From positions 1 to 43,387 of the forward strand of contig JAFSAP010000012.1 in NCBI GenBank assembly GCA_017440925.1: a DNA stretch of 43,387 bases. The letters run 5' to 3'. The first letter of the stretch is position 1, and each line of letters begins with the position of its first letter. The stretch comes from Oscillospiraceae bacterium. GTDB taxonomy: Bacteria; Bacillota; Clostridia; Oscillospirales; Oscillospiraceae. A model generated the notes under the pieces. It did no database searches, was not told where the DNA came from, and saw only the letters and a program-made list of their open reading frames with translations. Of the stretch, positions 1 to 43,387 are shown piece by piece. Position numbers and translations under genes: made by a program.

Positions 1-3
1 AGA

Positions 4-372
4 GTCCCACCCCGCACGGGGTGGGTGGATTGAAATATTTTTATTTCCTCCTTAGCTATATTTCAGCACAGTCCCACCCCGCACGGGGTGGGTGGATTGA
101 AATATTGATACGGTAAATGCAAAGACATACAGTGTGGTCCCACCCCGCACGGGGTGGGTGGATTGAAATAACACCATCAAGGCCGCTGCCAGAATGGGCA
201 ACCGTCCCACCCCGCACGGGGTGGGTGGATTGAAATTGTTGCCAGAATCAGGATGATGGATTCCAGCAGTAAGGTCCCACCCCGCACGGGGTGGGTGGAT
301 TGCAATAAGCATTTCGAACGGGATGATATTGTACATGCTGTCTCTCTCCATATGGGGAGAGTGGATTGAAAA
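4..372 (+). CRISPR. CRISPR array, type I-C-like repeats, leader-distal end
   Basis: Five 33-bp repeats lie at 4-36, 71-103, 137-169, 204-236 and 274-306. A sixth, divergent terminal repeat lies at 340-372. The repeat begins GTCCCACCCC, ends GTGGATTGAAAT, and contains a perfect 8-bp stem (repeat positions 3-10 with 15-22) around a GCAC loop, which is characteristic of subtype I-C. Spacers are 34, 33, 34, 37 and 33 nt, all different. The GATTGAAAT end gives the crRNA 5' handle, so the array is read on the plus strand. The leader and any cas operon should lie left of the window. Repeat 5 has one substitution (A to C at 303). The last repeat has lost much of the sequence but keeps the hairpin. 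No cas gene is present in this window. Confidence 0.96.
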
Positions 373-438
373 TTGGGATACAGTGTAATTTCATAAAGCC
401 AATGATGTTACTTTCTGGTTGGCGCACATAATGATAAT

Positions 439-473
439 CCCACGATCATGAGCAGACCGTGGGGTTGCTTTTT
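439..473 (+). terminator. Rho-independent terminator after the CRISPR array
   Basis: A 9-bp stem with one A/C mismatch pairs 439-447 with 455-463 around a 7-nt loop. It is followed by GTTG and a five-T run at 469-473. It sits about 65 bp past the last repeat on the transcribed strand, so it probably ends the pre-crRNA transcript. Confidence 0.7.
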
Positions 474-697
474 AGGTTATGTTATTTGTCACAGCATAGC
501 AAGACATCTTCTCTCCCGAGAGCAAAAACGCTTAATTTATCTGTAAAACTGGATACACTAAACAGCACATCTGGAATACAGGGAGATTTCTGATTGGGTA
601 CGCAACTGTTGGTGGAGTTCCCTGAATGTGAAGCGGATCAATCTCAGAATCAAAAATATATGCCGAAGACATATTCTGGTCTATTATGAATAAGTAA
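474..697. other. Intergenic stretch with no recognised gene
   Basis: With the array and terminators excluded, nothing recognisable remains. One plus-strand frame stays open for about 40 codons and ends in TAA at about 691-693, with a tryptophan- and arginine-rich translation. It has no start codon with a ribosome binding site and no family resemblance I can name, so it may be a gene remnant or chance. Confidence 0.4.
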
Positions 698-726
698 CTC
701 CCGCGATCAGCCTTTGATCGCGGGAG
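698..726 (-). terminator. Terminator hairpin downstream of the AlbA-type regulator
   Basis: A perfect 12-bp GC-rich stem pairs 698-709 with 715-726 around a 5-nt loop. It starts 8 bp beyond the TAA of the minus-strand gene ending at 734. The flanking sequence is only modestly T-rich on the minus strand, so termination efficiency is uncertain. Confidence 0.7.
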
Positions 727-733
727 CGGTTTC

Positions 734-2032
734 TTATGGTAGCAGATACTTCGTATTTTTTGCGTTTCCGGTTTGCAATAACAACCCTTGCTTTACCATT
801 TTCCTAAGCAGTCTGGAAGCCGTAGAACTGCTGACACCCAGTGCTTTCTCGGCATCAATGCGAGTGATGCTGCCATTTTGAGAAGTAAGCTGTAAAAGAA
901 TGGATTCTTCGTTGCTGTGAGCAGGTTTTCTTTCTGAGGCAGAAGCTTCTGCTGCAAGATTTGGCAGAATGATTTTGAAGGCATTGTTGGTTTTTTCAAC
1001 TTTGGGTTGACTAATTTTTCCGTTATATGCGCCAAAAATTTTTCTCATACCAGTACCGTAAGCTTCAATCAGCTGCAAACGGTAAAAAACGTTGGCAAGA
1101 TTCTGATTTCTGCACACGGATACACCCATCAGAATATCGTCCAGCTCCAGGCCAGGAACTAGTCCGCCGATGGAAACAAATTCAATGCGATCTGCGTAAA
1201 TACTGATCAGGGTGCTGGCACTGTAGGAATAATCCCGATGAACCAGAGCGTTCAGCAGAGCTTCCCGGACGGCCATTTCCGGATAGGCTCGGGTATCGAT
1301 ACGGAGTAATCCGTCAAAGGTAGCCCTGGTGGCGTTGTGAAGATCGATGTAGGAAAACACATCATTGAGCTGCTTAAGAAGAGAACCGGAAAATTCCCGG
1401 CGATCCTTAAAAATGTTTTGATCAGTTCCTTCAAAAACAGCAGCCTTTACGGTATGGGCACATTGATCAGACAGTAAGTATGCCAGGTTTGTATAGATTC
1501 CATTCTGGATCAGCTTCAGTGTTTGTTTCTGCGGTTTCTCGAAAGGAAGCTTCCGGACTAAAAATTCTTTTTTAGCATCAGAAAAGGTCAGATCCTGTTC
1601 CAGAGAACGCATGGCTTCAAAGCTATCTCCGTCGGTTTCCATGATCATCCGGCGGATGGCCGCGTCGCTGGCCGGAACAGAAGAGGTACCCTGCCGGACA
1701 TAAACGCCCTCCGGACGGAGGCCTTTCCTTGCCAGATAGTAAGGTTTATTGGTGCCACGCTGCACATCTATGGCAACGACCAGTTTTTCGCTAATTTCCA
1801 TGGTACTGTAGTGTAGAAACATAGTGATGTCTGGCTTGATAGCATCCCGGGTTATATTGGTGATCTGCTGAATGGTTTCATCTACATTGGTTACACCTAT
1901 CACGGTTCCATCATCAGAAACACCAATATAGAGAGTACCACCGTTGCTGTTGGCAAAGGCGATGACCTCTTTCTTGACATCCTCTACAACTACGGATTTC
2001 AGTTCGACAGTTTCGCTTTCCCGAAAGTCCAT
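734..2032 (-). CDS. AlbA_2/Schlafen-type ATP-binding transcriptional regulator
   Basis: 432 residues. The N-terminal ~120 residues match the AlbA_2 (Schlafen-AAA-like, divergent AAA_4) pattern, with the start ESETVELK and the FANSNGGTLYIGV strand. A C-terminal GHKL-like ATPase half carries an N-box-like EALLNALVHRDY near residues 255-266 and a glycine box (AYGTGMRKI). The last ~50 residues look like a winged helix-turn-helix (SITRIDAEKALGVSSSTASRLL). Members of this architecture are usually annotated as ATP-binding or putative DNA-binding regulators; the ligand is unknown. The start is supported by AAGGAGG upstream of ATG 2032 and by a consensus promoter at 2062-2090. The gene is followed by a strong hairpin, so it is probably monocistronic. 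An inverted repeat over the promoter could be its own operator. Proximity to the CRISPR array suggests, but does not show, a defence-island setting. Confidence 0.88.
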   Translation of the reverse strand: MDFRESETVELKSVVVEDVKKEVIAFANSNGGTLYIGVSDDGTVIGVTNVDETIQQITNITRDAIKPDITMFLHYSTMEISEKLVVAIDVQRGTNKPYYLARKGLRPEGVYVRQGTSSVPASDAAIRRMIMETDGDSFEAMRSLEQDLTFSDAKKEFLVRKLPFEKPQKQTLKLIQNGIYTNLAYLLSDQCAHTVKAAVFEGTDQNIFKDRREFSGSLLKQLNDVFSYIDLHNATRATFDGLLRIDTRAYPEMAVREALLNALVHRDYSYSASTLISIYADRIEFVSIGGLVPGLELDDILMGVSVCRNQNLANVFYRLQLIEAYGTGMRKIFGAYNGKISQPKVEKTNNAFKIILPNLAAEASASERKPAHSNEESILLQLTSQNGSITRIDAEKALGVSSSTASRLLRKMVKQGLLLQTGNAKNTKYLLP

Positions 2033-2061
2033 ATTCGATACCTCCTTACATCATTGTGAGT

Positions 2062-2090
2062 ATTATATCGGACCTCATCAATCTCGTCAA
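2062..2090 (-). promoter_or_regulatory. SigA-type promoter of the AlbA-type regulator
   Basis: On the minus strand the sequence reads TTGACG (2090-2085), a 17-bp spacer, then TATAAT (2067-2062), about 30 bp before the ATG at 2032. Spacing is ideal and the -10 is a perfect consensus. Confidence 0.82.
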
Positions 2091-2124
2091 GCGAAATGAC
2101 TAGATTGATGACGAGAAAGATGAG
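2074..2124. promoter_or_regulatory. Inverted repeat overlapping the regulator promoter (candidate operator)
   Basis: The 16-nt arm at 2074-2089 is the reverse complement of 2109-2124 with two mismatches. A second pairing, CATCAATCT (2076-2084) with AGATTGATG (2102-2110), overlaps it. The left arm covers the -35 and spacer of the minus-strand promoter, a position suited to repression. That the downstream regulator binds here is inference. Confidence 0.5.
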
Positions 2125-2136
2125 ATATGATTTGAT

Positions 2137-2313
2137 TCAGGATGTACCTATTCGTTTTGCCAATGTTCCCATAGCCCATAAGTACTTCTCCTCTACTCTC
2201 AATGTTGTCAGAAGCGGGTCGCCCTCGCGGATACGGAGGGTTCTTCTGATCTCTTTGGGGATGACGATTCGGCCAAGATCGTCCACTCTTCTTACAATTC
2301 CGGTTGCTTTCAT
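2137..2313 (-). pseudogene. Broken SpoVT/AbrB-family DNA-binding gene
   Basis: The frame from ATG 2313 encodes 58 residues. Residues 1-34 are a near-canonical SpoVT/AbrB N-terminal swapped-hairpin domain (MKATGIVRRVDDLGRIVIPK, then EIRRTLRIREGDPL). From about residue 39 the match stops, but it resumes in another minus frame as SRGEVLMGYGNIG, which fits the expected REGEV..KKY.PIG stretch. That second frame runs on to a stop at 2087-2089. This is best explained by a small indel near 2195-2200. An AGAGGAGAG ribosome binding site precedes the ATG. The intact N-terminus could still be made as a DNA-binding-only protein. It lies upstream of, and in the same direction as, the AlbA-type regulator, whose promoter sits within the shifted tail. 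Confidence 0.72.
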
Positions 2314-2627
2314 ATATCTTCTCTCCTCTTAGATTTACAAATTACGATGCTATTATCTGTAAATCCAAAAGGAATATACTGCCCAAAACGCAGAAGAATC
2401 AAAATTCTTCCGTGTTTGCTCAATATTGCAGTTGTGCCTGTAGGTTCTCTATGTGATAGGGCTGTATTTACATCCCAAAACCTGGGCAGAAGCACGATTG
2501 TGCTTTATCAACGAAAAACGATAACGCAAAAATACGCATAAATGAATTGACATTTATAATGTTTGCCTATTTGACTTTTGGGACAGTTATACCCGAAAAT
2601 AGGAATGATAAAACGGAGTAGGTGTCT
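2314..2627. other. Intergenic region upstream of the TVP38 operon
   Basis: No gene is supported here; the two short open frames (2310-2495 minus, 2347-2541 plus) look like chance. AT-rich sequence at 2540-2610 should hold the promoter of the plus-strand operon. It includes a perfect TTGACA at 2547-2552, but no good -10 lies at 16-18 bp, so I do not assign a promoter. The real start of the next gene has GGAG at 2615-2618. Confidence 0.4.
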
Positions 2628-3296
2628 ATGAAAATCAAGAAGACAATGATGAAAACCGGTGCGTTGACTGCGGTGCTGCTGTTGGGCTGTTATTTGGGTA
2701 CCTGCGTGTCTCCCCAGGAGCTCCAGACCGCCCTGCAGAAATTGGGAAGTTGGGCGGCCATCGGCTATGTGGGCCTGTTTACGCTGCTTCCGGCCGTTTT
2801 CTTCCCGGTGGCGGTGCTGGCCCTGGCAGGCGGGCTGCTGTTTGGGCTGTGGCTGGGCAGCCTCTATACGTTTATTGGAGCGATTCTGAATTGTACCCTG
2901 ATGTTTTTCCTGGCAAGATATGCCGGAAGAAAACAGGTGGAAGCACTCATCAGGAAGAAACTCAGCCCTGTCTGGCAGAAATGCCTGCAGGATCTCAACA
3001 GCAGCGGCGGATTTTTATTGCTGGTGGTTCTGCGGCTGATCCCTGCGGTTCCTTACAACCTCATCAACTATGCCTTCGGCCTGTCCGCTATGAAATATTC
3101 CACCTATATTCTGGCGTCATGTATTGGCATCATTCCCGGCACCTTTGCTTTTATCAATATTGGAGACAAGGCCATGGATGTAACCAGCCCCGATTTCTGG
3201 ATCGCCATTGGCTTTCTGCTGCTGCTTCTGGCGGTGACTGCCCTGCTGGGCAGACGGCTTTACCCCCAAAACAAAACGAATGGAGAAGTGAAATGA
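2628..3296 (+). CDS. TVP38/TMEM64 (VTT/DedA-like) membrane protein 1
   Basis: 222 residues from ATG 2628. I prefer this over an in-frame GTG at 2622 because GGAG (2615-2618) is 9 nt from the ATG and only 3 nt from the GTG. It has an N-terminal membrane anchor (residues ~7-25), then the SNARE-associated/VTT core: a hydrophobic FPVAVLALAGG segment, the glycine-rich LFGLWLGSLYTFIGA re-entrant region, FFLARYAGRK, and the RLIPAVPYNLINYAFG motif typical of the family. Such proteins act in the cytoplasmic membrane and are implicated in lipid or small-ion transport, but the substrate here is unknown. It overlaps the next gene by ATGA (3293-3296), so the two are translationally coupled. Sulfur/selenium 'rSAM/selenodomain' neighbourhoods often include VTT proteins, which fits the transferases at 5049-7365. 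Confidence 0.9.
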   Translation: MKIKKTMMKTGALTAVLLLGCYLGTCVSPQELQTALQKLGSWAAIGYVGLFTLLPAVFFPVAVLALAGGLLFGLWLGSLYTFIGAILNCTLMFFLARYAGRKQVEALIRKKLSPVWQKCLQDLNSSGGFLLLVVLRLIPAVPYNLINYAFGLSAMKYSTYILASCIGIIPGTFAFINIGDKAMDVTSPDFWIAIGFLLLLLAVTALLGRRLYPQNKTNGEVK

Positions 3297-4000
3297 AAAA
3301 GAAACCCAATATGACAAGACTTCTGATCCTGCTGGTGATGGCACTGCTGCTGATCGTCTACCTGTCTGTCCCTTCTGTCAATGCCTTTATCACCCATGCT
3401 GCTGCCGTGCTGGGCAGCGCCAATGTGGATGCCGTTATCGAATACATCCGTTCCTTCGGCGGCTGGGCCATGGCCTTTTCCTTCTGCCTGATGGTGTTTT
3501 CCTCTCTCATTGCACCGCTGCCCGCATTTATGATTACCCTGTCCAATGCAGCCATCTTTGGCTGGTGGCAGGGCGCCATCCTGTCCTGGTCTTCTGCCAT
3601 GGTGGGTTCGGCCATGTGTTTTTACATTTCCCGTGGCCTGGGCCGGGATGTGGTGGAGCGGTTTGCCGGAAAAGGCGCCCTTTCCAGCGTAGAGAGTTAT
3701 TTTGAAAAATACGGTACCAAGACCATTCTGGTGTGCCGCCTGCTGCCCTTTGTGTCCTTTGATGCCGTCAGCTATTTTGCCGGTCTGACGCCCATGAAAT
3801 TTCTTCCTTTCTTTATTGCCACAGGTATCGGTCAGACGCCTGCCACCATCGTCTATTCCTATGTAGGCGGTATGCTCACCGGCGGTGCACGGATCATGAT
3901 GACGGGCTTGCTGTGCCTCTTTGCCATCAGCATTTTGGTGACCATCGTCAAACAGATCTATACCGATGCACAGAACAGAAAGGCGGAAAAGGATGCCTAA
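3293..4000 (+). CDS. TVP38/TMEM64 (VTT/DedA-like) membrane protein 2
   Basis: 235 residues. The start ATG 3293 overlaps the previous stop (ATGA). An upstream extension of this frame lies inside the first TVP38 gene and is not real. After a basic start and one membrane segment comes the VTT core: APLPAFMITLSNAAIFGWWQG, CFYISRGLGRD, the RLLPFVSFDAVSYFAGLTPM motif and a C-terminal membrane helix. It is paralogous to, but clearly diverged from, the upstream gene, so the two may form a heteromeric pair. It overlaps the Fe-S protein gene by 8 bp, making a three-gene operon. Confidence 0.9.
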   Translation: MKKKPNMTRLLILLVMALLLIVYLSVPSVNAFITHAAAVLGSANVDAVIEYIRSFGGWAMAFSFCLMVFSSLIAPLPAFMITLSNAAIFGWWQGAILSWSSAMVGSAMCFYISRGLGRDVVERFAGKGALSSVESYFEKYGTKTILVCRLLPFVSFDAVSYFAGLTPMKFLPFFIATGIGQTPATIVYSYVGGMLTGGARIMMTGLLCLFAISILVTIVKQIYTDAQNRKAEKDA

Positions 4001-4778
4001 AGGGTCACGGTTGGGGATGGCCTTTCACCAGGGGCTTGGGTTTTCGGCTCTGTTTCTGCGTCTGCCCAAGGCAGAGGCAGTATTCTGGCCCGGCTGCGCC
4101 CTGCTGAATCTGGATGGGGAAATTCTGGAAAAGACCCTGGCAGTTCTGCGCCGTGCAGAGCCGGAGATAGAACTGGCCTGCGGTTGCTGTGGACAGCCAA
4201 CAGTATATTTGTTTCCGAAACAGGCGGAAAAGCGGCAGAAAAAGCTGGTTTCTCTTCTGAAAAAACAGGGTGTCAAGCGGATCTATACTGCCTGCCCCAA
4301 CTGCACGCTGCAGCTGCGGCAGCTGGGGGGATTTGAAGTCCTTCCTGTCTGGCCGGTTCTGGCAGAGTATATCCGCAAAGAGGATATCAGCGGCGCCGAT
4401 AATCAGTTTATCTGGCACGACCCCTGTCCCACCAGAAGGGATCCTGTCCAGCAGGAGGCAGCCCGGAAGCTGCTGACCCTTTCCGGTTGTGACTGCTGCC
4501 AGCCGGAGCACACCGGCTGCAGCACCCGCTGCTGCGGCAATTTCCACATGATGGCAGCCACAGACCCGGAAAAAAGCCGAAAGATGCGTCTTACCCGGCT
4601 GGAGGAATTCCCTCCGGAAAAGACCATTCTCAGCTCCTGCGAGGGATGCCTGGGAGCCTTCCGGGGAGAGGGACGGGAGACACAGCACCTGCTGGAGCTG
4701 CTGTTTGGAAGATCCTGTTCCCGCAGCTGGGCAAACCGGATCAAAACCACATTGAAACAAACCAACGGCACCTCATAA
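3993..4778 (+). CDS. CCG-domain (cysteine-rich, HdrB/GlpC-like) Fe-S oxidoreductase subunit
   Basis: 261 residues from ATG 3993; AAGGCGG lies 5 nt upstream. Two cysteine-rich CCG modules are visible. The first uses C35, C65-C66, C101 and C104; the second uses C145, C180-C181, C216 and C219, with the regular ~35-residue spacing of heterodisulfide reductase HdrB, LutA and GlpC. Extra cysteines lie at C63, C166, C168, C169 and C176. The family binds a non-cubane or Fe-S cluster and handles electron transfer or disulfide/thiol chemistry. No partner dehydrogenase or ferredoxin subunit is adjacent, which is unusual. Coupling to the two TVP38 genes suggests membrane-associated redox chemistry. The coding end runs into the left hairpin of the intergenic element, and the TAA lies in its loop. 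Confidence 0.85.
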   Translation: MPKGSRLGMAFHQGLGFSALFLRLPKAEAVFWPGCALLNLDGEILEKTLAVLRRAEPEIELACGCCGQPTVYLFPKQAEKRQKKLVSLLKKQGVKRIYTACPNCTLQLRQLGGFEVLPVWPVLAEYIRKEDISGADNQFIWHDPCPTRRDPVQQEAARKLLTLSGCDCCQPEHTGCSTRCCGNFHMMAATDPEKSRKMRLTRLEEFPPEKTILSSCEGCLGAFRGEGRETQHLLELLFGRSCSRSWANRIKTTLKQTNGTS

Positions 4779-5014
4779 GAGGTGCCGTCAGACTGTCCCG
4801 AAAGCCTCGCAGAGTTTTCTGCGAAAGCAGAAAATAAATAGGAATCATTTTTGGCCGCGGCACGTACGTGGACAAAAATACTTCTCAGGCTGCAAGTGTG
4901 GAATTTGTTCGCTATAAGCGAACAAATTATGCGCGCAGCAGACTGCAAAAAACTGCCGGAAAAGCCCGAAGGGATTTTCCGACAAGTGAACGGCACCTCA
5001 TCTGAGGTGCCGTT
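4765..5014. repeat. Hairpin-bounded structured intergenic element A
   Basis: About 250 bp bounded by two near-identical hairpins. Left: ACGGCACCTC (4765-4774) pairs with 4779-4788. Right: AACGGCACCTC (4989-4999) pairs with 5004-5014. Inside are a perfect 12-bp inverted repeat (4902-4913 with 4917-4928, core TTTGTTCGCT), the palindrome CACGTACGTG near 4861-4870, a CGCAGA/TCTGCG hairpin near 4809-4824, and a CGGAAAAGCCC/GGGATTTTCCG hairpin near 4958-4982. The outer hairpins probably also act as terminators for the convergent genes on either side. The architecture recalls dispersed palindromic (REP/MITE-like) elements; I cannot test copy number. Confidence 0.6.
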
Positions 5015-5048
5015 CTTGCTTGCGAGAGGTGATAAGCCTATCGATCCT

Positions 5049-5723
5049 TTACCGGATATCCCGGTATCGCCGGGCGATTTCCTGAATGTCCACTCCGCGG
5101 CGGTAGAGGCACCGGAGATAAAACATCTGCCACATGGTCAGAAGCGGGAAGCGCTTTTCATACCGGCGGCCGGAGGTAATGATCCTGCCGGGCAGCTGAC
5201 AGATGGGGATTTTTTTCGCCTTCATCCGGAGGGAAAATTCGTAGTCCTCCATAATGGGAAGGTTCGGGAATCCGCCTATTTCGCCAAAAACAGACTGCTT
5301 TGCCCAGATGCCCTGATCGCCAAAGGCGATGCCTTTTTTGGCCCGGCGGTTGGAAAAATAGGTGTTGCAGTCCATGAAAGGGCCATCATAGTCAAAACCG
5401 ATGTGGAAACAGCCCCACTTTGCGCCATTCGCAGTGGCCTGATGGATTTGTGCGTAGGCGTCGGTCGGAATCTTGCTGTCGCAATGGACGAACCAGAGAA
5501 CATCCCCGGAAGCCTGGGCAGCTGCATAATTCATCTGGTTGGCACGGCCTTTGGGGCAGGCCAGTACGGGATACCGGTTTCCGATGATGTCCAGAGTGCC
5601 GTCTGTGCTGCCGCCGTCGGCAAACAGGATCTCCCAGTTTCCCGGCAGTGAATCCAGCTGGGAGAGCATCGCGCTGATGGTTTTGCTTTCGTTGTATACG
5701 GGCAGGATCAGGGAAATCTTCAT
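5049..5723 (-). CDS. TIGR04283-type glycosyltransferase (rSAM/selenodomain-associated transferase 2)
   Basis: 224 residues from ATG 5723, the start matching the family (MKISLILPVYNES). An upstream in-frame extension lies inside the neighbouring gene. GT-A fold family 2 features are ADGGSTDGT (residues 35-43) and the second acidic site around HCDS (80-83). GDQGIW and EDYEFSLRM complete the TIGR04283 pattern. This family is annotated as arsenosugar-biosynthesis or rSAM/selenodomain-associated glycosyltransferase; its actual substrate is rarely known. ATG overlaps the stop of the kinase-like gene as ATGA (5720-5723), and AAAGGA precedes it. It is the last gene of a coupled three-gene minus operon. 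No radical SAM partner is visible in the window. Confidence 0.9.
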   Translation of the reverse strand: MKISLILPVYNESKTISAMLSQLDSLPGNWEILFADGGSTDGTLDIIGNRYPVLACPKGRANQMNYAAAQASGDVLWFVHCDSKIPTDAYAQIHQATANGAKWGCFHIGFDYDGPFMDCNTYFSNRRAKKGIAFGDQGIWAKQSVFGEIGGFPNLPIMEDYEFSLRMKAKKIPICQLPGRIITSGRRYEKRFPLLTMWQMFYLRCLYRRGVDIQEIARRYRDIR

Positions 5724-6724
5724 GCCAGAAGATCCTTTCTTACATAGTTTTCCAGAATATTGATCAGGTAGGCAGGATCCAGATAGGCCTTCAGTTTCCG
5801 GAAAGTATCCTCGTTTCGCAGGGAACGACCCGGCTGGCAGTATTCCCGGTAGGCCATGGCGCACCAGGTCACGCCCCGCAGGCAGTTGACGGTGAAATAG
5901 AGGGGAAGCCTCCGGGTAAGGGCGGAGCAGTCCATCCGGCCATCCACAGCAGCAATGTATTTTCGGATAAAATCCTTTACTTCTGCCGGCGTCAGGATCA
6001 CATCGGTTTTCCAGAAGGTGGCGCTGGGGGAGAGAAAGTGGCCCAGATCCTGGGCTGCTTCCGAGATCAGCGGTTTTTCCCAGTCCACCAGATAGCCTGG
6101 CCCACCCGGGCAGATGAGGAAATTGCCGGAATTGAGCTCGGTATTGACCATACAGGCGGGAGCATCGGAAGGCTCCTCCAGGGGCAGTTTTCCGATTTCG
6201 CAGATCAGTTCCCGCAGAAGCCCTGAAACCTGAGGATCCGCTTCTTCCCAGTCAAAATAGTGCTGCACCATTTCCAGACATTCCTCATAAATGGCCTGGG
6301 CAGGGGCAGCGGGACGGATCAGGCGGCAGTTTGTTGGTATGGGAATGCAATGGATGTCCGCCAGAATGGCGGCGGCAGTATCCATATCGGTGCGGTAGTC
6401 CAGCGGCTTGCCCGGCAGCCACTGCATCACCAAAAGACGATGCTCCGGACTGCAAAACAGGGGTTTTGGTGTCCGTCCACTGGATTGCAGATACTGCAGC
6501 GCTGCAAATTCATATCTGATCTGGTCATCCAGATGCATCTGACTGCCGGTGTTGATCCGCAGCACCAGCTTCTCGCCGGTGACCGGGTGGCAGAAAACAT
6601 AATTGATATTGTATTCTCCCTGCCCCAGAAGTTCAAAGGAAAGCGCTGTGCCTTCCGGCAGTTCCAGGGCAGACAGGAAATCACGGCTCTTCAGATAGGA
6701 TTTCAGCGGTTCACGATGAATCAT
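5720..6724 (-). CDS. Aminoglycoside-phosphotransferase-like (APH) protein with altered Brenner motif
   Basis: 334 residues. It has a small-molecule kinase fold: nucleotide-binding N-lobe (ELLGQGEYNINYVF, KLVLRIN with the putative ATP lysine), hinge LVMQWLPGKPL (~98-108), then catalytic loop and metal site. The catalytic loop reads N194-T-E-L-N-S-G-N201 where the family usually has HxDxxxxN. The catalytic Asp position is therefore Glu196 and the His is Asn, while Asn201 and the metal Asp in VDWE (213-216) are kept. It could phosphorylate a sugar or amino alcohol, or be a degenerate binding subunit. It is coupled by ATGA overlaps on both sides to the two transferases, so it probably acts in the same pathway. 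AGGAGGGG is 6 nt before ATG 6724. Confidence 0.82.
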   Translation of the reverse strand: MIHREPLKSYLKSRDFLSALELPEGTALSFELLGQGEYNINYVFCHPVTGEKLVLRINTGSQMHLDDQIRYEFAALQYLQSSGRTPKPLFCSPEHRLLVMQWLPGKPLDYRTDMDTAAAILADIHCIPIPTNCRLIRPAAPAQAIYEECLEMVQHYFDWEEADPQVSGLLRELICEIGKLPLEEPSDAPACMVNTELNSGNFLICPGGPGYLVDWEKPLISEAAQDLGHFLSPSATFWKTDVILTPAEVKDFIRKYIAAVDGRMDCSALTRRLPLYFTVNCLRGVTWCAMAYREYCQPGRSLRNEDTFRKLKAYLDPAYLINILENYVRKDLLA

Positions 6725-7365
6725 CGGATCCCCTCCTGTTTCAGATACTGTGCAGTGTGACTGTGGGCGGGTGCAGTTTCCGTCAGCTGTTTCAGATCTT
6801 CCGGCGTATCCACATCATCACAGGACAGCGCCAGGCCAACAGACAGGCCTGCGTTTTTTGCAGCCATTACCGTATTTTCAAATACATTGCTTCCGCCGTA
6901 GCCATCCACCTGAAAAACCTCCCGGCAGGGATGCTTCATGCCAATGAGGTAATAACCGCCGTCGGAGGTGGGGCCGATGGCAATATCAGCAGATTCCAGA
7001 GCGGCAAAACCGCTCTCCAGGTGCTCCTTTGTCAGCAGCGGAAGATCTGCTCCGGTGAGGATCACCGAGGAATACCCCAGATCCAGAACCTTGCGGATGG
7101 CTTTGTACATTTTCTCCCCAAGATCCTTTCCCTTCTGCGGGATATATCCTGCAGGCGGAAACACTGTTTTTAACTGTTCCCAGTCCGGATCCGGGGTGTA
7201 TGCCACAAACAGATGGGCATCCAGTTGGCGGTAAACGTCCGCCAGATCCCGGAGGAATGCCCAGTGAAGTCCGGCGCACTGCTCCGGCTGCAAAACCGGC
7301 AGCAGCCTTGTTTTGGTGATACCGGGTTTGGGAACCCGGGTGAAGCAAATGACAGCTTGTTTCAT
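6721..7365 (-). CDS. TIGR04282-type transferase (DUF2064, rSAM/selenodomain-associated transferase 1)
   Basis: 214 residues from ATG 7365, with AAGGAGG 5 nt upstream; a longer in-frame extension crosses the promoter and is rejected. It has a nucleotidyl/glycosyltransferase-A-like fold. The N-terminal motif is VPKPGITKTRLLP (residues 11-23), with LTGADLPLL in the middle and IGPTSDGGYYLIG, all diagnostic of DUF2064/TIGR04282. The family resembles cofactor nucleotidyltransferases (MobA/CofC-like) and usually sits beside TIGR04283, as it does here. It is first in a three-gene operon with its own promoter (7393-7421), divergent from the YnjBCD-type importer. Confidence 0.9.
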   Translation of the reverse strand: MKQAVICFTRVPKPGITKTRLLPVLQPEQCAGLHWAFLRDLADVYRQLDAHLFVAYTPDPDWEQLKTVFPPAGYIPQKGKDLGEKMYKAIRKVLDLGYSSVILTGADLPLLTKEHLESGFAALESADIAIGPTSDGGYYLIGMKHPCREVFQVDGYGGSNVFENTVMAAKNAGLSVGLALSCDDVDTPEDLKQLTETAPAHSHTAQYLKQEGIR

Positions 7366-7392
7366 AGATGCCTCCTTGCTGGTATAAGCTTC

Positions 7393-7421
7393 ACTATACC
7401 CCATGGAATCCCTTCGGACAA
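7393..7421 (-). promoter_or_regulatory. Promoter of the transferase operon
   Basis: On the minus strand: TTGTCC (7421-7416), a 17-bp spacer and TATAGT (7398-7393), about 28 bp before the TIGR04282 start. It is divergent from the importer promoter at 7500-7528. Confidence 0.65.
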
Positions 7422-7499
7422 GTGTGGGACGCGAATATATAGGGAAAACGAATAAATGTATTATACACATTGAGAGTTGGGATAAATACTTGCTTTTTC

Positions 7500-7528
7500 T
7501 TGACGTAAAATTTGTTTTTCGGTATCAT
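7500..7528 (+). promoter_or_regulatory. Promoter of the YnjBCD-like importer
   Basis: TTGACG (7500-7505), a 17-bp AT-rich spacer and TATCAT (7523-7528), 33 bp upstream of the lipoprotein ATG. The 78-bp gap between the two divergent promoters leaves room for shared regulation. Confidence 0.72.
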
Positions 7529-7561
7529 CTTAGAATAGAAAAACAGAAAGAAGGATCCAAT

Positions 7562-8787
7562 ATGATGAAGAAGCGTATGCTGGCGTTTGTGCTGGCCGTG
7601 ATCCTGCTGCTGGGCCTCAGCGCCTGCGGCGGCAAGACGGAGGAAATTGATTTGTCCAGCGCATCCTGGGAAGAGATCGTGGAAGCTGCAAAGGGAACCA
7701 CGGTCACCTTCTACGGCTGGGGCGGCGATGAAAACCGCAACAACTGGCTGAATACCACTGTTGCTGACTACGTCAGGGAAAACTATGACATCACTCTGGA
7801 AGTGGTGGGTATGAACATCGATGAGATCCTGGCCAAGCTGTCCGGCGAAAAGCAGGCCGGCGCAAAAAGCGGCAGCATCGACATGATCTGGATCAACGGT
7901 GAGAACTTCTACTCCGCCAAGGACAACGGCCTGCTGTGGGGCCCCTTTACCGACAAGCTTCCCAACATGGAAGCCTACATCGATCTGAATGATCCCGAGA
8001 CGCTGAACGACTTCTGCATGCCCATCGATGGCTACGAAGCGCCCTATGCCAAGGCCCAGATGGTCATGTGCGCCGATACCGCCGTGACCTCCGATCTGCC
8101 TGCTTCTGCCGAAGAACTGCTGGCTTTCTGCAAGGCAAACCCCGGCAAAGTCACCTATCCGGCCCTGCCCGATTTTACCGGCAGTGCTTTTGTGCGCAAC
8201 ATCATCTATGAGCTCTGCGGCTGGGAGCAGTTCCAGACTATGGAGGCGGATCACGATACCGTCAAGGCTGCCATTGAACCGGCGCTGGACTACCTGCGGA
8301 GCTGAATCCCTACCTGTGGAATGAGGGTAAGACCTTCCCCGATTCCTCCACCACGGTGGATGCCATGTTTGCCGATGGCGAACTGGTGATGAATATGAGT
8401 TACAGCCCCTTCAGCGTTGCCACCGGTATCGCCAACGGCACCTATACCGAAACGACACAGACGTTTGTCTTTGACAAGGGAACCATCGGCAATACCAACT
8501 ATATGGCCATTGGCTTCAATTCCCCCAACAAAGCTGGCGCCATGGTGGTCATCAATGCCATCCTCAGCGGTGAGATCCAGCTGACCCAGTATGCCGAGCT
8601 GCGGGAGCTGCCTGTTGTGGCAGCTGAAAAGCTGTCCGCTGACGAAAAGGCTGCCTTTGATGCTGTGGATCTGGGCAAGGGCGTTCTTTCTCAGGCTGAG
8701 CTGCTTTCTCACCGCCTGCCGGAAATGCCTGCCAGCCTGGTGCCCGTCATCGAGGAGATCTGGCTCAGCGAAGTGGTGGGCAAATAA
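7562..8787 (+). pseudogene. YnjB-like ABC substrate-binding lipoprotein, frameshifted
   Basis: The first frame runs 7562-8305 and the second resumes immediately and runs to TAA 8787; joined they give about 408 residues, the usual length for the family. The N-terminus has a lipoprotein signal ending LSAC. GSIDMIWINGENF and NGLLWGPFTDKLPN are hallmarks of the YnjB-like solute-binding family. At 8296-8300 the sequence reads CTGCGGAGCTG; restoring a third G (CTG CGG GAG CTG AAT) makes one continuous frame and gives the expected LRELNPYLWNEG. So a single G is missing from a G run. The second frame shows no other damage, which suggests a recent mutation, a phase-variable tract or an assembly error. 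AAGGA lies 6 nt before the start. Confidence 0.88.
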
Positions 8788-8802
8788 TCACGAAATGTTT
8801 GA

Positions 8803-8833
8803 GCGGTACGGCGATGCCGTACCGCTTTTGTTT
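8803..8833 (+). terminator. Intra-operon terminator/attenuator between binding protein and permease
   Basis: A 10-bp stem GCGGTACGGC (8803-8812) pairs with 8816-8825 around a 3-nt GAT loop, followed by TTTTGTTT. It lies between the lipoprotein stop and the permease ribosome binding site (GGGAGG). It likely gives more binding protein than permease mRNA, as is common in such importers. Confidence 0.78.
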
Positions 8834-8844
8834 GGGAGGTTCCC

Positions 8845-9714
8845 ATGAAGAGACAAACAACCATTTTCCTGCTGCTTCTGCCCTTTCTGGCGGTGACCGG
8901 CATTGTGCTGGTATCCATCTGGAATGTGCTGGTGCAAAGCCTGGGCTATATTCCGGCCTTCGGGCTGACGAAGCCCACATTGGATTATTATATCCAGGTG
9001 TTCAGCCGGGCGGACTTTCTCAGTGCGGTTTGGGTCAGTGTGCGGATTGCCCTGTGGTCTGCTGTGTTTTCCGTCTGTCTGGGTGTTCTGCTGGCCATGG
9101 CATTGATCAAATGCCGGAAAACCAGAGGCGGCATGCTCTATGCGGTGCGGCTGCCCATTCTGGTGCCCCATGCGGTTGTGGCGGTGTTTGTGATCCAGAT
9201 CCTGTCCCAGACCGGCCTTGCGGCCCGGTTTGCCCATGCTCTGGGATTTCTGGAGGACTATTCTGCCTTTCCGCAGCTGCTGTTTACCCCCAGCTATCTG
9301 GGCACGATCCTGGCCTATCTTTGGAAAGAGATCCCCTTTGTTGCCTATTTTGTGCTGGCATTTATGAGTTCCATCAGCGACACCCTGGGAGAAGCGGCGG
9401 AAAATCTGGGTGCGTCCTCCCTGCGGAGCTTCTGGGAAGTGACCCTGCCGCTGAGTGTTCCGGTGATTTCCAGAGCCGGACTCATCATCTTTATTTTTGC
9501 CTTTGGAGGCTATGAGCTCCCCCTGCTGCTGGGCTCCACTCTGCCCAAGGCCCTGTCGGTGCAGACCTACCTGGTGTATATGAGTCCGGATCTTTTGCAG
9601 CGGCCTCTGGCCATGGCCATGAACGGTGTGGTGCTGTTGCTGTCGGCGGGTATGGCCCTGGCCTACAGCATGGTGATCTACCGGCTGAACCGGAAGGTAG
9701 GTGGCGTGAAATGA
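8845..9714 (+). CDS. ABC transporter permease, YnjC-like (first subunit)
   Basis: 289 residues, about six membrane helices starting with TIFLLLLPFLAVTGIVLV. The cytoplasmic coupling loop is EAAENLGASSLRSFWEVTLPLSVP (residues ~192-215), the EAA motif with G at the expected place. In enterobacteria YnjC carries two permease halves; here they are separate genes. It is coupled to the next permease by an ATGA overlap (9711-9714). The substrate is unknown; YnjBCD-type systems are grouped with the iron/thiamine/polyamine-type importers. Confidence 0.9.
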   Translation: MKRQTTIFLLLLPFLAVTGIVLVSIWNVLVQSLGYIPAFGLTKPTLDYYIQVFSRADFLSAVWVSVRIALWSAVFSVCLGVLLAMALIKCRKTRGGMLYAVRLPILVPHAVVAVFVIQILSQTGLAARFAHALGFLEDYSAFPQLLFTPSYLGTILAYLWKEIPFVAYFVLAFMSSISDTLGEAAENLGASSLRSFWEVTLPLSVPVISRAGLIIFIFAFGGYELPLLLGSTLPKALSVQTYLVYMSPDLLQRPLAMAMNGVVLLLSAGMALAYSMVIYRLNRKVGGVK

Positions 9715-10508
9715 AAAAGAACCTTCTGATGAAAGCGGTCCTGGCAGTGACCCTTTTCTGCATTTTTCTGCCGATGGGCGTGGTTCTGCTATGGAGCATC
9801 ACGGAGCGGTGGCCCTGGCCCGGGCTCCTGCCGGAAAGCTATTCCCTTCGGACGGTGAAGGAACTGCTGTTCGGTTCCGCAAAGCTGCCTCAACTGCTTT
9901 GCAGCAGCATTTTCCTGGCATTGACCGTGGCACTTCTGGGTACGGCCATCGGCATTCTGACAGCACGGGCCACAGAACTCTATCACTTTCCTGGAAAAAA
10001 GCTGGTGCATCTGGCCTCTTTTCTGCCGCTGCTGGTGCCGGGTACGGTTTTTGCCATGGGTATCCAGATCACCCTGATCCGGCTGGGACTTTCGGATACC
10101 ATATCCGGTGTGGTGATTGTCCATCTGATTGCAGCAGTGCCCTACTGTATCACCATTATGACGGATGTAACAAGGGCGGTGGGGGATAAACTGGAGCAGC
10201 AAGCCATGGTTCTGGGAGCAGATCCCCTAAGGGCCTTTTTTCAGGTGACAGTACCTTCCCTGCTGCCGGGAATCCTCAGCTCCATGAGTATGGGCTTCAT
10301 TCTGTCCTACAGCCAGTATTTCACCACTCTGATGGTGGGCGGCGGCCGGATAAAGACCATTGCCCTGGTGCTGGTGCCCTATATCCAGAGCGGCGACCGG
10401 GCCCTCAGTGCGGTGTACAGCGTGGCCTTTGTGGGCTCGGCGCTGGCAGTGTTTTTTGTATTTGAAACCGTGATCCATGTGTATCAGAAACGGGGTGAAA
10501 GCCGATGA
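9711..10508 (+). CDS. ABC transporter permease, YnjC-like (second subunit)
   Basis: 265 residues, six predicted membrane helices. The EAA-type loop reads EQQAMVLGADPLRAFFQVTVPSLLPG. It overlaps the upstream permease by four bases and the ATPase gene by four bases (10505-10508), so all three cytoplasm/membrane parts are translationally coupled and probably made in fixed ratio. Confidence 0.9.
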   Translation: MKKNLLMKAVLAVTLFCIFLPMGVVLLWSITERWPWPGLLPESYSLRTVKELLFGSAKLPQLLCSSIFLALTVALLGTAIGILTARATELYHFPGKKLVHLASFLPLLVPGTVFAMGIQITLIRLGLSDTISGVVIVHLIAAVPYCITIMTDVTRAVGDKLEQQAMVLGADPLRAFFQVTVPSLLPGILSSMSMGFILSYSQYFTTLMVGGGRIKTIALVLVPYIQSGDRALSAVYSVAFVGSALAVFFVFETVIHVYQKRGESR

Positions 10509-11524
10509 AACTTGTGATTGAAAATCTGAATGCCGGCTATGATGCCGACGTTGTATTACAGGATCTTTCCCTGTCTGTGGAAGCGGGGGAATTTCTTTCC
10601 CTGCTGGGGCCTTCCGGCTGCGGAAAAAGCACCTTGCTGAAGACCATTGCCGGTATTGTTCCGGCAGCCAAGGGCAGTGTGTTTCTGGATGGACAGGACA
10701 TTACCCATCTTCCGATCCACAAGCGGGGCACCACGGTGCTGTTCCAGGATATCCGCCTGTTCCCCCACAGGAGCGTGGTGGAAAATGTGGCATTTCCCCT
10801 GAAAATGCAGGGTGTTCCCAAAGGAGAACGGCTGCACCGGGCGGAGGAACTTCTGGAAAAAGTGCAGCTTGCAGGTTACGGAAACCGCCGGCCTTCGGAG
10901 CTGTCCGGCGGCCAGCAGCAGCGTGTGGCATTGGCCAGAGCCCTGGCGGCCAAGCCAAAGCTGCTTCTGCTGGATGAACCCTTTTCCGCTCTGGACGAAA
11001 ATCTGCGGGAGGATATGCGCACCCTGGTGCTCCAGCTGAAAGAGGAGTTTCACATGACCGTGATCCTGGTGACCCATGACCGGGAGGAAGCCCTCAGCAT
11101 GTCTGACCGGGTGGCGCTGATGTTTGAAGGCAGTCTGATCCAGTGCAGCACACCCCGGCAGGTGTATTCCCATCCCGCCAGCCGGCAGGCGGCGGACTAT
11201 TTCGGCAACTGTGTCTACATCCCGGGCAAGGTGGAAGGCGGCAGATTTACTGCCTCCGGTATTTGCTTTGAAACGGATGCAGCCGATGGCAGCTACGATC
11301 TGATGCTGCGGCCGGGCTGCCTGGATACCGAAACGGAAGGGGAGTATCCTGTGCAGGTGGAGCGTGTTTCTTTCCGGGGCAGCGATCTGCAGGTCTCCTT
11401 TCGGGCATCCGACGGCACACTTTGGAAAAAGACCTGTCCGGCTGGGGCAGATTGGCGGCCGGGAGACCGGATGAAAGCCGGTTTGCAGATCGGGGAGCCG
11501 GTGCTGTTTCTGAGGAATTATTAA
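10505..11524 (+). CDS. ABC transporter ATP-binding protein, YnjD-like
   Basis: 339 residues. Walker A GPSGCGKST (35-43), Q-loop FQDIRLFPH, signature LSGGQQQR, Walker B LLLLDEP with following SALDE, and H-loop VTHD are all intact. The ~110-residue C-terminal extension is the TOBE-type domain found in importers of the spermidine/iron/thiamine class. It energises the two permeases upstream. Because the ATPase and permeases are intact while the binding protein is frameshifted, the damage there is likely recent or an error. Confidence 0.92.
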   Translation: MKLVIENLNAGYDADVVLQDLSLSVEAGEFLSLLGPSGCGKSTLLKTIAGIVPAAKGSVFLDGQDITHLPIHKRGTTVLFQDIRLFPHRSVVENVAFPLKMQGVPKGERLHRAEELLEKVQLAGYGNRRPSELSGGQQQRVALARALAAKPKLLLLDEPFSALDENLREDMRTLVLQLKEEFHMTVILVTHDREEALSMSDRVALMFEGSLIQCSTPRQVYSHPASRQAADYFGNCVYIPGKVEGGRFTASGICFETDAADGSYDLMLRPGCLDTETEGEYPVQVERVSFRGSDLQVSFRASDGTLWKKTCPAGADWRPGDRMKAGLQIGEPVLFLRNY

Positions 11525-11564
11525 GAAAACAGATAAAACTGCTCGTATTATCAGCAACACCAAT

Positions 11565-11593
11565 TTGTGACCCGGTGAAATCTGTGATATTCT
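11565..11593 (+). promoter_or_regulatory. Promoter of the DUF1847-patB operon
   Basis: TTGTGA (11565-11570), 17-bp spacer, TATTCT (11588-11593), 40 bp before the DUF1847 start. No terminator hairpin is obvious after the ATPase gene, so readthrough from the importer is also possible. Confidence 0.6.
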
Positions 11594-11633
11594 GATAAAA
11601 GAGATTCTCAAAATAAAGAAAGAGGTGCTTACT

Positions 11634-12266
11634 ATGTCTTATATGTGTGCGGAGTGCCGGCAGGTGGGCTGCAAGTTCCGGGATCTGACCAAGACCATGG
11701 CCGACTGCCCCAGTAAGAATGAAGCCATTCAGGCAAAAGCCGCCGAGGCTTATAAGGAAGCAGAAAACTACCGCATCGCCAATGCCGCCGGCAAGGTGGA
11801 GGCCGAGGGCTATGGTCAGCTTTGCCGTATGGAGGAAATCGTCCTTTTCTGCAAGCGGGCCGGCTACAAAAAGCTGGGTCTGGTGTTCTGTATGGGCCTG
11901 CACAACGAAGCCCGGGAAGTGAGCCACATTCTGACCCACCACGGCTTCGAGGTGGTGAGTGTCATCTGCAAGAATGGCGCCCAGCCCAAATCCTCCATCG
12001 GCCTTACCGATGCGGAGACTTTGTCCGGCTGCGCCAACGAAGTTATGTGCAACCCCATCGGCCAGGCAATGCTGATGAATGAGCAGCAGGTGGAATTCAA
12101 CATTCTGCTGGGTCTTTGCGTAGGTCATGATACCCTGGCCATCAAGTATATGGATGCTCCCTGCACCGTGCTGGCCGTCAAGGACCGGGTCACCGGCCAC
12201 AATCCCATCCAGGCCATCTACATGGCAAACGGCTACTACAAGAAGCGCTTCTATGGAGATAAGTAA
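11634..12266 (+). CDS. DUF1847 cysteine-rich protein
   Basis: 210 residues from ATG 11634 (AGAGGTG 6 nt upstream; an in-frame GTG at 11625 overlaps that site). The N-terminus carries C5-x2-C8-x4-C13 and C25, a likely metal or Fe-S site, followed by an alpha/beta domain with LGLVFCMGLHNEA and CVGHDTLAIKY. This is the DUF1847 family, common in strict anaerobes and of unknown function. Only the codon boundary separates it from the C-S lyase (stop 12264-12266, next start 12267), so the two are co-translated and plausibly share a sulfur-related task. Confidence 0.85.
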   Translation: MSYMCAECRQVGCKFRDLTKTMADCPSKNEAIQAKAAEAYKEAENYRIANAAGKVEAEGYGQLCRMEEIVLFCKRAGYKKLGLVFCMGLHNEAREVSHILTHHGFEVVSVICKNGAQPKSSIGLTDAETLSGCANEVMCNPIGQAMLMNEQQVEFNILLGLCVGHDTLAIKYMDAPCTVLAVKDRVTGHNPIQAIYMANGYYKKRFYGDK

Positions 12267-13466
12267 TTGAAATACGGAAAAGACTTTTTCGATACTTACA
12301 TAGAGCGACGGGGCACCCGCAGCATCAAGTGGGACGGCTGCAACGCCAAGTTCGGCGTGGATGAAGGCGTGGAAATGCTGCCCATGTGGATTGCTGACAT
12401 GGACTTCAAGGCCCCCGATGAAGTGGTGGAGGCAGTGGCAGAACGGGCGGCGCATGGCGTTTATGGCTATATTATCAACCGTCCTGACAGCTTTCCGGCC
12501 TCCATTGCCCGGTGGATCTGCTGCCGCTACCACTGGCAGGCAAAGGAGGAATGGATCCTCTTCACCCCCGGTGTGATCCCCGGCTTCAACATTTCCTATC
12601 AGACCTTTACCCAGCCCGGTGACGGTATCATTGTCCAGACTCCCATTTACTATCCCTTCATGGACGGTATCCGGAACAACGGCCGGAAAATGGTGGTCAA
12701 CCAACTGGTGGAAACCGACGGCTATTACACCATGAATTTTGAGGAACTGGAGCAGCTGGTGAAGGACCCCAACAACAAGATCCTCATCATGGCCAATCCT
12801 CACAATCCCACCGGCCGCTGCTGGACAGCCGAAGAGCTGACCCGGCTGGGAGAGCTCTGCGCCGACAATGGTGTGCTGCTGATCTGTGACGAGATCCATG
12901 CGGATATCATCATGGAGGGCGCGCAGCATTGCTCCATGGGAACCCTGTCGAAAAAGATCCTTCAGAATACGATTTTCCACTATGCTCCCAGCAAGACCTT
13001 CAATCTGGCGGGTCTGCAGACTGCCTATGTGGTGATCCCCAATGATGATATCCGGGCAAAATTTGAGGCAGGACTGACTGCCAACCGGATCTTCAACATG
13101 AACTGGTTCGGACAGGTGGCCCTGGAGACTGCCTACGACCGGTGCGGGGACTATGTGGAGGGCATGTGCCGGTACGTCAGTGCCAACATGGACTACATGG
13201 TGGCGTACATTCAGAAAAACCTGCCCATGCTGAAAGTCCGCAAGAGTGAGGGCACCTACATGGTTTGGGTGGATTTCCGGGGCACCGGCATGACCACGGA
13301 AGAAATTGAACATTTCATTGCCCACAAGGCCCATATCGGCGTGGATATGGGCACTTGGTTCGGCCCCGGCGGCGAAGGCTGGCTGCGGTTTAACCTGGCC
13401 TGTCCCCGCTCCTTGGTGGAAAAGGCTATGGCCATGCTGACCCGGGCCCTGTATTCCAAGTTATAA
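12267..13466 (+). CDS. patB: PatB/MalY-type PLP aminotransferase / cystathionine beta-lyase
   Basis: 399 residues. Fold-type I PLP enzyme with MLPMWIADMDF near residue 38, ANPHNPTGRCW (176-186), CDEIHADI (207-214) and the PLP lysine K243 in PSKTFNLAGLQ. All are typical of the MalY/PatB C-S lyase subgroup, which cleaves cystathionine, cysteine or cysteine conjugates to thiol or H2S, pyruvate and ammonia. The start codon is TTG 12267, directly after the DUF1847 stop, with GGAGA at 12255-12259. A terminator follows. It may release sulfur from an organosulfur compound brought in by the adjacent importer; that link is inference. Confidence 0.9.
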   Translation: MKYGKDFFDTYIERRGTRSIKWDGCNAKFGVDEGVEMLPMWIADMDFKAPDEVVEAVAERAAHGVYGYIINRPDSFPASIARWICCRYHWQAKEEWILFTPGVIPGFNISYQTFTQPGDGIIVQTPIYYPFMDGIRNNGRKMVVNQLVETDGYYTMNFEELEQLVKDPNNKILIMANPHNPTGRCWTAEELTRLGELCADNGVLLICDEIHADIIMEGAQHCSMGTLSKKILQNTIFHYAPSKTFNLAGLQTAYVVIPNDDIRAKFEAGLTANRIFNMNWFGQVALETAYDRCGDYVEGMCRYVSANMDYMVAYIQKNLPMLKVRKSEGTYMVWVDFRGTGMTTEEIEHFIAHKAHIGVDMGTWFGPGGEGWLRFNLACPRSLVEKAMAMLTRALYSKL

Positions 13467-13472
13467 AGCAGG

Positions 13473-13505
13473 CAGTCTGCCGCTGATGCGGCAGACTGTA
13501 TTTTT
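13473..13505 (+). terminator. Terminator after patB
   Basis: An 11-bp perfect stem CAGTCTGCCGC (13473-13483) pairs with 13488-13498 around TGAT, followed by TATTTTTA. Confidence 0.9.
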
Positions 13506-13612
13506 ATGCAAAATATGCTGAATTTTTCGTATAATATCCGGCAGGAGGACAGGGGTAAAGTTTGACTTAAAAACTGAAAATCAACTATACAAAATAGAAA
13601 TAAATGCGCTTT

Positions 13613-13671
13613 TTATATAGAAAAACTATATAACTGGGCTTGTTTACAAAAATACGTTCCTGTGATAGAAT
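13613..13671 (+). promoter_or_regulatory. Promoter and adjacent inverted repeat of the rhodanese-ABC operon
   Basis: TTTACA (13643-13648), 17-bp spacer, TAGAAT (13666-13671). Just upstream is a perfect 8-bp inverted repeat, TTATATAG (13613-13620) and CTATATAA (13626-13633), separated by AAAAA: a candidate activator or repressor site. A second weaker promoter-like pair (TTGACT 13562-13567, TATACA after 18 bp) lies further up. The AT-rich leader contrasts with the GC-rich genes. Confidence 0.62.
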
Positions 13672-13739
13672 TTATAAAAGCGAACTTAATAGATTTGTAA
13701 CATTTTATGAAACAGACAACAGAAAAGAGGATACATAAG

Positions 13740-14525
13740 ATGAAGGGAACAACTGTAAAAAACCTCTCTTTTTCCTACCCCGGTGACACCAGACTGATTC
13801 TGAAAGACATTGATCTTGAGGTGGAGGCTGGTGAATTTGTTTGCCTGCTGGGCCAGTCCGGCTGCGGCAAGTCCACCTTCCTGCGCCTGCTGGCAGGTCT
13901 GGAAAAACCCACAGTGGGCGAGATCACCCAGGATGGCAAGATGATCGAGGGTGCCGGTCTGGACCGCGGCGTCGTGTTCCAGAGCTATGGCCTGTTCCCC
14001 TGGATGACTGCCGGTGACAACATCATGCTGGCGCTGAAGCAGAAGTATAAGAACAAGACCAAGGCTGAGCACAAGGAAATTGCTATGAAAGCCCTGCGGG
14101 CTGTTGGTCTGAAGGATGATGTGTTTAACAAGCTCCCCAAGGAACTGTCCGGCGGCATGAAGCAGCGCTGCGCCATTGCCCAGGCCTTCTCCATCAATCC
14201 TCCCGTGCTGCTGATGGATGAACCCTTCGGCGCCCTGGATGCCGTTACCCGCGCCCGTCTGCAGGATATGGTGCTGGAACTGTGGAGCAGCACCGAGGAC
14301 AAAAAGACGGTATTCTTTGTCACCCACGATGTGGACGAGGCCCTGCTGCTGTCCACCCGGATCTGTGTGCTGGGTCAGGCTCCCTCCAAGGTGATCTATG
14401 ATGTAAAGATCCCTGCCGACCGCAAGCCCACCCGGGACACCCTGTTTGACGATGTGGAGATGATGAAGCTGCGCAATGAGCTGATCCGCTACATCAACCG
14501 GGACGTTGCTTCCCACATTGAGTAA
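13740..14525 (+). CDS. ABC transporter ATP-binding protein, SsuB/TauB/NitT-type
   Basis: 261 residues from ATG 13740, supported by AGAGGA 8 nt upstream; an in-frame ATG at 13707 lacks a site. Walker A GQSGCGKST (38-46), Q-loop FQSYGLFPWMT, signature LSGGMKQR (136-143), Walker B VLLMDEP (156-162) and VTHDVDEA are intact. The FPWMT and DEPFGALDAVTR motifs place it with the nitrate/sulfonate/taurine importers. It is the first gene of an importer whose other parts lie at 14582-16847. Confidence 0.92.
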   Translation: MKGTTVKNLSFSYPGDTRLILKDIDLEVEAGEFVCLLGQSGCGKSTFLRLLAGLEKPTVGEITQDGKMIEGAGLDRGVVFQSYGLFPWMTAGDNIMLALKQKYKNKTKAEHKEIAMKALRAVGLKDDVFNKLPKELSGGMKQRCAIAQAFSINPPVLLMDEPFGALDAVTRARLQDMVLELWSSTEDKKTVFFVTHDVDEALLLSTRICVLGQAPSKVIYDVKIPADRKPTRDTLFDDVEMMKLRNELIRYINRDVASHIE

Positions 14526-14581
14526 GGCACTACCAGAAGTTTTTCTGATATGCATATTATTTTTTAGAGGAGAAATCTAAC

Positions 14582-16042
14582 ATGAACAAGCGCATTATTT
14601 CCCTGCTGCTGGTTCTCGTCATGGCTCTGGGCCTGGTTGCTTGCGGCGCTCCCGCTGCTGAGGCTCCTGCTGAAGCCGAGAACGTTCCCATGCAGTACAT
14701 CAAGGCTGACGAAGCAAAGGAACTGCTGGAGAGCGACGAGTACGTCTTCTTCGACATCCGTAAGGCTGCTGACTCTTCTGCCAACTCCATCCCCGGCGCC
14801 CTGGCTTACGACATGGACGCTGCCAAGGAAGGCGATGCTGAGGCTGGTAAGGCTACCATGACCGAGGCTACCAAGGGTCTGGACAAGAAGATCATCCTGG
14901 TTTGCTACTCCGGCAAGCGTTACGCACAGGCTGCTACCAACGCTCTGTCCGCCATCGGCTACGACATGTCCAAGGTTTACACCCTGGAAGGCGGCTTCAC
15001 CAACTGGTCCGAAGTCCTGCCCGAACTGACCACCGCTGGTCCTGTTGCTCCCGAGGCTCCTGCTGCTGAAGTTCCCGAAGTTTCCACCGTCCGCTGGAAC
15101 TGGGGCACCTCCGCGAACATTCTGGTTGCTCTGGCAATCGACAAGGGCTACTTTGCTGAGTACGGCCTGACCATCGAGTTTGTCAACGCAAACGAGAATG
15201 CCAACGCTATGACCCTGCTGGCTACCGGCCAGGTTGACGTTGTCTCCAACTCCGGTACCGCTTCCCCCCTGCAGAACATCGCTGCCGGCGTCGACATGAC
15301 CATGTTCGGTGGCCACATGGTTCAGGGCTGCATGCCTGTCATTGCCAAGCCCGGCACCGAGTGGAACGGCGTTGAATCCCTGGTTGGCAAGAAGGCTGCC
15401 ATCAACCCCTCCTACTTCGCATTCACCGGCGCTCTGATGGATGCCGGCGTTGAGGATCCCATGACTGCTGTCAACTGGGTTTCCGGTATGTCCTACCCCG
15501 ATGCTCTGGCTGCTCTGCAGCGCGGCGAGGTCGACTACGCTCTGATGGGCACCGGCCAGAACTTCCAGGTTCAGAACATGCCCGACATCGAGATCATGTG
15601 CTACCAGGGTGATGTCATGCCTGACTACTCCTGCTGCCGTATGGAAGCTCCCACCGAGTTCGTCAAGAACAACCCCATCACCATCAAGTGCATCCTGAAG
15701 GCTCTGATCCGTGCTCAGGCTTACTACGAAGCCAACAAGGAAGAGTGCGTTGATATCCTGGCCAAGTACATCAATGCTGACCATGACTACGTCGCTGCTT
15801 ACATGCTGAACGACTACTACAAGGTCCATGTCGATCCCCTGGCCAACTCCATCCGCCGTGCATGGAACATCCTGGACAAGACCGGCTTCCTGGATGAGAA
15901 CGCCAAGAACATCAACATCGATGATCACATCAACACCTCCATCTACGAGCAGGCTCTGGCTGAGGCTGAAGCTGAGTTCGGCGCAGGCAACGAAGCTTTC
16001 TTCGCAAGCCTGAAGGAGTACTACGCTGCCAACAACGGCTAA
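14582..16042 (+). CDS. Rhodanese-domain / SsuA-like substrate-binding fusion lipoprotein
   Basis: 486 residues. Signal peptide ends LVAC with lipidated Cys21, followed by an Ala/Pro/Glu spacer. Residues ~37-150 form a rhodanese domain: FFDIR near 56-60, catalytic-loop Cys108 in VCYSGKR, and GGFTNW at 137-142. A Pro/Ala/Glu linker (150-168) leads to an NMT1/SsuA-like solute-binding domain (169-486: NILVALAIDKGYFAEYGL, LLATGQVDVV, LQRGEVDYALMG). The protein should sit outside the membrane, tethered by lipid, with a sulfurtransferase domain beside the binding domain. I know of no characterised protein with this order. Codon use is strikingly biased (GCT Ala, AAC, ATC), suggesting very high expression. 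AGAGGAG precedes the start. Confidence 0.9.
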   Translation: MNKRIISLLLVLVMALGLVACGAPAAEAPAEAENVPMQYIKADEAKELLESDEYVFFDIRKAADSSANSIPGALAYDMDAAKEGDAEAGKATMTEATKGLDKKIILVCYSGKRYAQAATNALSAIGYDMSKVYTLEGGFTNWSEVLPELTTAGPVAPEAPAAEVPEVSTVRWNWGTSANILVALAIDKGYFAEYGLTIEFVNANENANAMTLLATGQVDVVSNSGTASPLQNIAAGVDMTMFGGHMVQGCMPVIAKPGTEWNGVESLVGKKAAINPSYFAFTGALMDAGVEDPMTAVNWVSGMSYPDALAALQRGEVDYALMGTGQNFQVQNMPDIEIMCYQGDVMPDYSCCRMEAPTEFVKNNPITIKCILKALIRAQAYYEANKEECVDILAKYINADHDYVAAYMLNDYYKVHVDPLANSIRRAWNILDKTGFLDENAKNINIDDHINTSIYEQALAEAEAEFGAGNEAFFASLKEYYAANNG

Positions 16043-16085
16043 TTCCCAAAGGAAAGCAGATTAACAACGCTTGAGGAGTATTGCT

Positions 16086-16847
16086 ATGAACATGGTTAAG
16101 ACTTTTGTAAAGAAATACTGGGTCACAGTTCTGATCTTTGCGGGACTGGTCGGCCTCTATTACTACTCCACGGAGTTCGGGAATGCCAACCCCTTCCTGT
16201 TCCCCAAGGTGTCTTCCATTGCAAAGGTCTATGAGTCGGACAAGCATCTGATGGGCCAGAACCTCTGGGCATCCTTCAAGATGATGATCCCCGCCGTGTT
16301 CCTCTCCCTGGCCATCGCCCTGTCTCTGGGAACCTTCCTGGGTCTGAACAAGAAGGCCCGTGAGGCACTGCATCCTGTGATCTACACTTTCAGCGTGGTG
16401 CCTGCCATTCTGCTGTCGCCCTTCGTTCTGCTGATGGCTCCCAACATGTTTGTGGCATCCATCATTCTGATCGTTTACAGCACCGTGTGGGCAACCCTGT
16501 TTGCCACCATCACCGGCATCCAGACCATCGACAAGAGCTATCTGGACAAGGCAGCGACCCTGGAACTGAAGGGCTTTGAAAAGTTCTTCAAGGTCATCCT
16601 ACCTGCTGCCAGCCCCTCCATCCTGGCGGGCTTCGTCAACTCTCTGCGCAATACCTTCATTATGCTGGTTTATGCAGAGATGTACGGCGCACAGTACGGC
16701 ATGGGCTATTATGTCAAAAAGTTCGCAGACTTTGGCATGTATAACAAGGTCTGGCTGGGCTTCGTATTCATGGTCATCGTCATGGTTATCGTGATGCAGC
16801 TGTTTGAGAAGCTGAAGGACCGCCTGCTGAAGTGGACCATCAACTAA
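16086..16847 (+). CDS. ABC transporter permease, SsuC/NitT-type
   Basis: 253 residues from ATG 16086, with GAGGAG at 16073-16078. About six membrane helices. The coupling loop DKAATLELKGFEKFFKVILPAASPSILAG is the EAA-type motif of sulfonate/taurine/nitrate permeases. It completes an ATPase / binding protein / permease set read in that order and is followed by a strong terminator. It probably works as a homodimer, since no second permease is present. Confidence 0.92.
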   Translation: MNMVKTFVKKYWVTVLIFAGLVGLYYYSTEFGNANPFLFPKVSSIAKVYESDKHLMGQNLWASFKMMIPAVFLSLAIALSLGTFLGLNKKAREALHPVIYTFSVVPAILLSPFVLLMAPNMFVASIILIVYSTVWATLFATITGIQTIDKSYLDKAATLELKGFEKFFKVILPAASPSILAGFVNSLRNTFIMLVYAEMYGAQYGMGYYVKKFADFGMYNKVWLGFVFMVIVMVIVMQLFEKLKDRLLKWTIN

Positions 16848-16863
16848 GGAAAAAGAATTGTGG

Positions 16864-16909
16864 ATACCCCCTGATGCGGCTTTACGCTGCATCAGGGGGT
16901 ATTATTTAT
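16864..16909 (+). terminator. Terminator after the rhodanese-ABC operon
   Basis: A 14-bp perfect stem ATACCCCCTGATGC (16864-16877) pairs with 16889-16902, followed by a T-rich TATTTAT stretch. Confidence 0.9.
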
Positions 16910-16952
16910 CAGGAAAATAAGTGACGGGTAAAAGTTTATTATATTTCCGAAT

Positions 16953-16981
16953 TTGTGTCGAAGATGGTAGTATGGTATGAT
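16953..16981 (+). promoter_or_regulatory. Promoter of the double-cubane reductase operon
   Basis: TTGTGT (16953-16958), 17-bp spacer, TATGAT (16976-16981). The gene starts 58 bp downstream, with AGGAGG before ATG 17040. Confidence 0.6.
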
Positions 16982-17039
16982 TTTATACGGAAGAATATTC
17001 CGGATGTGACAAATCCAAGATTACAGGAGGAATTCAATT

Positions 17040-18314
17040 ATGGCCAACTATGTAGAAATGTGGAAAGATCTGGGTATGGATCTGGAAAACCACGACCTGC
17101 TCTGCCAGGTGCTGCCCACCGCTGTGGGTGACGTTTTTCTGACCCAGGAAAACCGTCCTAACGCAATGGATTTCTGGGATCTGGTCATCTCCGAAGTCCA
17201 CGGCATCCGTCCTGCTGAACTGATCGAAGCCCAGAAGCAGGGCCGCAAGGTTTTCGGCACCTTCTGTGTCTATGTTCCCGATGAAGTGGTGGTTGCAGCC
17301 AATGGTATCGTCACCGGCCTGTGCGGCGGCAGCCAGTTCTGGGTTCCCGACGGCGAAACTGTCCTGCCCAAGGCTACCTGCCCCCTGGTAAAGGCTTCTG
17401 TTGGTGCCCGCCTGGGCAAGACCTGCCCCTTCTTCCGGATTGCTGATATGTACGTTGGTGAGACTACCTGTGACGGCAAGAAGAAGGCCTATGAAATTCT
17501 GGGCGAGGATGTTCCTATGTACATCATGGACCTGCCTCAGATGAAGCGTCCCAAGGACATCGTCAAGTGGAAGGAAGAAATTGCCGACTTTGCCAAGAAG
17601 GTGGAGGAGTTTACCGGCAACGAGATCACTGTTGAGAAGCTGAACGAGGCCATCCATATCATCAATGAGCGCCGCAAGGCTATGGCCCGTGTTTACGAGT
17701 GCCGCAAGTCCGAGTGCCTGCCCATCTCCGGCCGTGATGCTCTGCTGATGACCCAGATCTCCTTCTTCGATGATCCTGTTCGCTGTGCACAGATGTGCAA
17801 CCGTCTGGCCGACGAGCTGGAGCAGCGAATCAAGGACGGCGTTTCTGTGGTTCCTGCCGGCACCAAGCGTATTCTGGTTACCGGCACTCCTCTGGCTGTG
17901 CCTAACTGGAAGCTGCACAACATCATTGAGACCAGCGGCGGCGCTGTTGTCTGTGAAGAAATGTGCACCGGCACCCGTTACTTCACCAACCTGGTGGACG
18001 AGACAAAGACCACGCTGGATGAGCAGTTCATGGCTCTGTCTGAGCGCTACATGAAGACCAACTGCGCCTGCTTCACCCCCAATACCGGCCGTATTGAGGA
18101 TATTCTGGAGCTGGTCAAGGAATACAAGGTCGATGGTGTCATCGACTGCAGCCTGAAGTTCTGCTGCCTGTATGATACCGAAAAGCGCAGTGTTTCCATG
18201 GCATTGAAGGAAGCCGGTGTTCCCGTGCTGAGCCTGGAGACTGACTATGCCGATACCGATGCCGAGCAGCTGCGCACCAGAATCGGCGCTTTCATCGAGA
18301 TGCTCAATGGTTAA
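17040..18314 (+). CDS. Double-cubane-cluster-type anaerobic reductase (2-hydroxyacyl-CoA dehydratase D/HgdB superfamily)
   Basis: 424 residues. It belongs to the HgdB/FldB-like superfamily, in the branch known as double-cubane-cluster-containing anaerobic reductases. Many cysteines are positioned for Fe-S ligation: C76, C95, C114, C129 and C144 in the first half, and VVCEEMC, NCACF and KFCCLY clusters in the second half. Known members need an ATP-driven Fe-S activator and reduce small, difficult substrates; acetylene, azide and hydrazine are reported in vitro and the natural substrate is open. No activator ATPase is found in this window, so it must be elsewhere. The stop overlaps the DUF3343 start by 8 bp. 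Codon bias indicates strong expression. It follows directly on the rhodanese importer operon. Confidence 0.9.
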   Translation: MANYVEMWKDLGMDLENHDLLCQVLPTAVGDVFLTQENRPNAMDFWDLVISEVHGIRPAELIEAQKQGRKVFGTFCVYVPDEVVVAANGIVTGLCGGSQFWVPDGETVLPKATCPLVKASVGARLGKTCPFFRIADMYVGETTCDGKKKAYEILGEDVPMYIMDLPQMKRPKDIVKWKEEIADFAKKVEEFTGNEITVEKLNEAIHIINERRKAMARVYECRKSECLPISGRDALLMTQISFFDDPVRCAQMCNRLADELEQRIKDGVSVVPAGTKRILVTGTPLAVPNWKLHNIIETSGGAVVCEEMCTGTRYFTNLVDETKTTLDEQFMALSERYMKTNCACFTPNTGRIEDILELVKEYKVDGVIDCSLKFCCLYDTEKRSVSMALKEAGVPVLSLETDYADTDAEQLRTRIGAFIEMLNG

Positions 18315-18579
18315 TCCGGATCTTCGGTGGTATATCCTCTTTGCCAATTATGAGCAAGGGCTTGCTCTGCGGGATCTGCTGCTGAAATTTGACGTAAAGA
18401 ACCGGATCGCTCCGGCACCCCGGGCTATTCAGGGAGAACTGAGCTGCGGCATGAGTCTGCTGATCGAGGATGCAGATATCGAGTCTGCACTGACCTGCAT
18501 TGTGCAGAACAGGGGAGAGTACCACAGCATTGTCCCTCTTGCCGGGCAGATGCGTTCCCATCGGGATAAATACTGCTGA
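18307..18579 (+). CDS. DUF3343 small Se/S-carrier-like protein
   Basis: 90 residues from ATG 18307, which overlaps the reductase stop by 8 bp. An upstream in-frame extension lies inside the reductase gene. It matches the DUF3343 pattern: a strand-helix start (LRWYILFANYEQGLALRDLL), a central GELSCGMSLLI with Cys47, and AL motifs after it. A further Cys64 and a C-terminal Cys90 (DKYC end) are present. The family is annotated as a putative Se/S carrier. Pairing with a double-cubane reductase is a recurrent arrangement, suggesting it delivers or receives sulfur or selenium, or matures the enzyme. Confidence 0.88.
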   Translation: MVNPDLRWYILFANYEQGLALRDLLLKFDVKNRIAPAPRAIQGELSCGMSLLIEDADIESALTCIVQNRGEYHSIVPLAGQMRSHRDKYC

Positions 18580-18595
18580 AAGCAGACATAAAAGG

Positions 18596-18635
18596 AAACA
18601 GCCGGAGGATGGCATGATCCTCCGGCTGTTTTTAT
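18596..18635 (+). terminator. Terminator after the DUF3343 gene
   Basis: A 15-bp perfect stem (18596-18610 with 18617-18631, core GCCGGAGGAT) with a 6-nt loop and an overlapping T run. Confidence 0.92.
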
Positions 18636-18796
18636 GATATGCTTATGCGTTGCTTTGGTATCTTCATCATCCGCTTTTTGTTTTTGACAGAGTGATAGAT
18701 TTTTGGAGGAAGATGGTGTATAGTATATTAAATATATAAGAAGCGGCATGTTTTTGAAAGGCGTAGACATTGTGGTTGAAAGCAGGTGTTATTGTG

Positions 18797-19600
18797 ATGG
18801 AAGCAAGTGTTGCGATTCTCGGCACACGTGGTTCTGTGCCGGTCAGTGGAGAGGCGTATTTGCGATATGGCGGTGCCACAACCTGTGTATTTCTCAGGTT
18901 TGGAGATCAGGTTGTTGTTTTGGATTGCGGCACCGGTATGTTGGAGCTGCCAAAGGTTTTACATAAGAATGACCAGCAGATTGCAGTGCTGCTGTCCCAT
19001 CCTCATGTGGATCATTTGCTGGGAATTCCCATGTGTCCGGTGGTATTTGATCCGGAGAAGAAAATCGACATTTACGGTGCCGTCTGGAATGGATTGGACG
19101 TTCGGCAGCAGGTGTGTGCCTTCTTGGCACCGCCTTTGTGGCCTGTGGGTCCGGATCGTTTCCCGGCAGAAATCTCCTTTCATGATCTGCCGGACACATT
19201 CTGTTTGGGGAATGTGACTGTAGAAAGTATGAATGGGGTTCATCCCGGTGGTGTGTCGCTATTCCGGCTGACTGGCGGCGGAAAAACCGTTGTATTTATG
19301 ACAGACTGTACGGTGACGGCAGAAAACATTCCTGTGCTGGCGGAGTTTGCCCGGGATTGCGACCTGCTGTTGTGCGACGGACAGTACAGCCAGCAGGAGT
19401 GGAAGGGAAGAGAACACTTTGGCCACAGCACCTGGAGAGCTGCGGCGCAGCTTGGCACAGCCTGCGGCGCCAGAATGGTGCGGGTCATCCACCATGATCC
19501 GGCCCGGACAGATGTTCAGTTGGACAGTGCAGCCCGGGAACTGACGAAACTCCACAAAAACTGTGCATTTGCACGGGCGGGGGAAGAGATCCTTCTGTAA
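18797..19600 (+). CDS. Metallo-beta-lactamase-fold hydrolase, candidate cyclic-nucleotide phosphodiesterase
   Basis: 267 residues from ATG 18797 (AGGTG ~8 nt upstream; an upstream in-frame start at 18770 is possible). The N-terminus ILGTRGSVPVSG and YGGATTCV are typical of an RNase Z-like MBL subgroup. The metal motif SHPHVDH gives H68, H70, D72 and H73, with further ligands likely in GVHPGG, MTDCT and VIHHD. MBL-fold enzymes include the class II cyclic-nucleotide phosphodiesterases, and this gene lies 14 bp upstream of a nucleotide cyclase in the same operon. A role in degrading the cyclase product is a reasonable hypothesis, not shown. It opens an eight-gene run ending at 30572. Confidence 0.85.
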   Translation: MEASVAILGTRGSVPVSGEAYLRYGGATTCVFLRFGDQVVVLDCGTGMLELPKVLHKNDQQIAVLLSHPHVDHLLGIPMCPVVFDPEKKIDIYGAVWNGLDVRQQVCAFLAPPLWPVGPDRFPAEISFHDLPDTFCLGNVTVESMNGVHPGGVSLFRLTGGGKTVVFMTDCTVTAENIPVLAEFARDCDLLLCDGQYSQQEWKGREHFGHSTWRAAAQLGTACGARMVRVIHHDPARTDVQLDSAARELTKLHKNCAFARAGEEILL

Positions 19601-19614
19601 AGGAGCGGTGAACA

Positions 19615-21408
19615 ATGAAAGAGAGAATGGTAAAAGGAATTCGGCTTCTGGCGGTTGTGGCCCTCACCTTTTTTCTGTGCTACTCCCAGTGCCTGTATTC
19701 TTTTGACAAAATGATCACAGACCAGATCTATCAGGCACCTTCTGTTACCAACAGCGCCATTAAGATCATTGCCATTGACGAACGAACCATACAGACCTAT
19801 GGGGATATCAGCACCTGGAGCCGGGAGATCCCGGCACAGCTGGTGGAAAAGCTGAATGCAGATCCGGAGAATGCCCCTGCCGTCATTGGTTTTGACGTGA
19901 TGTATGTCACAGAAAAGGAAGCAGAGGGAGATGAACGTTTTGCCAGAGCCTGCGCGGCGGCAGGCAATGTGGTCACGGCAGTCAACATTGTAATGGAGGA
20001 TAAACTGTCCCTGCAGGACGATGGCAGTCTCTCCGTGGATAATATGCATGTAAAGCTGGTGGAGTATCCCTATGCTTCCTTGAAGGAAGTGGCGGATTAT
20101 GGCTTTGCCAATACCACCCAGGACAGGGACGGATATATTCGCTTCGGCCTGTGGCATATGGAAACAGGAGAAGAAGAGATCCTTTCCCTTTCTGCCCGGG
20201 TGTATCAGCGCTACTGTGAGAAGCTGGGAATGACCGTCCAGCAGCCGAAGCTGGTTTCCGGGAATGCCTTTGGGTTCACTTTCTCCGGCAAGAGCGGCGG
20301 TTATGAAGTGATCTCCCTTTGCGATGTGCTGGATGGAAAGATCGACAGCCGGGTATTCCGCGGCAGCATTGTGCTGGTGGGTGCTTATGCCCCGGGAATG
20401 CAGGACAGCTACAATGTGGCAGTCCAGCGGGGGCAGCAGATGTACGGCGTGGAGATCCATGCCAACATCATTGAAGCGATGCTGGAAGAAAAGACATTTA
20501 TACCGGTATCTCCGATGGGATATGCCCTTGCAGTCAGTCTGATCGCAGCCGTGTTTTTGCTGATTGCCAGAAAAATCAAACCCATTCCCCTGACGGCGGT
20601 CCTGCTGGGCGTGATTGGTTTGAATGTGCTGGCAGGCAAGCTGCTGTACAGCCGTGGGTATTCCGTTGGTATGGCGGAGCTTCCGCTGGTGCTGATTCTG
20701 ATCTATCTGTATCAGGTGATAGCAGGGTATCTGCGAGAAGTGATGAAGCGGCGCAAGGTCATGGATGCTTTCAAAAAATATGTGGCGCCCCAGGTTGTGG
20801 AGGAAATCTCCAGGAAGGGCGATTTTCAAATGATTCTGGGCGGCGAGAACCGCCATATCGCTGTACTGTTTGTGGATATCCGGGGATTTACGCCCATGTC
20901 TGAAAGCCTGCAGCCGGAGCAGGTAGTCGAGATATTGAATGAATATCTGACACTGACGACCACTGCCATTTTTAAAAACGGCGGAACACTGGATAAATTT
21001 ATCGGGGATGCCACCATGGCAGTGTTCAATGCCCCCTTTGACCTGGATGATTATATATACCGGGCAGTCTGTACGGCATTGGACATTGCCTCCGGCAGTG
21101 ATGCATTGGAAAAGAAACTGATGGCCCGGTTTGGCAAAAGTGTCAGCTTCGGTATCGGTGTCAACTGTGGCCCGGCTGTTGTGGGCAACATTGGCTGCGA
21201 CTTCCGGATGGACTATACCGCCATTGGTGATACTGTCAACACAGCAGCCCGGCTGGAAAGCAATGCCAAGCGGGGACAGATCCTCATCAGCAGCGATGTC
21301 TATGAGGCTGTGAAAGACCGGATCGAGGCATCGGAAATTGGTGTGATACCGCTGAAAGGCAAAAAAGATGGTGCACTGGTGTATGAGGTGCATGGACTGA
21401 ACGTATAA
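19615..21408 (+). CDS. CHASE2-domain class III adenylate/guanylate cyclase
   Basis: 597 residues. N-terminal membrane helix (~8-25), extracytoplasmic CHASE2 sensor (~30-295, with IIAIDERTI and IGFDVMYV), three membrane helices (~300-372), short linker, then a complete class III catalytic domain (~412-590). Metal aspartates D421 (LFVDIRGFT) and D465 ([10 protein letters not shown]), substrate lysine K461, and transition-state N542 and R546 in VNTAARLE are all present. It should make cAMP or cGMP; the DYTAIGD stretch favours ATP, but specificity cannot be read with certainty. AGGAG precedes ATG 19615. The downstream FecR lipoprotein is a common partner of CHASE2 cyclases and may be an outside ligand or modulator. 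Confidence 0.93.
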
Positions 21409-21454
21409 GGGATGTATTTCTGGTGCCAGCGTCTGGCAAAACAGGAGGCTTTTT

Positions 21455-22645
21455 ATGAAGAAAAGAAGTTTAATTACATGGATTTTGGGATTTGTCATGC
21501 TGCTCTGCCTGTGGGGCTGCTCTTCGAAGCAGGAGGAGAACCACCGTATGATCCAGGTGCTGGAGTTGTCCGGCAGTGTGATTGTGGATAGAGCGGATTA
21601 TGGCCCTATGGATGCATACGCAGGTATGCGGCTGCAGTCTGGAGACACCATTTCCGTGAAGGCGGAAAGCTGGCTGAAACTGCAGATGGATGAGGATAAA
21701 TTTGCCCTGGTGGAGCCGGATTCCCGGCTGCGGCTGGAAGCTGCAGGCAGCAGTGCAGACAGCAAGACTGTCATTCATCTGGAATCCGGTGCCATCACCA
21801 GCCGGCTGGATGAAAAACTGAGCGAAAACTCTGCCTATGAAGTCAGTACGCCCAATTCCACCATGGCTGTCAGAGGTACGGTGTTCCGGGTAGCGGTAAC
21901 AGTGGATGAAAACGGCGTATCGCTTTCCGGTGTCAGTGTGTATGGTGGTGCAGTGGCTTCCCGGCTGATCCAGCCGGATGGCACTGTGGATGATGTGCAG
22001 GATGGTGTAATGATCCACAGTGGTACAGGTGTGCAGATTCGCGGAGATGACACCCTCAGTGAATATATGGAAACCGGGAAAGAACTGGATCTGACAGAAC
22101 TGAAGCAGCAGACCCTGGCATTTTTGCGGGATGCGCAGGCTGGAGGACGGGATCTCGGAATCACCGGAGAAGAGCTGGATAAAGCAGTTGAAGAACTGGA
22201 AGATGCGCTGAACCAGACAGAACCAGCAGTTACAGAGGCGACAGAGGGAGCCGAGGCTACAGAAACCACAGAAGCTACAGAAGCCACAGAAGCCACAGAG
22301 GAGACAGAGGAAGCAACAGAGCCGACCAAGCCCAAAAAGAAGAGACCGGAAAACTATTTTTATGTTCCCCCTGCAGCTCCGCCGGCAACATCTGCTCCTG
22401 AAGAACCGTCCACAGCCCCTTCCACGGAACCTTCTACGGAACCTTCCACGGAACCTTCCACGGAACCTTCTACGGAACCTTCCACGGAACCTTCCACGGA
22501 ACCTTCTACGGAACCTTCTACGGAACCTTCTACGGAACCTTCCACGGAACCCTCTACGGCCCCTTCTACGGAACCTCCTGCGGATTCAGCTACAGAAACG
22601 ACTGAGGAAAGCACTCCAGAACCTACGGCAGAGTCAATGGGATGA
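21455..22645 (+). CDS. FecR-domain lipoprotein with PSTE tandem-repeat tail
   Basis: 396 residues. Lipoprotein signal ends LWGC. A FecR-like domain covers residues ~35-190 ([37 protein letters not shown]). An acidic helical segment (~205-250) follows, then a Thr/Glu-rich low-complexity stretch, a basic KPKKKRP patch and 14 PST[E/A] units (22406-22573). The tail probably spans or decorates the cell wall. In Gram-negatives FecR relays signals across the periplasm. In Bacillota FecR lipoproteins next to CHASE2 cyclases are of unknown function; a role as extracellular input to the cyclase is inferred from adjacency. Confidence 0.88.
22406..22573 (+). repeat. 12-bp tandem repeat encoding PSTE
   Basis: Fourteen uninterrupted 12-bp units, mostly CCTTCCACGGAA or CCTTCTACGGAA. 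Units 1 and 13 end in GCC (PSTA). The two unit types alternate irregularly, as expected after slippage or unequal exchange. Copy number is likely to vary between strains and changes tail length in steps of four residues without a frameshift. Confidence 0.95.
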
Positions 22646-22711
22646 TTTGAAAACAGCAGGAAATCTGTTTTTGCTTTTGTACATCAGAAAAAGATCAGAA
22701 AGGAGTATCTG

Positions 22712-23794
22712 ATGCGAAGAACAGCGATATTGATCGGTATGGTTTTGCTGATGATGGGATCATTATGCGGCTGTGGGCAGAAGATACAACAGCCGGCTTC
22801 CACAATGGTCTCCCGGGAAACCATCGTGGAGGAGAGCAATGCTTTGCCGGTACAGGCTGCACATTTCAGCGGCATGGAACGGTATCGGGATCCGGTGGAT
22901 TATTCCGATCCGGATCACTGGCTGTCTCTGCCGGAAACCGCCCAGAAGGATGTGGATGTGATCTTCCTGTATCCAACCGTCTATGGAACCATGACAGAGG
23001 CGGCAGAGGATATGGCCTACATCGATGACATGTCCATGCGGATTGGTGCGGCATTGACTGCGGCCACCCAGGCCAGCGTCTTTGCGGAAAGCTGCAACCT
23101 TTTCATTCCCTATTACCGGCAGTTTACGGTGGAAGCCCTGCTGGAAATGGATGAACAGTATCCCCAACTGCTGGAATACTGTGTTTCCCAGGATATTTAC
23201 CGGATGCTGGACTACTATTTTAAATACGAAAACCAGGGCCGGCCCTTTATTCTGGCAGGCCATTCCCAGGGTTCCCTGTGGCTCACGCTTGTGCTGGAGG
23301 ACTATATGGCGGACCATCCGGAATACTTACAAAAGATGGTGGCGGCCTATGTCATCGGCTACAGCGTGACAGAGGAATACCTGGCGCGCAATCCCCATCT
23401 GAAATTTGCAGAAGGGGCTGACGATGTCGGCGTCATCATTTCCTACAATACAGAAGGCCCCGGGAACAAAGACCAGTTTAACTGTGTCGTGCGGGAGAAT
23501 GCCGTTTCCATTAACCCCATCAACTGGAAGCGGGATGATACCTACGCTTCTGCGGCAGAAAATCTGGGTTCTCTGAATGCCGAGGGCGGGCTTGGGCCCG
23601 GCACAGCCGATGCCAGGATCGATCCGGAACGGGGTGTGGTGATCTGCGAAAGCATAGACGCTGTGCCGGAATTGCAGGCAGCTATGGCGGATTACTTTGG
23701 TCCGGAAAGCTTCCATTTGCAGGACTACAGCCTGTATTACGGAAATTTACAGAAAAATGTTGCGGACAGAATTGCCGCGTTTGAAAGGAAGTAA
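22712..23794 (+). CDS. DUF3089 alpha/beta-hydrolase lipoprotein
   Basis: 360 residues. Signal peptide ends LCGC (lipidated Cys21). A DUF3089 domain covers ~residues 65-355: VDVIFLYPTVYG, then nucleophile elbow AGHSQGS with Ser185 as likely catalytic serine. The C-terminal histidine (SFHLQDY) completes a plausible triad. DUF3089 proteins are predicted serine esterases or lipases, here outside the membrane. It sits in the operon 66 bp after the FecR gene and 7 bp before the acyltransferase, which suggests acting on an acylated product made or exported by the next genes. AAAGGAG precedes the ATG. Confidence 0.87.
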   Translation: MRRTAILIGMVLLMMGSLCGCGQKIQQPASTMVSRETIVEESNALPVQAAHFSGMERYRDPVDYSDPDHWLSLPETAQKDVDVIFLYPTVYGTMTEAAEDMAYIDDMSMRIGAALTAATQASVFAESCNLFIPYYRQFTVEALLEMDEQYPQLLEYCVSQDIYRMLDYYFKYENQGRPFILAGHSQGSLWLTLVLEDYMADHPEYLQKMVAAYVIGYSVTEEYLARNPHLKFAEGADDVGVIISYNTEGPGNKDQFNCVVRENAVSINPINWKRDDTYASAAENLGSLNAEGGLGPGTADARIDPERGVVICESIDAVPELQAAMADYFGPESFHLQDYSLYYGNLQKNVADRIAAFERK

Positions 23795-23801
23795 GATCAC
23801 G

Positions 23802-25016
23802 TTGAAACCCAACCGCATTAAGCTGATGGCGGAACGCTTTTTTCTGTTCGACCCCAGCATTTACATGAATGTTATTTTTACCATTGATGGCATCGTTCCT
23901 GAGGAGAGCCTCCGGGGAGCCATCGAAAAGACCTTTACCCAGAATCAGACCACCATGTCCAAGGCTGTGCTGGATGAAAAGGGTAACCTCTATCTGGAGG
24001 AAATGGGACGCACCGGCTGCTGTGTCTTTGTGGACAGCAGAGACTGGCAGGAGATCCGCCGGGAGCAGGAGCGGATTCCCTTCCGTATCAATGAAGGCGA
24101 ATTTCTCCGGGCCTTTATCACCCCCAGAGAAAATTGTACCGACGTTTATCTGATGGCCCACCACATGATGGCAGATGGTTCCGGCCTGCTGATTCTGGTG
24201 GATGACATCATGAACAACCTGGCAGGCTTTGAAGTGGCTTACAAGCCTACAGAGGTTATGCAGCGCAGAGATGTGATCCGCAAGGGTGATCTGCCGTTTA
24301 TGTCCCGGTTCCGGCTGCGGCTGCTGAACGGACTGTGGGCCAAGGAAAAGCGGATCTTTACCTGGGAGGATTACTATCAGATCCACGAGACTTACTGGAA
24401 GGACAAGAGCACCTATTTTGAATTCACCACCATGGAAGCGGAAGAAGTGGCTGCGCTGAAGCAGGAATGCAAGGAACTGGGTATCACTGTCAACAGCTAT
24501 CTGGTGGCCAAGATCATGGAAAAATATCCGGATGACCATGTTTTGGGCGTACCCGTCAGCCTCCGGGGGAAAAGCAGCAGCATTTCCAATATGATCACCA
24601 GTCTGATGCTGGAATACCAGTATGACAAGGATAAATCTATGAAGGAAAATGCCCTCCGGGCCCATCAGATCATCCGGGAAGGTCTGGCCAGCGAGCCGAT
24701 GCGGTATCATATCCCCCAGTTTGTGGCCATTCTGGACCCAACTCTGATGGATGCGGCAGTGGCTCATTTTGTCCTGGGTTTTGAAAACGAAGCAGCCAGA
24801 AAGGCTTCTTATGTCATTGGTTATACCAGCAAGCTGGGAACCGATGTGGGCATTACCAACCTGGGCGTTCTGGATGTGAAAACCCAGTACGGCGGTTACC
24901 GGATCACCAACATGATCGGCATTCCGCCCCAAGTCTCTGCCACCAGACGGGTCGTCAGCATTTATACCTATAACGGAAAAATGACCATTACGGATACAAA
25001 GGTAAAGAAAATCTGA
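23802..25016 (+). CDS. Condensation-domain-like acyltransferase
   Basis: 404 residues if started at TTG 23802, which has AAGGAAG about 10 nt upstream and clears the previous stop. ATG 23826 is an alternative, and a longer frame overlapping DUF3089 is rejected. The active-site motif HHMMADG (residues 120-126) matches HHxxxDG of NRPS condensation, PapA and wax-ester synthase-like acyltransferases. Length fits one stand-alone condensation domain. No carrier protein or adenylation domain is fused, so acyl-CoA is a likely donor; the acyl-AMP ligase at 28965 could supply it. Product unknown. Confidence 0.82.
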   Translation: MKPNRIKLMAERFFLFDPSIYMNVIFTIDGIVPEESLRGAIEKTFTQNQTTMSKAVLDEKGNLYLEEMGRTGCCVFVDSRDWQEIRREQERIPFRINEGEFLRAFITPRENCTDVYLMAHHMMADGSGLLILVDDIMNNLAGFEVAYKPTEVMQRRDVIRKGDLPFMSRFRLRLLNGLWAKEKRIFTWEDYYQIHETYWKDKSTYFEFTTMEAEEVAALKQECKELGITVNSYLVAKIMEKYPDDHVLGVPVSLRGKSSSISNMITSLMLEYQYDKDKSMKENALRAHQIIREGLASEPMRYHIPQFVAILDPTLMDAAVAHFVLGFENEAARKASYVIGYTSKLGTDVGITNLGVLDVKTQYGGYRITNMIGIPPQVSATRRVVSIYTYNGKMTITDTKVKKI

Positions 25017-25046
25017 TCCCTTGTGTCCTTCCTATGAGGTATCCCT

Positions 25047-26267
25047 ATGAATCAAAGAGTAAATTATACACAGGTGGTCTGGGAAATTACCCGGCAGCTG
25101 CAGGAATCGGAATCCCTGGAAAAAGCCCTGCGGATCAGCCTGGGCACCGTCGTTCGGGCAGTGGGCGCGGAAGCGGGTACCATCTGGTTTTACGATAAAG
25201 ATGGCGATGGACGGATCCACCCATCCTTCTGGATCGGCGGCGCTGACCTGACGGGCCTGAGTCTGGCAGCCGGAGAGGGCATTGCGGGCAGTGTGGTGGA
25301 GACCGGCAAGACCACCGTAGTCAGGGACTGCCAGTCGGATCCCCGGTGGGCAGGGCGCTTTGATGCAAAAACCGGCTTCGTTACCCGAAGCATGGTCTGT
25401 GTACCCTTGCTGAACAAATACGAGACCATCGGCTGCATTCAGATCATCAACAAGCTGGATGGATCCCTGTATAATGATGCCGACGTAGAGCTGTGTGAAA
25501 ACCTTGCCATGCTGACCGCCATCGCAGTGGACGGCAACGGCTTGAATCTGGGGTTCAGCCAGGAGAAACCCACCCTGATTTCCTTGAAAAATGTTACAAA
25601 GACCTTTGGCACCGGCGAGATGCAGGTGCAGGTTTTGAAAGGGATCAATCTGGATGTCCGGGAAGGAGAATTCCTGGTGATCCTGGGTGAATCCGGTTGT
25701 GGCAAATCTACCATGCTGAACATCATCGGCGGTATGGACCAGCCCACCTCCGGCAACGTGATTTTTGACGGCAAGGATTATGCTTCTGCCACAGAAGAGG
25801 AACTGACGGCGTTCCGCCGTAAATCCGTGGGCTTTGTTTTTCAGGCCTATAATCTGATGCCAACATTGACGGCAGAGGAGAATTTGGATTTTATTGGCGA
25901 ACTGGCAGAAACGTCCATGACTGCCGCAGAGGCGTTGGCTTCTGTGGGGCTGCTGGAAAAGCGGAGCAATTATCCCGGCCAGCTGTCCGGCGGCCAGCAA
26001 CAGCGGGTCTCCATTGCCCGGGCACTGGTGAAGCGGCCCAGGTTGATTTTGGCGGACGAGCCTACCGCAGCTCTGGACTACGAAACCAGCATCGAGGTGC
26101 TGTCTGTTCTGGAAAATGTCATCAAGGCCGGCACTACCTTACTGATGGTGACCCATAACGAAGAGATCGCCAAAATGGCAAACCGGGTGATTCGCATGAA
26201 AGGCGGCGTGGTATCTGAAGTGGTCTTTAACCACCATCCTGCCAGTGCCAGGGAGTTGGTTTGGTAA
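25047..26267 (+). CDS. GAF-domain / MacB-type ABC ATPase fusion
   Basis: 406 residues. N-terminal GAF domain (~15-165: [50 protein letters not shown]). After a short linker comes a LolD/MacB-type ATPase (~176-400) with Walker [10 protein letters not shown] (214-222), [17 protein letters not shown], signature LSGGQQQR (313-320) and Walker [16 protein letters not shown] domains bind small ligands, often cyclic nucleotides. Fusion to an export-type ATPase would let a ligand gate transport. With a nucleotide cyclase in the same operon, cAMP or cGMP gating is an attractive hypothesis. The stop shares one base with the next ATG (26267). Confidence 0.9.
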
Positions 26268-28951
26268 TGAAAAAAACACAGCGTACCCATTTGTACCGGA
26301 CCATCCGGAAAAATCTGATCTCCTTTTTGGCGGTCGCCATGATGGCAGCCACGGCCATTGCTATTTTTGTAGGAGATCAGTCTGCAGCCAAGGCGATTCT
26401 GGATGAAGCCAATCGCTACTTCATAGAAAACCGGCTTCAAAGCCTGGAAATCTCCAGTCCCTACGGAATCACCCGGGAGGATATTGCGGCGATGTCTGCC
26501 TGGGAGGGCGTGGATGCGGCGGAGGGCGGCTACTCTGCCATGGTTCTGGCGGAGCTGGGAGGCGGTACCGGCAAGACGTTGGTGGAAGCCCATGCGCTGC
26601 TGGACACCATGAACCTTCCGGTGATTCTGGCGGGCCGGCTGCCTTCTGCCATCGACGAAGTGGCGCTGGAGCAGACCATGGCGGAAAAGGAAGACCTCCA
26701 GGTAGGCGATCAGTTCCGCATTACCCATGAGGGCCAGCTAAAGTCTCACGCCGTCACGGTTACCGCCATCATCAACCAGCCCGCCTACTGCTATGCCCGG
26801 CCCAGAGATGCCAGAGGTCAGAGCGACATCGGTATCGGCTCTGCCTACTATTACATGGCCTTTGCGAAAGAGGCCTTTGACGAAGATTATTTTAACGGTG
26901 CCTATTCCACCGCCTATGTGCGAAAGGATGCCCTGGATCAATATCACTATTTTTCTGAGGAGTACAAGGCAGAAGAAGCTGCTTTTCAGCGGCAGATCGA
27001 GGCCCTCGGTTCAGAGCGTGCCCGGCTTCGTTATGAAGCGGTTCGGGAAGCGGTGCCGGAGCAGCTGAGCAAAGCCCGGCAGGAGCTGGACAGGCAGGAG
27101 CAGAATCTGGCAGGGGGAAAAGAGACGCTGTCTGTTCTGCTGCAGCTGATGGGCTATTCCGGAGATCTGGAAAAAGACTGGGAGTCGCTTCCTGGGGACA
27201 GCCAATATCAGGACCTTTTGCGGGAGGCGAAAGCCGCCTTTGAAACCGGCGAGCTTGCCCTGGCCCAAGGGCGGGATGCTCTGGAAGCAGCGGAAGAAAC
27301 CGCTGGTGAGCTGGCTTATTACGACTGGATCGTCTCTCCCCGGCAGGATATCGGTGATGTGCGAAGCATCGGCATTGCAGTGGAGGGCCTTTACGGTCTG
27401 AGTTATTCCATGGCCATCATTTTTGTCATTGTGGCCATTACGGTGTGCTATGCTGCCATCTCCCGGATGATCAGCGAAAGCAGTGCCCTGATGGGCATGC
27501 AGAAGGCCCTGGGCTTTACCACCAAAGAGATTCGCAATCACTTTCTGGCCTACAGCATCCTCTGCGGCATCTGGGGCGCACTGGAAGGCTGGGTCTGCGG
27601 CTATTTGGTGGTTCAGTTCATGAATGTGAAGATCTACCAGACCCTGTTTTTGATGGGGGATATTCCTCTGGCCTTTGCCTGGGATTCTGCTATTTTGGTT
27701 TCGGTGTTTTTTGTGGGCATTTTCGTTGTGTCCGCCTGGGCTGCCTGCAGCAGGAAGTCCCAGATGGCTGCCACAGAGCTTCTCCGGGGAGAAACGGCCA
27801 AACGGAACCGGAAATTCTGGTTTGAAAGCTGGAAGCCCTACCAAAACCTGCGGCTGTACAGCAAGTCCATGATCAAGAATGCCCTGGCGGACAAGTCCCG
27901 GATGCTGACCACGGTCATGGGTGTGGCGGGGTGTGCAACGCTGCTGGTGATCAGCTTTACGCTGCTTCTAACCATGCGGGAATCGGAGAAAATCCCCTTT
28001 GAAGAATACTTCCTCTATGAAAACCGCCTGGTGGTGGACGGCACCAGAACCGACGGCACCGATTTTGAAGCGGTGCTGGAAGAGATGGACATTCCCTATG
28101 CCCGGGTTCTGGACAAGCTGAGGCTCTGCCGTCCAACAGACGGCGAATGGTCCGGCGGCCATATTGTGGCAGTATCCGATGGGGAAGCGCTGAAAGACTT
28201 CATGGTGCTGGAAGATCCCAAAACCCGGGAAATTCTGGACATTCCTGAGGAAGGTGCGCTGGTGTCCATCCGTTGTGCGGAGACCTTTGGTCTGGAAGCG
28301 GGCTCGGAACTGGAGATTATGGGCGCGGATGGAAGCCCCAGAAGGATTCGGGTGGCAGGCATTGTGGAGCATTATCTGGCTTACAATCTGTTTGTGGTTT
28401 CGGACAGCTATTATGAATCGGTCTTTGGAGAAACGGCACATGAGAGCGTATTCCTGATGAAAGGCAGCATTGACGGCCTGTATGAAGCGGTGAAGGATCT
28501 GGACGGTTTCCTGTCTATCCGGGATAACAGCGAATTTGTAGGGATAGGCGATGTGCTGAACATCATCGTCATTGTTTGCTTCGTCTTTGCGGCCCTGATG
28601 GCAGTAATGGTGATGCTGAACCAGAATGTGATGTACATCGAGGAAAAAGCCAAAGAGCTGTCTGTCATGCGGATCAATGGCTTTACTCTGAAGGAAACCC
28701 GTGCCTTTGTGTCCCGGGACAATTATGTTCTGACAGCCCTGGGCATTGTGGCCGGCTGGATCCTGGGGATGCTCCTGGGCTACCAGGTGCTGCTGATCCT
28801 GGAGGTGGGCGTGAACCACTATATCCGGACACCCAGCTGGAAAGCCTGCCTCATTGCAGGGGCCATCTGCGGCATCTTTGCCTGGGCGATGAATAAGCTG
28901 GCTGTGCGCAGAATTGGGAAGCTGAATCTGACCAATGTGAACGCAAATTAA
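26267..28951 (+). CDS. FtsX-like ABC permease with coiled-coil ectodomain
   Basis: 894 residues from ATG 26267 (TAATG overlap with the ATPase). Architecture: one membrane helix (~15-35), a large extracytoplasmic domain whose distal part (~225-350) is rich in E/R/Q/L heptads and likely coiled coil. Then three helices (~383-500, FtsX core), a second anchor (~540-575), a second ectodomain and a C-terminal FtsX helix set ending near 885. This is the duplicated FtsX/MacB-like layout used for lipoprotein, lipid or peptide export and for mechanotransmission. It pairs with the GAF-ATPase. Cargo unknown; the acyltransferase, ligase and hydrolase in the operon point to a lipid or acylated molecule. Confidence 0.88.
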   Translation: MKKTQRTHLYRTIRKNLISFLAVAMMAATAIAIFVGDQSAAKAILDEANRYFIENRLQSLEISSPYGITREDIAAMSAWEGVDAAEGGYSAMVLAELGGGTGKTLVEAHALLDTMNLPVILAGRLPSAIDEVALEQTMAEKEDLQVGDQFRITHEGQLKSHAVTVTAIINQPAYCYARPRDARGQSDIGIGSAYYYMAFAKEAFDEDYFNGAYSTAYVRKDALDQYHYFSEEYKAEEAAFQRQIEALGSERARLRYEAVREAVPEQLSKARQELDRQEQNLAGGKETLSVLLQLMGYSGDLEKDWESLPGDSQYQDLLREAKAAFETGELALAQGRDALEAAEETAGELAYYDWIVSPRQDIGDVRSIGIAVEGLYGLSYSMAIIFVIVAITVCYAAISRMISESSALMGMQKALGFTTKEIRNHFLAYSILCGIWGALEGWVCGYLVVQFMNVKIYQTLFLMGDIPLAFAWDSAILVSVFFVGIFVVSAWAACSRKSQMAATELLRGETAKRNRKFWFESWKPYQNLRLYSKSMIKNALADKSRMLTTVMGVAGCATLLVISFTLLLTMRESEKIPFEEYFLYENRLVVDGTRTDGTDFEAVLEEMDIPYARVLDKLRLCRPTDGEWSGGHIVAVSDGEALKDFMVLEDPKTREILDIPEEGALVSIRCAETFGLEAGSELEIMGADGSPRRIRVAGIVEHYLAYNLFVVSDSYYESVFGETAHESVFLMKGSIDGLYEAVKDLDGFLSIRDNSEFVGIGDVLNIIVIVCFVFAALMAVMVMLNQNVMYIEEKAKELSVMRINGFTLKETRAFVSRDNYVLTALGIVAGWILGMLLGYQVLLILEVGVNHYIRTPSWKACLIAGAICGIFAWAMNKLAVRRIGKLNLTNVNAN

Positions 28952-28964
28952 GGGGAATAGAGAA

Positions 28965-30572
28965 ATGACGGAGATGACCATTTCCCGGCATCTGGAGCAG
29001 ATGGCGGAGAAATACAAAACCAAAACAGCGCTGCGGTTTCCTGCGGAAAATCTGGCGTTGGATTATCATTCTTTGAAGTTGCATGCCGACCAGACCGCAA
29101 AAGCCCTGCTGGGCATCGGACTGAAAAAGGGCGATCACATCGGCATCTGGAGTCTGAATTCCTCCCGATGGGTGATGCTGGCCATGGGTGCAGCTCAAAT
29201 CGGTGTGGCGTTTGTGCCCATCAATGCTGCTTATAAGAGCGAAGAGTTGACCTATATGGTCCAGAAAATGGACATAAACTGCTTGTTTGTTATGGACAGC
29301 ATTCGGGGAAAGCCCTGCCTGGACAGACTGGAAGGCTTCTGGCAGAACGGAAAACTGGATAACTGGAAATTCCCCGGCCTGCGGAAGGTTTATGCCCTGT
29401 CGGAGAACCCACTGGGTGACTTGAAGGGCTGGGAGCATTTCCTGAGCCAGGGAGAAGCTGTGACGGATGCACAGCTGTCTCAGGCTAAGGCTCAGGTCAC
29501 AAGCAGGGATATTTACAGCATTCAGGCCACATCCGGCACTACAGCAATGCCAAAGGGTGCCCAGCTTTACCAGTATGGTGTGCTCTATACGGCAAGCTGT
29601 TACGCAAAGCTGCTGCATTTGGAGGAAGAGGACATCAGCTGCGTACCGCTGCCGCTGTTCCATTGCTTTGGCAATGTTCTGACCTTACTGGGCGGCCTTC
29701 TCTCCGGCAGCACTACAGTTTATATGGAGTCATTCTCAGCCAGTGAAATGCTGAAATTTCTGGCCGAGGAAAAGTGTACCTGTGTTTTGGGTGTGCCCAC
29801 CATGTTCACAGCCATGATGGCCCAGCCGAATTTCGATCCGTCCAAATACACCATCAAGAAAGCCGGAATGGGTGGCTCCTACGCACCGCCTGCGCTGGCA
29901 CAGGCCATTATGGAGAATTTCCATTGCCCGGGTTTGGTGGTGGGCTATGGCCTGTCAGAGGCTGCATCCCTGGTGACGCTTTCCGATATTGAGGCACCGG
30001 TGGAAAACCGTCTGCGCACAGTGGGCAAGCCGTTGCCGGATTTTGAGGTATCCCTCTACGATTCGGCAACGGGCAGAACCGGCAAAGATTTGCCCCAGGG
30101 CGAGATCGTCTGCCGGGGAGAGGGGCTGATGCACAGCTATTACAACGACCCGGAAGAAACTGCAAAAGCGTTGGATCGTGACGGCTGGCTGCATACCGGC
30201 GACCTGGGCAGCTTTGATGACAGCGGCTATCTTTGCGTGGTGGGCCGGATCAAGGACATCATTGTCCGGGGCGGCGAAAATATCTCTCCCTCCCAGATCG
30301 AAGCGCTGCTGCTGGAGCGGGAGGAAGTGCAGGATGTCCAGTGTGTAGGTGTTCCCGATTGTATCCTTGGTGAGGAGATCGCAGCTTTTATTATTCTGAA
30401 AGAAGGCTGCACCATGACGGAGAACCAGGTGAAAGAGTATGTGGGTGCGCACCTTGCAAGATACAAGGTTCCGAAGTACGTATTTTTTACCGATAGATTC
30501 CCAATAAATGCAGCGGGCAAAGTCTTGAAACGGGATCTGAGCAAGTTGGCTGCCGAAATGATTCGAAAATGA
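28965..30572 (+). CDS. AMP-forming acyl-CoA synthetase / acyl-AMP ligase
   Basis: 535 residues, full-length ANL-superfamily enzyme. P-loop TSGTTAMPKGAQ (~residues 186-197), GYGLSEAASLV, HTGDLGSFDDSGYLCVVGRIKD, GGENISPSQIE, and the C-terminal catalytic lysine in NAAGKVLKRDL. It should activate a fatty or aromatic acid as acyl-AMP and transfer it to CoA. It is the last gene of the operon, 13 bp after the permease, and is followed by a 17-bp terminator stem. It may feed the condensation-like acyltransferase. Confidence 0.9.
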   Translation: MTEMTISRHLEQMAEKYKTKTALRFPAENLALDYHSLKLHADQTAKALLGIGLKKGDHIGIWSLNSSRWVMLAMGAAQIGVAFVPINAAYKSEELTYMVQKMDINCLFVMDSIRGKPCLDRLEGFWQNGKLDNWKFPGLRKVYALSENPLGDLKGWEHFLSQGEAVTDAQLSQAKAQVTSRDIYSIQATSGTTAMPKGAQLYQYGVLYTASCYAKLLHLEEEDISCVPLPLFHCFGNVLTLLGGLLSGSTTVYMESFSASEMLKFLAEEKCTCVLGVPTMFTAMMAQPNFDPSKYTIKKAGMGGSYAPPALAQAIMENFHCPGLVVGYGLSEAASLVTLSDIEAPVENRLRTVGKPLPDFEVSLYDSATGRTGKDLPQGEIVCRGEGLMHSYYNDPEETAKALDRDGWLHTGDLGSFDDSGYLCVVGRIKDIIVRGGENISPSQIEALLLEREEVQDVQCVGVPDCILGEEIAAFIILKEGCTMTENQVKEYVGAHLARYKVPKYVFFTDRFPINAAGKVLKRDLSKLAAEMIRK

Positions 30573-30573
30573 G

Positions 30574-30615
30574 AAAATCACCTGCCGGAGTAATAGGCTC
30601 CGGCAGGTGATTTTT
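30574..30615 (+). terminator. Strong terminator closing the cyclase-acyltransferase operon
   Basis: A 17-bp perfect stem (30574-30590 with 30598-30614, core CACCTGCCGGAG) with a 7-nt loop and a terminal T run. It begins 1 bp after the ligase stop. Confidence 0.95.
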
Positions 30616-30793
30616 GTAATTTGATTCCACTTTTTTAACATTTTAAACGTATCCGCAGCTGCTGACCGGAAACGGCAGAAACAGGGGATGTGCATGCAGC
30701 CTCTGTTTATCTCTAAAAAATCAGGACAATTTGAAATATTACGGCAAATGGAAGACAGTGACAGAAACAAACAAGAATACTTTTCTGCTTCTA

Positions 30794-30822
30794 TTGACAA
30801 AGAAACCCAAAAAAACTATACT
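30794..30822 (+). promoter_or_regulatory. Promoter of the TIR-propeller gene
   Basis: TTGACA (30794-30799), exactly 17 bp, TATACT (30817-30822). It is a near-consensus SigA promoter 42 bp before ATG 30865. It falls inside an upstream in-frame extension of the next gene, which supports the later start. The rest of 30616-30793 shows nothing else recognisable. Confidence 0.85.
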
Positions 30823-30864
30823 ATTCTTAAGGAAATCACCCAAAAATTTTTACGGAGTGAGCCT

Positions 30865-33606
30865 ATGGACAAGAGAAAGAATTACCGGGAATATAAAGCC
30901 TTTATCTCTTACCGGCATTTGTCGCCGGATAAGGAGATCGCAAAAGCGCTGCAGTTTTTGCTGGAGCATAATCTGTACAGGCCGGATAAGACAGTGGACC
31001 GCAGGATCTTTCCTGTTTTCCTGGATACATCTGAGCTGCCCAACATGGAAGATCTGGATCAGGGCATCCTGGATGCGCTGGATCATTCTGAATGCCTGTT
31101 TGTGATCTGCTCCCCCAATCTTCCGCTCTCAAAGTACTGCATGCGCGAGATTCAGTACTTCAAAGAGCGGCATGGCGGTTCAACGAGCCGGATCTATACG
31201 GTGCTGGTGGACGGCACACCGGAAACCTCCTTCCCCCAGATCCTGCGTACCAGAACAACCCGCTGGGTGGGCGAAGACGGCAAGGAATACCAGCAGGAAG
31301 TGGATACAGAACCGCTGTTTTCCGATGTTCGCGGAAAAAATCTGCTGCATTCCCTGCTGAAGCTGTCGGGCAAAGAGTATATCCGGCTGGCTGCTGCCTA
31401 TTACCGATGCAGCTTTGACCAGCTGTATAAGCGGCAGCTGCGGTGGAGAATCCTGTCGCTGATCACTGTGGCTGTTCTGACGATTTTGCTCTGCTTCGGC
31501 ATCTATAGCTATACAAATCAAATGGAAGCGGATGCTTTGGCGATGGAAGCCGAACAGATCCTCCAGGAAGATGACCCGCTTCTGGCAATGACCTTGTGCA
31601 CCCGGATGGATCCAAGGTGGTCTGAACGCTATGCCACAGCCCTTCGCAGTGCGGTGGTGCAGCATCATTATGACCGGAATGCAGTTCCGCTGGCGGCTTC
31701 CCGGCTCAGCAGCTATTTGCACTCGAATGCTATGGGACGGTATCTCAGCGAAGCCGGAGACCAGATCATCATTGACAATGGACAAGTGATGCAGATCACA
31801 GATGCTGCAACCGGAGAGATCCACATCCGGGAGGCCCGGGATACATTGTTCGTCAATGGCAATCCGCCTGCAAGCTATCTGATCCTGCGCTCTCACGAGA
31901 ACGAGCAGGGGGTTATGATGGACTATGTGTCGCTGATGAGCCTGGCAGACAACAGCCTGATTACCGAATTCTCCTATCGGGAATCGTCACGGGAATACAC
32001 CGATTATGAACTTGTCAGGGCCATAGAAACAGACAAGCTGCTGGCGGTGTTCGATGGGGAAGAGGCGGTTGCGTTCCTGAACAGCGACGGCATTCAGCTG
32101 ACAAAAGACGAGTATGTCCGGCAGGGTCTTGCGTATATCGATGAGCCGATAGAAGACGAGGGGCCTTACCGGCTGGTGCGCAAGGGCAGAAAGTATGCTG
32201 TAAAGAATGCCCAGGATGAGGTGGTTCTGGATATCGGCAGAAATCTGGTCAGTTCCGCTTTTTCGGATGACTGGAAGCTTTTTGCCTGGATCGGTGACGA
32301 AACGATCCATGTTTATGACACCTCGGACTTTCACCAGCTTGCAGAATCCCACTGCCCGGAAGAGGCGGTAGACCGCATTCAGCTGCTGCAGGGCTCCAGT
32401 TATTATGTGGGCTTTGCGATGCAGGATGGAGAAGAAATTTCCACAGTTTTGGATTGGAACACCGGAAAGCGTCTGATGACGCTGGAGGGCTACCCCCTGT
32501 ACAGCACAGCAGAAGAAGCTTTCTTCGTTCTGCGGGACGGAGATCTGATCCGCTATGATTATGAGAATCTGGATATTGCAGGAAAAGCGGAGGTGACAGC
32601 CCATGCCGGCCAGCGCTGCCTGCTGACAGGTGATGGCTGGATCGCTTTGATGGATACCGAACAGGGTACCCCTTTGCTGGAGATCCCAACCGGATATCCG
32701 GAACAGGCAGCCTTTGACGCAGAACTGAACCGGCTTCTGGTTCGGACAGAAGGTGCGCTGTGCTGCTATGCAGGCAGTGCAGACCCGGCATGGTCCATAG
32801 CGGCAGAGCCCTTGTGCCTGGCAATGGCAGAGGATGGCAAGCATGCGGCATGGCTGGATACGGAAGGAAATGTCCATCTGCTGAATGCGGCAGATGGAAC
32901 GGAAAAAGCAGTGATACCTGCATCTGCACTGGCAGAAGCCGGGACCGTGCACCAGCTGGCAGTCTCTGCGGAGGGCCTTTGCGCAGTGGGTGAAAAGGAA
33001 GTCCTTTGGATCCCGGAAAGCGGCAGCAGCATGCACCTGGGACAGTATGCCGCTGTCCGGCTGTTTTCTGACGGCGTTCTGGTGCTGGAGGACGCAGATG
33101 CCAGGATCCGGGACTTCCGGATGTATGATACCAAGTCTGGAACGGTTCTTTACGAGCCGGAAACCAATACAGGAAACTGGGCCTATTCACCCGAGAGCGG
33201 ATACCTCCTGCGGCACGTGGAGGAAAGCGGAAACATACCCTCGCTGCAGATCGAGATCATGAAGCGCAAAAACAAAACATTTGCGCCAGTTGACCAGATC
33301 CAGCTGACACAGAACTGGGTGGAATCCCTGCACATAGATACCACAGGGCAATGGCTGAGCATCGTGTCCGGCGGACGAACCATGGTGTACCATCTGAAAG
33401 GGATGGAAAAGTGGCTGGATGCAGATGGCTCTGTGTATTATGAAGCAGGAAAGCTGTATGGCAGCACAGCTTACGGAAAACGGTTGTACAGCATTCCGGC
33501 GGCAGATACGGAGTATCTTGTGACGTATGCCCGGGAAGCACTGACAGGCGGCTGGGGTATGCGGAGCCTGTCAGAAGCGGAAGAAGAACTGTATATCATT
33601 CAGTAA
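30865..33606 (+). CDS. TIR domain / transmembrane / beta-propeller-like protein
   Basis: 913 residues from ATG 30865 (GGAG 7 nt upstream). Residues ~9-130 are a TIR domain: YKAFISYRH, RIFPVFLDTSELPN, CLFVICSPNLPLSKYCMREI. The last matches the SxWCxxE pattern of TIR NADases, making Glu95 the likely catalytic residue. A helical segment with YIRLAAAYY precedes one membrane helix (196-216). The remaining ~690 residues are repetitive beta-strand-rich sequence resembling a degenerate WD40/PQQ propeller. Topology suggests TIR inside, propeller outside. Such TIR-TM-propeller proteins occur in Clostridia without known function; they could sense an outside signal and deplete or modify NAD+. No Thoeris ThsA-type partner is adjacent. 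Confidence 0.88.
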   Translation: MDKRKNYREYKAFISYRHLSPDKEIAKALQFLLEHNLYRPDKTVDRRIFPVFLDTSELPNMEDLDQGILDALDHSECLFVICSPNLPLSKYCMREIQYFKERHGGSTSRIYTVLVDGTPETSFPQILRTRTTRWVGEDGKEYQQEVDTEPLFSDVRGKNLLHSLLKLSGKEYIRLAAAYYRCSFDQLYKRQLRWRILSLITVAVLTILLCFGIYSYTNQMEADALAMEAEQILQEDDPLLAMTLCTRMDPRWSERYATALRSAVVQHHYDRNAVPLAASRLSSYLHSNAMGRYLSEAGDQIIIDNGQVMQITDAATGEIHIREARDTLFVNGNPPASYLILRSHENEQGVMMDYVSLMSLADNSLITEFSYRESSREYTDYELVRAIETDKLLAVFDGEEAVAFLNSDGIQLTKDEYVRQGLAYIDEPIEDEGPYRLVRKGRKYAVKNAQDEVVLDIGRNLVSSAFSDDWKLFAWIGDETIHVYDTSDFHQLAESHCPEEAVDRIQLLQGSSYYVGFAMQDGEEISTVLDWNTGKRLMTLEGYPLYSTAEEAFFVLRDGDLIRYDYENLDIAGKAEVTAHAGQRCLLTGDGWIALMDTEQGTPLLEIPTGYPEQAAFDAELNRLLVRTEGALCCYAGSADPAWSIAAEPLCLAMAEDGKHAAWLDTEGNVHLLNAADGTEKAVIPASALAEAGTVHQLAVSAEGLCAVGEKEVLWIPESGSSMHLGQYAAVRLFSDGVLVLEDADARIRDFRMYDTKSGTVLYEPETNTGNWAYSPESGYLLRHVEESGNIPSLQIEIMKRKNKTFAPVDQIQLTQNWVESLHIDTTGQWLSIVSGGRTMVYHLKGMEKWLDADGSVYYEAGKLYGSTAYGKRLYSIPAADTEYLVTYAREALTGGWGMRSLSEAEEELYIIQ

Positions 33607-33628
33607 TTAACGATAAGGAGAGAGAAAC

Positions 33629-34486
33629 ATGAAAAGACTGATCGCCCTGTTGCTGACATTGGTTTTGGTATTCCCGGTATTGTCACAGCTTTGCATTGCT
33701 GCGGAAGCTGCGGACAAGAAAAAGGACACGGCCAAGGAAAAAGAGAAAGCCATGCTGTATGTTCCTCTGATGACAACTCTGGATGGTGTTGACCTGGTTG
33801 GCGTGGAGGTGGATGACGAAAGTTACGTTTACCTGCTCTACGAACCTGCGGATCTGGATACGCTGGATTACCTGATGTATGTTTACAGCATCTGCGGTAT
33901 CTATGGCAGAGAGGCTGTGATCAAGGACAAGAACCTGATGGTGTATGAGCTGTGTGTGCCTGGCACGGATTACAGCGGACTGGCCTACCTGGATAAAAAA
34001 GATAAGAGCCTGGTGGTCAAGGTGTCCGGAGAGATCAACTGTCTGAACCAGGAAGAAGTGGAAGAAGAACTGGAATATTATGAGCAGGAGATCAGCTTCC
34101 CTGCAAAGTTCGGAAAGAATGTATTCCCTCAGTTCTTCGCATCGGTGGGTAAGTCCCAGCCCATGGGCAACATGGTCAGCAAGATCGACTATGTCTTTGA
34201 CGGCGCAAAGTGCTGGATGGAGATGTATTCCGATATTTCCTATCCAACGCTTCAGAAATACATCCGGGAAATGATCCTGTGTGGTTTTTCTGTGGAGATC
34301 ACCAATGGTGCAAAATCCGAAGACAACGAACTGATCACGACGATTTTCCATTTTGACAACGGGGATGCAGAAGTGATCGTCCGCTATGATTCTGAAGATA
34401 GAGATGTCTGTGTATACTATGAGCCGGGCGTGACCTACTATCTGCTTTCCGGCAAGGAATACAAGAAGTACATTCCCCAGAAATAA
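33629..34486 (+). CDS. Secreted protein of unknown function
   Basis: 285 residues. Sec signal peptide (MKRLIALLLTLVLVFPVLSQLCIAAEA; cleavage likely after an Ala around residue 25-28), then a Lys/Glu-rich linker and an acidic alpha/beta domain with many Tyr and Asp (SYVYLLYEPADLD, YEPGVTYYLLSG). No family recognised. It starts 22 bp after the TIR protein with AAGGAGAGAG upstream, so it is co-transcribed and could bind the extracytoplasmic propeller. That partnership is inference. Confidence 0.75.
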   Translation: MKRLIALLLTLVLVFPVLSQLCIAAEAADKKKDTAKEKEKAMLYVPLMTTLDGVDLVGVEVDDESYVYLLYEPADLDTLDYLMYVYSICGIYGREAVIKDKNLMVYELCVPGTDYSGLAYLDKKDKSLVVKVSGEINCLNQEEVEEELEYYEQEISFPAKFGKNVFPQFFASVGKSQPMGNMVSKIDYVFDGAKCWMEMYSDISYPTLQKYIREMILCGFSVEITNGAKSEDNELITTIFHFDNGDAEVIVRYDSEDRDVCVYYEPGVTYYLLSGKEYKKYIPQK

Positions 34487-34497
34487 TACTAATTCTT

Positions 34498-34639
34498 GAT
34501 AAAATGGCCTACTGCCATTTTATCGCGCCATTCGGATGGCACGCTGCTTGCAGCGGCAAGAAATCGTATTGACTTCGTTTTTGCGGTTTCACCGCAGGTT
34601 GCTTTCACAACCCGATAAAACGGCTTAGGCCGTTTTATC
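34498..34639. repeat. Hairpin-bounded structured intergenic element B
   Basis: Bounded by two related hairpins: GATAAAATGGC (34498-34508) with 34514-34524, and GATAAAACGGC (34614-34624) with 34629-34639. Each carries an A/T tract in the stem, so each can act as a bidirectional terminator. Between them lie four further small hairpins in series: GCGCCAT/ATGGCAC, GCTGC/GCAGC, GCGGT/ACCGC and GGTTG/CAACC. The pattern of two sister hairpins enclosing more hairpins matches element A at 4765-5014, although the sequences differ. It could be a mobile palindromic element or a structured RNA. Confidence 0.55.
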
Positions 34640-34671
34640 AAAAACTCGTATAAAGATCTCAGATACAAAAC

Positions 34672-34708
34672 AAATTCCGGCGGCAGAAGTTTCTGCCGCC
34701 GGAATTTT
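34672..34708 (-). terminator. Terminator of the MurNAc/PTS operon (bidirectional)
   Basis: A 17-nt arm AAATTCCGGCGGCAGAA (34672-34688) is the perfect complement of 34691-34707, with the terminal pairs opened to form the loop. It starts 7 bp after the ptsH stop on the minus strand and has A/T tracts on both sides. Confidence 0.88.
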
Positions 34709-34715
34709 ATGTTAT

Positions 34716-34973
34716 TTACAGGTTTGCAGCCAGGAAAGCCTGCAGTTCAGCAGCGGCCTTCTCTTCGTCAGCACCTTCGACGGTGATGGTCAGCTCCATG
34801 CCCTGCTTGGCAGCCAGGCGCATCAGAGCCATCAGGCGCTTTGCATCAGCGGTGCCGGTGGGAGCGGCGACAGTGATCTTGGAAGCGTAACCAGCAGCGG
34901 CTTTCACCAGCATACCGGCGGGACGGGCGTGCATACCCAGGGGGTCGGCAATTACATGCTTGAATTCTTTCAT
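34716..34973 (-). CDS. ptsH: HPr family phosphocarrier protein lacking Ser46
   Basis: 85 residues. PTS phosphocarrier with the phosphorylated His15 in GMHARPAG. The regulatory site that is Ser46 in Bacillota HPr (KSIMGVMSL) reads K45-R46-LMALMRL, so Arg replaces Ser. HPr kinase/phosphorylase therefore cannot phosphorylate it, and it should not act as a CcpA corepressor. It is either a catalytic-only HPr or a Crh/NPr-like paralogue with PTS function. Last gene of the minus operon, 27 bp after ptsI. Confidence 0.92.
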   Translation of the reverse strand: MKEFKHVIADPLGMHARPAGMLVKAAAGYASKITVAAPTGTADAKRLMALMRLAAKQGMELTITVEGADEEKAAAELQAFLAANL

Positions 34974-35000
34974 TGGATTATTTCCTCACTTTCGTGTTAA

Positions 35001-36614
35001 TTACAGTTCGGACTCGCAGACGATCTTTCTGGCCTCCAGGATCCGGCCTGCGGCCATGCTCAGCTCGGTGTAGCCCATTTCGATGAACTTCTCGGTCATT
35101 TTGGGGTCAGCGCCCAGTTCGCCGCAGATACCTGCCCAGATGCCGGCTTCGTTGGCGGACTTGGCGATGTGGGCCAGCAGAGCCATCAGTGCGGGATGGT
35201 AGGGATCGTAGAACTTATCCAGCTTGGCGTTCTGACGGTCCACAGCCAGGGTGTACTGGGTCAGGTCGTTGGTGCCAACGGAGAAGAAAGCGGCTTCCTT
35301 GGCCAGTTCGTGGGCCAGAACAGCAGCGGCGGGAGTCTCCACCATGACGCCGATGGGTACTTCCTTGGTTGCAATGCCTTCCTCTTCCAGTTCCTTGCGA
35401 AGCACGGTGCACAGGGCCTTGGCAGCCTTCAGCTCCCAAACGGATGCTACCATGGGGAACATCACCTGCAGGTTGCCGTAAACAGAGGCCCGGAGGATTG
35501 CCCGCAGCTGAGGACGGAAGATCTCTTCCCGGGTCAGGCAGATCCGCAGGCCACGCAGACCCAGAGCAGGATTCTCTTCCTTCTCAAGACCCAGGTAGGA
35601 AACCTGCTTGTCAGCGCCGATGTCCAGGGTACGGATGACCACGGGACGGTCGCCCATGATCTGAGCTACCTTCTTGTAGGCTTCGAACAGCTCATCTTCG
35701 CTGGGCAGGGTGTCCCGGCCCAGGTACAGGAATTCACTGCGCATCAGGCCAACGCCTTCGCAGTCAGCAGCAACAGCAGCTTCAGCATCTTCGGGGGAGC
35801 CGATGTTGGCGCACAGCAGGATCTTCTTTCCGGTCTTGGTGATGCTCTCTCTGCCCCGGTAGGTTTCCAGAGCGGCGCGGTCAGCGGCAGCTTCAGCCTG
35901 CTTTGCCTTCAGCATGGCCATGGTTTCCTCGTCGGGGTCCATATACCAGGTGCCGGTGAAGCCGTCAACAGCGAGGATTTTGCAGTTTTCGGCCTCTTCC
36001 AGGTCGATATTGGACTGTACCAGAGAGGGAATGTTCAGGGTTCTTGCCAGAATGGCGGTGTGGCTGGAAGAGGAACCCTGGCGGGTTACAAAGGCCAGAA
36101 TGTTCTCTCTGGGCAGCTGAATGGTCTCGGAGGGAGCGAGATCCTCGGCAACCAGCAGGAAAGAGCCTTCGGGCAGCTGGAAACCGGTGTTGCCGCAGAG
36201 AATATCATACAGGCGGTGGGACATATCCCGGACGTCAGCGGAACGGGCGTTCATGTATTCATCGTCCATGGCAGCGAAAACCTGGGCGAATTCCTCGCCG
36301 GTGTCCAGAGCGGCGATGGCAGCGGCAGCACCGCCTTCGATGGCCATGGCAACACCATCCAGGTAGTCCAGGTCATCCAGCATCAGCATCTGCACTTCCA
36401 CAATGGCAGCCTTTTCTTCACCCAGTTCGATCTTTGCCTTTTCAAACAGGGCGCTGAGCTGCTCACGGGCGGTTTCCACAGCGGCGTTGAATTTTGCCTG
36501 CTCCACAGCGGGGTCACCGGAGGAAACGGGCAGGGTGCGCTCGGACTTGCGGTAAACAACAGCAGGGCCGATGGACACACCGGGGAATACGGGAAGGCCA
36601 ATACCAGTTTTCAT
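35001..36614 (-). CDS. ptsI: Phosphoenolpyruvate-protein phosphotransferase (enzyme I)
   Basis: 537 residues, slightly short of the usual ~570. HPr-binding helical domain (~25-145), swivelling phosphohistidine domain with H185 in GSSSSHTAILAR, and PEP-binding barrel with GLMRSEFLYLGRD, IRTLDIGADKQV, MFPMVAS, GVMVETPAA and FSVGTNDLTQY. All catalytic motifs are present. It takes phosphate from PEP and passes it to HPr (34716). Gene order EIIA-ptsI-ptsH, with gaps of 11 and 27 bp, indicates one transcript. AGGAG precedes ATG 36614. Confidence 0.95.
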   Translation of the reverse strand: MKTGIGLPVFPGVSIGPAVVYRKSERTLPVSSGDPAVEQAKFNAAVETAREQLSALFEKAKIELGEEKAAIVEVQMLMLDDLDYLDGVAMAIEGGAAAAIAALDTGEEFAQVFAAMDDEYMNARSADVRDMSHRLYDILCGNTGFQLPEGSFLLVAEDLAPSETIQLPRENILAFVTRQGSSSSHTAILARTLNIPSLVQSNIDLEEAENCKILAVDGFTGTWYMDPDEETMAMLKAKQAEAAADRAALETYRGRESITKTGKKILLCANIGSPEDAEAAVAADCEGVGLMRSEFLYLGRDTLPSEDELFEAYKKVAQIMGDRPVVIRTLDIGADKQVSYLGLEKEENPALGLRGLRICLTREEIFRPQLRAILRASVYGNLQVMFPMVASVWELKAAKALCTVLRKELEEEGIATKEVPIGVMVETPAAAVLAHELAKEAAFFSVGTNDLTQYTLAVDRQNAKLDKFYDPYHPALMALLAHIAKSANEAGIWAGICGELGADPKMTEKFIEMGYTELSMAAGRILEARKIVCESEL

Positions 36615-36625
36615 ATGGCTGCTCC

Positions 36626-37123
36626 TTACTTGGTCAGCTCGATGACCACATCGGCATTGGTGACAGCCTTGCCGGTGTTGCCCTGGAAACCGGCATAGTC
36701 GAAGCTGTTGCAGACCAGCACGGGGGTGATGGTGGGCAGGCCGGCAGCCTTGATGGCTTCCAGGTCAGCGATCATCAGAACATCGCCCTTCTTGACCTTC
36801 TGGCCGTTTGCGACCTTCACCTGGAAGGGAGCACCGTTGAGGCCCACAGTCTCCAGACCCACATGGATCAGCAGTTCAATGCCGGATTCGGAGATCAGGC
36901 TGACAGCATGACCGGTTTCAAACATCATGTCCACGGTGCCATTGAAGGGGGCGCAGACCTTTCCGTCGGTGGGCTTGATGGCAATACCGTTGCCCATTGT
37001 GCCTTCTGCAAAGGTGGGATCGGGAACCTCGGTGATGGCGACAGCCTCACCAGCCATGGGGGCGTAAATGTGGTTGGGGTTGAGTTCTTCCTTCTTGCCG
37101 AACAGTTTGTCAAACAGACCCAT
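36626..37123 (-). CDS. crr: PTS glucose-type EIIA component (Crr-like)
   Basis: 165 residues. Single-domain EIIA of the glucose family: IYAPMAGEAVAI, MGNGIAIKPTDG, APFNGTV, with H72 (TGHAVSL) and the phosphorylated H87 (LLIHVGLET). The MurP-type transporter at 39058 has EIIB and EIIC but no EIIA, and in E. coli MurP is served by EIIA-Glc, so this gene very likely supplies that step. It lies 11 bp upstream of ptsI. Confidence 0.94.
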   Translation of the reverse strand: MGLFDKLFGKKEELNPNHIYAPMAGEAVAITEVPDPTFAEGTMGNGIAIKPTDGKVCAPFNGTVDMMFETGHAVSLISESGIELLIHVGLETVGLNGAPFQVKVANGQKVKKGDVLMIADLEAIKAAGLPTITPVLVCNSFDYAGFQGNTGKAVTNADVVIELTK

Positions 37124-37177
37124 AATTGTTTCCTTCTTTCATTTTATTGCATATTGTCAGCCGTCGTTACGGCGAGT

Positions 37178-38002
37178 TTACAGCTTCAGAGCATATCGCT
37201 CAATGGCTATGGCGGCACCATCGTTTTCGTTGGTGTCCGTGACCGCATCTGCCATGGCCCGGATATATTCCGGAGCATTGCCCATGGCAATACTGAGTCC
37301 GGCGGTACGCAGCATGCTTTCGTCATTTCCGCTGTCGCCCAGCGCCATCGCCTGCTCTGGGGTGATATCCAGCAGGCGGCACAGGGCCAGAATGCCTGCT
37401 GATTTGCTAGCCTCCGGATGGGTGATCTCCATGCTGGTGGAGGAAGCCCAGACAGCGCTGACGGGGATTTCCTGCAGATCCTGAAGGACCTGCTCCCGGA
37501 TCTCCGGGCGGATGCACAGCAGATTGACTTTTTCGATCCTGTGGCTGCAAAGAGGTTCCAGAGCGTCCAGGATCTGCCCATGGTTTGCCAGAATGGTGTC
37601 CCGGTGGAAGGCCAGATTGGGCCAGGGGCGCTGCTGTTCATAGGAATGGGCCGTCAGATAAAGGCGGCTGTCTTCGGAAAACTCAATGGGAAGATCCCAT
37701 TTCCGTGCCAGGCGAAGCAACCCTTCCAATGCCTGGTGGGTAATGTCCAGACGGTGCAGCACTTCACCGGTGCCCAGAAGCCGGATCTGGGCACCGTTGC
37801 AGACCACGGCATACTGCTCCCAAACCGGGTGTTCCTTTAAAACCTGGGGAAGCAGGCCGTACTGCCGTCCGGTAACGGGAGCGATGGCGATGCCCCGGCG
37901 GTGGGCCTCAGCCAGTGCGGCATGGAGCCGGGGAGAAAAGCTTTTTCGGTCATTTTGGAGGGTAGTTCCGTCCAGATCCATGCAGATCAGTCGAATATCC
38001 AT
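37178..38002 (-). CDS. Cof-type HAD-IIB hydrolase
   Basis: 274 residues from ATG 38002 (AAAAGGATC upstream; a longer frame into the neighbouring gene is rejected). HAD motifs: MDLDGTTL (nucleophile D8, acid D10), PVTGRQ, K near KVNLLC, and GDSGNDESML. The IIB cap is typical of Cof sugar phosphatases. Its position between mupG and crr suggests dephosphorylation of a sugar phosphate in amino-sugar use, perhaps relieving sugar-phosphate stress. Substrate not determinable. Confidence 0.9.
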   Translation of the reverse strand: MDIRLICMDLDGTTLQNDRKSFSPRLHAALAEAHRRGIAIAPVTGRQYGLLPQVLKEHPVWEQYAVVCNGAQIRLLGTGEVLHRLDITHQALEGLLRLARKWDLPIEFSEDSRLYLTAHSYEQQRPWPNLAFHRDTILANHGQILDALEPLCSHRIEKVNLLCIRPEIREQVLQDLQEIPVSAVWASSTSMEITHPEASKSAGILALCRLLDITPEQAMALGDSGNDESMLRTAGLSIAMGNAPEYIRAMADAVTDTNENDGAAIAIERYALKL

Positions 38003-38018
38003 GATAGATCCTTTTATG

Positions 38019-39065
38019 TTATGGACGCACCAGCATGAACTTCTGACCGCCCCGGATGCATTCCAGCAGGAGCTGGGCATTTTCGGGAACGGAGCCGATC
38101 ACGTTGACCCGGGGATCCGCCTTCCGTTCGGAACGGATCAGCTGGATCTCGCCGGTATAGCGTCCGTAATTTACGTTGTCAATGGTGATGCTCCCCCGGC
38201 TTCTGGCGGTGCAGTTTTCCGGCGTTACATCGGCTCCTTTGCAGGAGTAGATGCGGGATTCCTGAAAACGGATCAGCCATTTGGGGGAATCGACACGGCA
38301 GGTAAATACCGTATCGTAAAGATGTTCATAGCCGCTTTTCAGTGCGGCAGGTACACAGATCACATTTTCCTGGCAGAACAGTTCAATGCGCTGGCGCTCT
38401 GTGTTGCTGAGGCTGGGATCAGCCACAAAAATTTCGTCCATCCCAAAACGGACGGCCAGATCCACAAAAGCGGCGGAGGGCAGTATGTTCCGGTGAGCCT
38501 CCAGCGTGGGCAGTCCCTCATAAACGGGGCCCCGAAGCTGGGCATCTCCCGGAATAAAAGCCAGAACTTTCAGTCCGGCAGCCTGCAGGCGGCAGGTGGT
38601 CTGCAGCAGGTAGTCCTCATCCAGTCCGGTTTCCGGACGGGGATAAAAATTGTGCATGGCGAACACATCCACACCCCGGGCTGCAATGGCAGCAGCATCT
38701 TCGGCAGATGTGGTGGAGGCATTCAGTACGATGGGCATTTTTTCTGCAAGGGAAAGGATCTCTTCCCGGCTCAGACCATAGTCGATCCGCAGAGCCCACA
38801 GCTGCAGACGCTCTGCCAGCTGTGCAAGATCCCTGCAGCCGAACTGTTGCACGGTCTTTACGGAGACATCGGCAAGGATCCGGAAGCCCTGCGCTGCAAG
38901 GAAATGGCAGACCTCCTCGGCCCGGCGGCAGTAGGTGTCGTCAAATTCCTCACTGATGTGCAGGGAGAGAAAAACAGGCGCGCCTGTACCTGCCGGGCCG
39001 CGCAGTGCTGGGCACTGCGCGGCGAAAGTGGACAGATACAGGGAAAATCCCAAAGCCTTAGGCAT
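38019..39065 (-). CDS. mupG: MupG-like (DUF871) 6-phospho-N-acetylmuramidase family protein
   Basis: 348 residues from ATG 39065, which overlaps the murP stop by 8 bp; ATG 39077 is an alternative and has AAGGAT closer. TIM-barrel DUF871/MupG pattern: LGFSLYLS start, FLSLHISEE, ILADVS, LRIDYGLS, IVLNASTTS, MHNFYPRPETGLD, and a C-terminal cyclophilin-like domain (SRGSITIDNVNYGRYTGEIQL). MupG hydrolyses MurNAc-6P-containing disaccharide from cell-wall turnover, which fits the MurP/MurQ neighbours. It acts in the cytoplasm. Confidence 0.9.
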   Translation of the reverse strand: MPKALGFSLYLSTFAAQCPALRGPAGTGAPVFLSLHISEEFDDTYCRRAEEVCHFLAAQGFRILADVSVKTVQQFGCRDLAQLAERLQLWALRIDYGLSREEILSLAEKMPIVLNASTTSAEDAAAIAARGVDVFAMHNFYPRPETGLDEDYLLQTTCRLQAAGLKVLAFIPGDAQLRGPVYEGLPTLEAHRNILPSAAFVDLAVRFGMDEIFVADPSLSNTERQRIELFCQENVICVPAALKSGYEHLYDTVFTCRVDSPKWLIRFQESRIYSCKGADVTPENCTARSRGSITIDNVNYGRYTGEIQLIRSERKADPRVNVIGSVPENAQLLLECIRGGQKFMLVRP

Positions 39066-40497
39066 TGGCGACTTCATTATCCTTCAGGGTGAAGTTGGTG
39101 ATGATGAAGCCCATGATGTAGGAGATGACCAGGCCAATGACGTAGCACAGCATCTGGGTGGTAGCGGAGTTGCCGCCAGCGACCATGATGGGCAGAGCCA
39201 GAACGCCGGAGGGGCCCCAGGTGGTAGCAGCGACCTTCATAGCCATACAGAAAGCACCGCCGAAGCCAGCGCCCAGACCTGCAGTGATGAAGGGCTTGCC
39301 CATGGGCAGGGTGACACCGTAGATCAGGGGCTCGCCGACGCCCAGGACACCAGCGGGCAGAGCGCCGCCGATGACGGACATCATGCGCTTGTTGCCGGTT
39401 CTCTTAGCCTTCAGCCAGATAGCGATGGCAGCGCCGACCTGACCTGCACCAGCCATAGCCAGAGCGGGGTACAGGGTAACGAAGCCGATGGTCTCCAGCT
39501 GGACGGTGTACAGAGCCACCAGACCGTGGTGCATACCCATGGCAACCAGAGGCAGGAACAGGAAGGAACCCAGGAAACCAGCGATCATACGGACGAAGAC
39601 GCTCTCGGACATGCAGACAGCACCAACGACGGAGACCAGCAGGTTGGAGATGATGCCGGTGATGGGCATAATAACGAAGACATAGGGAACAACGCAGACG
39701 AACATGATGATGATGGGGGAAACAACGATGTCCAGAGCATCGGGCATCTTGGAGCGGACCCACTTTTCGACCTTAGCCATCAGCAGGACGCCCAGGATAA
39801 CGGCCAGAACACCGCCACGGCCAGCGCGCAGAACAGCGTTCAGAGCGTCGCCGCCTTCTTCAACCCACATGCCCACCAGGGGAGCGATGTTGTTGATGTT
39901 GGCCATTGCAGTGATAGCGCCCAGCATACCGCCCAGGATGGGGGTAGCGCCGAACTTCTCGGCTGCACGGTAGCCAGCCCAAGCAGTGATGGAGCCCATG
40001 AATGCAGTGTTGATCATGGTCAGGAACTGGTGAATGATGTACAGCCACTTGATGTCAGCGTAGCCGGGGGCGACCTGAGTGATCAGAGTAGCGAAGCCGG
40101 AGCACAGACCGGCAGCGATAACGCCGGGGATCAGGGGAACGAAGATGTCGCCGACAGCCTTCAGAGCGGTCTTGACCTTGCCCTGCTTCTGGCCTGCCTT
40201 CAGAGCAGCCTTGTTTTCCTTCCAGTCGGCTTCGGTGGACATGCCTTCTGCAACGCCTGCGTCAGCCTTGAACAGGTCGGTGACCTTCTTAGCCTTGCCG
40301 GGGCCCAGCACGATGTGCAGGTTGTCCATTTCGATGACCTGCAGCACACCTTCGGTGGCCTTCAGACCTTCGATGTCTGCCTTGGCGTAATCCTTCAGAT
40401 TGACGCGCAGGCGGGTCATGCAGTTGGTGGCAGCAGTGACGTTTTCCTTACCGCCGACCAGCTCCAGGATCTTGAGGGAAAGTTCCTGATTTGTCAT
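39058..40497 (-). CDS. murP: PTS EIIBC, N-acetylmuramic acid (MurP)-type transporter
   Basis: 479 residues from ATG 40497 (AGAGGTG 6 nt upstream). N-terminal EIIB domain with phosphocysteine C26 in AATNCMTRLRV, then an EIIC domain of about ten membrane helices, including FVPLIPGVIAAGL, MGMHHGLVALY and GVLGVGEPLIYGV. No EIIA domain is fused. The MurNAc assignment comes mainly from the adjacent murQ, mupG and murR; glucose-superfamily EIIBC proteins for sucrose or GlcNAc look similar. The 75-bp gap before it contains small hairpins on the minus strand that might stabilise or attenuate the message. Confidence 0.88.
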   Translation of the reverse strand: MTNQELSLKILELVGGKENVTAATNCMTRLRVNLKDYAKADIEGLKATEGVLQVIEMDNLHIVLGPGKAKKVTDLFKADAGVAEGMSTEADWKENKAALKAGQKQGKVKTALKAVGDIFVPLIPGVIAAGLCSGFATLITQVAPGYADIKWLYIIHQFLTMINTAFMGSITAWAGYRAAEKFGATPILGGMLGAITAMANINNIAPLVGMWVEEGGDALNAVLRAGRGGVLAVILGVLLMAKVEKWVRSKMPDALDIVVSPIIIMFVCVVPYVFVIMPITGIISNLLVSVVGAVCMSESVFVRMIAGFLGSFLFLPLVAMGMHHGLVALYTVQLETIGFVTLYPALAMAGAGQVGAAIAIWLKAKRTGNKRMMSVIGGALPAGVLGVGEPLIYGVTLPMGKPFITAGLGAGFGGAFCMAMKVAATTWGPSGVLALPIMVAGGNSATTQMLCYVIGLVISYIMGFIITNFTLKDNEVANA

Positions 40498-40572
40498 AGT
40501 TTGCACCTCTTTAATATTTTTCTACCCTTTTGGGGTTATTACAAAACAGCCGCAGCTGTAAATGTACGGAAA

Positions 40573-41469
40573 TTACTTGATGGCCTCGCGGACGTGGCCC
40601 TTGGCCTTTTCCAGACGCTCTCTTGCCTCTTCCAGGCCGCAGTCGGCCAGGATCATGGTGATGGCAGTCTTGGCGTTGCCGCCGGCAATGCCGATCTTCT
40701 CGGCAGCGGTCTCCCGGTCGCAGCCAGTGGCTTCCATAACGATGTTCTGTGCGCGGACCACCAGCTTCTCGTTGGTCTGCATCACGTCTACCATCAGGTT
40801 CTGGTAAGCCTTGCCGCAGCCCACCATGGTGGCGGTGGAGATCATGTTCAGGATCAGCTTCTGGCAGGTGCCGGACTTCAGACGGGTGGAACCGGTGAGG
40901 CACTCGGGGCCGGGAACCACTTCGATGGCCAGCTCGGCGGCAGCGCCCACAGCGGAGCCGGGGTTGCAGGAGATGCCCACGGTGTGGCAGCCAACTTCCT
41001 TGGCATAAGCCAGACCACCCAGAACATAGGGGGTACGGCCGGAGGCAGCGATGCCGATGACGATGTCGTTGCTGCATACGTTGATGTCGATCAGATCCTG
41101 GCGGCCCAGTTCGCGGCTGTCTTCAGCACCTTCCACAGCCTTGACAAAAGCCTTTTCGCCGCCTGCGATCAGACCGACCACCACTTCGGGGGCTACGCCG
41201 AAGGTGGGGGGGCACTCAACAGCGTCCAGAACACCCAGACGGCCGCTGGTACCGGCGCCCATGTAGATGATGCGGCCGCCGGCCTCGATGGAGGAAATGG
41301 CCCAGGTGACGCACTGTGCAATGTTGGGCAGTGCGGGCTTGATGGCTTCGGGCACCTTGGCATCTTCCTGGTTCATCACAGTGACCACTTCCAGGGGGGT
41401 CATGATGTCCAGATCCATGGTGTTCTGGTTCCGGGTCTCGGTGGACATGTTTTTCAGATTCAGGCTCAT
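40573..41469 (-). CDS. murQ: N-acetylmuramic acid 6-phosphate etherase
   Basis: 298 residues, usual length. SIS-fold lyase with GAGTSGRLG (71-79), DAVECPPTFG with Glu85, and GAEDS with Glu116, the catalytic pair known from MurQ. The C-terminal helical domain (CDRETAAEKIGIAGGNAKTAI) is also typical. It cleaves the lactyl ether of MurNAc-6P to GlcNAc-6P and D-lactate. First gene of the minus operon, with a near-consensus promoter at 41543-41571. RBS: AAGGAG before ATG 41469. Confidence 0.96.
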   Translation of the reverse strand: MSLNLKNMSTETRNQNTMDLDIMTPLEVVTVMNQEDAKVPEAIKPALPNIAQCVTWAISSIEAGGRIIYMGAGTSGRLGVLDAVECPPTFGVAPEVVVGLIAGGEKAFVKAVEGAEDSRELGRQDLIDINVCSNDIVIGIAASGRTPYVLGGLAYAKEVGCHTVGISCNPGSAVGAAAELAIEVVPGPECLTGSTRLKSGTCQKLILNMISTATMVGCGKAYQNLMVDVMQTNEKLVVRAQNIVMEATGCDRETAAEKIGIAGGNAKTAITMILADCGLEEARERLEKAKGHVREAIK

Positions 41470-41542
41470 AGAAAAGACTCCTTCCGGTTTGCTCGTTTGT
41501 TGTCAGTTTTTCGATTCTTATTGTGAATCATTTGTTAACAAC

Positions 41543-41571
41543 ATTCTAACGCGATTTCTTTTTTGTGTCAA
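41543..41571 (-). promoter_or_regulatory. Promoter of the murQ operon
   Basis: Minus strand: TTGACA (41571-41566), 17 bp, TAGAAT (41548-41543). Near-consensus and strong. A 10-bp palindrome TTGTTAACAA (41532-41541) lies just downstream of the -10. Confidence 0.85.
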
Positions 41572-41587
41572 TAATTTTGGAACTTTG

Positions 41588-41602
41588 TGAAACATTGTTT
41601 CA
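41588..41602. promoter_or_regulatory. Palindromic operator candidate at the murQ promoter
   Basis: TGAAACATTGTTTCA is a perfect palindrome with 7-bp arms around one T. It is centred 24 bp upstream of the murQ -35 edge. GTTTCA half-sites recur at 41728-41733 and 41750-41755, on both sides of the -10-like TAGAAT (41743-41748) of the divergent regulator. It is a plausible MurR/RpiR site. Confidence 0.6.
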
Positions 41603-41671
41603 AAAGGTGGACGCAAAGCAGGAAAATTGGTATTTATGGTGAAACTTGCCAGGGAAAGGGGAAATGAAAGA

Positions 41672-41715
41672 TGTGCATATTGCACAATGACGGAAAGACG
41701 TTTTTGTGCACAAAA
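41672..41715. promoter_or_regulatory. Two TGTGCA-type palindromes upstream of murR
   Basis: TGTGCATATTGCACA (41672-41686) and TTTTGTGCACAAAA (41702-41715) are perfect palindromes sharing the TGTGCA/TGCACA half. Centres are about 29 bp apart, near three helical turns, so cooperative dimer binding is possible. They lie upstream of the murR start in the divergent intergenic region. Which protein binds is unknown. Confidence 0.55.
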
Positions 41716-41780
41716 TGAATGGCGTATGTTTCAAAAAACAGATAGAATAGTTTCATATTACAAGACCGGAGGACACCGCA

Positions 41781-42662
41781 GTGAGCAATGCTTTGTTGAA
41801 ATTAAGAGAACAGTCCCGGATGTTCAGCACCACGGAACGGGAGATCGCTGCACAGATCCTGCAGAACCCCCAGCTGGTGGTGGATATGAGCGTCCACGAG
41901 CTGGCAAGGCATACCTTTTCCTCGGCATCCAGCATTGTGCGGCTGTGCAACCACACCGGTTTTTCCGGATATAAAGAATTCCGCAAGGCCGTGACCTGTG
42001 AACTTGCCATGCGGGAGCAGAGCAAACAGGTGGAACAGCGGGAGATCAGCCGTGCCGACAGCCTCCAGGACATCGTGGACAAGATCACCTATAAGAATAT
42101 CGTCTCTCTGGAGGAGACCCGGGCTCTGGTGGATCTGGACACCCTCCGGGCCTGCATCGATCTGATCCACAATGCCAGGGTGATCTACCTGTTTGGCCTG
42201 GGAGCCTCCCTGTGTGCCTGCAAGGATGCCTATTTGAAGTTCCTCCGGCTCAATAAGCTATGCATCATCAATGAGGACTGGCACTCCCAGATCCTCCAGG
42301 CCAGAAATGCCACATCCCAGGATCTGGGCCTTGTGATCTCCTATTCCGGTGCCACGGTGGAAGTCATCGAGTGCATGAAAACGCTGAAGGAAAACAAAAC
42401 GCCCATCATTGCCATTACCCGCTGTGTGGAATCTCCCGTGGCGGAACTGGCGGATCATAAACTGTATACCACGGCCAATGAATCCATCTTCCGCAGCGGC
42501 GCCATGTCCTCCCGGATCTCCCAGCTGAATGTCATTGATATTCTCTATACAGCCCTTGCCAACGATGACCATGAGGGTTCTCTGGAGCAGCTGTCCCGTA
42601 CCCATATCCGCAAACCCGGCCAAACTTCGGGAAAGTTCTATAAAAACAGCTCTCAGTTTTGA
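41781..42662 (+). CDS. murR: MurR/RpiR-family transcriptional regulator
   Basis: 293 residues from GTG 41781, with GGAGG about 8 nt upstream. N-terminal RpiR helix-turn-helix domain (~1-77: TTEREIAAQILQNPQLV, SASSIVRLCNHTGFSGYKEF) and C-terminal SIS sugar-phosphate-binding domain (~120-255: VIYLFGLGASL, LGLVISYSGATVEV, PIIAITR). It probably represses murQ and the rest of the operon until MurNAc-6P is bound. It is divergently transcribed from murQ with 311 bp between, where several palindromes lie. Confidence 0.92.
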   Translation: MSNALLKLREQSRMFSTTEREIAAQILQNPQLVVDMSVHELARHTFSSASSIVRLCNHTGFSGYKEFRKAVTCELAMREQSKQVEQREISRADSLQDIVDKITYKNIVSLEETRALVDLDTLRACIDLIHNARVIYLFGLGASLCACKDAYLKFLRLNKLCIINEDWHSQILQARNATSQDLGLVISYSGATVEVIECMKTLKENKTPIIAITRCVESPVAELADHKLYTTANESIFRSGAMSSRISQLNVIDILYTALANDDHEGSLEQLSRTHIRKPGQTSGKFYKNSSQF

Positions 42663-42690
42663 GGATAGCCGCTGACGGAAATGAATGAAA

Positions 42691-42730
42691 AAGGGACTGT
42701 TGCAAAACCTGTGTTTTGCAACAGTCCCTT
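42691..42730. terminator. Bidirectional terminator between murR and groL
   Basis: An 18-bp perfect stem AAGGGACTGTTGCAAAAC (42691-42708) pairs with 42713-42730 around a CTGT loop. It serves murR on plus and groL on minus (18 bp after its stop). Confidence 0.93.
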
Positions 42731-42747
42731 GGACTTTTCTGTATAAA

Positions 42748-43387
42748 TTAGTACATTCCGCCGCCCTGGGCTGCAGCGGCTGCCATGGCAGCGTCAGCAG
42801 CGGGATCGGGCTTGTCAACAACCAGAGACTCGGTGGTCAGCACGCAGCCTGCGATGGAGGCGGCATTTTCCAGGGAGGATCTGGTGACCTTGGTGGGATC
42901 CACGATACCGGCGGGGATCATATCCACATACTCTTCGGAGTAAGCATTGTAGCCGTAGCCGACCTTGCCGGAATTGCGGATCTTCTCGAAGACCACGCTG
43001 CCGTCCACACCGGCGTTCTCAGCGATCTGACGGATGGGAGCCTGCAGAGCGGAGGCAATGATCCGGGCACCGGTCTTTTCGTCACCATGCAGAGTGGCGA
43101 TCAGTTCCTCAACGGCGGCAATGGCGTTGACCTGGGCAGTACCACCGCCGGCCACGATGCCTTCTTCCACAGCAGCGCGGGTGGCATTCAGAGCGTCCTC
43201 CACTCTCAGCTTCTGCTCCTTCATGGCGACCTCGGTCTGGGCGCCGACCTTGATGACAGCAACGCCGCCAGAGAGCTTTGCCAGGCGCTCCTGGAGCTTC
43301 TCACGGTCGTAATCGGAGGTTGTGGTGGCGATGGAGGCACGGATCATCTGGGCACGGGCCTTGATTTCGTTCACATCACCGTCGCCG
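42748..43387 (-). CDS. groL: Chaperonin GroEL, C-terminal part (cut by window edge)
   Basis: About 213 codons are visible; the 5' part lies right of the window. GroEL features: [97 protein letters not shown] and a Gly/Met-rich tail ending GGGMY. An ATP-driven protein-folding ring. The tail is shorter in GGM repeats than in E. coli GroEL. groES should lie upstream on the minus strand. Confidence 0.97.

Follow-up and report, generated by a model that had tools for sequence, protein, structure and literature searches.

Eight genes of an Oscillospiraceae genome, at positions 18797–30572 of the window (the whole analysed stretch of contig JAFSAP010000012.1, 43,387 nucleotides long), probably encode a CHASE2/FecR cyclic-nucleotide module whose receptor is fused to the ATPase of an exporter, such that cAMP would gate an ABC exporter with a putative acyl cargo. 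A sequence-only reading of this DNA had proposed that CHASE2 and FecR control the synthesis of a cyclic nucleotide, which the GAF domain of the exporter then reads; the kinship of that domain, its replacement of the usual receptor of cyclase operons, and its linkage to cyclases at three further loci (L187, L200 and L203) support such a role.

Table 1 Features of the operon and its ends.
Feature	Positions	Strand	Basis
Gene 1, MBL-fold hydrolase, probable atypical class-II cyclic-nucleotide phosphodiesterase	18797..19600	+	PF12706, SHPHVDH, 6kns
Gene 2, CHASE2 class III cyclase, predicted adenylate cyclase	19615..21408	+	PF05226 141.7 bits, PF00211 91.8 bits
Gene 3, FecR-domain lipoprotein, long (STEP)n tail	21455..22645	+	PF04773 34.8 bits
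Gene 4, DUF3089 alpha/beta hydrolase lipoprotein, probable lipolytic family XV esterase	22712..23794	+	PF11288 154.3 bits, GHSQG
Gene 5, acyltransferase (AT), PapA5/condensation superfamily	23802..25016	+	HHMMADG; TTG start proposed
Gene 6, GAF domain fused to LolD/MacB-like ABC ATPase	25047..26267	+	PF13185/PF01590 + PF00005
Gene 7, FtsX-type permease, two FtsX domains, large extracytoplasmic parts	26267..28951	+	PF02687 two stretches, hydropathy
Gene 8, AMP-forming acyl-CoA ligase	28965..30572	+	PF00501 + PF13193, core motifs present
Strong hairpin/terminator-like repeat, 5' of operon	18596..18631	listed minus	15 pairs
Strong terminator-like hairpin, operon 3' end	30574..30614	listed minus	17 pairs

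Organization of the operon

The eight ORFs run uninterrupted along the plus strand, with zero internal stops, and the intergenic gaps from gene 1 to gene 8 are 14, 46, 66, 7, 30, −1 and 13 bp (maximum 66 bp), genes 6 and 7 sharing one base. The head-to-tail arrangement with gaps of at most 66 bp, as originally described, was thus recovered, and Pfam confirmed the families assigned (PF12706/PF00753 in gene 1, CHASE2 and Guanylate_cyc in gene 2, FecR in gene 3, DUF3089 in gene 4, GAF and ABC_tran in gene 6, two stretches of FtsX in gene 7, AMP-binding with its C domain in gene 8), except for Condensation in gene 5, which scored 22.0 bits, under the gathering cut-off of 30.6. The strong terminator claimed for the operon end is present, and a second strong hairpin precedes the operon; these are the two longest hairpins in 16500–34600, and we read their minus-strand listing as a T run that, on the plus strand, is counted into the stem. 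A search for strong internal terminators within the operon found none, only five weak plus-strand hairpins of 5–7 pairs each, and promoter-like sites in the 18 kb are at chance level (15 vs. 12.7 ± 3.3 in shuffled sequences). Because terminator-like sites on both strands of the whole 18 kb are more numerous than in the shuffles (28 vs. 15.9 ± 4.6), weak attenuation inside the operon may occur. By these sequence features, genes 1–8 are confirmed as one operon, with co-transcription predicted.

An assembly accident was ruled out by a separate MAG (L187), in which four of the genes keep their order and a cyclase and FecR are close by. Contamination was ruled out from the right flank, where PtsI shares 85–88% identity with its counterparts in three congeneric genomes; the left-flank HGD-D gene, with a match in one other genome only (36%), is uninformative on the origin of the contig. 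The cassette is absent from the PtsI neighbourhood in all four genus members fetched, and a housekeeping operon of the genus was rejected, the cyclase being present in 1 of 41 genus genomes and the AT in 1 of 200 family genomes, in each case the genome studied here.

Cyclase, FecR lipoprotein and predicted phosphodiesterase

The structures closest to gene 2 are adenylate cyclases. The protein carries the metal Asp pair and the transition-state Asn and Arg at the catalytic positions, and both Lys461 and Thr535, the adenine-selectivity residues of class III cyclases, are invariant across 19 aligned cyclases. From these motifs and nearest structures, we infer cAMP as the product. Gene 2 is the sole PF00211 match in its genome (68% complete). 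Gene 3 has, in our reading, a lipobox-like start, and contains a 12-bp repeat in 13.9 copies (22418–22584).

The MBL hydrolase of gene 1 had been given no role in the signalling scheme, which we correct: it is probably a cAMP phosphodiesterase belonging to the cyclase module. It scores 63.1 bits against PF12706 (cut-off 27), YhfI (6kns) is its second-best solved relative (E = 5.5 × 10−7), and its motif fits [T/S]HXHXDH, a pattern present in 12 of 15 cyclase-linked MBLs (HxHxDH in 15/15). PF12706 together with this motif characterizes the atypical class-II phosphodiesterases Rv1339, YhfI and CpdA (PMC9293780). Since gene 1 reaches 51 bits against NF041851, below the curated score of 400, we describe it as working like a class-II phosphodiesterase and do not file it under that model; RNase Z models give 64 bits, slightly above NF041851 and also far under their cut-off.

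Among 100 cyclase loci, none has both an MBL and an endonuclease-IV-like TIM barrel beside the cyclase, and in L187 the TIM barrel sits at the place expected for the MBL; the TIM barrel protein of L200 is encoded at 14260–15093. This mutual absence suggests the TIM barrel as a concrete candidate for a cyclic-nucleotide phosphodiesterase of a new class, presumably acting on cAMP, although the exchange comprises four independent pairs, too few for a sign test to reach 0.05.

The GAF-ABC fusion and the proposed receptor slot

The fusion in gene 6, with the adjoining FtsX permease, is the unusual part of the operon. When the GAF domain was compared with solved structures, 19 of 24 matches (E ≤ 0.01) were chains of cyclic-nucleotide phosphodiesterases or cyclases, led by 5w10 (E = 3.7 × 10−18) and followed by PDE2A, PDE10A (2zmf) and the adenylate cyclase 1ykd. 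The D..TG..T segment, a ligand-related segment of cyclic-nucleotide GAFs that reads DAKTGFVT in gene 6, occurs in 5/5 cyclase-linked GAF-ABCs vs. 1/4 others; the NKFDE motif of cyclic-nucleotide-binding GAFs lacks its final Glu in gene 6. The GAF of the L178 fusion reaches only E = 1.3 × 10−3. Kinship alone is not decisive, because the L177 GAF is also near phosphodiesterase GAFs, though without D..TG..T, and the HD-GYP protein 4mcw is among the seven best matches of gene 6. We infer a GAF of cyclic-nucleotide type and, putatively, a cAMP receptor.

The receptor-slot analysis covered the genes around 100 cyclase loci. A GAF-HD (GAF-HD-GYP), GAF-GGDEF or CNB protein, each a candidate receptor, was found within 8 kb in 84 of the 96 loci without GAF-ABC and in 0 of the 4 with it (Fisher p = 5 × 10−4, with kinship ignored and loci drawn from related genomes and cut contigs); the counts did not change when a sensor part was required. 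These observations support the view that the GAF-ABC fusion stands in for the receptor that other cyclase operons carry.

Among the best 80 of 366 cyclase relatives, which made up the cyclase survey, GAF-ABC with FtsX was found at three loci (L187, L200 and L203). L187 has DUF3089 (60% identical), AT (48%), GAF-ABC (83%) and FtsX (57%) in the same order. Beyond these lie another AT, a protein on the opposite strand that matches AMP-binding weakly, the cyclase, the TIM barrel and FecR; gene 8 has no counterpart. At L200, GAF-ABC and FtsX flank the cyclase, and the gene ends overlap. Neither L200 nor L203 gave matches to DUF3089, AT or ligase, and the exporter, therefore, does not need these genes. 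Outside this genome, the GAF-ABC query also returned four GAF-ABC-FtsX pairs (L177, L178, G708 and G647), none of which has a CHASE2 cyclase or acyl genes within the sequence covered (the contig ends 564 bp upstream of L177). In the class sample, at least 2 of the 380 other genomes carry the fusion (7 candidates per genome scored), as do at least 2 of 119 genomes of another family (24 candidates per genome scored).

Acyl genes and distribution of the set

Gene 4 has a lipobox-like start, suggestive of a lipoprotein, and both PF11288 and GHSQG, the marks of lipolytic family XV/DUF3089. The DUF3089 proteins closest to it among those seen, from L187 and L184 (54%), both lie within cyclase loci, and the best other is 48% identical. 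For gene 5, both His, the Asp and the Gly of HHxxxDG are invariant in 15 aligned proteins, and the AT profile A7 matches bacitracin synthase (5 × 10−21) and the dimycocerosyl transferase 8s6l (2 × 10−9). The curated model nearest to gene 8 is NF009233, with a score under its cut-off, and no relative of gene 8 at E = 10−4 was detected in the best 80 of 366 cyclase loci.

Partial searches found no other locus with all eight families together. DUF3089 occurs in 25 of 391 class genomes, this one included, and was rejected as a cassette marker, given that none of the 20 regions retrieved, from 30 listed matches in other genomes, held the cassette; in one of the 20, the ligase beyond DUF3089 is a TIM-ligase fusion. 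AT relatives are present in 21 of 391 genomes (again counting this one), the others being at most 31% identical, and 12 fetched regions contained no cassette, with one (L080) giving a weak FtsX match (19%, E = 4 × 10−9). An AT-only scan of 84,980 species returned 37 stretches and zero relatives, but was blunt enough to miss the 48% identical AT of L187, which belongs to that collection; viral and plasmid searches gave no matches. Of the co-occurrence that the sequence-only reading suggested looking for in other genomes, what was found is four families in order, with cyclase and FecR, in L187. The case that this reading named as refuting it, a second half routinely present without the cyclase/FecR half in relatives, holds in part: parts of the second half occur alone, but the DUF3089-AT-GAF-ABC-FtsX block was found at one other locus, near cyclase and FecR.

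Proposed mechanism and alternatives

In the favoured scheme, the FecR lipoprotein and the CHASE2 ectodomain would sense something at the cell surface, and gene 2 would respond by making cAMP, as its catalytic motifs and nearest structures indicate; gene 1 would destroy cAMP, judging by its family and its exchange with another phosphodiesterase-type enzyme. Because of the GAF kinship, the receptor-slot replacement and the recurrent linkage, cAMP would bind the gene 6 GAF and switch the GAF-ABC/FtsX complex. The ligase may charge an acyl group that the AT loads onto an acceptor, the exporter may move either this acylated product or one of its partners, and outside the cell the DUF3089 esterase may trim or recycle what has been moved; these acyl-product steps are the weakest part of the mechanism.

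A rather unlikely alternative is that two unrelated modules share one transcript, in which case the cAMP module would have another target, possibly the only CNB-domain protein matched in this genome (32 bits, a weak match, at 68% completeness), while the GAF of the acyl/export module senses something else. The occurrence of GAF-ABC-FtsX and of DUF3089 each alone in other genomes fits such a division, as does the presence of that CNB protein; however, GAF-ABC lies beside the cyclase in three further genomes in differing arrangements, in one of which the cyclase separates the exporter genes, and a GAF of cyclic-nucleotide type takes the place of the usual receptor.

What the permease does can also be construed differently. 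Its two FtsX domains and large outer segments, its weak nearest structures (YtrF, E = 0.0046; LolC/LolE, E = 0.5–0.9), and an operon in which no dedicated substrate gene is evident would suit an FtsEX-like mechanotransmitter, in which cAMP-gated ATP hydrolysis moves the outer domains and thereby controls an enzyme of the envelope, the DUF3089 esterase being one candidate. We consider this improbable: the gene 6 ATPase ranks the exporter models DevA, MacB and LolD above FtsE (211.3, 202.9 and 201 bits, all below the curated scores of 295.8, 966 and 307.75, respectively), and a related FtsX of L203 matches MacB_PCD (34.5 bits). Genes 6 and 7 have the composition of a MacB/LolD-type exporter, an ABC_tran domain of the DevA/MacB/LolD group plus an FtsX permease. 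The same LolD/MacB/DevA-type ATPase, together with the surface-type sensors FecR and CHASE2, would accommodate expulsion of an antimicrobial or envelope-damaging compound, with acyl genes modifying the envelope and cAMP merely timing a stress response; this is very unlikely, with zero two-component systems in the ten proteins of 18797–34486 and the AT placed before the exporter, an order kept in L187.

If cAMP does gate the exporter, the operon would give CHASE2/FecR signalling a direct output in Lachnospiraceae and related bacteria, in many genomes of which the module turned up. A broader generalization is possible, although we lean somewhat against it: CHASE2/FecR cAMP modules may serve Clostridia-type bacteria as a plug-in chassis in which the occupants of two slots can be exchanged, an off-switch (the MBL phosphodiesterase or the endonuclease-IV-fold metalloenzyme, as a new phosphodiesterase class) and a receptor (GAF-HD-GYP, GAF-GGDEF, CNB or GAF-ABC), with the first cAMP-gated ABC exporter here coupled to an acyl-product pathway.

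Comparison with known systems

The sequence-only reading knew of no described system of this composition. That stands for the eight-gene set, within the partial searches made; the first half is an already known kind of module, because a CHASE2 adenylate cyclase–cAMP phosphodiesterase–FecR–TPR cluster is published for Campylobacterota (PMC9239204). That cluster shares with the operon the grouping of cyclase, phosphodiesterase (predicted here) and FecR, and is described there as spread by horizontal transfer. It differs in its TPR protein, matched by none of the ten proteins of 18797–34486, so that the first half is a related kind and not the cluster itself; here, moreover, the operon also contains acyl/export genes, and an ABC ATPase carries the predicted receptor as a fused domain. 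Gene 1 shares PF12706, the histidine motif and proximity to YhfI with the Rv1339/YhfI/CpdA enzymes (PMC9293780), whose activity is predicted for it, and differs in its score far below that of NF041851 (51 vs. 400 bits). Gene 4 resembles Est10, a rumen esterase of lipolytic family XV with DUF3089 and a putative signal peptide, in PF11288 and GHSQG (PMC4431682), but is a putative lipoprotein within a signalling operon.

The GAFs of PDE2A, PDE10A, cGMP-specific phosphodiesterases and 1ykd are the solved sequences nearest to gene 6, with D..TG..T kept; the partner domain differs, being an ABC ATPase in gene 6 and a cyclase or phosphodiesterase in these proteins. Mycobacterial PapA5 and FadD serve in lipid assembly and export, and the operon likewise combines an acyl ligase, a PapA5-like acyltransferase and an exporter, although the exporter is of a different type and the operon encodes neither a polyketide synthase nor a carrier protein. 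In the literature searched, direct gating by cAMP was not found for any bacterial ABC exporter. OpuCA, the ATPase of an ABC importer, is gated by c-di-AMP via a CBS domain; like gene 6 as read here, it joins an ABC ATPase to a regulatory domain that binds a nucleotide, but with another domain and another messenger, and it serves an importer, as opposed to the FtsX-type exporter predicted here.

Organization and distribution of the operon

Two strong hairpins bracket eight plus-strand genes, in which gaps from gene 1 to gene 8 are 14, 46, 66, 7, 30, −1 and 13 bp; the genes had been read from sequence alone as one operon joining cyclase signalling to acyl transfer and export. Every motif checked in genes 1, 2, 4, 5, 6 and 8 is intact, and G+C is 0.50–0.56 across 18001–34500. 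Gene 5 probably starts downstream of a good ribosome site, and a comparison of its profile with the PDB retrieves both condensation domains and PapA5-type transferases; the probable start of gene 7 overlaps the gene 6 stop. The STEP repeat tail of FecR is perhaps a wall-spanning spacer.

The cyclase was found in 1 of 41 genus genomes and the acyltransferase (AT) in 1 of 200 family genomes, in each case the source itself. The contig is well placed, given that the right-flank PtsI is 85–88% identical to three genus members. Because these operon genes are confined, within those samples, to the source genome and the flank is genus-typical, we infer that the operon belongs to the accessory gene content and was probably acquired. 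In the source genome (68% complete), PF00211 and DUF3089 are each matched once, and the CNB domain once, weakly; named relatives are mostly Lachnospiraceae. The dehydratase-like gene type left of the operon occurs at five places in the source genome and once in the other 40 genus genomes together.

Features of the window and of loci fetched from other genomes (families of genes 1–8 by Pfam)
Locus	Coordinates	Feature
Window	17040–18314	2-hydroxyglutaryl-CoA dehydratase D-component-like gene
Window	18596–18631	Strong hairpin
Window		Gene 1, MBL (PF12706)
Window		Gene 2, CHASE2 + class III cyclase
Window		Gene 3, FecR lipoprotein
Window	22418–22584	Gene 3 tail: 12-bp repeat array, 13.9 copies, encoding STEP repeats
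Window		Gene 4, DUF3089
Window	23802 (probable TTG start)	Gene 5, condensation-like acyltransferase (score below cut-off)
Window		Gene 6, GAF + ABC ATPase
Window	26267 (probable ATG start)	Gene 7, FtsX permease, two FtsX stretches
Window		Gene 8, AMP-forming ligase
Window	30574–30614	Strong hairpin (terminator-like)
Window	30688–34486	Protein of 972 aa with a TIR domain and a single TM segment, then 285-aa protein without Pfam match
L048	11797–14328	AP_endonuc_2 TIM barrel–AMP-forming ligase fusion, next after DUF3089 gene
L113	5289–6488	CNB–SpoIIE phosphatase alongside cyclase
L117	11378–13093	MBL–GAF–GGDEF fusion adjoining CHASE2 cyclase
L118	178–1887	MBL–GAF–GGDEF fusion adjoining CHASE2 cyclase
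L187	13564–15432	Large serine recombinase, directly past cassette, at contig end
L200	14260–15093	TIM barrel
L213	2258–7461	A short distance upstream of cyclase operon: genes for AT-like protein, HD, DUF6320 and alpha/beta hydrolase
L254	8811–13936	CNB–SpoIIE phosphatase alongside cyclase; HATPase, STAS and GGDEF genes within the run

Cyclase loci and the linkage of exporter and acyl genes

CHASE2 occurs in 19 of 391 genomes of the class sample, source included. When an alignment of seven cyclases was scanned against 84,980 species, the best 80 of 366 relatives, mostly from Lachnospiraceae MAGs, were analyzed; FecR shares the cyclase's same-strand run in 59 of the 75 loci where a run could be drawn (five were dropped). 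The gene run of L254 suggests a cAMP-driven partner switch. The genes upstream of the cyclase operon in L213, the locus run through Pfam, have counterparts in L224.

GAF-ABC fusions appear rare: besides the source, there are at least two in 381 class genomes and at least two in 119 genomes of another family, lower bounds because 7 and 24 candidates per genome, respectively, were scored and long lists were truncated. The FtsX partner adjoins GAF-ABC in all four matches outside the source genome (L177, L178, G708, G647), and neither a cyclase nor a cassette acyl gene was seen near them in the four fetched stretches, of which L177 ends 564 bp upstream. From the cyclase side, the pair was present in 3 of the best 80 of 366 loci. 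L187, from a Coprococcus sp. MAG, carries a cassette relative (DUF3089 60%, AT 48%, GAF-ABC 83% and FtsX 57% identical to the window). Beyond FtsX, L187 continues with another AT (38%), an AMP-binding match that is weak and lies on the opposite strand, and then cyclase, TIM barrel and FecR; its serine recombinase is a hint of cassette mobility. The order in L200 is TetR, GAF-ABC, cyclase, FtsX, TIM barrel, FecR, with GAF-ABC, cyclase and FtsX overlapping end to end, and in L203 an FtsX-GAF-ABC pair diverges from cyclase-FtsX-GAF-ABC-TIM-FecR-FtsX. The FtsX tree places the window as sister to L187 (99/100); the GAF-ABC tree gives this pairing too, with lower support (85/97). In L184, DUF3089 (54% identity) closes the cyclase run. 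All eight families together were seen at no other locus, and gene 8 had no relative in the best 80 of 366 cyclase loci at E 1e-4.

Putative alternative phosphodiesterases beside the cyclase

Gene 1 combines PF12706 with [T/S]HXHXDH, the pair that defines atypical class-II cyclic-nucleotide PDEs, and its second-best solved relative is 6kns (E = 5.5 × 10−7), identified as YhfI in the paper that gives this definition (PMC9293780). It scores far under the NF041851 curated score and is slightly closer to RNase Z models, whose cut-offs are also far from reached. The class sample contributed 20 cyclase loci and the scan 80; with the window added, and L124 removed because it had no cyclase match, 100 were compared. 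An MBL lay on the same strand within 6 kb of the cyclase in 15, an AP_endonuc_2 TIM barrel in 67, neither in 18 and both in none (Fisher p = 4 × 10−9, kinship uncorrected). Mapped on a quickly built cyclase tree of 99 rows, which gave long-branch warnings, the MBL label requires five changes, at least four forced by supported branches; the exchange gives four independent pairs, too few for a sign test.

Three TIM proteins scanned were nearest to the phosphodiesterases CbiR or endonuclease IV, all scoring below curated cut-offs; sugar epimerases ranked lower, for one of the three by a small margin. Nine E. coli Nfo positions, its three-zinc ligands, were compared in 66 full-length TIM proteins; six are kept in 66/66 and three in 65/66 (one unknown residue). 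CbiR shows that the superfamily of these proteins can hold new phosphodiesterases (PMC7733943). Given the exclusion, the motif and kinship of gene 1, the TIM metal positions and this precedent, we read MBL and TIM barrel as putative alternative phosphodiesterases, the window having the MBL. The TIM barrel of L200 and 66 other cyclase loci is thus a candidate new class of cyclic-nucleotide phosphodiesterase, a role for which no description appeared among the literature matches listed. The MBL–GAF–GGDEF fusions (Pfam on L117 and L118; L119–L121 have neighbours of similar length) may couple the degradation of cyclic nucleotides with the making of c-di-GMP in a single polypeptide.

The candidate receptor position and the GAF domain of gene 6

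Candidate cyclic-nucleotide receptors adjoining the cyclase comprise GAF-HD-GYP, GAF-GGDEF (MBL-fused in L117 and L118) and CNB proteins. One lies within 8 kb of the cyclase in 84 of 96 loci without GAF-ABC and in none of the four with it (window, L187, L200, L203; Fisher p = 5 × 10−4, not corrected for kinship); requiring the sensor part of the query to be covered again left 84 with and 12 without.

The best matches of the gene 6 GAF are cyclic-nucleotide GAFs, led by 5w10 (E = 3.7 × 10−18), with PDE2A, PDE10A (2zmf) and adenylate cyclase (1ykd) also matched; 19 of its 24 solved matches are chains of cyclic-nucleotide PDEs or cyclases, and 4mcw, an HD-GYP protein, is within the best seven. 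The L181 GAF-HD and the second GAF-ABC of L203 match 1ykd (8 × 10−16 and 5 × 10−12). Of the other GAF-ABCs, L178 reaches 1.3 × 10−3 at best against solved GAFs, and its genome (G311) is not in the 19 CHASE2 genomes, among the matches listed; L177 matches 4mcw (8 × 10−16) and a cGMP-specific PDE (6 × 10−13), and a CHASE2 cyclase lies elsewhere in the genome it comes from, G509. Since L177 is also near PDE GAFs and 4mcw is near gene 6, kinship alone does not discriminate. The D..TG..T segment, ligand-contacting in PDE2A, occurs in 5/5 cyclase-linked GAF-ABCs, in G708 and in 51/53 GAF-HD proteins of the 80 scan loci, and is absent from the GAFs of L177, L178 and G647.

Proposed mechanism and comparison with known systems

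Gene content, motifs, recurrent linkage and the exclusions at both positions are observations at the sequence level. In the proposed mechanism, the messenger would be cAMP and the gene 6 GAF its receptor; cAMP on the GAF would gate the exporter, the acyl product would be its cargo, and the DUF3089 protein, from a family with proven esterases such as Est10 (PMC4431682), would act outside the cell.

The literature searched, which covers few subscription journals and is weak evidence on this point, held no description of a cyclic-nucleotide-linked GAF-ABC/FtsX exporter or of the Lachnospiraceae CHASE2 module. On CHASE2, cyclase and FecR it yielded two papers, and the first half of the operon is of an already known kind: Sinorhizobium CyaD1, when built to lack its CHASE2 part, produces cAMP constitutively (PMC5498481), and a cluster of CHASE2 cyclase, cAMP phosphodiesterase, FecR and TPR is published for Campylobacterota (PMC9239204).
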